DNA of 64,000 nucleotides from Sipunculus nudus. Its lineage: Eukaryota; Annelida; Sipuncula; Golfingiida; Sipunculidae. The stretch is from positions 21,797,400-21,861,399 of the forward strand of contig CM049322.1 in assembly GCA_026874595.1 (NCBI GenBank), given 5' to 3'. Position 1 is the first letter of the stretch; every line of letters starts with the position of its first letter. Under the pieces are notes generated by a model that saw only the letters and a program-made list of their open reading frames with translations, did not search any database and was not told the origin of the DNA. The position numbers and the translations under genes were made by a program. Below, piece after piece: positions 1-64,000 of this stretch.

Positions 1-480
1 GACTTGCCCAGAAAATGTAAATATGTTCTTTCTGGCTGAGACATCGCGTTTGCGGCCCAAAATCGGACCCCTGTCATCCGACACTGTTATGGTAAATAGA
101 CACACGGAGACTGCTTTTATCAACACACAGAGCCAAAACAAAAAAATTATACAGCGGTATGTGAGGTACTGAGACTCTGTGCTGGGATGGTTTCGGCCAA
201 AAGCTTTTTTATACAGCAAAACGTACCTGAAAGAGTAGGCCTGATATTACGCCTGATTATTTCCCCTTTAATATTAACTCCATTAGTAATTTAAACCAAA
301 TGAAACCTTTTTCAATGTATTAACAAACATTTTAAATATTCACAGTCGTTTTTATCTTTTATCAAATCATAATAGATATTTCAAGCAATTATGCAGGACT
401 CTCTCTTATGAAAGAAAGACAAGTCTTACTTTTAGTAATACTGCTATTTTTTATTTAACTTTCACTGCATCACTAGTTCA
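1..480. other. AT-rich sequence, nothing recognised
   Basis: No open frame of useful length, no RNA gene and no repeat that recurs elsewhere in the window could be recognised here. Confidence 0.4.
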
Positions 481-558
481 CATACATGTAATTATGCGCA
501 TAATTACATATTGTGAAAGGAGATCACCAACGCACGAACAGTAAATGCAGAAGCTATG

Positions 559-2497
559 TTATATCATGTTGTGTTGCCACGGCAAAGACCCAACAAAACT
601 GTTATTATAGTGTTTCAGATACACGCGGACCTGTTTCCCTTCTTTATTCGTCACATTTCCTCCCCTCATATTCTGCATCTCATCCAACACAGCTGCCTCT
701 CTCCATGCTCCCGGTATGATTTCTCCCTGTGGCCCGTCTTGATCCAAGTCTTTATTCTGAAGGCCTGGATAGCGATCTCTCATTATGTTATGCAAACAAA
801 TGGCTGCGCTAACGATGGTTTCAACTGTCTTTGGGTCCTGGTGCATGGTCGTGATTAGGCACCTCCACCTGTCTGCCAATATGCCGAAACCGTTTTCAAC
901 AACACGTCTGCCGCGGGATAGGCGATAATACAGGATTCTCTCGTCGTCTTCCATGTTTCGGTGTGAAAATGGCTTCATCAACCACTGTCGAAGAGGAAAG
1001 CGTCATCTCCGAGGAGGAAATAGGGTACATCACGGTCATCATTCGGGAGTGGTTCTGGAAATCCTATGTCCAAACTCTCCAAGGCGGGCTGGAGTAGAAC
1101 CTTGGTTAAATACTTGGCAGTCAGATGAGGATCCTGGTGCTCCTACATCTGCCCACATGAACTTATAGTTCCCGTCCACCAGGGCTAGTAGAACTATACT
1201 AAAGTATCCCTTATAATTGTAATACAGGCTCCCAGACCAGACCTGCACGGACGACGGATGGCGACATGTTTTCCATCTAATGCTCCACGTGCATGGTGGA
1301 AGTTCTATCGGCGACCGAATAGTTCAGCTACCTCCCTCAATCTGTCTGGGGTCTGAAGTTGATGACTTCCTCACCATATTCATGGATGATGGCCTGGCAG
1401 ACGTGGGGCACAAAGAGGGAGATGGTATTAGATGCAATGCGGAAATGGTATGACAGGGACTTGTAGCTGTTTCCGGTCGCCATGTATCCCAACGTAATGG
1501 CATGCTTCAACCCTGCCTCAATTAGTGTTCTACGTCTGTAAAAACAATTTAGAAGGCAAATAATAAGTGTAGGAATGATGCAGATTATGCTTAATATTAC
1601 ATATAGTTACGATAATTCAGTGGTGTCAATTTTTCTTCCAGTGTGGGAGGATGACTTGCAGAGGAGACTGACCCCCCCCCCCCCCCATACGCACAAAGGT
1701 ACACACCATTACGCACACACAAAGGCACACACCATTACGCATACACAAAAGCATACACACACAGATATATATATACACACCTTTTTTAGCGTCCGTTTGA
1801 CACGCATTTCATATATGTATTAACCTAATCGCATTTCACATTACAGAAAATAATGTAGTTTCCAGTATAAGTTAATTCTAATCCAGGTTTAGATATAATA
1901 TTTCATAGTAAACTAGTAAATAAAACCAGTCTATACTTCTATTTATCAATATATTCCATTTCTAATATATATTATTCTGAATAGTGGGGGGGGGGGGGTG
2001 ATTACATTGACCACCCCCCCCCCCCCCCCCGGTCAAAAAGTGGGGGGATATATATCCTATATTGAGGCCCCTGCGATAATTCTGAATTCTGATTGGCATT
2101 TATTAGAAGTAACTACTTTTGATCCTTTTGGATATGGGGCGTGACACGCTGTAACGCTCTCTGAACATCTGGGGCTCCATACGTAAGAAATTGATGCAGT
2201 CACCATCACACTCCCGAGCCAACTCAATCATGAGTGTGTCATATTGGCCCAACAGAGTCCGCGGCTGAATCCAAGGCTTAACCCAACCGACCATCTACGC
2301 TGCCTTTTGATGACCCGTCTCTTCTGCCGAGCCCTGGTTAAGGCTGCCAAAATAATACCTTGTCGCTCCTGCAGGATCTGGAGCTGTAGACGAACCCAGA
2401 CCAGTCCGATTCGCTCCGGTGGTAGCGCCATGATTACATACAGGAGTATGAAGAAAGATCTGGTATCTAGTTCAATATATAGGCGGGTATTAAACAT
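559..2497 (-). pseudogene. PIF/Harbinger transposase, broken copy 1
   Basis: Remnant of a HARBI1-like DDE transposase (DDE_Tnp_4 family), read from high to low coordinates. The N-terminal helical part lies near 2,103-2,290 (motifs GQYDTLM and INFLRMEP). A middle part lies near 1,250-1,530, with repeated stops and frame changes. The strand-core segment with YYNYKGYFSIVLLALVD and WADVGAPGSSSDC lies at 1,039-1,248. The C-terminal end is at 559-981 (RRVVENGFGILADRWRCL, then SAAICLHNI). The pieces are in different frames, and a dispersed repeat is inserted at about 1,613-2,085 between the N-terminal and middle parts, so no intact enzyme is encoded. Family assignment rests on these recognised motifs. 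An active parent copy may exist elsewhere in the genome. Confidence 0.85.
1613..2085 (+). repeat. Dispersed G/C-tract repeat, copy 1
   Basis: This block matches 59,405-59,840 in the same orientation and order: a start like GTCAATTTTTCTTCC, the phrase TTTCATAGTAAACT, then GAATAGT followed by a G run and AACATTGACC-like text, then a C run. It contains poly-C and poly-G tracts and short CA-rich repeats near 1,690-1,780. It interrupts Harbinger copy 1. No coding capacity is visible, so it looks like a non-autonomous interspersed element. Confidence 0.7.
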
Positions 2498-2519
2498 TAA
2501 ATATTTTCACGACAGCCTT

Positions 2520-3560
2520 GCGACTGATGTAAGATAGGATTATAGTCCTAAGACAAACCCACGGCGGTCGCAGGAATAACCTACAACGGTAGAACATTCG
2601 TGGGATCGTCATAGGTAGAACGTGCGTCAATCGTTAGGCAGTCGTAGGAAAGTTCTGCGATTCTTAGGGCCTCAGATTACCAAAATATCGTACGAAAGTC
2701 GAAGGTTTCGCGTAACACAGTCGTCAGGTATCGTACGACAGACCTACGAGATCGGCCTGACATAAAGGATGACCTACGACGCTGAAAAAATTTTTGAACA
2801 TGTTCAAAATTCTACGACAAGGGTCTACGACAGCTTTTTTCGTCGCAAGACGCCTGAATTTCGTACGATACACCCACGACTGTCCTAGGTATTTCCCCAA
2901 TTTTCTGTCGTAGACCTGTCGTATACGTGGTGTACGATGTTTGTGACTAAAACCTCTTCACACATACTCGTTCTAGGCACCACGATCACCATGTTCTCGG
3001 GAAACGTGATAGTCGCGGTGTTGAACGTATAATGGTCTCCAGGGGTCGTCATCAGGTCGCAATGATCGCCAACCCGCTATGACAAGGTTTTCCTGTAAAA
3101 CATGAGCGCAGTCGACCCGCTATGACAAGGTTTTCCTGTAAAACATGAGCGCGGTCGACCCGCTATGACAAGGTTTTCCTGTAAAACATGAGCGCGGTCG
3201 ACCCGCTATGACAAGGTTTTCCTGTAAAACATGAGCGCGGTCGACCCGCTATGACAAGGTTTTCCTGTAAAACATGAGCGCGGTCGATCGAGGTAAACGT
3301 GCCAAAAAGTACTTCAGAACATATAGAACGTACCAAAAACGTTGTGGACGTACGAAGGACGTACATAGAAATCGGGTGGTCGCGGGCGAGTCTATTGTAC
3401 GTCCAAAATACGTTCTTTGTGAGCTCTTACTACGTCCTTAGCGCGTCCTCGGCGCTTTGAATACGTTCGCTCGCTATATGTCCAGGAAGTCCCGATTAGG
3501 TTCTCTTTACGTTCTTTATAAGTTCGTTACGTCTGTTGTACGTTTTCAGCACCATCTTAC
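2520..3560. repeat. ACGT/CGTA-rich degenerate repeat region flanking Harbinger copy 1
   Basis: Dense, imperfect short repeats of CGTAC, TACGAC and ACGTAC on both strands, unlike the AT-rich surroundings. The region lies directly upstream (transposase sense) of Harbinger copy 1. A similar region, 5,940-6,420, lies upstream of copy 2, so I infer this is the subterminal non-coding part of the same transposon family. Confidence 0.5.
3070..3284. repeat. 43-bp tandem repeat, five copies
   Basis: Five head-to-tail copies of a 43-bp unit starting CGACCCGCTATGACAAGG, with units beginning at 3,070, 3,113, 3,156, 3,199 and 3,242. The copies are nearly identical: the first has two base differences from the rest. 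There are no spacers, so it is a minisatellite and not a CRISPR array. Confidence 0.95.
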
Positions 3561-3599
3561 TACGTCTTCTCGACGTTCTCAGTGAATCTTATTTTTAAA

Positions 3600-4410
3600 A
3601 TAAAAAGTTAAAATTATAAATTATAAAATTAAAAGTTTTTAGTTGAATAAAAAGTCCAATTATCGAAACGTAATAAAATAAATCATAATCTTGGTTCCAA
3701 ATCCTTATTTCACTATACCCAGAAATTTTATAATTTATTGTAGTTTAGAACAAGAATAAATATTAATATAAATATACTGTTTTCTTTCTTTCTTTCTTTT
3801 CCAGATGGTTACACACTGTACATCACTATTCATTGGTGTGACAGTTGCCAGATATCTGAAATATTCTGTCAATTAAAATAACATAAAGGATATAAGCTTA
3901 ACATGGGGAACATGAATAACTTATTAATTAGCATGTGCTTATTAAATAACTGTGTTCAATAACATTTTCGTATTATTAGAGCGATATCAAATGTATTATT
4001 TCCTTTTTACCAATAAGGTATTCTAATCCTGTACCAACTGTTGAACTATAGGGTGTATGGAGAAAAAATTGTAATTTATACAATAACATTTTCCTATTAA
4101 TAGAGCGGTAGCAAATGTATTATTTCCTTTTTACCAATAAGATATTCTAATCTTGTACCAACTGTTGAACTTTTAGATGTATGGAGAAAAAAATGTAATT
4201 TGTACCTCAAAATTTACTTTTTCTGACTACATTTTTAGACTATGTGACAAGGCATATAATTAAGTAATAATTTCTATTGAAAAGGCAAATGCACAATCAA
4301 CTTTTAATAATGATAAATCACAAAATTATTTACATTTTACATAATTTCAAATTTTTGCATTCTTGCAATTTTACAAAACCACATTTCAATATAGCAACAG
4401 TTATAGGTTA
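3600..4410. repeat. AT-rich stretch with a 124-bp tandem duplication
   Basis: Two adjacent, nearly identical copies occur at 3,957-4,080 and 4,081-4,204; both begin CAATAACATTTTC and contain TTTACCAATAAG. The rest of the stretch is AT-rich with no recognised gene. Confidence 0.75.
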
Positions 4411-4417
4411 CATTCAA

Positions 4418-4882
4418 GCTGGACGACATTCCGAATGGACGACATTCTGAATGGACGACAATATAACTTCATACGTAATAAGGAGTTTAAGTGTTTGTAA
4501 TTGATACAGCGATAAAGTGATACATAACCCTCATCCTAAACCTAACCCTAAAAATCTAAACAAAAAACTTAACCCTGACCTAAAACCAACTAACCTAACC
4601 TAACCAAAAAACCTAACCTAACCCTAACCTTAAACCTAACTCTAACCTAGCCCAAAACCAAAACCTAAAAACCTAAAAACCATACCCTAAACCCAAACCC
4701 TAACTCAAACCTAACCCTAACCCCCCTAACTACAGTAGCGAACCCCAAATTACGCCCCCTAAACTATTTACTGCGTATCAAGTTATATTGTTGTCCATTC
4801 AGAATATCGTCCATTAGGAATGTCGTCCATTAGGAATGTCGTCCATCCAAAAGTAGTCCATCCCAAAGTCGTCCAGCTGGAA
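4418..4882. mobile_element. Foldback element with telomere-like CCCTAA core
   Basis: The left arm (about 4,418-4,482) carries repeats of GGACGACATTC, then AATATAACTT. The right arm (about 4,770-4,882) is its inverted counterpart, with repeated GTCGTCCATT. Between the arms, 4,528-4,722 is a degenerate array of CCTAACCCTAA-type units, which is the complement of TTAGGG telomere repeats. No transposase is visible. It is best described as a MITE or foldback element; whether the core came from a telomere is unproven. Confidence 0.7.
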
Positions 4883-4915
4883 TGACACCCAATTATTATT
4901 ATTTAGTGTCTGTTG

Positions 4916-5880
4916 TTATGAACTGAAATGTAGCTTTAAAAATGTTATCGTTCTGGGAAAAAAACTTGCACCCTTGCAGCTCCTACAGGGTGCGAGTAAT
5001 ACATTGATAAATAATCCCTCACATTTTTTGTTGCCTTTGTTGCTCTGTTGCCACGGCCTGGTTGAAATTTCACATTTAAGTCTTGTTCCTGACGCCAGGA
5101 ACCAGGTATCCTTTGCAGGTCCTCGCTGCGTCAGAGAATTTTGCATAGCAGGATAGCGTCGCTGCATAATATTGTTCAGGCAAACACAAGCCAGAGTTAA
5201 ACTTTCCACGTTCTTTGGAGACAGTTTCAGAGTAGTCAACAAACAATCAAATCGCTGCAGTAATATTCAAAAGCGGTTTCAACCACTCTCCTGGCTCTAG
5301 AAAGCCTGTAATTAAATATCCGCTCTTCATCTGTGAGATTTTTTCGACTGTAGGGCTTCATAAGCCAGGTCCTCAAGGGGAAAGCCTATCTCCGATAATA
5401 AAATAGGGTAGATCGTTGTTATCTCCTTGTAGTGGTGTGGGTGGAAGGAATACAATAGTACCATCTTGTAGTTTAGTCTTGAGTTCACAGGTCCTGAATA
5501 TCTGACCGTCCGAACATGATCCATTAGCACCGACATCCACCCAAATGAATTTGTAGTCCGCATCAACGAGGGCCATCAAAACAATGGAATTGAAGCCCTT
5601 ATAGTTGTAATATGTTGATCCGCCAAAGTTCATAGAACATTTACAGCTCGAGGCGAAGAAAGTTCTTGAAGCTGGCATGGTCAGCCATCTCCAACTCCAT
5701 CATCAGCTGCTCGTACTGGCCGAAGAGTATTCTGATTTGCAGCCAAGGCCTCACCCACCACTCACGCCCTTTCCCGCCATCCCGCATATCCTCCGCCGAA
5801 ACACCCAAGCTAGGTCTTCTGCAGCAATCAAATCATTCATAATGGCAACATATACTGCCACCAACCTGTAGCTTGCAATA
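4916..5880 (-). pseudogene. PIF/Harbinger transposase, broken copy 2
   Basis: A second HARBI1-like remnant, read from high to low coordinates. The N-terminal part lies near 5,680-5,760 (FGQYEQLMMELE, FKNFLRLE). It runs almost directly into YYNYKGFNSIVLMALVD and WVDVGANGSCSDG at 5,373-5,640, so the region that should carry the first catalytic aspartate is missing through an internal deletion. A frame change follows ([13 protein letters not shown] near 5,350), then a C-terminal fragment at 4,916-5,242 (LACVCLNNIMQRRYPAMQ). Together with copy 1 it shows that a Harbinger family once moved here, but this copy cannot encode a working enzyme. Confidence 0.8.
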
Positions 5881-5939
5881 GCTGGCATGATGTTCACATA
5901 TCGGAAGTCAGACTGGAAATGAATGCTATTCAAAACATC

Positions 5940-6420
5940 TGGGTTCATAAATACCGGGTACTTGATTCGTACAAAAGACGCAAAAAACGTACCGACCGTC
6001 CTATGATCGCGAAACACGTAGTACACACGTAAATCGATCGTAAAGTTGACGTGATACAGCGTAAAATGATCGCAGTAAGCGTATTTAAAACGTAAGAATA
6101 TCGACAGGGGGCGTTGTGACGTACTAAAAGCGTACGGGGATCGCACGATTTATGTTCGTGATTCAGTCGTAAGTCGAACGTACTGGACGTAATGACAACG
6201 TACAATGGACGAACGATGTGCGTACGTCGGCGGCGACCATTTCTAACCTCCACGACCACCCACGTTCTCCGAGAACGTGGCGAAACGCGGCCAGACGTAC
6301 GATCAAACGTGAATGTGTGAAAGGGGAATTAGGCTTTACAACGTGTTTGTAACGTACGATCTCCGTGCGATTGCCACGTTGTCGTACGGAGGCAGTACTT
6401 ACACGTGCTGCTCACGTATG
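5940..6420. repeat. ACGT-rich degenerate repeat region flanking Harbinger copy 2
   Basis: Same composition as 2,520-3,560: many imperfect ACGTA, CGTAC and GATCG words. It lies upstream (transposase sense) of Harbinger copy 2. It is probably the subterminal region of the same transposon family. Confidence 0.45.
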
Positions 6421-6749
6421 GTGCTCTTTCTCACTCGCATGTTGTAAGTACGTGCAAGTGCGATGAACGTGAATTTTTCCGCCCGATGTCGGAGGTGAAT
6501 CCGTAGCCCGAACGCAGCCCGCACGCAGCGAAAGTTCCCCTTGCACTAAAAGTGCTACGGCGTGTCTGCATGCTCCCAAATCCGTACTGAGGCGGTACTC
6601 ACCACGTACGGATCCCCAAGTTTTGCCCACGTTTTTGCAAGTAGACAGCACGCACTTGCAAGTATGGCGGGTTGGGACCACGGCTTTAGCGGTTGCGCTT
6701 ATGTCAGTTACCGTCGTTGATGAGTCCCTGCACGGAACTGATGTTGGAC

Positions 6750-7030
6750 CGATATTCGAAATTCGAATATCGAATATCACTCAAATCAGGGATATTCGAT
6801 ATTCCATATTCACACACGAATATCGAATATCGAATTTCATGCGAATATCAAATGTCATTAAAATCAGGGATATTCAATATTCGATATTTGCACGCGAATA
6901 TCGAGTATAACTCATATCATGCAAATATCAAATTTCACTAAAATCAGGGATATACTATATTCGATATTTGCATGCGAATATCCAATATTTCATACATGAC
7001 TGACATTCTATATTCGCATGCGAATATTAT
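6750..7030. repeat. Palindromic GATATTCG array, about 80-bp period
   Basis: Three tandem units of about 80 bp, each with the phrase AAATCAGGGATA (6,782, 6,861 and 6,941), followed by palindromic words such as ATATTCGCATGCGAATAT. A related segment occurs in inverted orientation at 10,420-10,540. Confidence 0.75.
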
Positions 7031-8280
<1,250 letters not shown>

Positions 8281-8282
8281 AG

Positions 8283-10540
8283 TGGTATTCGATATTCGAA
8301 TGCAAATGTCGAATATAAAATATCCCATAGGGGACTCTTAAATTCTATGCATGCCACACATACCAGAGGCCAAAGCGAGGCCAATGGGGAATAACAAAGA
8401 CACGTGCTCACTTGTCACAGCAGTAACACAAGTGCTGATACAGTTTAGCTCAGCAAGGCAGGTCGTGTCATAGCCTATTCTGTTCCTTCATCCTACTCAT
8501 TTACTAATTGGACATCAGATTTGATTTTTCATTAGTTTTCATAAGTGATCCAGGTAGAAAGTAACAGTGGAAATTACTAATTAATTCATACATCTGGACG
8601 AGGGACTCTTTGTGATTGTGTGTTCATATGTTCCTGGTTTGGTCTGCTGTTTGTTATATTTGTTCATAGAATTAAGTAAATGAACAACCATTTTAGAACA
8701 ATGATTTTTAATGATCTGTATCAATTTATAAAGGCACATATTAAAATATCATTTTTACATGGTCCATGCCCTCATTTGGTTTTGCCTTACCTTTATTATG
8801 TACGTGTCAAGATATATAAAAAATACTGTGCTGTTTCACAAAATCTGTGTTCATACACAGGCAATTAATTGTACTTTATTAAAATAAATAAATAACATAA
8901 ATAAATAATGATAGAAGACTACCAACATATTTAACTTGATGGTGATATTTAGCAAAGATCTGCATATATTTTTTACCAGCCAATTAGCATTGATCCCCTT
9001 ACTGGTTTATAGATAATAGATACATTGGTATGTCTCAATTGGTTGAAGGGGCTTACATTTTATATTACCAAAACTTAATGTCATCATTTTATCTCATTTT
9101 TACTTGAGGCCCTCTAAGATGGCATCTGTGGATAGCTTTAAGGCCCTTAAATTACATGATTGCGAAACAATTATAGATATATCCCCACATGACCAGCCTA
9201 GACCCGCAATTTAAAGAATATTTAACTCATGCAATTCTTGTGCCACCGTTTCCATTGTTTGTCAATGCAGTTCATGTCACACAGCTGTAGGACACGCCGT
9301 CAGTATATTTTAACTCTTTATTCATAACAAATATGAAGTTTTAGTATATGACACATTACTTTTCATATTCGATTTATAAAGAATTTTTGAAGGAACTAAC
9401 CTGAGTTAAAAGGTGTGGAGCTGGTGAAGTGTTGAGCATTAATTAAAATGAATTTATTATTCCATAATTCATACCTTACATATTTTTATATTTTTTCTCA
9501 AATTATGTAAAGTCTTGCGGGAAAAAGGTGTCATTTATAAAATTCTGTTTCTGCCCATGCACTTATATAATCCTTGCCATGCCCAGGAACTCACCATATC
9601 ACTATCTAATGAGGAGCGATATATTTTTTTAAATGACCTGTGACATAGTGTTTCACTTGACAGCTATGTGTTGGTTATGCCACTAAAATTACAGTGTATT
9701 TTCTATTGGTGCCAGATACAGCATACCTACATCTATATTTTTAATAGGCTTGTAAATAGAAAACATTTCATAATTTCATTTCAGAACATTTTTAACAATC
9801 ACAGAGGCAGACATGTTTCATTTATGCTTTATTAGTCTTTATTAAGTTAATGACTTCATAATGGCAGTATAAGCAGCGTACTGCCGAAAGTGTTTTGGTG
9901 TGTGTCTCTCGGTGCCTACTGTACATGAAACAAGAAACTTAGTATTAATGTACACAATCAGAGGAACCATGCACAGACCACCTCATTCTGTGCCGTCTGG
10001 AATGTGTATCAGCCAGCACCTGTGCCCGACACTTGTATATATTGATATTTTAATTGACCTCGGGCAATTAGTGGCATCCTGTGGTTTGATTCATAGCTAG
10101 CATAGACCGTAGAGCCAAGTAGATGTGAGCCCAAGGGTCTTTAACTTTATTATGTTAAGAGTCACTGGAAAGTACCTCCCTTACAAGTCCAGTTCACATT
10201 GTGCTCATAGCAGCAGATTCCTTTGGATTTATACTTTTTTCCAGATGCTTTTAACAAAATTTGTTTGTAAGCATCCACAAATTTGAAGTGGATACAATGA
10301 AACAACTGACAGGTCTGTGTTGCTGTACATAGCCATGGTGAGTGAGCACGTGCTCCCTGTTATTCCCAGTAAGCCTCGCTTTCGCTAGCTGATTAATTAT
10401 TCATGAGGAATATTAAGAATCCCCTATATATGGCTGATATTCGATATTCGCATGCGAATATCGAATATGGAATATCCCTGATTTGAGTGATATCCGATAT
10501 TCGCATGCAAATATCGATTTACGAATATCGATCTAACTTC
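8283..10540. mobile_element. Element bounded by about 130-bp inverted repeats
   Basis: The left arm, 8,283-8,414, has GATATTCGA..., then TAGGGGA, then AAAGCGAGGC, GGGAATAACA and CACGTGCTCACT. The right arm, 10,340-10,470, contains the reverse complement of the same words in the same order. The interior (8,420-10,330) is AT-rich and has no recognisable transposase, so the element looks non-autonomous. The right end merges with the inverted GATATTCG array to about 10,540. Confidence 0.6.
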
Positions 10541-11347
10541 ATTCCCGTGTCCCTGCGGCCTTTGAAAAACGCACAGTTGCCGTATGTCAACGGCACGGCA
10601 AAGCGCAACACACCCGCCGTACGGTGACCGTATCCCGGTTGTGACCTAAGCTTGTGTTATATATGATATATATACCGTTATATATGATAGAAATATACTC
10701 TATTCCGAAAATATCAATAAGCCATGATATAATTTATGTCCTAGTCGCGCGATGGTGTCCAGTGGAGTGTGTTTGGCAACTATTTTTAACTGAAACTCTC
10801 AATTCCTATAACATTTAATCATGATTTAAAAAAAAAAGGAAATTAACATTTTTTTCCAAACCAATTATTGCCAGCCAAGTCGATTAGAATGAATTTTTCC
10901 TTAATTCAAGCAAGGCAGACAAATACAACTAAAGACAGTTGTTTACACATGGTATCGTTTATAATCTGGTCTTTTTTTTTCAATATTCACCATTGGCTGG
11001 TGTGTTGCAAACTTTGTTCGCTAAGCTTTGTTTGCTTTGCACCAGCATTGTGTGTACTAGAATACCTTCTTCAGTAAGCTTTCGGGATAAGTATTTTTGA
11101 TTCACCTATGAATTTAACTTAACTTCCCTGTCAATATAATGTCCAAAACTGTTTGAGACAAGAATAGGAGTGTCAAGAATGTGAATTATGAATGTATCTT
11201 ATGTGTAAACAAGTCTGTAAAGATCGTTCATTAGATGGTTCAGTGAACGTGGACATATGTTATATATGACTCACGGCATCATTAAATTCAGCCATTACTA
11301 TATAGTTGTCAAACCGTGCAACCCTCTCGATTACGGCGTGTGTGACC
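10541..11347. other. No feature recognised
   Basis: AT-rich sequence with short TATATATGATA words near 10,660. No exon, RNA gene or recurrent repeat could be supported. Confidence 0.4.
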
Positions 11348-11803
11348 CATTTAGACAGCAAGAATGAAATGAGCGTACACCTAGTTGTGGCTCTGTTGTA
11401 ATCGTAGAGCCACAGGCAGCTGCCTTCATTTACCTAGCGGACGGGAACGGATGAATCTTCTGACGATGCACCCAAGTTAGTACATCTTACCTGTGATGTG
11501 TGTGATGAACCGGGGCGATTGTTTCAGCCAGCGCACGTATTACATCATCACTGCTGCGAGTGTTCTTGTGACTGGACCACTGCCTACACGGGTTGTTACA
11601 AGGTTATTGATTCAGCCGGCCATGTGTCACATTTCAGCTGTGTGGGTCAGGAAGTTAGCAATGATGATGTAACACGTGCATTGCACACCATTGGCTGAAA
11701 CAATCACCCCGGCTCACCATCGTCTAACAGATACATGCGTTCCCGTCCGCTAGATAAATGAAGGTAGCGACCTGTGGCTCTGTGTTTAACGACAGGGCCA
11801 CAA
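11348..11803. mobile_element. Long palindromic foldback element
   Basis: The left arm, about 11,386-11,553, and right arm, about 11,657-11,803, are imperfect reverse complements. GTGGCTCTG, CTTCATTTACCTAGCGG and GACGGGAACG on the left pair with CGTTCCCGTCCGCTAG and CTGTGGCTC on the right; GGGGCGATTGTTTCAGCCA pairs with TGGCTGAAACAATCACC. The short open frame inside is not a gene. A partial inverted copy of one arm lies at about 12,690-12,720. Confidence 0.75.
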
Positions 11804-14061
11804 ATGGGTCTAGAAATAAGTCCATGTGTAAACAAACTGCAAATAGTTTTAGCGTTGAAAAGACGGATCCCCTATTGGAAATGATGCGATTCGTTGAAAT
11901 TGCTATTGTTCTATGCACAATTTCAAAGACATAGCAACAGTTTACAAACCTTGAAAAGACGACATAACGTTGAAAATTGCATATGACAAGAGATAATGGT
12001 AGGAGATGCTGCATGGTGGTGCGACGCCAAGTCAAACTCAAGTTAACTCGTGCCTCACAACAAAGGAATAAGAGTCTATACTACCATTTGCTTTGAAATC
12101 GTGATCACAAGAGAATTTTGTTCACAAATCACAAACATTATCTCAGCTTTCAGCTTTCTTAGAACATGCTGTCCCGTATTGTCTGTCAAGTTTATGACAT
12201 GGTACTTATACTTGTCCGGGTCCCCAACAGGGATTTGCAGAGCACAGCAAAGAGCACAGCTTATATTGTGTCCACAGATTCAGTAACCCCACATGCATAA
12301 TCATGATGATGATATCGGCCACATGTACGCAATTTCTGTGGAAATATAATATTGTACACAGATACACAGATAAAATGGAATATTGTCATAATTAATTGAA
12401 ATATAAATTGTTCCAATTTAAGCAGTTTTAAATAATGAGAAAAAAATCATTACCTGCCGTAGTCAGATGTGCTTTTAACTAGCAGTTAATGATCTACCAA
12501 AATGTTTTTCCTTGTCGTGCAATAAGAGAAAAAATGTAAATTAAACATTTTATCAGATCAATATATGATTTTGTGTAAAGAACTTGCACATCGGGTGTCC
12601 CGTGTGGAGGTGAATGATTCTAAGGTTCCGATGGAAATAGGACTTGGGACATCTCCATTCTTTTTGGTCTACGATATGATTTGGTCTACGGGAACGCATG
12701 TATCTGTTAGACGATGGTGATATGTCCTAGTCGTAAAGTTTATCATTATACCAGTAGGAGTGATGACGCATTACTCATTGACGAAACGACGATTATAAGA
12801 ATAGCTGACAAGGAATTAAGGATGGAAATGAACATGGTGGCGACAGTCTGAAAAATGATTGAAATTTAAATAAAAAAATATGTCGACCGTTTAAACAGTC
12901 CGTCTTCAGCATTTGTTATGAATCTTGACCGCCTTGTGAAATGACCCCCTCTCCAAAATCTTCGTTGACGCACCGCGCCCCCCCCCCCGCCCCGGAAACA
13001 TCTCCATTTTTTAAACATTTTGCTTTTGTTGGAAAATAAATATTAATAATATTGAATTTTGTACTGAGCTGAGAATCAATTGATAATCTAAGAATTTCAT
13101 AAAGAGATCTTTAAGCTTCTTGCGTTAACAATATTTCAATTACAGGAATGGGAACGTGAGAGACAATACATTAAAATATTAGGAGATGATTCAGGTAATC
13201 GGTTGCCTGTTCGCTTTACCAGTTCATGAATCGAATATCACCATTTATGTTCAGATAGTTCTCACGAAAAGAGTTGTAAAAATACACAAATAAATCCTAA
13301 GAACTAACAACAATTATCTGGAATTTTCATCCTACAAGGGGACAACGGATATAAATAATACAACTTTCAGAAATACAATGAACTCCGTATTTCATATTCC
13401 TTATATAAACATTCCTTTATTTAAACCTACCAGAAAACTTCTGTTTATCCTTGCGGCGCCAATATCAAGGTCTCCAGCGATGATCACCTAAAAATGCAAT
13501 GAGATACAATGAAGAGAGAGAGAGAAAGATCACTTGAAGGGGAAACTTATTATTTGTGTGCGGATCGCATGATAATTTCGCCTGGATTGACAAATGGAAT
13601 CGCAGAAATTTTTGCTTACTTTCCTGAGGGGTTTTGTAAGTGTGAGGCAAATATCGTAATTTCACGAAAGAAGAACAATCGTTCTTTCGGATAGTTGGGA
13701 ATCTTTGATCGAGCGACGCAGTGGTATATATCTGAGATTTGATCAGATGAATTATACAGTGTCTCATTGGCTTCAGTGCTATGTTTGTAGTTTGCTTGAC
13801 ACCGTGGCTTTACTCGTGTCGAGAATAAATTAACTTAATCCTAATGTTATGTGACAGATAGTGTTGACGATCCGGATGCCTTTATGTTCATGTAATCTTC
13901 CATTCGCACGACTTATCGAGGACCATGGTGCATGACAGAGAATGGTATTCCGCTCTGTTATGGCCCTCAGCCATACTTGGCTGAGAGCCGTAATAGAGCG
14001 GGGTACCCGCCTAGGTGCAAACAATGCAACTACGGACTCACGCTTCCAGTCTGAGGAAACA
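11804..14061. other. AT-rich intergenic sequence
   Basis: Apart from the partial foldback arm at 12,690-12,720 and a C-run near 12,979-12,995, nothing could be recognised. Short open frames here lack motifs and splice context. Confidence 0.4.
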
Positions 14062-15450
14062 GGTGACCCGTGGGTCATGACGCTCAGCCGAATGACATGT
14101 TGATAATATGTCCTTGCACAGACAACTAATCAAGATAATATAGGTGGCATCATTGTTCATGCATATTAGATTAAGTTCATCAAGACCCATAAGCAAAACA
14201 AATTTGATGACAATCCAACCAGCCTTTCATGAGGAATCTTGCAATTTGTGTGTTTTTTTGCATTATTTCTGGGGTGCCCAAACATATCCCAAAACTCTGA
14301 GAATATAGGTCCCTGTAAGCCAATTTCAGGTTTTTTTGGGGAACTTTTGAGGAACTCTCAGGATGTCAAGTTACAAGATTCTGGGCCCAAAGGTTATGAT
14401 TTGTGCCCTACTTTGGTATCAAATTTTCAGTAATTCTTTTGGGTGTTTATAAGCCCCATAGCTCAGAAAATATGGGTAACACAAACCTAAATTCACATTT
14501 CCAAAGAGACTTTTCATAGACCTCCCGGGATCTCAAGTTTGAAGATTCTAGGACCAATGGTTACAAACTGTGCCCTGTTAACGGTCGACCGCATCTTTGA
14601 AGGTCTAAAACATTTCAGGTTTCCATGGAGTTTTTTTCTGGACCTCCCAGGATGTCAAGAAAGATGATCCAGGTCCAATAGTCCTGATTTGTGCCCTGTT
14701 AACAGATGACTACATCTTTGAAGGTCCAAAAGGCAAAGATAAAAATGCGTAAACATTAAAAAAGTCTAGGTGGCACCACCAGACTGCAGGAACTGATTAA
14801 ACACTCCATGATGTATATGCATGCAAAGAATAATGCCGAATAATGCACAAGTTGTTCAGATAACAGAGCTTTTGTATCACATTTTATTTATACTTCGGGG
14901 TCTACTGAGCCCCATAGCTAAGAGGAAATGTGTAACAGAGACCTTATTTCAGGTTTCCATGGAGATATTTTTATTGACCTCCCAGCATGTCAAGATAGAA
15001 GATTCTAGGTCAAGTGGTTATGATTTGTGCCCTGTTAACAGATGACCGTATCTTTTAAGGTCTCAATAAAAGGAGAAAAAACCGTAACGAATAAAAAAAA
15101 TACAGGTAGCGCCACCACTCTGCAGAAAGTGATGAAACACTTTATGATCAACATCTATGCAAAGAATCATGGTGATCATTGTATTAGCTGTTCAGATACT
15201 TGAGCTTTTGTAGAAGATTTTCCATTATTCTGGGAGGTACTTCGGAGCCCCATAGCTCTAAGAATATGGGTAACAGAGACCTTATTCAAGGTTTCCACAT
15301 AGACTTTTCATGGGCCTCCCTGCATTTCAAGAGAGACGATTCTAGGTCCAGTGGTTACGATTTGTGCCCTGTTAACGGACAGACGGCCGGACGGACGAGG
15401 GACAAAGAGTGATCGCTATAGCTCAGATGACTTACTGTCAGCTGAGCTAA
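14062..15450 (-). mobile_element. Multi-unit repeat family, inverted copy with about five units
   Basis: The ends GACCCGTGGGTCATGACGC (14,065-14,083) and ACTGTCAGCTGAGCTA (15,434-15,449) match, in reverse, the ends of the copy at 61,716-62,935. The interior is made of recurrent units with GATTCTAGG, GGTTATGATTTGTGCCC and TTAACAGATGAC near 14,380, 14,550, 14,670, 15,000 and 15,340. No coding potential is visible. The family is unnamed to me; it behaves like a non-autonomous DNA element with internally amplified units. Confidence 0.75.
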
Positions 15451-15475
15451 CAAGAGACGGCGGCTGTTTTTTAGC

Positions 15476-15805
15476 TGTATTTCCATGTTCGCGTACATGC
15501 GTAATAGTGCGGATGTGCGTATATGCGTGAAAAAGGTGTATATCCATGTGCGCGTATATGCGTGAAATTGCAGACTTATATATTTGTACATTGGATCTAG
15601 CAGGACTTCCACAAAAATGTGAAGTGACGTCATTTTATCCCGAATGCTCGAGTTTACGAAGACCCTATGCGTGAATATCACTCCTGTGGTGAATTTCACG
15701 CATATACGCACATACGCTGATGGACACATGGAAACACCCCAGTTACAAAATCATATAAGCCTTTATTCACGTATACACGCATGTACGCACATGGAAACAC
15801 CCCAT
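15476..15805. mobile_element. Small foldback element with CGCATATACGCACATGG arms
   Basis: The left arm (15,483-15,565) has CATGTTCGCGTACATGCG, GTGCGTATATGCGTGA and CCATGTGCGCGTATATGCG. The right arm (15,696-15,805) has the inverse words CACGCATATACGCACAT and CATGGAAACACCCC. Arm words are repeated within each arm. No coding potential. Confidence 0.6.
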
Positions 15806-16617
15806 AGACCTGGTATCGAACTACCTTGCATGGGAATCCCATTCATTTTTACTATGTGGACTCCATGAAGTACATATTTCATATTATCAATAATTATTGT
15901 TATGCATAGAATGTAATTAGACTTAAATTAAATCAATTAGAAAATGACTGTTAGAACATATTTAGCTATACCAGGCAAACTCTAACCTAAAGTACCATAC
16001 ACATGTTACTATAAATGTTTAGAAAGAATGATATCACCGTATTGATGTACAGCGTTTCATGTACACAGACCTTGTCTAAGATAGGTAAGTAACAGTCTGT
16101 GTCTTTCTTACGAAGGGTGTAGAAACATGTGTCTTACCAATACACCTCCCCATACCCCGGCATCATAAAGGCTGAAAAAGTCTCAATTGACTACTGCAGC
16201 TGTATGGGTTACAAAACATACAACACCGAGAGACAGCTTATCCACAGCCAGGGCCAGGGTTTGTTTGCTGAATAGTTTTCCCGACGACCGTCAGGTGGCG
16301 GAACTACTAGGGCTTGTTTTGCACACACATTTGCAAGTACCCCTACAGCGTCAAAGAATTTTCTTAAAGACAGATGCCAACTGAGAGGCAAATTCTTTAG
16401 AAAAACACACATATTGGAATGTTTACATGGGTAAAGAGGAAGGGGCACGCCTTTTAGATGAACTAACTTGTTTATGATTACGCAAGCTGTCGAAAACGCA
16501 GGGTGAGGTGTGAGTGATAAAATATGTTAGTCACTCTAAAAGCCGTCACTCTTCTTCTTAACTGCATCTGATAAACGGAATAAACACGGCTATACCATTA
16601 ATAAATATATTAATATA

Positions 16618-16699
<82 letters not shown>

Positions 16700-17715
16700 A
16701 TGTTTGCTAAGAAAAAATTTAAGGGGCAATCTACGGGGACGCGGGTGTAAGATATACCATATCATAAATTTTATCATAACTGAAATGTTATAGTGGAACT
16801 TCTAAATGTAGACTATCTGATCTGACAAATAATAATTTGAAAAAAATATACGTTCTGTTCCCCTAAAAATGAGATAAACAAAATCTAATATGCCCCCTGA
16901 ACACATATACAATATCACCTTAAGATGAGGCGAACATACTAACGCAAGCATCCACAATAAAAAAAAGAATAGTCTATGTGTACTATACAAGCCAGTCTGT
17001 AAAGTTGATAGACATATAGGTGAGATAAAAGAGCTTGACATCAAAATTAATGTAACAAGGCAATACCAGTGCGCCACCTAGCACGGATGGGTGGTACTAA
17101 GTCGACATGAATGCGACACTGAGTATTAAAGGTCATTTTCGACGAGGAATGTAAGAGAAATTTCAGCAGAAAGAAAGTGCTTTAAAAGATATTTTGATAG
17201 AGAGCTGAAGTTTTTTTTACTTTAACATTATAAAGAATATTTTATATTAAATGTATGCAACATTAAATGTCCTTCTGCTTCACCTTTTATTAAGGAGACA
17301 ACCATGTTCCAAGAAGCACACACATGAATAATTCAGGATAAGTTTAACCGATAGAAATGTTATTATCATGACGTGATTGCTACATCTGGAATTCAAAAAT
17401 TCGAACAAAAGAAGATACGTTTCGAATAATTATGATGTCTCAGAAAATTTACTCTTCAGGTAATTTAAGGATATAGAGTGTTTAGTTATCATCGTTTGTA
17501 CTTTCGCGGACATTTATTTTACCCTAGTATAGGACCGTTACATGCAGAAAAGAAGGCTCATTTTACCACCGTCTTCTCGAAAAAGGTATAATTGGTAACC
17601 TTTTACATCCGTGTCTGTTTAAGTATATTTTTTTTCTAAGCCGACGGACTGATGATTATATAATATATTCCCGCCAAACCCTGTTACAGCTTTACCTTTT
17701 CTTTACTTTGATATG
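15806..17715. repeat. AT-rich stretch with (AT)n at 16,612-16,697
   Basis: A dinucleotide microsatellite interrupted by a single C. No gene could be supported on either strand. Confidence 0.7.
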
Positions 17716-18190
17716 TCACCTGAGCTACAAGAAATGTCAATTTTCCGTGCCGTCCCACGCCCGTTTTTCCGTCTGCTCATCCATGAAGGGACTACAAATC
17801 GTAACCGTTTGACCTAGAAACTTTAATTTAATATTGGAAAATGCCTAAATGAGAACCAGGGGCGGATCCTGTATTTAGGAAATGCAGGGGTCCATTCAAG
17901 GAGGACTAATGACAAACCCCAAAAAATGTCCCCAGGTCCGGAAATTAGGCTTCCAGGCCGCAAAATTGACCTGGAACCCTTTCTGAAGGTCAAGGTTTCT
18001 GAACAGATATTTGGTATAAGTTTTAATATTTAAGTATAATGCCTCATCGTCTTTTCATGTCAAGGCGACCTGTATTTATGTGGTATGGCCTCATGTTGTG
18101 TGACAGATTCAGCTGCGCGTCATGTCAATTTAGGCCATTTGTTATTTAGACCTGTTACATGGGACGTCAACCAGGGCCGTAAAAGACAAG
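17716..18190. repeat. Fragments of the multi-unit repeat and a GGCGGATCC-ended element
   Basis: CACCTGAGCTAC (17,717) and AAATCGTAACCGTTTGACC (about 17,798) match the family at 61,716-62,935. CAGGGGCGGATCC at about 17,858 matches a terminus seen again near 22,012 and 47,643, suggesting nested insertions. Confidence 0.5.
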
Positions 18191-18716
18191 CATTTCATGC
18201 CCTGGGACAAAAAGTACAATGTTTGAAATGATTTCAGACCTCTTTTTTTCTGACAATACTCTCCTTTAATTGATTCGAAGGAATGATTTAAAAAAAGTAC
18301 ACACTGGTAGGTCCACCTGCGACCACAGTTTCGAGTCCACGGATTATTATGTCACATACATGTTAAAGACATGTCTATTAATCAGCGAGATTATTTTTTT
18401 TTTCAGGCATAAGGTACAAGACCTTGATAACGACACGACGTTTATCTTGTGTGTGTTTTGTTTTAAAGTAGATCAGTAAACTGTCGACGTGCTTCTGCTA
18501 TGGTATGGGTCAAAGTTCACCAGGACAGACGTATTTACCAGTGGATATAAAAAACTCGCATATATCATTCTCTTTTTTAATATATGGCATGAACTCAAGG
18601 TTATCAGTTGGCTTTGTGAAGCTCAGCTAATGTAACTGTGTAGCTGTAGGGGGCGCCACACTCTTATTCCATTTTTGTGTGTGTATGTGTGTGTTTTTTT
18701 GTGTTTGTGTGTTTGT

Positions 18717-18719
<3 letters not shown>

Positions 18720-18757
<38 letters not shown>

Positions 18758-18766
18758 AGAGAGAGA
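18720..18766. repeat. (GA)n microsatellite
   Basis: Near-perfect GA dinucleotide run. Confidence 0.95.
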
Positions 18767-20189
18767 TAGTGGAGGAACTACGTTGGAAGAATGAGGAAGT
18801 CTTTCCGGATTAAAACTGGCGTTAACTTATAAGAAACTTTACGTAATTATCAATGTAAGCTTTCGAACATCACTGCAAAATCTACACCAGCATTTACTCA
18901 AGAGACGTGATCGATTCTGAGGCTTGTAGCTTGTATAACCATTAATAAAGCACGCTAAGCTGAACTTTATTCCGAAAACAAAAGCTGATAACAGTGGTCG
19001 GGGTTAGCTAGGTCATCGAAACTGACTTTGCGTACAGATCGTAAACTTCTCGACAGGAAATATATATTGATAGTGTCGCCGGGTGATCGTTAAAATGGCA
19101 CAATCGTCAGGCGGGCTTTACTTTAAATAACTAAGGGTTTTGTTATCGTCACGTTCAGGTCGACATTTTTTTTAACTCTTGTCAATCTAATAAATTGATT
19201 TTATGCGTACCGCAGTAATCAAGGACCATGGTGCGCGTATTTGACGATAAACTGACACACGCACAGGTTAGAAGAAGCCTGTATCAGCCTGGAGACACCA
19301 TGCGACCTGTTAAACAAACTTTCAGTACAACATATACGGCTAAAAATACACACATTCACGTTTATATATGTGTGTATACTGAAGTAAATACATATCAAAT
19401 GTTCAGGCGAAAGCAATCCATAATGAAAAAAAAAAATTGGTGTCTCATTGCAGGTGACAGTAAGAAAAAAGTATCTTGATTCATTGTTGACATATACTTT
19501 ATATATTACAATAAATCAGTCTTAGTTATATGATAAATGTTGTTTCAGGTTCTTAAATACTGTTGCCCAATTTTGCAGTAAATGCGTTATATCACGGGCC
19601 CCAATGTTGCTGTGTAAGCAAGGTGGCCGTATAACATAGCTGGTACAGGTCATAACATGCCCAGTTTGGACCTCGATAGGGTAGTAGGGGTGGTCGTGTA
19701 GTAAGGGTTGTCGTCAAGTGGGGTTTCCTTTACACTACGGTTATTAGTCCTTATCAGCTATGTGGATTTTGTGCTCACACCTCGGTGATATATCTTAATT
19801 CATCCGGACCTATTCAGGTCACCGTATATTTTACAAGACAAAAACTGATAAAACATACCCTTGCTTTGCCTACAGGCAACCTAGGTTCCATAAAAAGTGT
19901 TGCTACCTGTCAACACATGAATCTATCACACTCACACGTACACATACACATACAAACAGGCATGTACTCATGCGGCTCGCTCCTTATCCTTAAACAAATT
20001 TATCATCATGTTTGTTTGTTTTCTTTTTTCAATACATGTGCAGACAGCTCTGTGATTTGTAACAGAAATTAATTGGTTTTGCGTATCGTATTTTCCTCAT
20101 ATCACCTATAAAGACGACGCGCCAAAGATTATTTTTTAAAACATTTTAACCAATCTTTTTTTCTTATTTCTTATCAGGAGATTCACCAG

Positions 20190-20475
20190 ATGTGTCATGA
20201 CCGGCTTCAGGGCAGGGGTAGAGCACAGGACTCAAAGCGGGGAGGTCGTGAGTTCAAATCTCACCCGAGGCGTTGAGATCTCACCCTCCCCCCCCCCCCC
20301 GCAAGCTAAATGGGAAGGCTGTGCTCCGCAGCCGTGTATCACTCACTCACATACCATTGTGTCCTTTTGGGATTATCGGTGTTATGACCCAGCAATGGGA
20401 ATGATTATACACCCAGGACACCCGGTGCGGTAGACACCGAGCCTGGATGACACCGGAATATAAAAATAAAATGAT
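20190..20475 (+). mobile_element. tRNA-derived SINE
   Basis: The 5' part has RNA polymerase III promoter-like boxes: an A box at GGGGTAGAGCACAGG (about 20,216) and a B box at GAGTTCAAATCTCACC (about 20,251). A C-rich segment, an unrelated body and an A-rich tail (ATAAAAATAAAATGATAGG) follow near 20,460-20,480. The 5' part does not fold into a full tRNA with an acceptor stem, so it is a SINE and not a tRNA gene. Confidence 0.7.
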
Positions 20476-20479
20476 AGGA

Positions 20480-23400
20480 AGCGATGATACCGCCCTGTCT
20501 CGCAGTCCCTGACCGAAATGGTACTCTGTAGATGTATATACTTAGATTAAGAATTTGATAAGAGAGCATAAAAATTGAGGCGGTTACCGAAAAAAAGACC
20601 TTTAATGCCCAAGATAAAGACTTTAGTAAACCTCACCAGAAAACACACAAACACATATATCATCACACCAACATTCACACTAAACCCTCAGCTAAAGACC
20701 GCTATTACTGTTATGTTCATGTCATGTATACGAGGAACTGATTTGGAGTATAATCTTATCTCTGCTCGTGTAAGTTAGGAGTTTCGTGACATGAACAAGG
20801 GTAATGTGCTAAAAAATACAGCTCGTCTCAGCTCGACATGTTTATAACATTAGATGCATCGAAATGATTTTAAACTAATAAATGTTAGGACTGTCCAAAC
20901 CTGATGGAAGTTGGCTCTATGAAAACAGGATTTGTTTTCTTATGCGAAGCCTCCTGGGTTCCTTTTTTCAATCTGTGTCTACATTTCGACATCTGACTGA
21001 GGTGACGTTTAGTTTCATGTTCTGGACATAAAGGGAATCAACAGTCAGAGAGCAAAATCATCCGCCAACATCAGATTCCGACCTTCAAAATATTTCTGAA
21101 TTAAAAAAAACTGCCCCGTGTACGGCTCTCCTCACCACAAGCATCAACGTTATGCATACTATCAAATTTCATGTTCTTGGGATTTCGACCGGGATGTTTT
21201 TCATGGCTTTATTTGGAAACTAGTATATTTTTCAACAGGCTTGGCTTGGTATACTCGTTAAGAATCTGATAATTCCTTAGCGAACTAATATCATATTTCT
21301 CCGGGTATCTGAAAAAAAATATTAAATGTGGCCCCTTAAGGACATACGATGCTTTGACCTCGACACGGCAAGACTAAAAACGGGCATTTATATAGAGGGG
21401 CCACGGAGGAGTTGCGCGAGTACCACCTCTCTCAATCAAAATGTGGATCGTACACATATTAAGAAAGAAGAATTAATCAACAATTAAACAACAAAAAAAA
21501 GGAGACATGAGGAAAGTACCTCTTTTAAACTTTTTGTGGGTTATAATGTTTCGGAAACCATCTAGAGTGAATTATGCATTGGTAATTACATGTAAAACAC
21601 CATCTAATCTACGAGAACGAGCCAATGCTCAATGTTATACGTATTAAGGAGATATACTATGTACTCAATAATTATAGCTCATACAATGAAGTCCCAAAAG
21701 ACCAGCTATTCATTCATTAATTTTCAACATGTAATTGCGTGAATAATAACAGAAGTTCTACACAATTACAGTAGTTTTCTCTTTACATGGATACAGGAAG
21801 TAAATGATTGCAGTGTATTTGCTTACTCCTGTATTTTATTTTGTAATGTTTCTGTCATTCTGATAAGCATAATTACCTGAAAACAAGTGCTGATTAGCAC
21901 ATCAGATGACATAAACGGAGGCTGATACAGGAAGTACGGAAATTGGATGGTACACTGTGTGTTGTTTTATTTTGACCCGCACAATCTCTCCTCCTGCACG
22001 TTCGTTACCAGTGGCGGATCCAGAGGGGGAGCTTTGGGGGCTGAAGCCCCCCCCCCGTAAACCATTAATATAGGCCTTTCTATCAGAGAAATATTTATAT
22101 CTATGCGTTATGTCCTTATGTCATTTGCATAATTTTTAATTATAATTGCCATATAGCATTAAATGAACGACCAATTCAACAACAACAAAAAACTGCGGGA
22201 AAATTGAACTTAAAGCGTGTGTCTGTGCAATACCCATATTTATTTATATTTTAGAAGAATAAATTGGAATATCCACAATGGGTGCAGACATTAACATTTA
22301 TATTCAAATTAATTCTACGCTGTTATCGTAGAATGTTGCAGCTTCTCAAAGCTTCGACATCATGAACGACATTTTTTCAATTGGCCTTGTTTTAGGAATT
22401 TGAAATATATGCAATCTTGATCGATTTGAACTGTATGATATTGTATTATCATTCAGTTAAAACACAGTAAGCAGTGTATGTATACGCATGCATGGTCTTT
22501 TTTTATGATTGCAGAATTAAGCTCTGAGAACGTGCTGGCTCGTCATTAATAATATGTAAATGATTAGTGACTAAGATTGGGGCTGTATATATCCGTTTGA
22601 AACTTCGTATAGTCGAACACTTTGTTGGACGTATATGGTGAAAAGAACATTTTTTCTAAATGTGTCAGGAAAATTAAATATTACACCCACAGCATTGATT
22701 TACGAATATTTATTATCCATCAGCAATGCAGTTATCGATGGTGTATAAATATGTACTAGATAACAAATGTTTTATATCAAGATGCACACGCCAGACATCA
22801 AATTTACCATAAGCTGATAAAATCTTTAATATAGTAACCGCACACAGGGAAAAGTAATTCAAGCTACTGGTTATTCAAAATAATCTCGAATGAGTAAAAT
22901 CAACTTGAAGTTCAGCAGAGTAGTTCGAGTGTATAACTTATTATAATGGGGTATCGGTTGGCCTCACATTAATATTTACATAATTCAATGTTGTTAATTA
23001 CTTTTGAATTTTATTAATGGGTAAACTTGGTTTGATATAATAGAGGAATGCTTATAGATGCGTCCTTTCGTGTGCAAGGTTCTAATTTTCCACTCCTTTG
23101 ATATGATCCCAAATGATAATTGAAAGGGCATATAGGCTATGGGGTTGAGTATATAATTACTGCCCCCCCCCCCCCCCCCCCCCCCCACACACACACTCAA
23201 GGTTTCAAACTATGCGAATACTATGAAGTTATATGCAAATTTGCAAAAAAAGGTCTTTTCGTACATCACGATGAGGATTTTTGTTCATGTGCATGCACTG
23301 GTATTTGTGTAATTTTACCCAACTAAAGAACGGCTGTCATAAGTTATATACATGCATGCGTGTTTTCACAGATTAATATATTCCATCAAGCCTGTATTTG

Positions 23401-24216
23401 TAACACATACTGGAGGTTATCTTAATCAAGAAAGTGTTGCTTCTTTTTTTATATATTGTGCCAAATTATTTAGCTGTTATGCTTTTTGTAATTAATTTAG
23501 TATTTCCTGCCTGGCAAGCATTGTAAAGGAGTATACAACGGATGAGCGAGTTTGCAAATACTTCCGAAAAAATAACCAATAATGATTATATAAATATTTT
23601 TACTTTTGATTAAATGGTATTGTGCACCGAAAATAACTATCCATAGGGTCCGGGAGGATTTAAGTCGCCGTAGAAACATTGAATTACCTCGTTAATATTT
23701 ATCATTTTACCGATATATGTTAATTTGTATTGTTCACCTGATTCTAAAAACAACTCTGTATAAGTTCAAGCTGACGTCATCAAATTATATGTGTTAATAT
23801 CATACACGTTCTAAAAAGAGATATAACAACAGACAAATTGTAAAAACAGAAGCACGCATGGGTCAAATATATTTTGGGAATATATGACACCTATGTACAG
23901 AATTGTTCAGGCATGAATACATTTCCCTAAACATTGTTTTGCAATTTAGATAATACATCGTCTAAAATAAAGATGAATTTGTGTGAGATAATGGAAAATA
24001 TATACAATTATAGCAATTTTCTCGTTATATATTGTACGCTGGTGCTTTCGGAATATTGGTATACTGCGAAATTAAATAGTATCAAGATGCTGGTTCTCTT
24101 GACGTTATGAATTCAAATTAGCTGATAACACGTGATGATTAACATATATGGTGAAACAAAAAGAGTGGCGGACATAGGAAAAAACGCATTTTGGATTAAT
24201 CCCTCTACTGTGTTTT
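20480..24216. other. AT-rich intergenic sequence upstream of gene A
   Basis: Contains an element end CAGTGGCGGATCC at about 22,012, a C run near 22,050 and a 24-base C run at 23,163-23,186. No promoter element for gene A is clear enough to call. Confidence 0.5.
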
Positions 24217-24286
24217 ATGATGTACGGCACAGTTTATAAAATGGTCCTTCTAACTTTCATTATGGCTATTCCACTCGCATTAGTAG
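24217..24286 (+). CDS. Gene A exon 1, signal peptide
   Basis: In-frame ATGs at 24,217, 24,220 and 24,241. From the last, the sequence MVLLTFIMAIPLALV is a typical hydrophobic leader. It ends in phase 1 at donor GTAAGT (24,287), the same phase and role as the first exons of genes B and C. Confidence 0.75.
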
Positions 24287-26869
24287 GTAAGTGCAACTGA
24301 AAATGATTTGTATCACGTGTACTAATCTGCAATATTTCCTTTATGTACAATGCGTCTGATGGGTACTATTTCTACTAAATGATGTAGAAAGTAAAGCCGA
24401 ACAGCAATAGACTAAACCTGTGGGTCCATGGTCATTGTATCAACCCCTCCCTTAGTATATTATAAAACCTCATGTTTCCTTTCTCATTTCTGTTGTCTCC
24501 TCAGTTATGTTTAATTTAATTGTCCATCTTTATGCAGTTCCTTCATTATCGTCAACTATTATCGTGCCCTTTACTTTGTAATACAACGTTTTTTTTCTGA
24601 GACGGGTAACTTATCGCCATATGACGAACCACAATATGTATGGTAACTACTTTAACGTTGATAGTTTCGTGTTTCCCACTGTTGGGTTTAGTCACCGCCA
24701 ATCATTAACCCCATGAGTGTGTCTCTGACTTGTTTTCTTCTTTTCCTTTTGAAATCCCGGTCTCCCCTTGCTCTGCAGAAAGAAATTGTATTTTGTATAT
24801 TCCAAGTTTCTTTTTTTTTCTTAAATTATATATCCATTTTCACCTCTACCTTCATAAATGAACTTAAGTTTTGCCATCTCTAATGCTTTTGTATGTCACG
24901 TATGATGTCGTGGTCACGGGTTTTTCAGTATATTAATGAACGTGTGTCGAGGGGCAGGTATGAGGCCAGAAACCATGCCACAGATTCCATGAACATTTTA
25001 TTGTTTACTTATGAGATTTTACAGAAAGGGTCTTATTACTGATAAGAAAGTTCTTCTTTTTTTCACCAATAAGTCGGTCACTTGACGATTTTTTTTACTG
25101 AAGATACCACACCCAAGAAGGTTTCTGGTTCCTACCAGGAAGTGACACATCGGTGCGCTAAACAAAGTTCAGGGTCCTGGCTTCCGGTTGTACGAAACCT
25201 ACAGGAAAAAAAGGACGCTGAACGCCTCATGTTGGTCTGGGGCCTGACAGTTACCTGGTTGGGGCTGACGAGACAGACGTATCCAAAGTTTCGGTGGTTG
25301 AACTGCTCCGATATTGGTTAAGTATTTTTTTTCACAGTAAACAATTAAGTTATTCGAATTGGTCAGAAAGAAACCAGACAAATGTTTATAAGTTGGTCAT
25401 ATCCTGTCAAAATTCAAGGCCCTCTCTGTGTAAATGAAAATCATGCATGTCGTTCAAAATACCAGATGACCGCATTTTTTTTTTAAATTTTAACAGATCA
25501 ATCGGTAGGAATTGCCGCAGTGAACTCATCGAACAACTGTGTGTTCCTTGACGTCAGCTCCGCCCTCCTGGTGGCGGCACCCTGCAAAACAAACCAAGGC
25601 GTACTTTGTGACGTTAAAGGTTTGTTCTTTTGGTTACGTCTGCCGTAACTTTAAAGAGCTCCATGTTGTATTAAACATGCAAACAACCGTTTGATAAAGA
25701 TATGTTTTCCAGTTGTTTTAGAAGGCGTATATATGCTGGACATTATCTTATCTTTAATTATATTGACCCTCTGCGTTAGTAAAATGTTGAATATTACTGT
25801 GCGTGTTTTTATTGTGAGCATGCTTGTCATATGTGGCGATGCACCGTTTGGTTCTGGTGTCACGTCTAAGCATTATCATATGACTCGACCCTGAAGTATA
25901 ACATGAGCAAGGATAGGAGAGAATTTTGTTTGAATTTAATTTGAATTTAACAGTATTATCAAAGTTTTGATTTAGACGTTTCTAATATAATATAATAATT
26001 TTAATATAGATTTTCTGAATTACAACAGCCTACTTAGATCCATCCCCTCACTTGGCAAGAAATAATAAGACAGAATTATCATATAGATATTACATTGACT
26101 CATGAATATAAACTAGATAGATTAATTAAGATGAAGAAAATTATAAAAGATGTCTATTCAGAATTATTAAAGGATAAAAAAGAAAAACCTGAAGCCAGTA
26201 TTGTAAAATGGAAGTCAAATCTTGCGCTTGAATCTGAGGATAAAATATATATATAGGCTTCAAACACGTTTTCTTCAACAATATCGACAAAATAACGATA
26301 TTTCCAGTTCCGTATTCTTCACCATAGAGTGTACACTTAATCCAATTTTATGTCAACTTAAAGTGACAGAATCTAAATATTGCACTTTTTGAAAGTCAGA
26401 GGAAGAAACTATTTTACATTTATTCTGGAATTGTAAATATTCTGAACTATTATGAGAGGAAATTTTACTTATGCTAAAAGGAATTGGCTCCCTGAAGCAA
26501 AGTTTTACTTGGAAATAAGATGAGGTTTTCCTTGGTTGTAACGAAAGTGAATGGATTAACTTCTTGGCTCTGCTTCTGAAGAGATATTTGTACATAAGTA
26601 AATGTAATAAGCAAAAACCTTCAGTGCCTGGTTTTAAAAAGTTTACAACAGATATTTTCCACATAGAAAAAATATAGCTTTTAAAAATGATAACATGAAA
26701 CAATTTAACAATAAATGGACCCCTTTAAAATGTTTAATTAAAAAGGAATATTTCTACTAAGTCTTAAAAGTTCCAGAAAGTTTGTATAATGAGATAAATG
26801 TTACCACATACAGTCCAGTTTATGTTCAGTAGCAGTTTACAATATGTATTTATTGTTTGTGTCTATGCA

Positions 26870-26931
<62 letters not shown>

Positions 26932-27768
26932 CTTTAGAGTGCTGATTAGGATTTCACATAACAAAACTTGTGTTACCAAGCACACACCAAAAAACATTTA
27001 TTTAATATTGTCTCTGAAAATCAGCCCAGTCTGTACCGGTCGTGGTATATTTATCCATTTGGTATTGTGTTTACACTGTAATCAGCAACGCTAGTGTGTA
27101 TTGTAGCTTATTGTGCTTTTGTCTGTACATTGCTTGTATTAGACGTACCATTGAATATATGTTGTTTTGTCAGAATTAAAAAAAATTAGACGTTTCTTAA
27201 AGGGTTGATATTTTACAATGTTTCAGACTGCCTAGGCTGTGAAACCACCGAGTGCTGGCGTTTAAGCCCTACCAGATGTCTTTACAGAACCTGTACCGAT
27301 CACACCTGGGACGAAGCCCGCGCCCACTGCAGGGCACTGGGATATGACTTGGCTGTAATATCGAGTGGAACAAGAGACTTAGAGCGTCTGATCACGTACA
27401 GCTCAAAGTGCTCTCTTTGGGTTGGCCTTCATCGTGAAGAATGGGTGTACAAGAGTCCATTTCGAGGTATTGTTTTTACACCACATTTTGCACGAGTTTT
27501 GTGATGTAATAAAAATTAACGTTCATGAAATTCACTAGCAAATAAAAATCACAAATACAAGATTTGGCTGTATAATGCGCATACATGATATATTGCGGAG
27601 ATCTCTTCTATCTATTTAAGATTGGCCGAATATTCACCAGTATTACTGGGGGCCAGGACCTCGAAAAGGACACGATTGTACAGTGATGATCCAATCCAAG
27701 GGACTCAGCTACGTGAAGTCGGCAAACTGTAAAGACAACTACTCAGCCCTCTGCGTAAACCACGGAAA

Positions 27769-27832
<64 letters not shown>

Positions 27833-30800
27833 ACAGGTGCTCTTTTGATTATGTGACGCGGGCGTAACTCCTGTTATGGCACTCGTGTCTGGCCGCGTAT
27901 TACATTCTATGTTTAATCGGTACTGGTTGAACTCTCGTTGTCGTGTTGGCCTTGGGTTTTCACAAATGGCCGAGGTCACGTGATGAGCCTGGTGTGTAGA
28001 GATACACAGCGCTGTTTTTCCTGATAATTCCTAAAACGCGTGCTTACTGTGTTGTGCAAGGTCTAATAGACTGTTCGAGAAGTGGAAAATTCTCGGATTG
28101 GGGTGTGAAGGTTTATAAAGGGACTGTGTTTTATAACGGCAGGGCAGAAAGAGAACAACAGAGCAGATTCCAGCGGACGCAGAAGCGTGTGTCAGGACTT
28201 TATCCGACGAATGTGGCAATTATAGATTTTCAAAGACTTTCTCCTAGATTTTATGCATTTGGACTTCAGTTTACTTTCTGGGTTGTTGCGAGAACTTTCC
28301 ACTAGACTGTCATTCTCCGAGAGTTTACATTAAAAGGACTTATCGTTGTGACGGTGTTGGTATCAAGGTACTGTGCACATGATTTTTCTATGTGATTGTA
28401 TTGACTTGTTTTTATACCGCTGTTTTACTGTATAATTGTATTGATTTATATGATACAAATGTGATATATTCGGAAGAAAGCTCGCATTTTCTTTAACTTT
28501 CTCATTTTTTTTTTTTTTACCTTTGTTACACTTAAACCAGACTTACATGATGCCTAACATCGTCTGGCTTGCGGAACTTATGCGCTCATTACTATGCGTA
28601 AAAACAATATACTACAACAAAAATCCAGGTACTTGTGCTAGAAATGATATTTTTCCTCGTTGTAATTCCCTAGCTTTAGTTCCCTAGTTATAGCTTCAAT
28701 TATTGAAAAAAAGTGTCTATTATTGCTTGATACACAGTAAGTACACATGTACTTAAACAGTGGAGGCTAATTTGAAATTCAGTTGTGATCAGGGTAGTAT
28801 CGAATGCGTACAAGAACTTAAGTCTGGGCTATGTTCTTTGTGATATGGACAGGACTCGATCAATTGGTACACTACACGTGCAACACGTACCAGGAAGCAC
28901 ATCAGCAATGTGGTTCTGTATCGGACTCTGTATGGCTGCCTGTCATCAACAGAGAATCCGACCTGGCGGAGATAGAGAATATCATGTTGACTGAGGCCCT
29001 GTCGTCTATATGGCTTGGAGCGCGCAGGGTCAACTATACAACCCCCATTTGGCTAGACTGCACAAATAGCAGTACGTCCACTTCTATTATTCATGTACTA
29101 CACACTATATTTTTACTGAATACGATTATTTTTTCTTCCGGGCAATAACTCGTCCTAGCGATAATACCCTTAATTTGATTCCACTCTCCCTTGTATCCAG
29201 AACTCTTTATAAGGTCTTTAAAAATGAGTATGGGAACGGGCGTGAAATCTTCCGTTTTCGTTCATTTTGTCCGTATTTTCTACAGAGATATCATCACAGG
29301 GGGCGACCGCTGACGAATCTGTAAATTGTGGTTATCTTGACACAACAAACACTGAGCTCAGATTGGCTCCCTGTTCCAAGATGCTGGGCGTGATCTGTGA
29401 GAAAGGTAACAGTAAGAGAGGAGGGGAGAGAGACAGACAGACAGACTGTTTAGCATATCTAAACGTTTCACCGATATCATTACTAAGTACGAATAACCTC
29501 CACAATTCAAATAGGTCACATTTTAAGTTAGTTTAATACTATGATCAGTGTATCTATATTTTGGCTTTTTCAAGTTTTGAGTACCATATACACACATGGA
29601 GTTAATGGTTCATCAAAGGGTTCTTCAATCAGCATTTCGACACCAGCGTGAAAAGTGAAAAAGTCCAATACCTAAGTGTGCCTTTTATTCTTCCAGGATG
29701 TGCTGGCTGTACAGTTTCAACATGTCATAATATTTTGGGTCGATGCTATGTTACTTCCTGTGGTCCCATGACCTGGCAGGAGGGAAAGGCGTTCTGTCAG
29801 ATCAACAACCAAGCCATTGTTATCATGAGAGAGTTCGAGGAGAAGATAAAGGTCTTATCTCAGATATCACAACGTCTTAAAATCAAACAGTGCTCCGATT
29901 ACTGGGTTGGGCTCAGGCAACAAGACTGGATATACATTAATAAGCTTGGCGGTATGAATTTGGGTCTATTCGTTTGTATGCATGAAATAATACCCCTCCA
30001 AAGTGGCAACGTATTGGGGGGTTAGGGTTACCCAAGTGGAAAAATCCAGTAAATGAACGAGGTAAATGGTATCAGCATAATCTGTCTTTGATTTAAAGGG
30101 ATCTACTGTTATGGGTGTTTTCATCTAGGATGAAGACAAGCAAAGCTCCTGGAGAGTTGTTGAGTCGTCTTTGTGGAGGGTGAAAGCAACTTATGTAGGA
30201 CCCTGGCTTAAGTATATAATTGGTCAAATTACATTTGTTATTGATACATGAATTTAATTCATGTCACTATGATTTTTTTTACATGCTCTTTGCCATGATG
30301 TTTAAGAGATATAACCTTTCAGTTACCAGTTTTCCGTCGATCCAAATCACAATCATTAAAAGAGATATGTTACATGCAGATTGATGTAAATGTTTTCTCC
30401 AAAGAACCTCAAGAAGGACGGCGAATCAACGTATTAACGAAAACATTGGGGAACTGAAGTCCTATCTATGTGATTACGTCTAAAGATTTGCATTGCGATC
30501 AGACTGTATTGTTAAACGCGTGCACAAAGCATACATTGATATCACACGACTGAGTTTATAAGGTATAAAGTAGTAGCCATGGGCCCTGACGGCGATCTAA
30601 ATCTGTAGCAATACTAAAAACAGCAGCATATAAATATAAAACGCAGTGAACTATTCTAAACCTAATTTAAAAAAATAATTAACCAGGATATTATCATCAA
30701 TTCAGACAACGGATGATATTCCTGGTAAATATCATAACATTTAAAAGGTGAATACTTTTTTGAATTAAATCCAATAAAGTACAATTCAATTTTTAAAAGA

Positions 30801-33800
30801 AATTAAGTTTTAAGAGGAAAATATATTTTTATTAGAAAAGGACCTCGTTTGATTCTATCTGCTCTGCTACATTTACTTTCACGTTAGTAGGAAAAAGTGA
30901 AACAAATGTTCGATTCATAGAAACATCATCTAGAAAGGTTGCCCACCTGATGTATCTAATCACAAGTGACGATAGCATTATGCCTAAAAACGTCGGTGCT
31001 CATAGCTGCGACATAGTTCTTGACAAAATAGATTGAAATACGTGGAATCGGAGAACAGTTTTGTCCGCGAAATAAAAGGTTCACAGGCAAAACATCAGAC
31101 AAAACCCATATATTTTATTATATACGGAACGATTAACTCTGATAAGATCTTAAAACCTTATGCATTTTATAAGATTTTCATTTGTTTTTTAAGTTTCTGG
31201 CGAAAGGTGGAATTTTCCATTTTGACTTTCAGAAAGTAGACCAGTAGATAGTGACACCTCGTGCTTGCAACACGGTTTTTTATAATCTAAGCAGTAAAAT
31301 TAACTCAATCTGGCATATTTGGTTAAAGGGATAAACCATGGATGCACACTGACAATATATTTTATTATCATGTATTGCTTTTACCCAATAACTCGAGTAA
31401 TATCGCCTCAGTTATATTTGCACCTCTCCCCTGATAGGGTTCACGACGGAGATGAGGCGCGATATAAACATTAATGAGCTTATACAGAATACTTGTTAAG
31501 CAAACCTGGATACTAAGGAGATTCTAACTTTCAATGTTCTCAGTTATATATTGGGCCTATAGGTCGCAGAATATAGGTCAGCCTGAACTAATTTCTGATT
31601 GTCCTGTAGTTGTGTGAAAATACAAGTAAAGACTCTGGTGGACTGTCGTAGTTGCTGTCAATACCGGTCACATTTTTTTTTGTTTTCAGAATGGCACGAC
31701 CTAATCGGAAGGAATTCCGCAGTATACAGTGGTGGTGATTCGGGAAACCGAGACTGTGTGGTTATGGAACGGAACGGATCATTTTTCAATCGAAGGCTCG
31801 TGTCTTGCAGGGAAAGCCATCAGACGCTGTGCAGAAATTATAGTGAGAATTACCAATTATCAAAATGTTCATACTTATAACTATTGACCATGTCAGATTT
31901 TATATAAATGACGGTTTTATGTTTAGTTGAAGTACTATCAATACAACCATGCATTGGGGTTATATTTATAACAAAATATCTGTTAAATATAAAACGTAAT
32001 GGTGAATGCTTCCTGAAAAGCCGTTGGTCAAATAATTGGTCAATGAATTGACATATCAATAATGATTGGGAAGAAGGAAGCATCATTTTGCATACGTTAG
32101 CTGGTTAGAATTTGAATTTAACTTTAATGTACTTTAATTAACTAAAGGAAGAACCAAATTGAGTAAACACCGTTGTCATATACTTATTCATCGTAATATG
32201 TAGTCCTTTGCTGCTAAAACATTATGTTTCAGGAAATATCGTGGACAACATGAAACTCCTGTGCACAACACAGGATGAAGCCGCTGCAAAATGTCAGTTC
32301 AGACCACGGAGGCCAAGGTCAAGATTACCTTTTTTACGATCACGTGAGGAACACGTGCTTGTTACACAGGAACTGAAGAAAAGGCAACTAACATCAGTTT
32401 GGCTTGGCTATAGAAGACGTCTGCTGGAGCGCCCCCTATGGGTGGACTGCTCTCATAATCGTAACTATGAAACTGTTTTCTACACTTACCTGTGATCATA
32501 TTTGACCTCGATTGACCACACTCAAAGTCAGAATTTCTTGTTTAAATATTGCATAAGTTGGGTCGAGCTCTGAGAAACATACACACAAACCTTTTTAAGA
32601 GTTGCCTATTTTGTTTTTAATAAGAAAAAGCGAAAACCTTAAATAATATAGGTAACATCTTATTATATGATGTTTTTGTTGTTATAATGTATTTCTAAGA
32701 TAAAGAAAATATTAAAGCACACGTCCAATTATTAATGAGACTGAGCTTTTCACAAGAATATACATTGTATGTTACTCTAATTGAGAAACGCGGAAACGAG
32801 CCTTTTTTCCAGATGACCAACTTCTTTCTGATGGAACACTCGGACATTGCGGTTTTCTGAACGCAGATACTGGCAACGTTGTCATGGAGTCTTGTATTCG
32901 CCGACTTGGTTTCATATGTCAACAAAACGGTCCGTATGCCTGTCACAGTTCCTTTATATTTTTTATTAGGTAATTACAAAATAAGCTCTCCGTCCTCATT
33001 ATCAATGTTTAATTTCAGATTGTAGATATTGTAAAGGAGAATGTTTCAGACTCGGTGATCGCTGCTACTATTATCATTGTGATAGTAAAGACTGGGAGGG
33101 CGGCAGAGCACACTGCAGGTCACGTGACATAGATTACGCCGTTCTTCTTGATAAGGAGCGTGTACTTATGACGTCACGACTGAATAATACAACCTGTTTG
33201 AAATACTGGGTTGGTCTCCGACAGGTGGCGTGGGTGACGGGCTCATTAATTGGTAGGTCAAAAATTGTTCATTTGTTGTAGGAAAGAAATATTTCTTCTA
33301 GTCAAAGCGTACATAATCATGAAATTCCTGAGTTATTGAGAACTAATACTTTTACATTCATGTCACTTGTCAGCCGAAACATTGTCATTAAACATGACAA
33401 AATAAAAAAAAGTTCAGATATCACCAATAATTTCACTAAACGAATAAGGCAAACTCAGATTATACGATATTGATATTTTTAAGCGACTTTCTAAGAAAAT
33501 TATGCGTTAAAATTATGAATTATCGATAATTGGTGTTTTGTATGGGATTGTCCTCAAAATGGTCTACATATACTAGATATTTGTACTTGCTGCCATATTC
33601 CTGAAATATTCTGAAAAAAACAGGTATATATATATATAATATGGCATGATAAAGATATGATATGGATAACTAATATGATTTTGATGAATATAAAAGATGG
33701 CGGTGTCTGACTTGTTGAATTCATTACAATATCCATGATCGGCAAGCAAACCAAGTGTACTTGTGTCACCTTAGCCATCATCCGAGAAAATGATACAGTT

Positions 33801-36431
33801 GCTGTAACTTGACATTCTCAAAAGTATCTCCAAAATTTTATGAAAATAACAGAAAATGTTGGGGGCAATACGTTTCTATGGATGATATTTCTATCAATGG
33901 TCATTAAGCATTGCAGCTGTGTGACGATCCTTGAATCAGCTGCAGAAAATGTTTCATCGCTTCTGTACTTTTGCAGTTTCAAAGTAACCAGTAACTTTCG
34001 TAAAATGAAACAAATATACAAGTGACTCCACCTGCCTTGTTTAAGAAAAATAGACTCTCCAGGATCAATGAGCATTCAACGTTCAGGACAAAATATAGAT
34101 CAACATTTGATGCTATTTATATTCATTTTGTAAATTGCCAATCTCAGCAATACTATCATAATTGTAAATAAATATTCAGGGGGCACCATCAGTCTCAAAT
34201 CAACGTTAAAGCTGTCAACGTGAGTAGCTTTTTTTCATGACAACCCATGCAATACACATTGAGACAGAAGAACATTTGTATAAAATTTACCCAAAATGGA
34301 CAATTCAGAATACTAATATCTATTCGCGAGTGACTTTTATTAAGAACTGCATATTCCAATTGTGGATTCTGTATAGTAATTTGTTTACAGATCAAGAATT
34401 ACTACAATTTCATAATCAAACACATTTTTCTCACTTATTAATCTAAACAGTAAGTTCAGTTTAACCAGCCTTTTAAAAACCAGAGTGTTGGTTACCACTT
34501 AATTTTCAAGTTTCCAATTTGATTTTCCCTGGCCCTCGATTAAAATTGGGACCTGTTTACATGCGGCTTGACGCATGACACGACCGATAGGTCATGGACC
34601 TAGGTAGATTGGTATAGCTCACACGACTCACAGTATTTCACACTTACAACCCGGGCAACTTGGACGGCATTGATTGCCAAATATCAGCCTTATCTGTGTG
34701 AATATTGATACTGCTGTTCCCTGTAGACAGATTCAACGTGTTGTAATAAAAATGTCAATCTGAACTAGTTGTAAAGTAGCCCAGGGGTAGTAAACATGAC
34801 ATTTTTTAGTTCATATACTGTTGGATAAGAAAGATAACAAACTGCCCTCGACAGCAGTGTGATCCTTCGTCTGAACAGATGTGTACAGTATCACGTCCTT
34901 TGTACATACTGTATACATCTTCACGATTGTTCAAGTTGGGACCGGGAGGGGTGGGATGTTGAGTACTGAACGCGCTATTTTTTTTATTTTTTTTATTTTG
35001 CTCAATGGCTTTTTCATAATCTAAACTCTTAAATTTTCCATCCCTTGTGCAGGCTGACAGAGAAACATTCAATACCGATAAATCAATAAATAAATGTCTA
35101 TATATCAATTATTGAAGTGCACAAGACACCAATCTTAACCGCTGGAGCAAGAAAGTTTATGTGGATTTAAATAAAACTCAATAAAAATCTCCTTGGAAAC
35201 CGAAAATTAGGTCACTGCGAAATGTATCCTGAGCTATGGGATTTCTTTGTATCCCTAACATAATAATAAAGATGCTATACGTATCTTCCAGTAACTTCAT
35301 AATAATTTTATGAAATGCTGTGATATATTTTAAGCTTAACGATCATTGAGAGTGCCACCAGTGCTTCTTAAGACAGGTGGCGCCACCTGTAGTTTTTTTT
35401 CTATTTTTGAGACCAACAAATGATGGCAATCATGTCACTTTTTAGGCTGGTGTTTCATGTAGTCCTGAAACCGTTATATTTTAAAGGTATATGTATCGTG
35501 ACTATTCTTGTTCATTTTTTATACTGTCAAATTACATCAATTGTATCCGTTTCTCAAATATTTCTCAATCTAGTTTCCCGAGACCTGGTGTGTTTATTAA
35601 TTGGGACTAGTTTGGACCCCGCTTGGATAAGCCAGAGCACTACAGTAATCACCCAGCCCTTTCCGTCTTTTCTTTTAACCTCCTCTCCGTCCGGATAATA
35701 ACAATAGTTCAAATTGACATGTTGGTTTCATACTTGATTTATATATTGCCCATCACTCAGATAACTTTCCTTTTGAGTTTTGTGTCATGGAGTCAAAGGT
35801 GAAGGTCAGAAGAACTGTTTCTTTAAAAAATACATATTAAGCCGTTTTTAAATCCTAAACCTTCCATCTTCCACATATGGCTCCCCTGCCGATGGGGACC
35901 ATCTTTGTCGATTATAGGACCACATGGTCAGAGATCACGGTTAAAGGTCCATCCGTTCATAATTTTGTTTATTGATGATCACTCCAGGTTTGATTGAGAG
36001 GTTTTAACCACCCAAATAAGAAGTAGTGATGACATTCCTGTTGTGATTATTAGGCTAAAATATCATGAAAGTCATTGAACGTCATGACCCATGGATCGCA
36101 TGGTTGCATTCATAAGAATAATTCGACAGAACTCGAGCATAAAAAAAAATCATTAATTGCCGGACCATCAGAAAATACTTTAAGTTAATTCAGAATAAAT
36201 AAATAGATATATATCGGCATTGCATTAGAATATGTTACTCTTGAACGGATAAACAACCATATTTTGACATAATGAAATTTGCTTTAGGTTCACAGAAATC
36301 GGCATTCGTTTGGGCCGGGGTCGATTTTGCAAAGTCAGACGGTGACTGCTTGATTTTTATGAAAACGAATGGCGAATATAGGTCAAAGGTCAGCTCGTGC
36401 AGCGCGTACAGTCACGCTTTATGCTTACAAT
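24217..36431 (+). CDS. Gene A: secreted or membrane receptor with six C-type-lectin-like domains (13 exons; 3' end uncertain)
   Basis: Reconstructed exons: 24,217-24,286; 25,074-25,316; 25,497-25,619; 27,227-27,466; 27,621-27,764; 28,853-29,071; 29,286-29,405; 29,697-29,951; 31,690-31,842; 32,233-32,460; 32,813-32,929; 33,019-33,252; 36,288-36,431. Together they give about 763 codons: a signal peptide then six CTLDs alternating subtype A and subtype B. All introns are phase 1 with GT-AG ends, except the exon-5 donor, which reads GA. Every first-half exon carries a W-L/V-G-hydrophobic (WIGL-like) motif. The usual calcium/sugar motifs EPN/QPD and WND are not seen, so ligand type is open. No transmembrane exon was found downstream; possible tail exons lie at 38,981-39,135 beyond an LTR element. 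Start ATG could be 24,217, 24,220 or 24,241; the last gives the best signal peptide. It may be a pseudogene if the exon-5 donor is truly lost. Confidence 0.75.
25074..25619 (+). CDS. Gene A CTLD 1 (subtype A), exons 2-3
   Basis: Exon 2 (25,074-25,316) encodes the first half, with TWLGLTRQ and WLNCSD near its end. Exon 3 (25,497-25,619) encodes the second half, with paired cysteines in NNCVFLD and APCKTNQGVLCDVK. Both exons are phase 1-1. Confidence 0.8.
26030..26790 (+). pseudogene. Non-LTR retrotransposon 3' remnant (zf-RVT region)
   Basis: A frame broken by stops still reads SKYCTF, then KSEEETILHLFWNCKYSELL near 26,370-26,455. This is the Cys/Glu-Thr-Ile/His/Trp-Cys pattern of the zf-RVT segment found at the C-terminus of L1/Tx1-like reverse transcriptases. 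Flanking text (WKSNLALE, then WINFLALLLKRYLY) fits the same family. It lies inside intron 3 of gene A and is inactive. Confidence 0.65.
26873..26923. repeat. (AT)n microsatellite in gene A intron 3
   Basis: Alternating AT run. Confidence 0.9.
27227..27764 (+). CDS. Gene A CTLD 2 (subtype B), exons 4-5; exon-5 donor altered
   Basis: Exon 4 (27,227-27,466) has the subtype B pattern: CLGCETTEC, RCLYRTC, a WDEARAHCRALGYDLAVI helix region, then LWVGLHREEWVYK. Exon 5 (27,621-27,764) has HQYYWGPGP, GHDCTVMI and SANCKDNYSALCV. After the expected phase-1 end at 27,764 the next bases are GAAAGT where a donor GTAAGT is expected. The first GT is 4 bases later and would shift the frame. Confidence 0.75.
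27769..27828. repeat. (AT)n microsatellite abutting gene A exon 5
   Basis: An alternating AT run that begins at the altered splice donor and ends where an LTR begins. Confidence 0.9.
27829..28455 (+). mobile_element. Truncated LTR, copy 1 (Gmr1-like Ty3/Gypsy family)
   Basis: Starts TGTTACAG, as does the LTR at 36,970. It shares with that LTR GGCGTAACTC, TTTAATCGGTACTGG, CTTACTGTGTTGTG, a TTTATAAAGGG TATA-like box near 28,110, GCGGACGCAGAAGCGTGT and ATACCGCTGTTTTACTG. Similarity fades near 28,455, so the 3' end is missing. It is inserted in the (AT)n tract of gene A intron 5. Confidence 0.8.
28853..29405 (+). CDS. Gene A CTLD 3 (subtype A), exons 6-7
   Basis: Exon 6 (28,853-29,071) runs from the acceptor to donor GTACGT, with SIWLGARR and IWLDCTN near its end. 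Exon 7 (29,286-29,405) has SVNCGYLD, LAPCSK and GVICEK, followed by donor GTAACA. Both are phase 1-1. Confidence 0.8.
29697..31842 (+). CDS. Gene A CTLD 4 (subtype B), exons 8-9
   Basis: Exon 8 (29,697-29,951) has CAGCTVSTC, RCYVTSC, MTWQEGKAFC and YWVGLRQQDWIY. Exon 9 (31,690-31,842) has RDCVVMERNG and LVSCRESHQTLC. They are separated by a 1.7-kb intron in which nothing else was recognised. Confidence 0.78.
32233..32929 (+). CDS. Gene A CTLD 5 (subtype A), exons 10-11
   Basis: Exon 10 (32,233-32,460) has an Arg-rich segment (RPRRPRSRLPFLRSRE) and VWLGYRRR, then LWVDCSH. Exon 11 (32,813-32,929) has GHCGFLNA, MESCIRR and GFICQQN. Phases are 1-1. The Arg-rich insertion is not seen in the other subtype A domains. 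Confidence 0.78.
33019..36431 (+). CDS. Gene A CTLD 6 (subtype B), exons 12-13
   Basis: Exon 12 (33,019-33,252) has CRYCKGEC, RCYYYHC, WEGGRAHC and YWVGLRQVAWV. Exon 13 (36,288-36,431) has VWAGVDF, GDCLIFMKTNGEYRS and SSCSAYSHALCLQ, then donor GTAAGT. Reading through this donor meets an in-frame stop after two codons, so an unspliced message would encode a protein ending right after CTLD 6. The 3-kb intron between them holds fragments of the multi-unit repeat family. Confidence 0.75.
35180..36125 (+). repeat. Fragments of the multi-unit repeat family in gene A intron 12
   Basis: 35,187-35,410 matches a unit of the 61,716 copy (CTCCTTGGAAACC, GGTGGCGCCACCTGTA, CTATTTTTGAGACC). 35,750-36,125 has decayed matches ending in CGTCATGACCCATGG (about 36,080). 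A weaker end-like segment lies near 34,566-34,610. Confidence 0.55.
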
Positions 36432-36835
36432 GTAAGTGATAGTCACACGGTGTGCTTACGATGTGACCGGCTGTGCGTTCACAAAATGCTAGTCACACTG
36501 TACCCTCAAGCGACATGTATATTTCAAAGGTGAGTAATAGTCACACTCTGTGGTCAATGGGTGAGTGTTAGTCACGCTGTGTTCAAAAGGTAAGTGATAT
36601 ATTACCCGGTTGGTTCACAAGTTGCGTGAAAGTCACGCTGTGTGATTACAAGGTAAGTGGCAGTTACGCTTTGTGTTCATAATATGATTGACAGTCAAGC
36701 TGTTTTTTTAAGTAAATGTTGTCATGCCGTGTTCACAATGTGAGTGACTATGCCCATGTGTGTTGAAAAGGCAAGTGACACTCACTCTGTGTGTTTTAAA
36801 GGTGAATGATGGTCACGCTGTGACTCCTCCGTGTT
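36410..36835 (+). repeat. About 31-bp tandem array seeded by the exon 13 splice donor
   Basis: The unit resembles AGTCACGCTGTGTG, then TTCACAA, then GTAAGTGAT. The first unit (36,410-36,440) is the end of exon 13 plus its own donor. Roughly eleven further, increasingly degenerate units follow in the intron, many with GTAAGT or GTGAGT (near 36,530, 36,561, 36,590, 36,653 and 36,740). Confidence 0.8.
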
Positions 36836-36969
36836 TAGTAATTTGTCAGTATATTCCACAGAATGAACTGGTATGGCAGTATCAACTGGAGAAATAACAG
36901 ATATGTTTTTTGCGGAAGTTATAACTGTATTCATCAATCAAATCCACCGTTGCAAATATGACTGAAATT

Positions 36970-37749
36970 TGTTACAGCTGTTTTTTTAATTGTGTGACAC
37001 GAGCGTAACTCGTGTTGTGACACCTTCGCCGGGCCGTTTGTTACATTCGCAGTTTAATCCGTACTGGTTGGGCCTTGGGCTTTCTCGCCTGGTCGTGAGT
37101 CACGTGTGGACCCTGGTATGTAGACACACACAGCGATGTTCTTCTAGATGATTCCTGCAACGCGTTTTTACTGTGTTGTGTAAGATCTTTTAGACTTTTC
37201 GAGAAGTGGAAAATTCGCGGCTTGGGGTGAAGAGTATATAAAGGGGCTGTGTTTTAGAGCCCAGAGAGAGCAGTCGTGAAGATTTCTAGCGGACGCAGAA
37301 GCGTGTCAGTTTCTGGGACCTTATCCGACGAGTGCGGCAATTCAGACTTTCTCCTGGATTTTGTGCATTTGGCATTCAGTTTACTTTCTAGATTGTTACA
37401 AGAGCTTTACACTCGACTGTCATTCTCCGAGAGTATAAATTTAAAGAACTTATCGTTGTGACGGTGGTGGTATCCAGGTACTAGGCACCTTGTGTATTTT
37501 ACTGTGTGATTATATTGATTTGGTGTTATACCGCTGTTTTACTGTATAATTGTATTGATTTAGTACATTGTAATGATAGGGTTATTTAAGAATGAATTAT
37601 GGTTATTATGTTAACAAAAAAAAAATGACTTCTTTATCCATCCTAGATATTTCACGCTGCCTAGTGTTACAGAATCTGATTTTTTTATTTCCATTACAAA
37701 ATTTGTGTTCATCACGCACACGTGATCTGTTTATATAAGGTTCGTAGCA
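36970..37749 (+). mobile_element. 5' LTR of a Gmr1-like Ty3/Gypsy retrotransposon
   Basis: Begins TGTTACAG, contains a TATATAAAG box at 37,235-37,243 and ends in CA at 37,749, six bases before a primer-binding site. It is related along its length to the LTRs at 27,829 and 59,859. Short open frames inside it are not genes. Confidence 0.85.
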
Positions 37750-37755
37750 TGAAAT

Positions 37756-37773
37756 TGGGGGCTCATCCGGGAT
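37756..37773 (+). promoter_or_regulatory. Primer-binding site, tRNA-Pro type
   Basis: TGGGGGCTCATCCGGGAT differs at one position from the proline-tRNA primer site well known from retroviruses and some Gypsy elements. It sits just after the LTR, as expected. Confidence 0.8.
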
Positions 37774-37916
37774 GCTTAATAGTTTTGACGACATATTAGG
37801 CTTTGACCTTTACATTGTTTTCTCATACATTGTTTACACGATTACATATTGTTTACAGTACAATGTTTACAGGATTTATCTCAGTGTTTTTTTTGTTATT
37901 GTTTTGACATCTTAAC

Positions 37917-38760
37917 ATGGCAGAATTCAAACCTGAGACATTTGTTGACGATCCCGACCCTGTTCAACTTGAATAGTTGTCAAAAGAACAGTTGTTGCGT
38001 TTAGGACAACACTAAGGGCTAAGTGTGAAAAAAGCTTTGAAAAAGCCTGATATCATTGCTAAAATCATGCAAGATCTAGTTAGCAAAGGTTTAATTGAAG
38101 AGATTGAAGTTGAAATATTAAAAAATTACAGCCTTGCTATGCAACTAGAATTAAAAAAGTTGGAAATGCAACATGAGCTAGCATTAAAACAGTTAGAATT
38201 AGAAAAAAAACAGAGAGAAGAGAGGAAAGAACATGAAAGGTTAGAAAGAGAAAGACCAGAAAAAGAAATAGAAAAAGAAAGACTAGACAAAGAAAAAGAA
38301 CACAGTCTAAATGCTGCCCCAACTCACAGTTTTGATGTTACTAAACACATTAGACTTGTCCCACCTTTTAAAAAAAAAAGAGGTTGATAAATATTTCTTA
38401 CACTTTGAGAAGGTAGCTGAATGTTAAAATGGCCAAAAGAAAATTAGACTATGCTGTTACAAAGTGTATTGACTGGCAAGGCAAGAGAAATTTATACAGA
38501 GCTTTCAATAGAAGCTGGTGCTGACTATAACCTGGTAAAACGGTTAATCCTAAAAAGTTACGAGTTAGTTCCGGAGGCTCACCGTCAGAAATTCAGAAAT
38601 TGGGAAAAGCGCAAAGAACAGACCTACGTCAAATTTGCTAGGACAAAAGAGCAGTTGTTTGATCGCTGGTGTAGTTTTAAAATGTAATGAAAGATTATGA
38701 CAATATGCGCCAGTTGATTTTCCTTGAGGAATCTAAGCGGATGTTAAAACTTTTCTCGAT
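37917..38760 (+). pseudogene. Broken gag gene of the Gmr1-like Ty3/Gypsy element
   Basis: An ATG at 37,917 opens a frame with two early stops (near 37,974 and 38,013). A Lys/Glu-rich predicted coiled coil follows (38,025-38,387). After a frame change, a capsid-like segment at 38,451-38,687 carries YELVPEAHRQKFRNW and EQLFDRWC, the SCAN-related capsid signature of Gmr1-like elements. The copy is cut off by an (AT)n tract near 38,765. No protease, polymerase or 3' LTR follows. It is inactive and lies in the 3' part of gene A. Confidence 0.8.
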
Positions 38761-38762
38761 GA

Positions 38763-38764
<2 letters not shown>

Positions 38765-38808
<44 letters not shown>

Positions 38809-38975
38809 TCTTTTAGTCGCTTTTAAGTATTTTTTTCAACCTCTATATCATCAAAGATCTGTTTTTATATTTAACATTATGTATTTTTCTGGCTGATTTT
38901 TAAGGAATTTTTTTCAACCTCTATATCATCAAAGATCTGTATTTTTATTGAACATTATATATTTTTTCTGATTGT
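38765..38975. repeat. (AT)n tract and a short tandem duplication
   Basis: An AT run at about 38,765-38,806, then two copies of a segment with CAACCTCTATATCATCAAAG (near 38,840 and 38,915). Confidence 0.8.
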
Positions 38976-38980
38976 TACAG

Positions 38981-39135
38981 CGTCATCTGACAAAGAAGCA
39001 AATGGCAGCGAGATTTGCAAAATACACCGAGGTAGGACAATGGTGAATTAGTATAAAAATGTGCATTTTACTGAAAACTTAATAAAATTTTATCCTCAGA
39101 CTGAACCTGAAAGTCCAAGATGTTTCTCCGAATAA
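38981..39135 (+). CDS. Possible 3' tail exons of gene A
   Basis: 38,981-39,031 is open between a good acceptor (TTGTTACAG) and donor GTAGGA. It encodes RHLTKKQMAARFAKYTE in phase 0-0 and starts with the same CGT codon as gene C exon 8, the exon after its transmembrane exon. 39,100-39,135 follows acceptor TATCCTCAG and encodes TEPESPRCFSE plus a stop. Together they would be a short basic cytoplasmic tail. No transmembrane exon joins them to exon 13, so this is a hypothesis. Confidence 0.35.
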
Positions 39136-39791
39136 CAGATGAACAGTATGATTTATATTCTTTGTTGCATGGCTCTGCATGGTGTTTCTTTGAAATGGAA
39201 TTTTGAAACAAACTTTACTTTGGAAACTAAACCTTCCACGTGTGTACATATTAGCATGTATAATATAAGATTAGTATTTAAAAAAAATGGCAAAATACTC
39301 CATTTGCAGTACCCATTCACCTACCCTTTGAAACAGAATTTATGTACTTTCTGGCTTCCTCAGTATAATTATAAATGGTCTAAGGAAATTTTGGTTGTGA
39401 AAATTTCTTAAAATGCCATCACGAAGGATGTAGGAACTCGATTATCAACAACACGTTTGTTAGCACAGCAACATTGACGAACGGCAAAACATGTAACCTA
39501 AGGTTGTAGGTTGCATATATCCGGAGGTAGAAAGGTCACTTGTTGCAAAGTGCCATTTGCAAAGCTCTGGCTTATCTGAGTTGCTGCTAGATATCCTAAT
39601 TGAAATTGTTTTGATTATTTTGGCGGACCCCCTCATATTACAAACACGTTGATATAAATTAACAAAACAAGCAGCCTGTGTGCGGTGATACCCTCAATTT
39701 CTGGTCTATTGGTATAAAAGGGATTTCCTTAAATTTAAAAAGATACGACAGGTGATTGGGCCCCTTAAAGTGGATTATAAATAAATGGGTG

Positions 39792-39953
39792 TCATGGAGT
39801 TGACAGATATTCCCTATCAAAAGTAAGACAATGGGATTTACTAGATCTCAGATAAGCAACCCTTGTTACTGCCTGTCGCGGTTTACGTGTATTATACGAC
39901 CGCAATTTATCACCAAACAATTTGTATTGATTGATAAACATTTGCTGTCTTAG
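39792..39953 (-). CDS. Gene B terminal exon, cytoplasmic tail
   Basis: Preceded by a strong polypyrimidine acceptor (ACTTTTTTTTACTCAG) and open in phase 0 to a stop, giving 53 residues. The tail is basic, with tyrosines in NQYKLF, SYNTRK, VAYLRS and EYLSTP. No canonical ITIM or ITAM is present. It replaces the NACHT part found in gene C. Confidence 0.6.
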   Translation of the reverse strand, partial: LRQQMFINQYKLFGDKLRSYNTRKPRQAVTRVAYLRSSKSHCLTFDREYLSTP

Positions 39954-42758
39954 CTGAGTAAAAAAAAGTACATTTACCTTACACTCAGAGATATTAGTTT
40001 GGGTTTTATGTTCGTGGCTTTTGTGGATCAATGTAATATACGAATTTATTCTTTCGTCGATTGAGGTATCACACGGTCAGTGTACATTGTACAACGTACA
40101 TTAAGATATTATCTCGGTCTAAAATTTTTATGTTCACTTTTGCAAATCAAGTACAGTGTTAGTACTTTACAAAAAGAAAATATGTATATTGTTGTATCAG
40201 AGATTTTTGTTAATTTCCACATAAAATAAAGGACAATTGGTATCACTTACTGACGGGGGTTAAAATGGAACAAGATTAGCTTGTCTGAAGTGTACCTCGA
40301 GGTATCACGTAAATGTCAACCCTTTATTCTAAAAATTAATGTAACCTGTTTTCATGCATACCTTTGCAGGTGTTCTCATGTCGAAGTTACTGAGTGACTG
40401 TTGCAATTATTTGACTTAATATTTATGTTCTGTTGATTAAACGACAACAATATACGACACAACTGCACAACCGAGTTGAACCAATACATAGTCCTTTAAT
40501 TTGTTGTCCTATGTATTTTATAACTGAATAAAATTATAGGATGAGTCATTGGCGAGCTTTTCCTTGATTTAATTATTAAGAAGTTTGTTAGCTTTTGCTT
40601 GATTCTGAGTCGCACTCAGGCATTGTTTTACTAGGACAGCTCATCTTTTTTAAGTTTTTTTATATAAGAAAAAGGCCATGTTACAACCCCATAAGATCAA
40701 GGTTTGATAGCTTCCAACGAAGGCTGAACATTTTGCAAAGTTACTAGTAATAATGAACTAGAGTATCTAAAAGAGAGCAACTCAGAGGAATGAGCATCAG
40801 ACGTATACAGGACAAAGTCCTTTCTTTAGTTGACTCATGATTTAAAACACAATGGGTGCGAAGAAAACATTTTATTATTAAAAATAAAAATGTAAAATTT
40901 ATATATGTCGTAATTATGAAATGCAGTATTAAAAATATATTTGCTACAAGCTATGCTGAGATATATTTTCTTCCACTAGAGTCTCTCCCTGGACGTTTCT
41001 CTCGACCTGAAAAAAGTTATGACTTTGATAATATGCCTGAACAAAAAATATTTAAAAAGAAGAAAAAGTATATTGTACAAACATAATAACTGTTCCGGAA
41101 TTTTTTTTTTATATTATAATTGTTATAACACTTTAAAAGAAATCGTTTAAAATCAAAGGATAACATTGATCATAGCTTTTTTATAAAATGTAAGCAACTT
41201 GTTTGTTCGTTATATATCTGATGTATATTACTCACGAGGGGTTCTCTGTCTTGCCCTGCGTCTTCCCGTCGTTTGGCTTCCTGTTGAAACAAAGGTAAGA
41301 AATTATATGTTCTGTCTACGAATCGGATACCTTATTTGTTGTCTGGGTAAAGCAGTATTATGTTAGGATGTTGGGGCTGACTGTTTCTTTTCTAATTAAT
41401 ATCGGTAATGTATTCAAAAACGGCGAGAACAAATTTACGTACCATTTCTATTCTCAATTCTTCTGGATATAACCTTATATCATCAACCTGAATGATATGT
41501 ACAAAGAAATAAAGAACTGTCGCTCAGAAACTTTGGGTGTAAATATCTTTTGTGAGAGGATAATTTCTTATTTTCCTTTTAATATTTTACCGGTAAAAAA
41601 TAATTTTTTTTTGCTAAATGACATCTTCACAATAATGACGTTTGTCCTTTTTTTTAATCTTTATTTTTTTCGACTATTTAGCAATGTGATCTGACTTACT
41701 TCATGTGATGTGGTTTGTATTGCGAAATAATTTTGCACATACATAATATATGCATGATATCTGATATTTTCTAAATTCCTGTCATCTTTATTTAAGGAAT
41801 ATATTTAGACCTTTTAAAGTATAGATGTGGATGCTAAATCATGTGAGGCATGAATACTATACTTACCTGATTATGTCCTTCTGTTTGATCCATTTTAAAA
41901 TTCCCCTGTGCCTAAAGCATAAGACATAACCAAGTTAATGATACTTAATGCTACTCCGCATACAGTCTAAAACATCAAAAGTATAACCCGAAAGGACACA
42001 AAATAAAAAAAAAACTCATGGCTTCCTTTTCAGTTTTAGGCATACTAGTGTCAAATTATTTTCAAATACAATAAAGAAACCGACAATTTAGAAAACTACA
42101 TACCATTTTCAATATCTTTTTAACATATCTCCTCCTTTGGTATATGATCATCATAATGAGTAATACAATCGATATCCAAAACACAGCAATCATAATGGCA
42201 TTAAGTACAGAGTTCATCGCCGTGTAGGTAATCCCTGCAGCAAAATGTGGATACTGATAAACAAAACATTATTATTTAGCCAAATGTGCATTAAATTTAG
42301 TAGAGGCTTGTGGTCATGCTATTTTTAAATGTTTTTACTGAAAATCTATCTATGGACTGCATTTATATAACTTTTTATCATCATGAAATTATATATAAAT
42401 ACAGAAAACGTGTCACATGAGACGCAAAGACAATTCAATAAAAGTGTTGTTCATTCTCACCTTGTTCATTTTTAGTAACCTCTCTGTGAGTGGTGGTGTA
42501 GTGTGTGCTCCATGAAAATATTGTCTCTGACTTTGGAGGTAGCGACGACAACTGAGGACTTCTTGAAGTTACATATGTCGTACCTAACATGAAAATAAAA
42601 TAACTCAAAAGATTTGTTTTGTTAGAACTTTTATGAAAACACTTGAAATGTTTTGATATTATTTTCTAAAATGGTATTTATTTCCTTTTTGAGGGTAACA
42701 TAAATAACTCCAAGTGATAATCTAAATGACTCCAAGTGAAAATCTAACTTGCCTTGAA

Positions 42759-42820
<62 letters not shown>

Positions 42821-45800
42821 CACTGAAGAAAAACAACACTGTAAATTCACGACAGACTGTTTCACCGGATGCGACCAGATCCTCAGGTGAATGTTATTAG
42901 GATGAAGCTAACGGCATGGTTTGAAAAGGCGAGACTTTACGAGATAATGAGATTATGCACTGTGCGTATCGGGGAGAGAAAATGAAAGACTGACACTGAT
43001 CCTATTGTCCTCGGGGGCACAATGGGATTAGTCGTACAACGTGCAATGTTTGAACATAACAGGGGACAAAGGTTTGTTGTTGTTTATTTATTTTATTATT
43101 TATTACAAATATAATTTAACAGGATGCCCATTCAGCATAGTATGCTGATATTTAATAGGGTCCTTAGTACAGTGAACACTCATTAGTATGCACTTATGAT
43201 ATAAAAATACACATATACTATACTATAAAAATACACCATATATTATATTTACATATATTAAATTATTTCACTTGTCTGAATTCAGCAGGTTCTTGATTAC
43301 ATCATCGATTTTCCCCGAGTCTTTCTTACCATCGTTAGGTCTTCAATAATATCTTGACTGAAGAGCGGTGATATTTTTCCCGGTCAGCACCCACACAGGG
43401 TATGAGCTATTTTCTTAATGGGGAGTCTGTGCCCCTGAGGTTTGTATCATTCATTGACGAGTGCGTATTTCGGGATTATTTGCTGCTATGACACAGCAAA
43501 GAGGAATATTGCCCATCCCAGATGCGCAGAGGCGGCATACAAATAGTTTGAGAGACACCAGTATAATAAAGCAAATGGCAGGTAGTCCTACACCGAAATG
43601 GTTTACATACCTGATTTTAGAATTAGAAAAGTCAGCATTAAATATGGAGGCGGATAAGAAAGCCATACCAGGACACGTTGCAGGTATATTATATGAGCAT
43701 TCGCGTATGGGAATGTAAAGAGATGTTTACTCACGTGATTTGACACATATTGCCTGGTGTCTGTCGTTACAATCCGCCGTCCTCCACTTGTAGCCGTTCT
43801 GAGTTCTTATCATGATGGAACATTGCCCTTGTTCCCTGGGTTCATTATGGTCCCAGAACACATGGGTCATTCTGAGACTGGCTGAAATATAGTGCATACA
43901 GAGGTATCTTTTTTGTTCACGAGGGTATAATCGTGAGAAAAAAAAACTTCGTAAATAAGATGGCCAACCTATTCAGGTGAACATTCATATTGTACCACCT
44001 CATCAACTGACATCAGGTCGAAGATTCGGACTTTAAATAAGAACGACATACACATTTTGTTTACTTCTAAATCTATGACTTATGGTATAGAAATATCTAA
44101 GCTCTTTTTTTCTAATAAAAATGAAGCAGGGAGCCTTTGGTCTTCGTAAAATAATAATATATGCTATAAATAATGTATATACAGTGAAAACGCGATAATG
44201 ATACCCTCGCGAAATATTACACAGTGAAAGATTAAACCTCGCGAATATGAAGCAACCCCAGTATACACACAATTTCTCAGAAAGTTACCTAAATGACTGT
44301 GTCTTCTGGACTATCAAACAAGTAGATATTTTTCTGTCATTTTAATTGAATAACTTAGGATATTAAGAACCGAGCAATCTATGCGAAAAAAAAATTCTGG
44401 GGAAACTTAACTTGTTTAGTTACCAGCAACCGAAATTGATAAATCATGAACTATATATGATTACATACAATGTTTCGGGTAAATCCATTCTTCTCTCCTC
44501 AATCCTACCCAGAAGAACGCACAGGTACTGTTTTTCCAAGTACTGACCATATTTTGTCGGAGCTCTTCCCCATCTATCTTGCTGCCCAGAACTACTAAGT
44601 CCCAGCCATGCGACATGCAGTACGCTCTGGCAGCCACCCACGTCATGGATGTACAGGTTTTATAAAAGCACCTACCATCAATACGGGTACAGTCCATGAC
44701 AGAGCATTCTCTGCAGTCTGAAATCACATATTTTGGACCATTAAGGACATATATATTCGAACATGCATGCATTATCATAAATTTTGCAACACTCTAAATT
44801 ACCATTCGCCTTGAATAAGGTGTTTAGAAGTTAATATCAAAAGGTATTGATATGGATATCCGTCAAACACCAGCAATGTAAATGTTCATTCCTTCTTAGC
44901 AGGTCAAAGGAATCTGGAAAAAACCATGTAACTGGGGCTTACAGTCAGTCAGTCAAGTTTCTTATTCAGTATTCTTATTTATGCTTATTTATTTATACCT
45001 TTGATTTCACAAATGATTCCTTTAAAACTGGAACACGCATCTGCGGCCAATAAATTATCTCGCGAATTAAGGAAAGCACAGTTGGTTGTGGTACTCCTCT
45101 TCTGAGCCGTGAATTCTGAAGCTTAAAACACACGCACACCGGTCTACAGATTATGAAAACTAAAGTTATAGGCAAAATTATCTAGTCTATAATTTAACTC
45201 ACAGAGCGATGAATTTAAATGTAACAATGCATATTTGCCGCATAATAATGTAATATGCTTGATTGGAATTTCCCTCGTGGGCTTTTAAAAATAACCAACG
45301 GGATTATGAACCTCATCCATATATGCAGGCACGCAGATTTATGTTACGGTTAGCAATAACATCTTACGTGCAGGTTCGCAGTCCAGCCACATAAAGTCTT
45401 TCAGCTGACGTTTTGTTAGAGCAAGCCAGATAATATTAACTTTATAATCCTTCATTGTTTGTGAGATTTGTCTAAATTCATCTGTATTTGTTATAACTGG
45501 CAGATCAAGGTCTTCCTGAACAGAGTCACAAGTTGAAGAAGCTGTTTTCCAGGTCCTGCAGGACTGCAAGGCTGTAAACGACCGTTTACCAGCAACTGTT
45601 GACAACGGACCTGGAATTATAGGCCATGTTGGATCATGAGAATATTGAACTTAGTAGCATTGCTACATTTGTTACAAAATAAAGTAAATGAATAAATGAT
45701 ATTGAAGTGTGTGCAAATTTAAATGGCAAAGCACAAATGTCTTAACATCCGAGAGCTTATAAATAGCTATGCCAGATGTATGTCTTCCATAGACATTTAT

Positions 45801-46270
45801 AAAACTAGCAGATTATATTTGATGTGAATATGGATGTATAGTGCTATCTAACTGTCTATCTGTCTGTCTGTCTATCATTTTATATTTGTATCAATATCTG
45901 GAGAATACCTTCGAGGAAAACTATATATAATTAAGATAAATATAAAATGTTCACAATTTTGAAATCTTACGTTGGTTGTAGTAACACATCGACTGATGTC
46001 CTCCTTCACAGCTTACGGCTCGCCACTCATAACCTTCGCCCATCTTTTTCATAACAGCACAGTCTCCGGATAAACCCGGCTGTTTAGGACCCCAGTATAC
46101 GTGAGTGACATTGTCATCAGCTGTGGCGGTGATAAAAATGGCTGAATGATATTTCACTTAGATACCAATAATACTATAATTATTATAAATTAAAGAATAA
46201 TTAGGTTTCTTTTTATCTTTAGTAATATATGATTTAAGGTTTTTTTTTTGTCCCAATTAACACAAATGGA

Positions 46271-46352
<82 letters not shown>

Positions 46353-49300
46353 TGGCGGATCCAGGAGGTGGGTGATAAATATTGCGTGTACATAAATGTC
46401 TGCACACTTAATGTAAATCACCACTATGCCCAGATGTAGTAAACCAGAGAAAAATGCATACGTTATGGTAAGTTCACTTGCATAGACCAAACACTTTACA
46501 GTGTTCTGGAATTATTGCCATTTCATTTTTATGTAGTTTATATAGTTACACATATTTTGGCAAGGGAAAATTCCCACTGTTAAGAGCATATTCTTTCTGG
46601 ACCAACCCATTGTATTGATAGTTCATTGGTTTACATGAACACGTGAACTGATGAAAGAAGATTCTTAAAAGCATATTTGCATGAAACAAAATGTTTGCCG
46701 AGAAGAATACTTGCAAAGTTTTAGCATAGCAATAGAGCTGTCCCACTTAGGCGACTACAGGCGAGCGTCTTAGTCCTTGCAGGTCTCCGAAAAAGCAGGC
46801 GACAGGACCCACGCTACGACAAAGTCTACGACAAGCCACAAAAGGTTGACGACACAATCGCCACGACAAAGGAAAATCACATACGATAACCGACGACCAC
46901 ATCTAGACTACGACAAACTTAAGACTACACTGCCGACAACCTACGACACCAGAATTTATGCTACTTCCAGCCGCGACAAGCTTTGACTGGTCTCGACACT
47001 GTACTATGTGAGGAGCCGGAGACACGTATGGGCCCTGTATCAAGAAAAGACAGCTCGAGTCAGCACCTACTACAACCCACGTTACCTAGCAACAGCCTAC
47101 GACAACTTCTTCGACGACATACGTCACCTGGCGACAACCTTCGACAGCACAAACGCCAATTGGAATGTTAGAACATGTTGAAAATCCAGCGGCGACAGGT
47201 AAGAGGGCGACTTCAGGTGACTACATGCGACCCCAAGGCGACCATCTTGCAACATCCTGGTCGCCTGTAGTCGCCTGTAGAGTCGCTTTAGTGGGATAAC
47301 CCCATAATACTACCACATCTGTGTTAGCGGTGAAAAGCGCAGCTGCCCTCGACTTTGTAGAATGAATATGACTTTCAGCTTCTTTCATCAGTTTTGACAC
47401 TCACTTTACTTGTAATCCTCTATTGAATCCTGACTTTTTTTTATTTTCCATCCATTTTTCAATATAGTAACATTAGCCATAGGCTATTCTCACAGACAAC
47501 ATATAACATTAATAAAAAACATGAGCACCAAGCCATATTCAGCTGAGCGTCATGGCCAATGGGTCACTTGTTTATATAAATGCTGAGCGAAGTACATAAA
47601 ATATGCTTTGAGCAGTTGTACCCCTATATATTGCAAATTCTCGGATCCGCCCCTGATGTGTGTGTCATGGTGTATGCGTAAGACATATGCCATTTCTCTT
47701 GTATCTTGTAAGTCCTCTTCAATACATTGATTGAGTTCTACAATTTATTAAGCCTTGTGTTTTTGATCTTACTGGTATAAGGGTAGACCCACTCTTCTCT
47801 CCTCAGTCCCACCCAATAGAACAAGCATTTGCTGTCCTTCCATGTGTTGGCCATCGTCTGTATCAGGTGTGTTGCCTGCTCCTCTTCTCCTAGCACAGCC
47901 AGATCCCAGCCATGTGACCTACAGTATGCTCTGCCGGCCTCCCATGCCATTGATGTGCATGTTTTATAAAAACATCGTCCCAACATACGATTATACTCTG
48001 CCAGTGTACATTGGGCATAATCTGTAATTAATTGTAAATGGTAATTGATCTAATTACTATATCGAAATTGTGTTCAGTAATGTGTCTGATGTACAATCAT
48101 GCACATTTGCATTGCCCTTTCGTTCACAAGAAGATTGATTTGTTTCTGTTGTGGTTAACCCTTTTTGAGTGTACATTATCATTTATGTTTGAGGTCTCAA
48201 AATGGCCAAGCTATTTGTAAAATTACAGTGGAATAGTATTACCTTTGACTTCACAAATCACTCCTTTTTGTATGCCGCAATTGTCTGCGTCCAGGCTTTC
48301 ATCAAGGGTATTTACAAAGCCGCAGTTTCGGGAGCCCGTCCATCTCTGTGCAGAGAAACGTGCCGCTGAAAGAACACATATCATGATTGGGTATCGCTGA
48401 AAGCAGGATTTGGGCTCAAGGGTTTGATAAGTTTGACCACCATATAATTTATGTCTTTGCGCGTCGGAGATACTTTTTTACATTTACCACGGTAAATAAG
48501 AATTCGAATAACCTCTTATTAATGATGAAAATGTATTTGGGTGGCAATGGTTGCATTTAAGAATTTCATATCATTTAAAGATAAACGTTAAATGAAACAG
48601 ATGGCGAGTGTACTGTGCACTGCCCGTACGTGCAGGGCTGCAGTCCAGCCACATAAATTGACCGAGACGCTGTCTTCTTAGTCCCAGCCACGTAGCACTG
48701 ATATTGTTTGACGTGACGTATTCAGCAACAAATCTGTAGTCCGCATGGTTCAGAATCACTGCCATTCCACGGCCCTTTCCTGATGATCTACACCTGGATA
48801 GGGCTACCTCCCAGGAACTGCAGGACTGCATGGTTATGTGGCGGTAACGATCAACTTTTTCAGGACCTGTAAATAGTAAAGCGAACAAATGAATATTACA
48901 TTTGTTCATTATAGAACTTGGTGGGCATTCACGATAGGTTTTTTTTTCATCCGTCAAGACACGAAAAATACAGTAACAATAGCCTATTCAGTTTTATAAA
49001 ACAGTTGGTGAAAAGTTGATTTTGCTGCGCAGCTATTCTTGAATATTGCTTAAGGTAATTTCAAATATAAACAGGCCACAGCAAATAATTTTTTGTTCTC
49101 GATTAGATACTATTTTCGTTTGTTCCCTGTCTGTCTTTTAGGTTGTCCAAACAAAGGTTTTTCATATAGTTTGCATGAAATAGGTCATTTAACCAGGAGC
49201 TCCTTGTATATCACATATTGAATTCCCGGGTCTGACTCTTAAGTAGGCCGCATACAGAGCGGACGAGACGAGATCGGATCGGACCGACCCGGACCGTAAA

Positions 49301-49928
49301 TCCTGGAGAGTCCGCAACCACGCGTCCTGCTGCAGCTCTTGTCTTGAACGGGTAGCAGACAGAGCGGACCAGATTGCTCAACATTAATTCACTCCGTGAA
49401 AATGGCGAGTTTTCTAAGTACCAATCTATAGACGAAATCAACTTGTTCTATTCCCATATAGGTACATAAAACTACGAAAGAACAGGAAGGGGTTAACTTT
49501 TAATGTTTAGTCAGAAATTTATATTCATCATAAATTTAAATTTTATTTCTTTGTATTTATATGAATAGGTATTTCCTCATCTGATCCTTTCATGCTAGTG
49601 TAATCAATCTGATTTCTGAAGTATTTGACTTAACAACAACCGTTTACTTAAAAGAGTTTCATGAATTCCATTTAACGCTTCCAGAGATACTACTATGTAG
49701 ACGTCTTGTGCAATCTATAGTGGACATTTTCATTTGCAAGTGTAATTAAATTACAGTGGAACCCCGCCGACCCACAATTACGACCACTTTTCTCAGTCCC
49801 CAGGGTGGTCGTAATTGAGGGGTTCCACTATAAACATTTAATTTTATACGGTTTCACGGTAATATTTAAAAAAAGAAAATTAAATTGTTTTACACTCTTC
49901 TGGCAGATGATCATTTTATATATACATA

Positions 49929-49977
<49 letters not shown>

Positions 49978-51729
49978 TCCGGTAAAAATATATTATTATT
50001 ATATATAAAAGCTCTAAATCGGTCACCAAATGGTTCGAAGACATTCCAGATGAGCAACAATGCTCTTTCTTTGGCTTTCACGAGGTGGAACTCTATCCTT
50101 CGAATAGTAAGAAGTCCCTTCCAACTATGAGTACTCATTTATATACTTAACTATATAAGAATGATCCTTCAGAGATTTGTAACGTACAATACAGATTTAT
50201 TATAATTAAGATAATCTTTTTAATAAATTTTCTATTAATGTTTGAATGAAGCTCAGAAAAAAAACATTTACAGTATATATATATAATATACTAGTTTTTA
50301 ATATGCAAAATACCATAACTAAATTTCATGTCAATTCCGACTAAATAAGCTTATTTTAATAATTTAAAGCTATTCCGATCCTGAGTTGTTCCTGTGCAGT
50401 CCTAAAACCGCCGCAAACAGAGCGGACTCAAGCGGACCAGACCAGACCACTCAGGACCGGTCCTGAAATATCAAAACATTTTGATATGGTCAGGATCGCT
50501 CAGGACTGGGTCCGGAGCGGTCCCGGACTGGCAGTCCGGTCTGCCAAGTGCCGCAAACTGAGCGGACTGGGCCGGATTCAAGTCCGGTCCGATCTCATCT
50601 CGTCTCGTCCGCTTTGTGTGCGGCCTACTTAAGGATATATTCTCATCTGACTATCATCGCGCTCTGATTATACTTTTACATATCCTGCAGTACATAGGTC
50701 ACAGTGACCTATTTTCAGGGTGCTAAATTATATACACAGTACACGACACAGTCATATAATTTTGAATTTCAAAGGAAACTTCAATAATAACCTCCTTAGT
50801 GGATGTAAAGTGTCTAGGTCGAGTGGCCAAGATATGTTGCTGTTGGACTCCTAGGCCTCTCAGAATCCTGTTTTGGTCCGTAAATCTCGCGTAAGCCGGC
50901 CCCCTCTGTTGCCCGAATGTCACTTGAGAATTTTCGAAGTACATTTTGTTTTCAGATTGCAATTTGTGCCATCTGACTTTCATGGCATTAAAATCGATAT
51001 TTTTCACTTGACTGCAAAATGTATGTATTGGGACCTAAATTCATTATTTAACAAAATACAACCTGCCTGCATTTGAATTTTCTAGGTTCAGTTGTTTCAG
51101 CTGACTATGTGCCGAGCTCAATTTCAGCGTATTCAACTCAAATGCCCATCCATACAAAATATCCATGACATAAATAAAATATCCTGATTGTATTTAATTT
51201 GCATGTGAGCGCTGTTATGTCAGCATCTTCTGGTTAACAAATGTCAGGGTCTATCTTGGTATTGCTGATATTTACAAGACAAGAATGTTGATTGAATTTC
51301 CCGTCATTTTACGTATAATCAGTACAAGAGTTCGTGTGTGAGTGTTCGACTTCATTGTCGTCCTTACTCTTTTAAACGAACATAGGCTAGGGCTATATTG
51401 ACCCCGAGACAGACCTTATTTCAATCAACAACATAACCTGTTCACATTGTAACCAATATCGGATAGACAGCTCATGTAACGTAGAGAAAATACTCCCAGT
51501 AATAAAATGATCATAAAATACTTGGACGTGTACGGTATGATTATCCAGTAATAAACTTCATTATAAGGGAATAGATGTGAAAACATGGAAAGAGAGTCAG
51601 AATCAGGTACACCATATAATGAGTATCTTTACCTGAAAATCCAATGAACAGTGTGAGAACGATGATCTGTATCACAAATCCCGGATTCGTCATACAAAGC
51701 CGCAAAATCAGAAATGACACCTTAAACAT
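39792..51729 (-). CDS. Gene B: type I membrane receptor with four C-type-lectin-like domains and a short tail (14 exons)
   Basis: Exons in coding order: 51,729-51,633; 48,866-48,630; 48,365-48,243; 48,021-47,773; 46,120-45,971; 45,610-45,368; 45,121-44,999; 44,717-44,469; 43,881-43,735; 42,583-42,461; 42,234-42,104; 41,911-41,867; 41,280-41,236; 39,953-39,792. Product is about 707 aa, or 695 from the second ATG, which leaves a cleaner signal peptide. Order: signal peptide (1-32), CTLD A (33-152), CTLD B (153-285), CTLD A (286-407), CTLD B (408-539), Thr/Ser-rich stalk (540-580), transmembrane helix (about 591-613) and a basic tail of about 95 residues with several tyrosines. All introns are GT-AG; ectodomain introns are phase 1, those after the transmembrane exon phase 0. 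It lies head-to-head with gene C and lacks that gene's NACHT module. It is likely a cell-surface recognition receptor; ligand unknown. Confidence 0.78.
40980..41088 (+). other. Possible plus-strand terminal exon (weak)
   Basis: After a pyrimidine-rich stretch ending TTCCACTAGAG, the plus strand is open for about 34 residues, ending in a Lys-rich tail and stop. It contains SYDFDNMPEQ. It could be an alternative tail for gene A. There is no paralogue in the window to support it. Confidence 0.2.
41236..41911 (-). CDS. Gene B exons 12-13, juxtamembrane cytoplasmic segment
   Basis: Two 45-nt, phase 0-0 exons: 41,911-41,867 (AQGNFKMDQTEGHNQ) and 41,280-41,236 (EAKRREDAGQDREPL). The second resembles the end of gene C exon 8 (RARQLEETSNAPLLD), which supports common ancestry of the cytoplasmic ends. 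Both have good donors (GTAAGT, GTGAGT). Confidence 0.65.
42104..42234 (-). CDS. Gene B exon 11, transmembrane helix
   Basis: 131 nt, phase 1 to phase 0, like the transmembrane exon of gene C. It encodes a hydrophobic stretch, with IMIAVFWISIVLLIMMIIY followed by basic QRRRYVKK, a stop-transfer signal for a type I protein. Confidence 0.8.
42461..42583 (-). CDS. Gene B exon 10, Ser/Thr-rich stalk
   Basis: 123 nt, phase 1-1, between CTLD 4 and the membrane. Rich in Thr, Ser and Pro (TTYVTSRSPQLSSLPP), consistent with an O-glycosylated stalk like gene C exon 6. Confidence 0.7.
42762..42819. repeat. (AT)n microsatellite in gene B intron 9
   Basis: Alternating AT run. The rest of this intron (42,840-43,730) holds no recognised gene. 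Confidence 0.9.
43735..44717 (-). CDS. Gene B CTLD 4 (subtype B), exons 8-9
   Basis: Exon 8 (44,717-44,469) has CRECSVMDC, RCFYKTC, MTWVAARAYC, HGWDLVVLG and FFWVGLRREEWIYP. Exon 9 (43,881-43,735) has HVFWDHNEP, GQCSIMI, YKWRTADC and HQAICVK. Confidence 0.8.
44999..45610 (-). CDS. Gene B CTLD 3 (subtype A), exons 6-7
   Basis: Exon 6 (45,610-45,368) has LQSCRTWKTASSTCDS, DLPVITN, IIWLALTKR and FMWLDCEP. Exon 7 (45,121-44,999) has TTNCAFLNS, DACSSFK and GIICEIK. Confidence 0.78.
45971..48021 (-). CDS. Gene B CTLD 2 (subtype B), exons 4-5
   Basis: Exon 4 (48,021-47,773) has CTLAEYNRMLGRCFYKTC, WEAGRAYC, HGWDLAVLG and YWVGLRREEWVYP. Exon 5 (46,120-45,971) has HVYWGPKQP, GDCAVMKK, YEWRAVSC and HQSMCYYN. 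The 1.65-kb intron between them holds an (AT)n tract and nested transposable elements. Confidence 0.8.
46269..46349. repeat. (AT)n microsatellite in gene B intron 4
   Basis: Alternating AT run with a few interruptions, about 150 bp from the exon 5 acceptor. Confidence 0.9.
46351..47656. mobile_element. GGCGGATCC-ended element with a nested TIR element (46,741-47,296)
   Basis: The outer ends read GGCGGATCC at 46,353 and, inverted, GGATCCGCCCCTGATG at 47,643. The inner element has inverted ends TCCCACTTAGGCGACTACAG (46,741) and the complement of TCGCCTGTAGAGTCGCTTTA near 47,273-47,296, and is rich in ACGACA words. It also holds a multi-unit-repeat end (GCTGAGCGTCATGG) at about 47,544. No transposase is visible. 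Confidence 0.55.
48243..48866 (-). CDS. Gene B CTLD 1 (subtype A), exons 2-3
   Basis: Exon 2 (48,866-48,630) has MQSCSSWEVALSRC, GMAVILNH, TWLGLRRQ and FMWLDCSP. Exon 3 (48,365-48,243) has RNCGFVNT, DNCGIQK and GVICEVK. Both are phase 1-1. Confidence 0.8.
49243..50628. mobile_element. 1.39-kb TIR element with TTAA target duplication, in gene B intron 1
   Basis: The terminal inverted repeats are about 32 bp with two mismatches: GTAGGCCGCATACAGAGC on the left and GTAGGCCGCACACAAAGC inverted on the right. Both are flanked by TTAA (49,239-49,242 and 50,629-50,632). TTAA duplications fit piggyBac or Kolobok superfamilies. The subterminal regions repeat AGCGGAC and GGACC words. There is no transposase, so it is non-autonomous. 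It contains the pogo-like MITE at 49,754 and an (AT)n tract at about 49,918-49,976. Confidence 0.75.
49754..49830. mobile_element. Small pogo/Tigger-like MITE
   Basis: Inverted ends CAGTGGAACCCC and GGGGTTCCACTA are flanked by TA on both sides. The centre folds as ATTACGACCAC with GTGGTCGTAAT. It is nested in the TTAA element. Confidence 0.7.
51633..51729 (-). CDS. Gene B exon 1, signal peptide
   Basis: ATGs at 51,729 and 51,693 share the frame. The second gives MTNPGFVIQIIVLTLFIGFS, a typical leader. The exon ends in phase 1 at donor GTAAAG (51,632). Confidence 0.7.
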
Positions 51730-52339
51730 ACTGCTTGTTATAACATGGCCGCCGGTGTATGAATGGTATTTGCAAAGTAGAGATAGGCAACTCTGATTCT
51801 TTCATCACGTGAGCATATCAATCAACCACCACATACGCCCACTTGGCCTTTTTATCGGTAAAATACGACATTGGTCGACCCTAGAGGATTCCACAGCATA
51901 TGCGATATACTTGGCCGGATTTGATCAGGCACATACACACACTCTGTCACGAGCCTCCAAGGTTGCAGCAATAATATTAGTAAGTATGCCAATTGCATTC
52001 TGGTTTAGTTGGCCAACTCATTATCCAGATATAATTAGGAAATAGACATTTTTTTTTCAGTAAGCAGTTGAATAAACATTTGTGTAAAATGATATCACTG
52101 TTCCTAAATAAATATATCTCATATTATGTTAAAACTGCAGCGAAAGGTTAAAAAAAAATACCTACCGGAATTTAGGACGCACTAGAATGGTTACACGACG
52201 TACTTGTTTTTAACACTACCTGGTCTGTTTTAACACTATGCAGAAATATACACGAAGAGAGGAATAATACACGTATGTGCTTAATCTGTTTAAATTTCCT
52301 GCTTCTCAGATACACCGATCTTATCGGGCACCTTTGAAA
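51730..52339. promoter_or_regulatory. Divergent intergenic region between genes B and C
   Basis: About 610 bp separate the start codons of gene B (minus) and gene C (plus), so both promoters, or one bidirectional promoter, must lie here or within unseen 5' untranslated exons. No convincing TATA box was picked out. The open frame at 51,809-52,045 shows no domain and is not called as a gene. Confidence 0.5.
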
Positions 52340-52397
52340 ATGAGCTACTCCTATTTGGTATACTTTTGCTTGCTGTTTTTCTCCCAGGTCCAGAAAG
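52340..52397 (+). CDS. Gene C exon 1, signal peptide
   Basis: Encodes MSYSYLVYFCLLFFSQVQK, a leader with a hydrophobic core, ending in phase 1 at donor GTACGT. This matches the first exons of genes A and B in size and phase. Confidence 0.75.
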
Positions 52398-52468
52398 GTA
52401 CGTGTATTCGATTCTTCAAAAGGTGCAAAAAAGCAAAATATATATATATACCAAATATGCAGTCATAA

Positions 52469-52508
<40 letters not shown>

Positions 52509-53587
52509 TTGTAAATCCCCAGCAAAGATTTGTCATTTGACTGCTTGTTGTGAGAATCTCTTTGCCAAAAAGGCAGGGAATGATTTTGTTTTCATTTTAT
52601 GGTGGCATATGGTAACACTCAAGAAAAAAAATCATTACAACTGAGAGAAAATAGGTAATGTTGATCAAAATAATATATGTTAATTCTTAGGAATCTTTCA
52701 AATTATTCGACCATTCACGGGAATTTTGCTTGTCCCAGAACAGCTCAGCTGAGAAGTAGATTTGTGAAAGGGTGTACACCGGAACACAAGACTGCACAAT
52801 GAGAATCATGTAATCTCCGAGGTACCCATGTTGACTCAGACTATAATAGACGTTCAAAAGGCTTCGATTAGCTTTTCATGTTTCAACCCCTACAGGTCAT
52901 CAGGGAACAAGTTGCAATCAAAGTACTGCTTGGCAAAAGTATCCCAGGTGTTGCGGAGGTAAAACTGTTGCTTCTCTAGTGACGAAGGATGACTTGAATT
53001 ATTTTACTGATGAAATGAAGCGAAGAAACCTGACTTCTGTCTGGACAGGTCTTAGACGAAGAAAACTACACACGTGGACCTGGACCGATAACAGCACAAG
53101 TAATGTAGAAATTAGTATAACACAAGGTTAAAGTGTAAAAAGAAAAATGTTTATAATTTAATATATATATTATGGAACTCTGCCTTTATGTTGAAAAACA
53201 AAATGTTTTTATAAAAGGTCAAAGATAAGAAAAGAAATGTTTAATTTAGACATGGAATTGCGCATTTCAACAGATATTTTAGGAGGTATGAGGAATAAAA
53301 CTTAAGAAATAGTGTATTTTCCTGTTACACTTTTTCATTCAATGATATGAATATCAAAGACGTGCTCTTTTCACGGGATGACCGTCACTCTGCAAATTTT
53401 ACATGCTTGACAGACTTCCCCTATTCGATGAATGATGGCGCTGACACAGCAAGATGCGCTTTGCTTGATATGGAAAAAAAACAGCTGGAACGGGAACTGT
53501 GCGCGGCAAGGGGCAAAGGTCACATTTGTGAGAAGGAAGGTTTGTATCATATATATATTATATATATGCGTGTGTCTATGCATTTTC

Positions 53588-53631
<44 letters not shown>

Positions 53632-54777
53632 TTAATTGTAGGTTGCTCCAGCTGCTCTGAGTTAGCGGCATCCACGTGTTTACAAATAGAAAACAAATGT
53701 TATATCTACTTCTGTGACGAGGTCAATTTTGACAAGGCCAGAGCAAAATGCATAGAAGCTGGACATGACCTGGCAAGATTGCCAAGTAATTTTAGTCGAA
53801 TGTTGATTGGTCAACAGTACTGTAAACAGTTCTGGATAGGACTACGTCGGGAGGACTGGGTACCAGTAGAAGGTAGAATTTGTTAATTAACTTAAATTGT
53901 TTAATTTACTTAATAAATTTTAATTTCTTAATTAATTATAGCAATAAGAATACTGGCGAGTGTACCTGCTTTACCTTTAAAAGACATAATTTTTTCTGCC
54001 CTGTGAAATAAATATAAAAATGAAACATTTATAATTCGATAAACAATAACATCAACAAATAAATTGATTTTCAGAAGCCATTGGTTCTCGGCACGTGTCA
54101 TTATGGTCACCTGCCGAACCTAGTGAGGGTGGAAATTGCAGCATTATGAATTGGGATGGTACATCTTTCACATGGAGAGCTGTCCCATGTACAGAGCGCC
54201 ACCATGTAATCTGTGGAAAACACACAGGTAGAGTGACCTGACTGTATTATAGGGGGAATTACGACAGTTACGCCTGGTGGAAGACTTCACATACAATAAC
54301 TGAATGGACAATAAAATGTTATGACCCATATAATGTGTGAGTGTAATTTCAGTTATTTCTCAGCCCTTCTTACATTGTTTTTAGGACAAGATCTGACATC
54401 CAGAGGGACCACGGGACCAAGTTTGACTTCTGCAGTGTCGTTTACATTTCAAACTTCAACTAATCAAACCCAAGGTAGAATCATGCTGTATACTCTGATA
54501 AATCGAAAAAAAAAGAAAGAACAGAGAGAACTTAACCACCCCAGGGTATTTACATTTCACCGTATATGTATATATGCATCTGTGCAATGTAGAAACGTTT
54601 TAGTCATAAATAACAATCCGCAAAGAATGATCTTGACTCTGTTCAGTTTAATGAAATCTATTGTAATACTTTTTGTTCATGGACTTGCACATGTATTATT
54701 TCTTCAATGGGTGTCCCAGAGGATGTTTACTGTAAACAAAATGGTTACTGTTATTATTATTATTATTCAGTCATGTT

Positions 54778-54844
<67 letters not shown>

Positions 54845-57673
54845 GATGGCAGTACCATTCCATTCCTGGGGATTGGAATGGGTATAGGCGGGGCTCTACT
54901 GTTGATCGTAATAGCAACTGCTTGCTTTATTTGGAGGCGAACAGTAAGTAGGCTGACACATTATGGGAAAACGCTTTAACTCCACTGAACTAGCTAGTTG
55001 TATTATTGCTGTTTATAAATAATAATATTGAATACAATTTACACGCAAATTGACAGTACTGTTTAATATACTTTACACACAATAATGGGTAATATTTTGT
55101 TCTAATTAATATTTACTATTTAAAATTCTTAAAACCGTCGTTCTGTAAGTCAGAAAAATTTGGTGGAACTGACATGAAGTAATAATGTTAAAGTCCTTAT
55201 AATACAGTTTTTACTTTTCATTCAGCGTAAATCTAGGCACGAATGGCGAGCGCGGCAGCTAGAGGAGACTTCCAACGCCCCTTTGCTAGACAAAAGTGAG
55301 CATTATAAGTACAAGTATTAAACAAAGGAGCATTGTTGATTTAAGAAATATAGCTACGTTGTCATACGTTCTGGTGATGTAGATTTCATATATATCTCGA
55401 TATAAGATTTCACATTAGATCTAAACAAATATGTGCATGCTTTAACACAAACACATGCTCTCTTTAAATCCTTCCTATAAGTCATAAAAAAACAAAAGAT
55501 TTCTTGTGCAAGGTATGCACGTGCTTCTTTTATTTAGGAACATTTGTAATTGAGCCTCTTAGTGTTATATTTATACAGAACTTTCCACAAATGATTTCCA
55601 AAGAATAATTGCTGAAAAATTGTTAAGACTACATCAGAAAATTGAGCTGTGGTCCTTCCAAGAAGATTTTGTTGACATGGAGTTAGATGAAATTTATACT
55701 GATATGATGTGGACCACTTCAAAGGGTCATTATCACTCTGGCGATGAGGTGCAACAAAACTACCTGCACATCTTTAATAAGGTAGGTGATAGTGGTCAGA
55801 GTACTCTCATTTTCATGTATGATCAATAAAAAATAAATTATATATAATAAAAACATATGTAATACACATCATATATTTTTGTCTTTAGAATAAAGATGGC
55901 CTGCGTCCGGCTCGTATCCTTGTTCTAGGGGAGGCTGGTGTTGGTAAAACAACTTTTGTTAAGAAGATGCTGGTAGATTGGAGTCGAGGAGTACATAGTG
56001 CCAGGCAAAAGTTTAGAGTACAAAAAGGACTTGAACGATTCTTTAAATGTGTTGTACCGGTGTTTCTCAGGGATATTTCCAAAGACGAGCCTCTCTCCTC
56101 TATAATTAGACGTCAGTTGCAGATTAATGACGCCACATGCGATAGATTAATAAAAGAGATCACGTATAACCCGAAACGCATCCTCCTGATCTTGGATGGC
56201 TATGACGAATTTCGGGAGGATTACTGTCCAGATATATTAAAAATCATAGAAGGCAATATGTTCCAAGATATCAGTTTACTCATCACGTGCAGGACTCCAT
56301 ATCTGTTCTATCTTCCCGGTAAAAAAGGACGAGCTGATGTAAAAGTGCATCTTCAGGGTTTTTCGAACAAAAGCATAACACTTTATATCGATAGATATTT
56401 TGAGAAGAAAATGCCTTCGACCGAGAACATCAATGTTGAGAGAGAAATAGCTCTTAAAGAACTGTCATCTCTTGATGAAACCAATAAAGAAGAAACACTT
56501 GATAAAGCAGCATCAGTGAACGTCACTTCAACGGACGGTAAAGGACTTTATGACAAGATCAAGTCGAAGAAAGAGTTAGAAGAGATGAGCAGAGTGCCGG
56601 CAGTTTTGTTACTCATGTGCATCCTGTGGAATGAGCGAGGAGACCTGGCAAACACACTCACAGGATTTTACAAGGATTTTGTTAAGTACATGTGCCAACG
56701 TTATGCTAAGAAATACATAAAAGACAAACTAATTCCTCACACCGAAATATTCAACTATTTTAGGAGGGAATTGATGAAACTAGGCGAGATCGCCTTTGAT
56801 GGATTAAAAGAAGAAAATATAAGACTTTTATTTCCTCGGGAAGTAATAAACAAAATCATGGAACAGGATGATGTCACAATGAAACTAGGTTTCCTCAGGG
56901 AAGTAAAGAGAACATCTGAATCCATTGACTTCAGTTTTTACCACAGAACCATCCAAGAGTTCTTCACGGCTTACTTCATAGTAGAGTGTGATGAGAATAA
57001 GCGCCTCCAACTGTTAATGTCATTTTGTTCCTCCCAGCATCGTTCACAAGAGTCAAAACAGATCCTAAGGTTCGTAGTTGGTCTCGGTGGTTACGGTGTT
57101 AAGTTCCACGTAGAGGAAGCTATGTCAGGGTGGACAGAGGATGCCACTAGAGACAAGATCACCTTTCAACTGACCTACCTGGATGAAAATAGGGATGTAG
57201 AATTTAAACTTCCACCTGTCGTGGAAATTGAAATGTCTGCTTCTCATAAAGCCAGCACATATACCCGGTTTTTCAGAATGGCAGCCGATGACGTAGAAGA
57301 ACTGCACATGTTTGTGGTTGACTTGACCGTGCTGTGTTACCTAAGGGAGATGACGGCTCCCAAACTAAGAGTACTGAGCGTCTCTATGTCAACAGAACTT
57401 CTCACTTTGTATCCTCAGAAAGAGGTTCAAGAAAACTGCCAAATGGATGAACTATTGTCTATTTTTCCACTGCAACGGCTGGCCTTCAAGAACTTTAAAA
57501 AAGACAACTCTGGACATATCGTGAATTTATGTAAAAATCTTGATTCCGTTGAAACGTTAAAATCTCTTGACCTGAGGTCTTGTGAACTGTCATTAGAATC
57601 AGTACAAAAGCTGAGAAATATTCTACCCACACTGATGGAGAAGCAAGGGCTGCGTTTAAGTGAAAAATTGTAA
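52340..57673 (+). CDS. Gene C: transmembrane receptor with two C-type-lectin-like domains and a cytoplasmic NACHT module (10 exons)
   Basis: Exons: 52,340-52,397; 52,896-53,099; 53,360-53,539; 53,642-53,872; 54,075-54,227; 54,385-54,474; 54,846-54,943; 55,226-55,295; 55,579-55,781; 55,889-57,673. They join in frame to 1,023 residues with GT-AG ends throughout. Order: signal peptide (1-19), CTLD subtype A (20-147), CTLD subtype B (148-275), Ser/Thr-rich stalk (276-305), transmembrane helix (about 312-335), basic juxtamembrane and linker (336-429), NACHT with Walker A GEAGVGKT (443-450) and Walker B LLILDGYDE (about 528-536), helical and winged-helix-like segments, and a short leucine-rich end (about 979-1012). 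The family knowledge is that NACHT proteins are usually cytosolic switches that oligomerise on NTP binding; here the sequence predicts one tethered to a surface lectin-like domain. It is probably an innate immune receptor; ligand and output unknown. No break was found. Confidence 0.82.
52896..53539 (+). CDS. Gene C CTLD 1 (subtype A), exons 2-3
   Basis: Exon 2 (52,896-53,099) has TSCNQSTAW, RCCGGKTVASLV and SVWTGLRRRKL, then WTWTDNS. Exon 3 (53,360-53,539) has ANFTCLTDFP, TARCALLD, LCAARGK and HICEKE. The exon 3 acceptor (AATATCAAAG) is weaker than the others. Confidence 0.75.
53592..53626. repeat. (AT)n tract next to the gene C exon 4 acceptor
   Basis: An AT run ending about 15 bases before the acceptor. 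Confidence 0.85.
53642..54227 (+). CDS. Gene C CTLD 2 (subtype B), exons 4-5
   Basis: Exon 4 (53,642-53,872) has CSSCSELAASTC, KCYIYFC, FDKARAKC, GHDLARL and FWIGLRREDWVP. Exon 5 (54,075-54,227) has SLWSPAEP, GNCSIMNW, FTWRAVPC and HHVICGK. Confidence 0.8.
54385..54474 (+). CDS. Gene C exon 6, stalk
   Basis: 90 nt, phase 1-1. Thr/Ser-rich (TSRGTTGPSLTSAVS), with a likely N-glycosylation site at NQT. It corresponds to gene B exon 10. Confidence 0.7.
54782..54841. repeat. (AT)n tract forming the 3' end of gene C intron 6
   Basis: The AT run stops only a few bases before the acceptor of the transmembrane exon (TATATAG). Confidence 0.9.
54846..54943 (+). CDS. Gene C exon 7, transmembrane helix
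   Basis: 98 nt, phase 1 to 0. Encodes FLGIGMGIGGALLLIVIATA, then CFIW and basic RRT: a glycine-rich single-pass helix with a cytoplasmic stop-transfer signal. Donor GTAAGT. Confidence 0.8.
55226..55781 (+). CDS. Gene C exons 8-9, juxtamembrane segment and pre-NACHT linker
   Basis: Exon 8 (55,226-55,295) encodes basic RKSRHEWRARQLEE and NAPLLDK. Exon 9 (55,579-55,781) encodes a predicted helical segment (FQRIIAEKLLRLHQKIELW), then an acidic part with DMELDEIYTDMMW just before NACHT. A DE-I/L-Y segment at this place recalls the short region preceding NACHT in many NLR-like proteins. No CARD, DEATH or TIR domain is visible. Confidence 0.7.
55889..57673 (+). CDS. Gene C exon 10, NACHT NTPase with short leucine-rich C-terminus
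   Basis: One uninterrupted 1,785-nt exon of 594 codons. Walker A is RILVLGEAGVGKTTF. Walker B is RILLILDGYDEF, with the NLR-type acidic extension. A sensor-like DISLLITCRTP follows, then helical regions (VPAVLLLMCILW) and a winged-helix-like YHRTIQEFFTAYF. The leucine-rich part is only about one repeat long (LKSLDLRSCELS) before the stop at 57,673, much shorter than in vertebrate NLRs. The intronless NACHT exon suggests it moves as a unit. Confidence 0.88.
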   Translation, partial: NKDGLRPARILVLGEAGVGKTTFVKKMLVDWSRGVHSARQKFRVQKGLERFFKCVVPVFLRDISKDEPLSSIIRRQLQINDATCDRLIKEITYNPKRILLILDGYDEFREDYCPDILKIIEGNMFQDISLLITCRTPYLFYLPGKKGRADVKVHLQGFSNKSITLYIDRYFEKKMPSTENINVEREIALKELSSLDETNKEETLDKAASVNVTSTDGKGLYDKIKSKKELEEMSRVPAVLLLMCILWNERGDLANTLTGFYKDFVKYMCQRYAKKYIKDKLIPHTEIFNYFRRELMKLGEIAFDGLKEENIRLLFPREVINKIMEQDDVTMKLGFLREVKRTSESIDFSFYHRTIQEFFTAYFIVECDENKRLQLLMSFCSSQHRSQESKQILRFVVGLGGYGVKFHVEEAMSGWTEDATRDKITFQLTYLDENRDVEFKLPPVVEIEMSASHKASTYTRFFRMAADDVEELHMFVVDLTVLCYLREMTAPKLRVLSVSMSTELLTLYPQKEVQENCQMDELLSIFPLQRLAFKNFKKDNSGHIVNLCKNLDSVETLKSLDLRSCELSLESVQKLRNILPTLMEKQGLRLSEKL

Positions 57674-58858
57674 CGAAACCAGACAAATTTCAAATATAGA
57701 AATATTTCTCCGTTACCTATGATATTGATACCAATATAACCTATAAAAAACTAGTCAGGTATATATAACTTTGTGGACATAACATTGAACGTAATAAGAA
57801 TGTTCATGAAATAATTCTTTTTTTTTATGGTGACAGCCTGAGGTTTATCACTTTGGGGATGACAGGATTTGTAGAGTAACATTTTGCATTGAAGTATTAG
57901 TGCCAGTCTTTATAAATAACAAATTTATTTTCAAAATAGCATGAAGAGATTGTTTCTTGCCGTTTTTAAGATTCAACTCCACGATAGCATCCGATATTAG
58001 ATGTTTCAAATAAGAAGTATTTTGCAGTATTTTGCTAAACCAATGGCTCGATTTCATTGTAGTATCACTGCATTAGATGTAATTGTTTGTAAATATATCT
58101 GTAAAATATATTTTTAAATCATGAAATTAAACCTTAAATCGCATGAACGTATCTTGTAATTATATGGTTTTGCTTGACGAAGGAAAGGTGATAATTTACA
58201 AATGATAGATTATTGAATGTTTTAACTAAAAAGGTCATAACAGTCTCTACTCTTTTTACTCTGTGCTCCGCCTTTAGGAATGAGAGTAGGCGTATTACGA
58301 CTAGCCGACAACATGATGCCGACCTAACTAAGCGAAATGTTGCTGTGTAAGGGTTAAAGGGCAGTTTAGGTCGAGGGCCTTTACTCAGTGTAAACAAAAA
58401 CGACTGGACACATAAGAAACGGGAACTTTCATATCAGTGTCCGTTTTACGCGTGTCCTGTGTTTTCTGGAAAAACAAGTGTGTAACAAAGTTATCAACCC
58501 TCATACAGTCCGTTCGTTATATACCGACGTTGCTATTTGACTTTTGATACCGTTCATTGTATTAATAACTCAGCACAACACACTAACACATCCGGGAAGG
58601 GGGGGGGGGGGTCAGAGAACAAAAAAAGAGACCTAAGAACACCACAGACATCTCGTCATGTTTTGTACAGTATAAAAGGTAGTCATAACTACGTTACACT
58701 TGTATCAAGGACACGTCGACAAAATGGCGTCGACCAAGTTAAGTGTTATATCAATAAGACGAGGTCAAAGAGCGTACAAGATCAGAAACCTTTCTTTGAT
58801 ATTAGGCACACAAACTGAAAGCCTGGAGAGAAATAAAAAGATTCTCTTTTTATCACCT
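57674..58858. other. Downstream of gene C, no gene recognised
   Basis: AT-rich sequence with a G run near 58,600. It likely includes the 3' untranslated region of gene C, but no canonical poly(A) signal was assigned. Confidence 0.4.
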
Positions 58859-58878
58859 TCTCTCTCGACCTCTCTCTG

Positions 58879-58911
<33 letters not shown>

Positions 58912-58973
58912 TTCATATATATTATATATATATATATATATATATTATATAAACATATATGTATTATATTTAC

Positions 58974-59026
<53 letters not shown>
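58859..59026. repeat. (CT)n and (AT)n compound microsatellite
   Basis: A CT-rich run at about 58,859-58,912 followed by interrupted AT runs. Confidence 0.9.
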
Positions 59027-59031
<5 letters not shown>

Positions 59032-59404
59032 TGATTGATGTGTAGACAAGAGTACTTTAAACACCTCCAGGTGACCATTAACCCAATACTCACAATCAAG
59101 GATGGGCTTGTGACTGCAAACTGAGTACTAGATCAGATATACCATATATATATAGTAAATTGGCACTTCGCCTTGCGGGAATTATACTATGACGACCTCT
59201 CTCTTCGACCAAATATATTATTTAACAATGACTCATTATTACCATTACGCATGAATTAACAATCACGGGAATAATATCAGCTATTCGTATGCAATGTTCC
59301 TGTAACTCTATCCTGTTAACAATATCATTAATTTACTATTTGTCAAATTACTCAGTATTTAAATATAATCATTGTTTATTAGAATAAGCCATGCTTTAAC
59401 GCAG

Positions 59405-59840
59405 TGACGTCAATTTATCTTCAGGGGTGGGGTGGGGGGGGGGCTCGCAGGGTGGGGAGATGACTCGCAAGGGTGGGGAGATGACAGGCGTAGGAGGGTT
59501 ATCAAAACCGGGATAAAACAGAATATATATATTTATATATACATCATATATGTATATAAACCTTTTATTGTCTGTGTGACACATATAAAATAGAAATCAA
59601 TTAAGTATGAGGTTTTAAAATATAAGCTTTATATGTTAATTCTAAACCATTTAGATATAAATATTTCATAGTAAACTCAAAAATGCAACCAAAGTCTATA
59701 ATTATATTTATTTTTATATTTCATTTGATATATAAATATCATTCTCTGAATAGTTGAGGGGGATAACATTGACCATTGCAGCCAAAAAGGGGAGGGATTT
59801 ATACCCCCCCCCCCTCTATATCCACGCTCCTGCCATTAAC
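59405..59840 (+). repeat. Dispersed G/C-tract repeat, copy 2
   Basis: Same ordered words as 1,613-2,085: GTCAATTTATCTTC, GATGACTCGCAAGG, TTTCATAGTAAACT, GAATAGTTGAGGGGG, AACATTGACCATTG, then a C run. No coding capacity. Confidence 0.7.
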
Positions 59841-59858
59841 GTATGGAAATGGTAATAT

Positions 59859-60766
59859 TGTTACATGTATCTGTTTTTTATGCGCGGGATGTTACATAAC
59901 TTGGCATGTGCTAGGCATTCTGATTCGTGTTAACCGCAGATCCTTATCGCTGCTGTGGGAGCCGCACTTGCCGAACTCTCTCAGAGTGTAAACACAGCGC
60001 TCACTGTAGTCTAAAGTTTTCGGGTTTGTTCAGGCGCTGTGGGCGCACTTGTATTGTTTTGCTGAGACACAGCGTTCTTTGTGTTCTAGATAGTTCGGGT
60101 TTGTTCAGGCGCTGTGGGCGCACGTGTATTGTTGTGTTTGTAATGTTCACGAAGATCAAAGTTTCTTGGCTCCTGGTGAAAAATCTTTAAATAGGGCTGT
60201 GTTTAGAGTCGCCAGAGAGAAAAATTCAAGCGTACACAGAAGAGTGTGACTCTCTGGTCAGTTTTGGGACCTTTCCTATAATTGCAGAACTTGTAGATAT
60301 TCTTCTTACTTTGTAACAGATTTTATACGGATTGTCGTCAGTTTGCCTTTGGGATTACCACCAGAACCTCACTTTTGGATTACAACAGAATGTTTTCGCG
60401 ATTAAATCGGACTATTCTCTGAGAAAATTTACATGAACTGTTCATCTAGAATATTTTAGTTAAAGGAGTCTTTTTTAGCCGTGACAGTGGTGGTATCCAG
60501 AAAAGTCTAGGATCCGGACACTCTGGTACTGTACATTTTATTGTTGTTATACTGTGTAATTGTTTTGACTTAGTGTATTGTAATGTTAGGATTGTTCTAA
60601 GATTAAGTTATAATTATTTGTTAACAAAAAAGAACACTGACTTTTTTATTCATTCCCTCAGACATTTCACGCTAGCTAGTGTTGCGGAATTTGATTTTTT
60701 TTATCTCCATAACAAAATTTGTGCTCGTCACGATTGCGTGATCTGTTGTTATTAGGTTCAGTATCA
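59859..60766 (+). mobile_element. Solo LTR of the Gmr1-like Ty3/Gypsy family
   Basis: Begins TGTTACAT and ends GTATCA. It matches the 36,970 LTR most clearly in its second half (GTGACAGTGGTGGTATCCAG, TGTTAACAAAAAA, ACATTTCACGCTAGCTAGTG). The flanking ATAT on both sides (59,855-59,858 and 60,767-60,770) is a plausible 4-bp target duplication, although it is low in complexity. No internal region remains, so it arose by LTR recombination. Confidence 0.75.
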
Positions 60767-61715
60767 ATATATAAAATATTTATACGTTATACCTAAATTT
60801 ATCAAAGGCAACCACTTGTAATTTAAAAATACAAATTTGCAAAACCGATTGAAAAGCAAGAAAAGAGAACCTGTTCTCTCTGGTTATGCCAGAGATACGA
60901 TGAATTTATCAACAACGTGAAAAAAAAGAAAACATGGAATATTTAGTTTTTCATTTTACGAATAGCTTTATATCATGTCTCCTGGGCATTCCGAATGGAT
61001 AGGTACATATATGACAAGCGCTTAGATCCAACCAATTTATATAATATAGATATACCTGATAAGGGGCGGGCCATTTGATACCCAGGATGTCATCAACATG
61101 TCACGTATACATGTCTTAAATATTAGTTTATTTCTCTCAAGTAAAGCAACCTTCACTAGTGACACAGTTCTATCCTCTATTATATGCAAAACCTTTAATC
61201 TAAATGAATTCCAACAGATAGAATTAACAAATGTGGAAAGTGCAATTGAAATAAACAGAGGTAGCAAAATCCTCTTGATGCATAAAAGTGGACTCTGCAG
61301 ATTTCGACTGTAGTATTACGTGCTGTAAACAAAGATCAGAAAGTTTTTAAACTTGTTCTTATATTTTTAAATCAACGTAATTGTCTAACAAGTGGTGCAA
61401 TAATCTTACTTTAAATAGGAGATTAAAAGGTTGACATTAAATGTTTTATCTGGACAAATAAACACTTCAGAAACGCAATATCTTGTCAGAATACGATGCG
61501 TTTGGTACCTGTTGTTGTGTTTGCTGCCTGGCTTTACATTAGTACCAATTCTTGCTATTAGTAAAAATATGAACAATGATATCTGGAATATGACCACTTT
61601 AATATTTAAACATATTAGGTAAACAGCAGTGCACATAGAATCGGTTTGTGAAATCTTGGGAGGAATAAAACGTCTGCACTGTGTGTATTATATGTGACAT
61701 TCAAAATGCCTTTTT
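60767..61715. other. No feature recognised
   Basis: AT-rich sequence. Short open frames on both strands near 61,040-61,640 have no domain or splice context. Confidence 0.4.
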
Positions 61716-62935
61716 AGCTCGGCTGACTGTAAGTCATCTGAGCTATAGTGATCACTCTTTGTCCGTCTGTCTGTCTGTCTATCCGTCTGTCCATCTGTCC
61801 GTCCGTCCGTCTGTCCGTTGACCAGGCATAAATCGTAACCGTTGGACCTAGAATCTTGTAACTTGACAGTCTGAGAAATCCAGGAAATATCTCCTTGGAA
61901 ACCAGAAATAAGGTCTCTGTTACCCATATCCTATGGGGCCCCAAAGTATCCCCCAGAATAGTAAAAATTGTCATACAAAAACTTCAGTATCTCATTAACT
62001 ACATCACTGATGATCATACATATTGATCATGAGATGTTTCAGTTTCAGTTTCTGCAGACTGGTGGCGTCACCTGTATTTTGTCGATTTTTTACGAATTGT
62101 TTTTTTTTCTATTTTTTGAGACCTTTAAAAATGTGGTTATCTGTCAACAGAATACAAATCGTAACAACTGCACCTGGAATCTTCATTCTTGTCATGCAAG
62201 GAGGCCCATGAAAAGTGTCTGTGGAAACCTGAAATTAGGTCTCTGTTTCCCATATCCTTCAAGCTATAGGACTCCGAAGTATCCCTTATAAAAATGGACA
62301 ATTTGATACAAAAGCTGAAGTATCTGAACAACTATTGCAGAGATCGCCATGATTCTTTGCATGGAAATTGATTAAGGAGTGCTTCATCAGTTTCTGCAGA
62401 CTGGTGGTGCCACCTATATTTTATTCAATTTATCGAATTTCCCCCTCTATTTTTGAAACCTTTAAGGATGCTGTCATCTGTTAACGTGGCACAAATTGTA
62501 ATAACTGGACCTAGAATCTTCATTCTTGTCATGCAAGGAGGCCCCTGAAAAGTGTCTGTGGAAACCTGAAATTATAGGTCTCTGTTACCGATATCCTTCA
62601 AGCTATAGGACTCCGAAGTATCCCTCAGAATAATGGAAAATTTGATACAAAAGCTGAAGTATCTGAACAACTAATGCAGCGATCACCATGATTCATTGCA
62701 TGAATATTGACCATTAAGTGTTTTTATTAGGTTCTGCAGACTGGTAGAGCCACCCAAATTTTTATGCATTTTTCTCTATTTTTGAGATATATAAATACAA
62801 ACACAGTCTTGGCCTGTTGGTTAATCTGTTTGATGCTTCAGTTGAATGGGTATATACTACTATTCAGATGATAAAATTTCCTTTTGCGAATCTCTTCCCA
62901 GTCAGCTGAGCGTCATGACCCACGGGTTACTTGTT
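61716..62935 (+). mobile_element. Multi-unit repeat family, copy with three units
   Basis: The ends AGCTCGGCTGACTG (61,716) and CAGTCAGCTGAGCG (62,900) are inverted repeats, followed by TCATGACCCACGGG. A GTCC/GTCT-rich stretch comes next, then three tandem units marked by AAATCGTAAC-like words at 61,829, 62,156 and 62,493 (spacing about 327 and 337 bp). Each unit has TTCTGCAGACTGGTG and GGAAACCTGAAAT. No coding potential. Confidence 0.8.
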
Positions 62936-63475
62936 AGTTATTGGAATGACGGAATTAATCCTACGTAAATTATCTGTGTCCCATACTGCTATGGGCATTT
63001 AGTAAAAAAATAAAATTAATCCTGAGATTATTTATCTATTTAAATGAGCTGAAAGAGAACATAGCACGTTTCTACATTTCGTGACGACGTCGGAAATATG
63101 TTAACCGATGAAACATTAATCATTATATTTACATATTTGAGGTCACAAGAGATGTCCCAAGATCTGACTATATTTTATCACGAATCGGTGATGTCCTTTT
63201 GAAAAAAAAATATGTATAATTCATGCCTTTTCTTTTTATATACTCCTTGGAACATAAGAATGCATGGCGACTATATTTGCAAAAAGCCCAAAAAGAAAAG
63301 GCAGAATGATTTTATGTGGTATGTGATCAATATAATCAGCGGTATAAAACAAGTGTTCTAAATAATGTTCATATTTGTAATAAAAACACTGGTAGAAAAA
63401 CAATATACCTCTTGTCTGGGTTCTTATTTAAATGCACATACATAAATATTTTTTATCAAATAATATTCTTATAAA

Positions 63476-63522
<47 letters not shown>

Positions 63523-64000
63523 AAAGAGAGAGAGACAGCAACAAATGGATCTGCGCGAAGTAGCATTGTGAATTAGAAGCAAGCTAATACGATAGGACAT
63601 GAAAACGAAGCGCCGGGGTGTTTTACACATGGGGATTTACACTAAGAAAATGCCAACAACAGGCGTCTGTTCCTCGCTTATCACAGACTAGTTAAAACAA
63701 GCCGACCCAGTAACATACTGCTATGAATGGGGCCATAGTTAAACCTAAAACAGGCAGGAAAAACACTCATGAAGATAAGTAAACAGTTATGCTCTTACTA
63801 GCGTGCCGTGTATGTGTGTTCCGTAGAGTAGATATGACCTCATAATCATATATGATTTCATACATGATTTTTAACTATGTTAAGGAATCAAGATATGATT
63901 TGTTTATCCACAAATTCCACAGTGTGTACAATCTGGTTTCCTCTAAATTATATAATGGGGTTTTATATTCTCTCCTTTATTAAATACAGGATACCTGTTA
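62936..64000. repeat. AT-rich window end with (AT)n at 63,480-63,520
   Basis: Apart from the AT run and the short (GA)n after it, nothing was recognised. Confidence 0.6.

Follow-up and report, generated by a model that had tools for sequence, protein, structure and literature searches.

A gene family of Sipunculus nudus predicted to join C-type-lectin-like domains, a membrane helix and a NACHT domain in one polypeptide

Gene structure at the locus

The gene described here lies on the forward strand of a 64-kb stretch of the Sipunculus nudus genome (assembly GCA_026874595.1, contig CM049322.1), referred to here as the window; positions are counted from its first base. Ten exons between 52340 and 57673 (+) join into one open frame of 3018 nt, encoding 1005 amino acids and a stop codon, and all nine introns are of the GT-AG type. 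The ten in-frame exons proposed by a previous sequence-only reading of the window are thereby confirmed, and the two junctions on which that reading depended, 54943/55226 and 55781/55889, agree exactly with the spliced model. The predicted order of domains is a signal peptide, two C-type-lectin-like domains (CTLDs), a stalk, one transmembrane helix, a linker and a NACHT domain.

Exon 1 (52340-52397) provides the start codon and the signal peptide (MSYSYLVYFCLLFFSQVQK), ends in a phase-1 donor and is the sole candidate at this place according to our scan rule. The same scan, carried out on all loci of the family introduced below except L011 and L031, gave candidates in the window gene, L029, L032 and L009 and none in L030, L024 and L017. 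The first CTLD is divided between exon 2 (52896-53099), whose frame alone is borderline for Lectin_C (22.4 bits, cut-off 22.6) and which has a counterpart in eight of the nine family loci (none was found in L017), and exon 3 (53414-53539), modelled in six of the nine (it was not modelled in L009 and L017, and the frame is broken in the copy of L031, the closest paralogue). The second CTLD is divided between exon 4 (53642-53872) and exon 5 (54075-54227), each with a counterpart in all nine loci. Exon 6 (54385-54474) encodes a Ser/Thr-rich stalk and was modelled at the window gene only. Exon 7 (54846-54943) encodes the transmembrane helix (approximately residues 292-317) with the stop-transfer sequence IWRRT and ends in a phase-0 donor, and exon 8 (55226-55295) encodes a juxtamembrane segment with a basic start and a dileucine-like end, EETSNAPLLDK. 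The pre-NACHT region of exon 9 (55579-55781) was modelled in eight of the nine loci (weakly in L024 and L032, and not in L017) and also occurs in NACHT loci without CTLDs. Exon 10 (55889-57673) contains the NACHT domain, with the Walker A motif GEAGVGKT at 55928-55951, a winged-helix/HD2-like region, a short LRR-like end and the stop codon. ATTAAA at 58126-58131 (+), 453 bases 3' of the stop codon, is a weak candidate for a poly-A signal; the region is AT-rich, and other such words occur within the introns. No Rfam family matched the window at gathering thresholds.

The frame is kept when any single exon from 2 to 6 is skipped and is broken when exon 7, 8 or 9 is skipped, with stops at residues 289, 330 and 345, respectively. 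Reading through into intron 7 leads to a stop after 11 residues, i.e. to a short tail. The donor of this intron is good, at the 97th percentile of nearby GT sites according to a simple in-house splice score.

Domains of the predicted protein

A Pfam search with the 1005-residue chain identified a NACHT domain at residues 421-584 (E 5e-22; 78.9 bits, cut-off 26.7) and Lectin_C in two stretches (E 2.1e-15, 57.8 bits), which upholds the original assignment of two CTLDs and a NACHT domain. The hydropathy profile agrees with a single transmembrane helix: the 12 top-scoring 19-residue segments all start at residues 290-301, with a maximum of 2.36. Together with the signal peptide, this predicted helix speaks against a cytosolic location of the protein.

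The CTLDs have the sequence characteristics of the fold, including paired cysteines, and a profile of the second CTLD compared with known structures matched chains of CLEC4A4 (1.6e-5) and CLEC6A (2e-5). Sugar-binding CTLDs carry the Ca-dependent sugar-site motifs EPN or QPD together with WND. In the second CTLD, EPS occupies the EPN position and WRA the WND position, i.e. the sequence lacks the classical site, and we therefore call the domain CTLD-like and make no claim of sugar binding; the reading of the protein as a sugar-binding lectin was dropped on account of the lost WND motif.

In the NACHT domain, the Walker A motif is accompanied by a Walker B motif, LDGYDE. Exon 10 aligns with NLRC4 (profile positions 10-320, E 3e-18) and NLRP3 (9-336, E 8e-17), which reveals a winged-helix/HD2 region behind the NACHT domain; the corresponding Pfam family, NLRC4_HD2, remained under threshold in the window chain (19 bits, cut-off 33.1). 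The LRR-like C-terminal end was recognized by eye. LRR families had no Pfam match in the window chain, profile positions 492-554 match the structure 4r5d, annotated as "Leucine rich repeat protein" (E 5e-7 for the whole chain), and the paralogue L030 reaches 22.5 bits for LRR_6 with a cut-off of 23.4. No death-fold (CARD, PYD, DD), TIR or kinase family matched the 1005-residue chain at E up to 0.1, and as there is no N-terminal death-fold domain we do not classify the gene as a canonical NLRC or NLRP. Likewise, no effector domain that would account for the output of the receptor was found between the membrane helix and the NACHT domain. An AlphaFold2 model of exon 10 alone had a pLDDT of 33 and was not used for fold searches.

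A family of paired CTLD and NACHT loci

Searches of the genome yielded 132 NACHT loci, merged by hand from 98 loci (99 rows, two of which fall at one place) and 34 loci from a second search; since these searches score the best candidates only, the locus counts are lower bounds. Among the matches listed, 20 of the 132 loci, including the window gene, have a CTLD match in the same orientation in the 12 kb upstream of the NACHT domain, and an in-house CTLD profile added one further pair. At a single locus of the 132 a listed CTLD match lies downstream of NACHT, and this match is part of the adjacent pair on C13. The shared position and orientation in the 20 loci led us to abandon the idea of a chance run of exons. 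For the remaining 111 of the 132 loci, neither the listed matches nor the in-house profile revealed a CTLD in the vicinity, so that the function could lie in the NACHT domain alone.

The CTLD search gave 124 rows, of which 50 correspond to short exons and were used in the comparison, two are the stalk and membrane exons of the window gene itself, and 72 are long single-ORF copies of a dispersed repeat, none of which comes closer than 15 kb to a NACHT locus. Within 12 kb of NACHT, none of the 50 short-exon rows is in the opposite orientation, and 18 of the 50 have no NACHT downstream. Weaker opposite-strand CTLD exons, outside these 50 rows, are found in the window (at positions up to 48866, some 7 kb or more from the NACHT domain) and at L009 (at a distance of about 7-8.5 kb), L024 has a second same-strand CTLD set about 8-9 kb upstream, and the window contains other CTLD genes, some of them without a NACHT domain nearby. 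Given this clustering of CTLD genes in the genome, the exons that link the two halves are better proof of a single gene than proximity as such.

We read nine loci at the DNA level (the window gene, L009, L011, L017, L024, L029, L030, L031 and L032) and left out 12 further paired loci. L009-L028 are the 20 loci whose NACHT domains score highest in Pfam, the window gene excepted, and four of them have CTLDs; L029-L032 were chosen for known CTLD and NACHT hits (for L031, a CTLD hit only), for which reason nine of nine is not an unbiased rate. In all nine loci the second-CTLD, membrane and NACHT exons occur in the same order and on the same strand, while the family exons other than exon 10 are 14-67% identical to those of the window gene. 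The window gene is thus a member of a multigene family in one animal genome. The claim that CTLDs, membrane pass and NACHT domain belong to one chain finds support in the spliced frame, in the domain searches and, to a greater degree, in this common order.

Exons linking the two halves

A membrane exon was modelled in all nine family loci. A fixed rule, set after some of the candidates had been seen, recovers it in seven of the nine compared with none of 16 other NACHT loci; a laxer scan gave weak candidates in six of ten loci without CTLDs. The membrane sequences of the other loci are 14-29% identical to that of the window gene. Bare candidates for a linker exon of the exon 8 type are common by chance (264 of 360 random intervals), and only the leucine motif discriminates: it is present in the best candidate of seven of the nine loci and in one of 360 random intervals, the pattern having been set after the nine loci were seen. 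The top candidates of L011 and L030 lack the motif, and the strict signal [DE]xxxL[LI] is found in L032 and L017 only, the edge of the pre-NACHT exon being assumed in L017.

Selection, conserved motifs and the NACHT tree

Between the window gene and L031, dN/dS is 0.14 for exon 4, 0.17 for exon 9 and 0.15 for exon 10; in this comparison dS has reached saturation in exons 2 and 5, as it has in five of six exons in the comparison with L029, and it is high (1.4-1.9) elsewhere. The measurable exons of both halves of the gene are therefore under purifying selection, with dN/dS of about 0.15. The Walker A pattern G-x4-GK[ST] is kept in all nine family loci and so is a Walker B-type motif (LEGYDE in L029, L031 and L011, LDGYNE in L032), and the winged-helix-type histidine is invariant in all five loci that were aligned.

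CARD-like stretches occur upstream of the NACHT domain in two of three searched loci without CTLDs, both below the Pfam cut-off. In the tree, the CTLD-headed NACHT domains do not form one clade, and the starred branches force at least two changes; L017 groups at 100/100 with L016, a locus without CTLDs that has a sub-threshold CARD-like stretch.

Proposed receptor and alternative explanations

We propose that the gene encodes a type I membrane receptor with a single pass, whose ectodomain of two CTLDs takes the place of the CARD or PYD that usually occupies the N-terminus of NLRs, and we regard this reading, including the mechanism that follows, as reasonably probable. The ligand of the predicted CTLDs would be a microbial or altered-self surface, and the classical Ca-dependent sugar site is probably not involved, because the WND motif has been lost; binding would cluster the receptors. 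The leucine motif behind the membrane helix may mark them for endocytosis, which would place the NACHT domain at the plasma membrane or the phagosome, on the cytosolic side. Clustering could free an ADP-locked NACHT-winged-helix unit for oligomerisation, and the output might be exerted through contacts of the NACHT domain, the partners being either further NACHT proteins encoded in this genome or, as reported for AjNLRC4, the cytoskeletal machinery of phagocytosis.

It is possible, although we think it rather doubtful, that the NACHT tail acts in phagocytosis as a cytoskeletal or membrane scaffold rather than as an inflammasome-like NTP switch. AjNLRC4, which reportedly binds bacteria by its Ig domains, oligomerises, binds beta-actin and drives phagocytosis (PMC8699970), provides the model, and the lack of matches to signalling domains in our chain agrees with it. 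However, the retained Walker motifs and winged-helix histidine point to nucleotide control, and scaffold and switch may both hold.

We consider it somewhat less probable that one gene makes two products, where splicing or intron retention would yield a short-tailed CTLD receptor beside the full CTLD-membrane-NACHT chain and the ratio of the two would set sensitivity. Retention of intron 7 would leave a membrane receptor with an added tail of 11 residues, the CTLD and stalk exons can be skipped singly in frame, and next to the window gene lies a minus-strand CTLD gene that seems to encode a receptor of this kind, lacking NACHT, but with so good a donor retention of intron 7 is not forced.

That two adjacent genes were misjoined, with exons 1-7 encoding a short-tailed CTLD receptor and exons 9-10 a cytosolic NACHT protein, strikes us as very improbable. 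The short tail produced by read-through, the CTLD genes and short CTLD rows without a NACHT partner, and the CTLD clusters at the window gene and at L009 and L024 are what it would lead one to expect; against it stand the same-orientation CTLDs upstream of NACHT, with only weaker opposite-strand exons at two loci, the membrane exon in every locus read and its absence by the fixed rule from 16 other NACHT loci, and the recurrence of the linker with its leucine motif despite poorly conserved membrane sequence. The reading of the gene as a decaying NLR copy that kept its frame by chance, to which only the frame break in L031 lends some colour, is hardly credible and was dropped in view of 1005 codons open over ten exons and the low dN/dS.

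Returning to the membrane receptor, the scattered position of the CTLD-headed domains in the tree is the basis for a more tentative suggestion, namely that NACHT heads are interchangeable between a CTLD-membrane-leucine-motif module and a CARD. The animal might then possess a large surface-facing NLR repertoire with an inflammasome-type switch on the phagosome, in which the CLR and NLR pathways are merged in single genes.

Relation to known systems

The vertebrate NLRC4 and NLRP3, which align with exon 10 from the NACHT domain to the winged-helix region, are cytosolic, with a CARD or PYD where the window gene has CTLDs and a membrane helix, and with a long LRR. The nearest published relative is AjNLRC4 of the sea cucumber Apostichopus japonicus, an Ig-membrane-NACHT protein that is reported to have extracellular recognition domains, a membrane helix and an intracellular NACHT domain and to be located at the plasma membrane, and for which no CARD or LRR is described (PMC8699970). 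It differs in having Ig domains in place of CTLDs and two membrane helices, at 483-503 and 776-795, where the window gene has one, and it is described as a single gene (PMC8699970). The Pfam search found no Ig domain in the window chain, and we therefore describe its layout as AjNLRC4-like without filing it as a member.

AjNLR-new also has Ig, a membrane helix and NACHT in a single polypeptide, but in the published description the NACHT domain is outside and the Ig inside (PMC13133943). Membrane-bound NLRs have been predicted in sea anemones, with 3-5 N-terminal helices and no lectin ectodomain in the passages describing them (PMC5094078), and in the sponges Dysidea avara and Amphimedon, where the corresponding passages describe no ectodomain and mention no combination of CTLD and NACHT (PMC12909245). 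The NACHT proteins of the pearl oyster have undergone a large expansion, and parts of one chromosomal scaffold are enriched in them, but they are described with an N-terminal death domain or HEPN, with no mention of CTLD, membrane helix and NACHT together in that account (PMC9646362). A TNFR-caspase hybrid of amphioxus is a comparable shortcut receptor that fuses a sensor outside the cell to an immune effector inside it, though with other domains (PMC2575513). The portions of the literature covered by our search contain no CTLD-membrane-NACHT family. The initial view that no named family has this layout thus stands for the CTLD version but not for membrane NACHT proteins at large, given the published Ig-NACHT chain of AjNLRC4 and the membrane NLRs of sea anemones and sponges.

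Implications

In vertebrate immunity, surface lectin receptors and cytosolic NLRs are the products of separate genes linked via adaptors. In S. nudus, the lectin-like sensor and the NACHT switch appear to be combined in one gene, which is present in many copies whose exon phases recur. Provided that it is expressed as predicted, the family would be a natural experiment on how a NACHT domain acts without a death-fold domain, would make it possible to test whether an extracellular ligand directly drives NACHT oligomerisation, and would inform how NLRs gained their heads through exon shuffling.

Structure and relationships of the CTLD-TM-NACHT gene

When the window DNA was spliced and translated, the ten exons of the sequence-only reading (52340-57673, plus strand) joined in frame exactly as proposed there, with GT-AG borders at all nine introns and intron phases of 1,1,1,1,1,1,0,1,0. 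According to a simple score of our own making, the donors fall in the 83rd-99th and the acceptors in the 79th-97th percentile of the local GT and AG sites. The predicted product of 1005 aa comprises a signal peptide, two C-type-lectin-like domains (CTLD1, exons 2-3; CTLD2, exons 4-5), a Ser/Thr-rich stalk and one membrane helix. Behind the helix come a juxtamembrane exon of basic character, the pre-NACHT exon and a single exon of 594 codons that encodes the NACHT and a tail; a short LRR-like stretch closes the protein. Both domain assignments of the earlier reading were recovered by a Pfam search of the joined protein (NACHT, E 5e-22; Lectin_C, E 2.1e-15).

Compared with solved structures, exon 10 is most similar in sequence to NLRC4 and NLRP3. 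A five-member profile strengthens these matches to E 3e-18 and 8e-17 and extends the alignment to positions 320 and 336, a span that includes the winged-helix region of these proteins. The counterpart of the histidine with which NLRC4 contacts ADP is invariant in all five loci aligned. As defined by its NACHT-to-winged-helix sequence, the gene is predicted to encode an NLR-type STAND NTPase. CTLD2 matches the CLEC4A4 and CLEC6A chains (~2e-5). The sugar-binding CTLDs are known for the motifs EPN and WND; at these sites CTLD2 has EPS and WRA, and therefore classical Ca-dependent sugar binding is unlikely.

The usual head of an NLR is a CARD or PYD, the place of which is taken here by the ectodomain and the membrane helix. 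CARD-like stretches were detected, both under the cut-off, in two of the three non-CTLD NACHT loci searched (L012, E 0.007; L016, E 0.03), and none in the third, L018. On a tree built from 25 NACHT domains, the loci with CTLDs cluster (shuffled labels gave an equally low value in 3 of 500 runs) but do not form a single clade: L017 groups with L016 at 100/100, and at least two changes are needed to account for the starred branches. The number of head swaps is uncertain, because several tree rows have long branches.

Evidence for a single polypeptide

Whether the two halves belong to one gene was judged from relatives within the same genome (1.43 Gb in 153 contigs, with the window at 21797400-21861399 of contig 17). 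A NACHT search gave 98 loci and a search with exons 9-10 added 34, making at least 132, while an ectodomain search gave 124 rows, 50 of which are CTLD exon matches of the window-gene kind. A same-strand CTLD match lies within 12 kb upstream of 20 of the 132 NACHT loci found, window included (contigs 3, 5, 6, 9, 12, 13 and 17). At one locus such a match lies downstream, where it is part of the following pair on contig 13, and no locus has an opposite-strand partner from the 50 rows within 12 kb. One additional CTLD-NACHT locus, L024, was detected with a self-built profile. Outside the 50 rows, weaker CTLD exons are found on the opposite strand, 7-12 kb from the window NACHT and ~7-8.5 kb from that of L009 (L009:296-2096, minus), and L024 has a second same-strand set 8-9 kb upstream (L024:9-860, plus). 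CTLD genes thus cluster around these NACHT genes, and neighbourhood alone is therefore weaker proof than exons that join the halves.

Nine loci were read as DNA, namely the window, L009, L011, L017, L024, L029, L030, L031 and L032. This sample was not blind: besides the window, four were taken from the 20 top-scoring NACHT matches and four were chosen for known CTLD matches. Exons 4, 5 and 7 were modelled in all nine, each with a NACHT behind; exon 2 in eight (all except L017); exon 3 in six (absent from the models of L009 and L017, frame-broken in L031); and exon 9 in eight (weak in L024 and L032, missing from L017). All nine keep Walker A and a Walker B-type motif; in three loci a Glu replaces the Asp of the latter, and L032 has YNE there.

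A fixed rule for the membrane exon (entry after 2 bases, phase-0 exit, hydropathy of at least 2.1, basic end and splice scores, at most 3.5 kb upstream), set after a laxer scan that had given weak candidates in 6 of 10 non-CTLD loci, found it in 7 of 9 CTLD loci versus 0 of 16 other NACHT loci. In the two misses, the exon begins ~50 bases outside the scanned span (L011) or uses a GC donor with the phase unchanged (L031). The membrane sequences are 14-29% identical to that of the window and remain hydrophobic, as would be expected where the helix as such, rather than its sequence, is conserved. The reading frame between the membrane and pre-NACHT exons calls for an exon with a phase-0 entry and a phase-1 exit. 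All nine loci contain candidates, yet so do 264 of 360 random intervals, whereas the best-scoring one ends in P/A-L-[LIVT], a pattern set after inspection of the nine, in 7/9 loci against 1/360 intervals. The discriminating feature of the linker is its terminal motif and not the presence of a candidate.

Comparison with L031, the closest paralogue, whose NACHT exon is 63% identical, gave dN/dS of 0.14, 0.17 and 0.15 for exons 4, 9 and 10 (dS 1.4-1.8; saturated in exons 2 and 5), which places both halves under purifying selection in the exons where it is measurable. Taken as sequence evidence, these data make it very probable that the CTLDs, the membrane helix and the NACHT form one polypeptide.

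The frame break of L031, in exon 3 of CTLD1 around 1350 (reverse-complement coordinates), represents either decay of the copy or an assembly error. Another CTLD-TM-NACHT paralogue, L030:56-1981 (minus), has more LRR-like sequence at its C-terminus than the window gene, with matches just below the Pfam cut-off, and stands closer to a full NLR. Two NACHT loci on contig 3 (40722680 and 40821244), ~98.6 kb apart, are each preceded by a CTLD match at a distance of 9.8 kb (9815 bases in one, 9819 in the other), reflecting either a recent duplication or an assembly duplicate. Contig 17 holds 74 of the 132 NACHT loci found; a comparable concentration is reported for pearl oyster (PMC9646362).

Neighbouring CTLD genes and repeats

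On the plus strand, CTLD exons with candidate phase-1 edges make up approximately three two-CTLD units in series (27227-36431), either one multi-CTLD gene or several. On the minus strand, CTLD exons of four units in series (48.9-43.7 kb, from 48866) also have candidate phase-1 edges; behind them lie a membrane exon (42234-42104) and the coding stretch of a short peptide of ambiguous phase ending in REPL (41280-41236). No NACHT was found downstream of this set (42104-48866), and tblastn with the window-gene model revealed no second NACHT within the window. The minus-strand set resembles a CTLD receptor that lacks a NACHT, and both sets look like short-tailed relatives; therefore, a two-CTLD receptor design that already existed probably gained the NACHT, or the NACHT was lost from such a design.

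The window also contains a DDE_Tnp_4 transposase fragment (562-1002, minus; Pfam 3e-9). A dispersed repeat accounts for 72 of the 124 ectodomain-search rows, with 21 same-strand pairs less than 5 kb apart. One copy (L033, contig 11:165000-171500) has intronless ORFs of 362, 381 and 441 aa, with Lectin_C in both ORFs searched (441 aa, 5e-11; 381 aa, 2e-10), and an adjoining ORF with two CARD stretches (2e-9). We note it simply as an observation of a mobile or virus-like element with host-like CARD and CTLD genes.

A putative variant of membrane-anchored NLRs

The nearest published experiment that we found for the mechanism proposed below concerns AjNLRC4 of a sea cucumber, which is reported to reside in the plasma membrane with its Ig domains outside and its NACHT inside the cell, to bind microbes and to drive phagocytosis through actin (PMC8699970). 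It carries Ig where the window gene has CTLDs. As far as the accessible text goes, membrane NLRs of sea anemones have 3-5 N-terminal helices instead of one (PMC5094078), and those of sponges are of unspecified type (PMC12909245). We found no CTLD-TM-NACHT protein in the open-access literature covered by our searches, as far as its accessible text goes; the layout may be listed elsewhere, in supplementary tables or in subscription journals. We regard CTLD-TM-NACHT as a putative variant of the membrane-anchored NLR, whose status as a family has good genomic support.

The anatomy, which alone is shown here, is that of a predicted type I surface receptor. Its CTLDs would bind a particle, binding would cluster the receptors, and the leucine motif may drive uptake; the known strict form of this motif, the acidic dileucine consensus, is present in L032 and L017 only. 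The NACHT would then oligomerise on the cytosolic face, with output via NACHT partners or the cytoskeleton.
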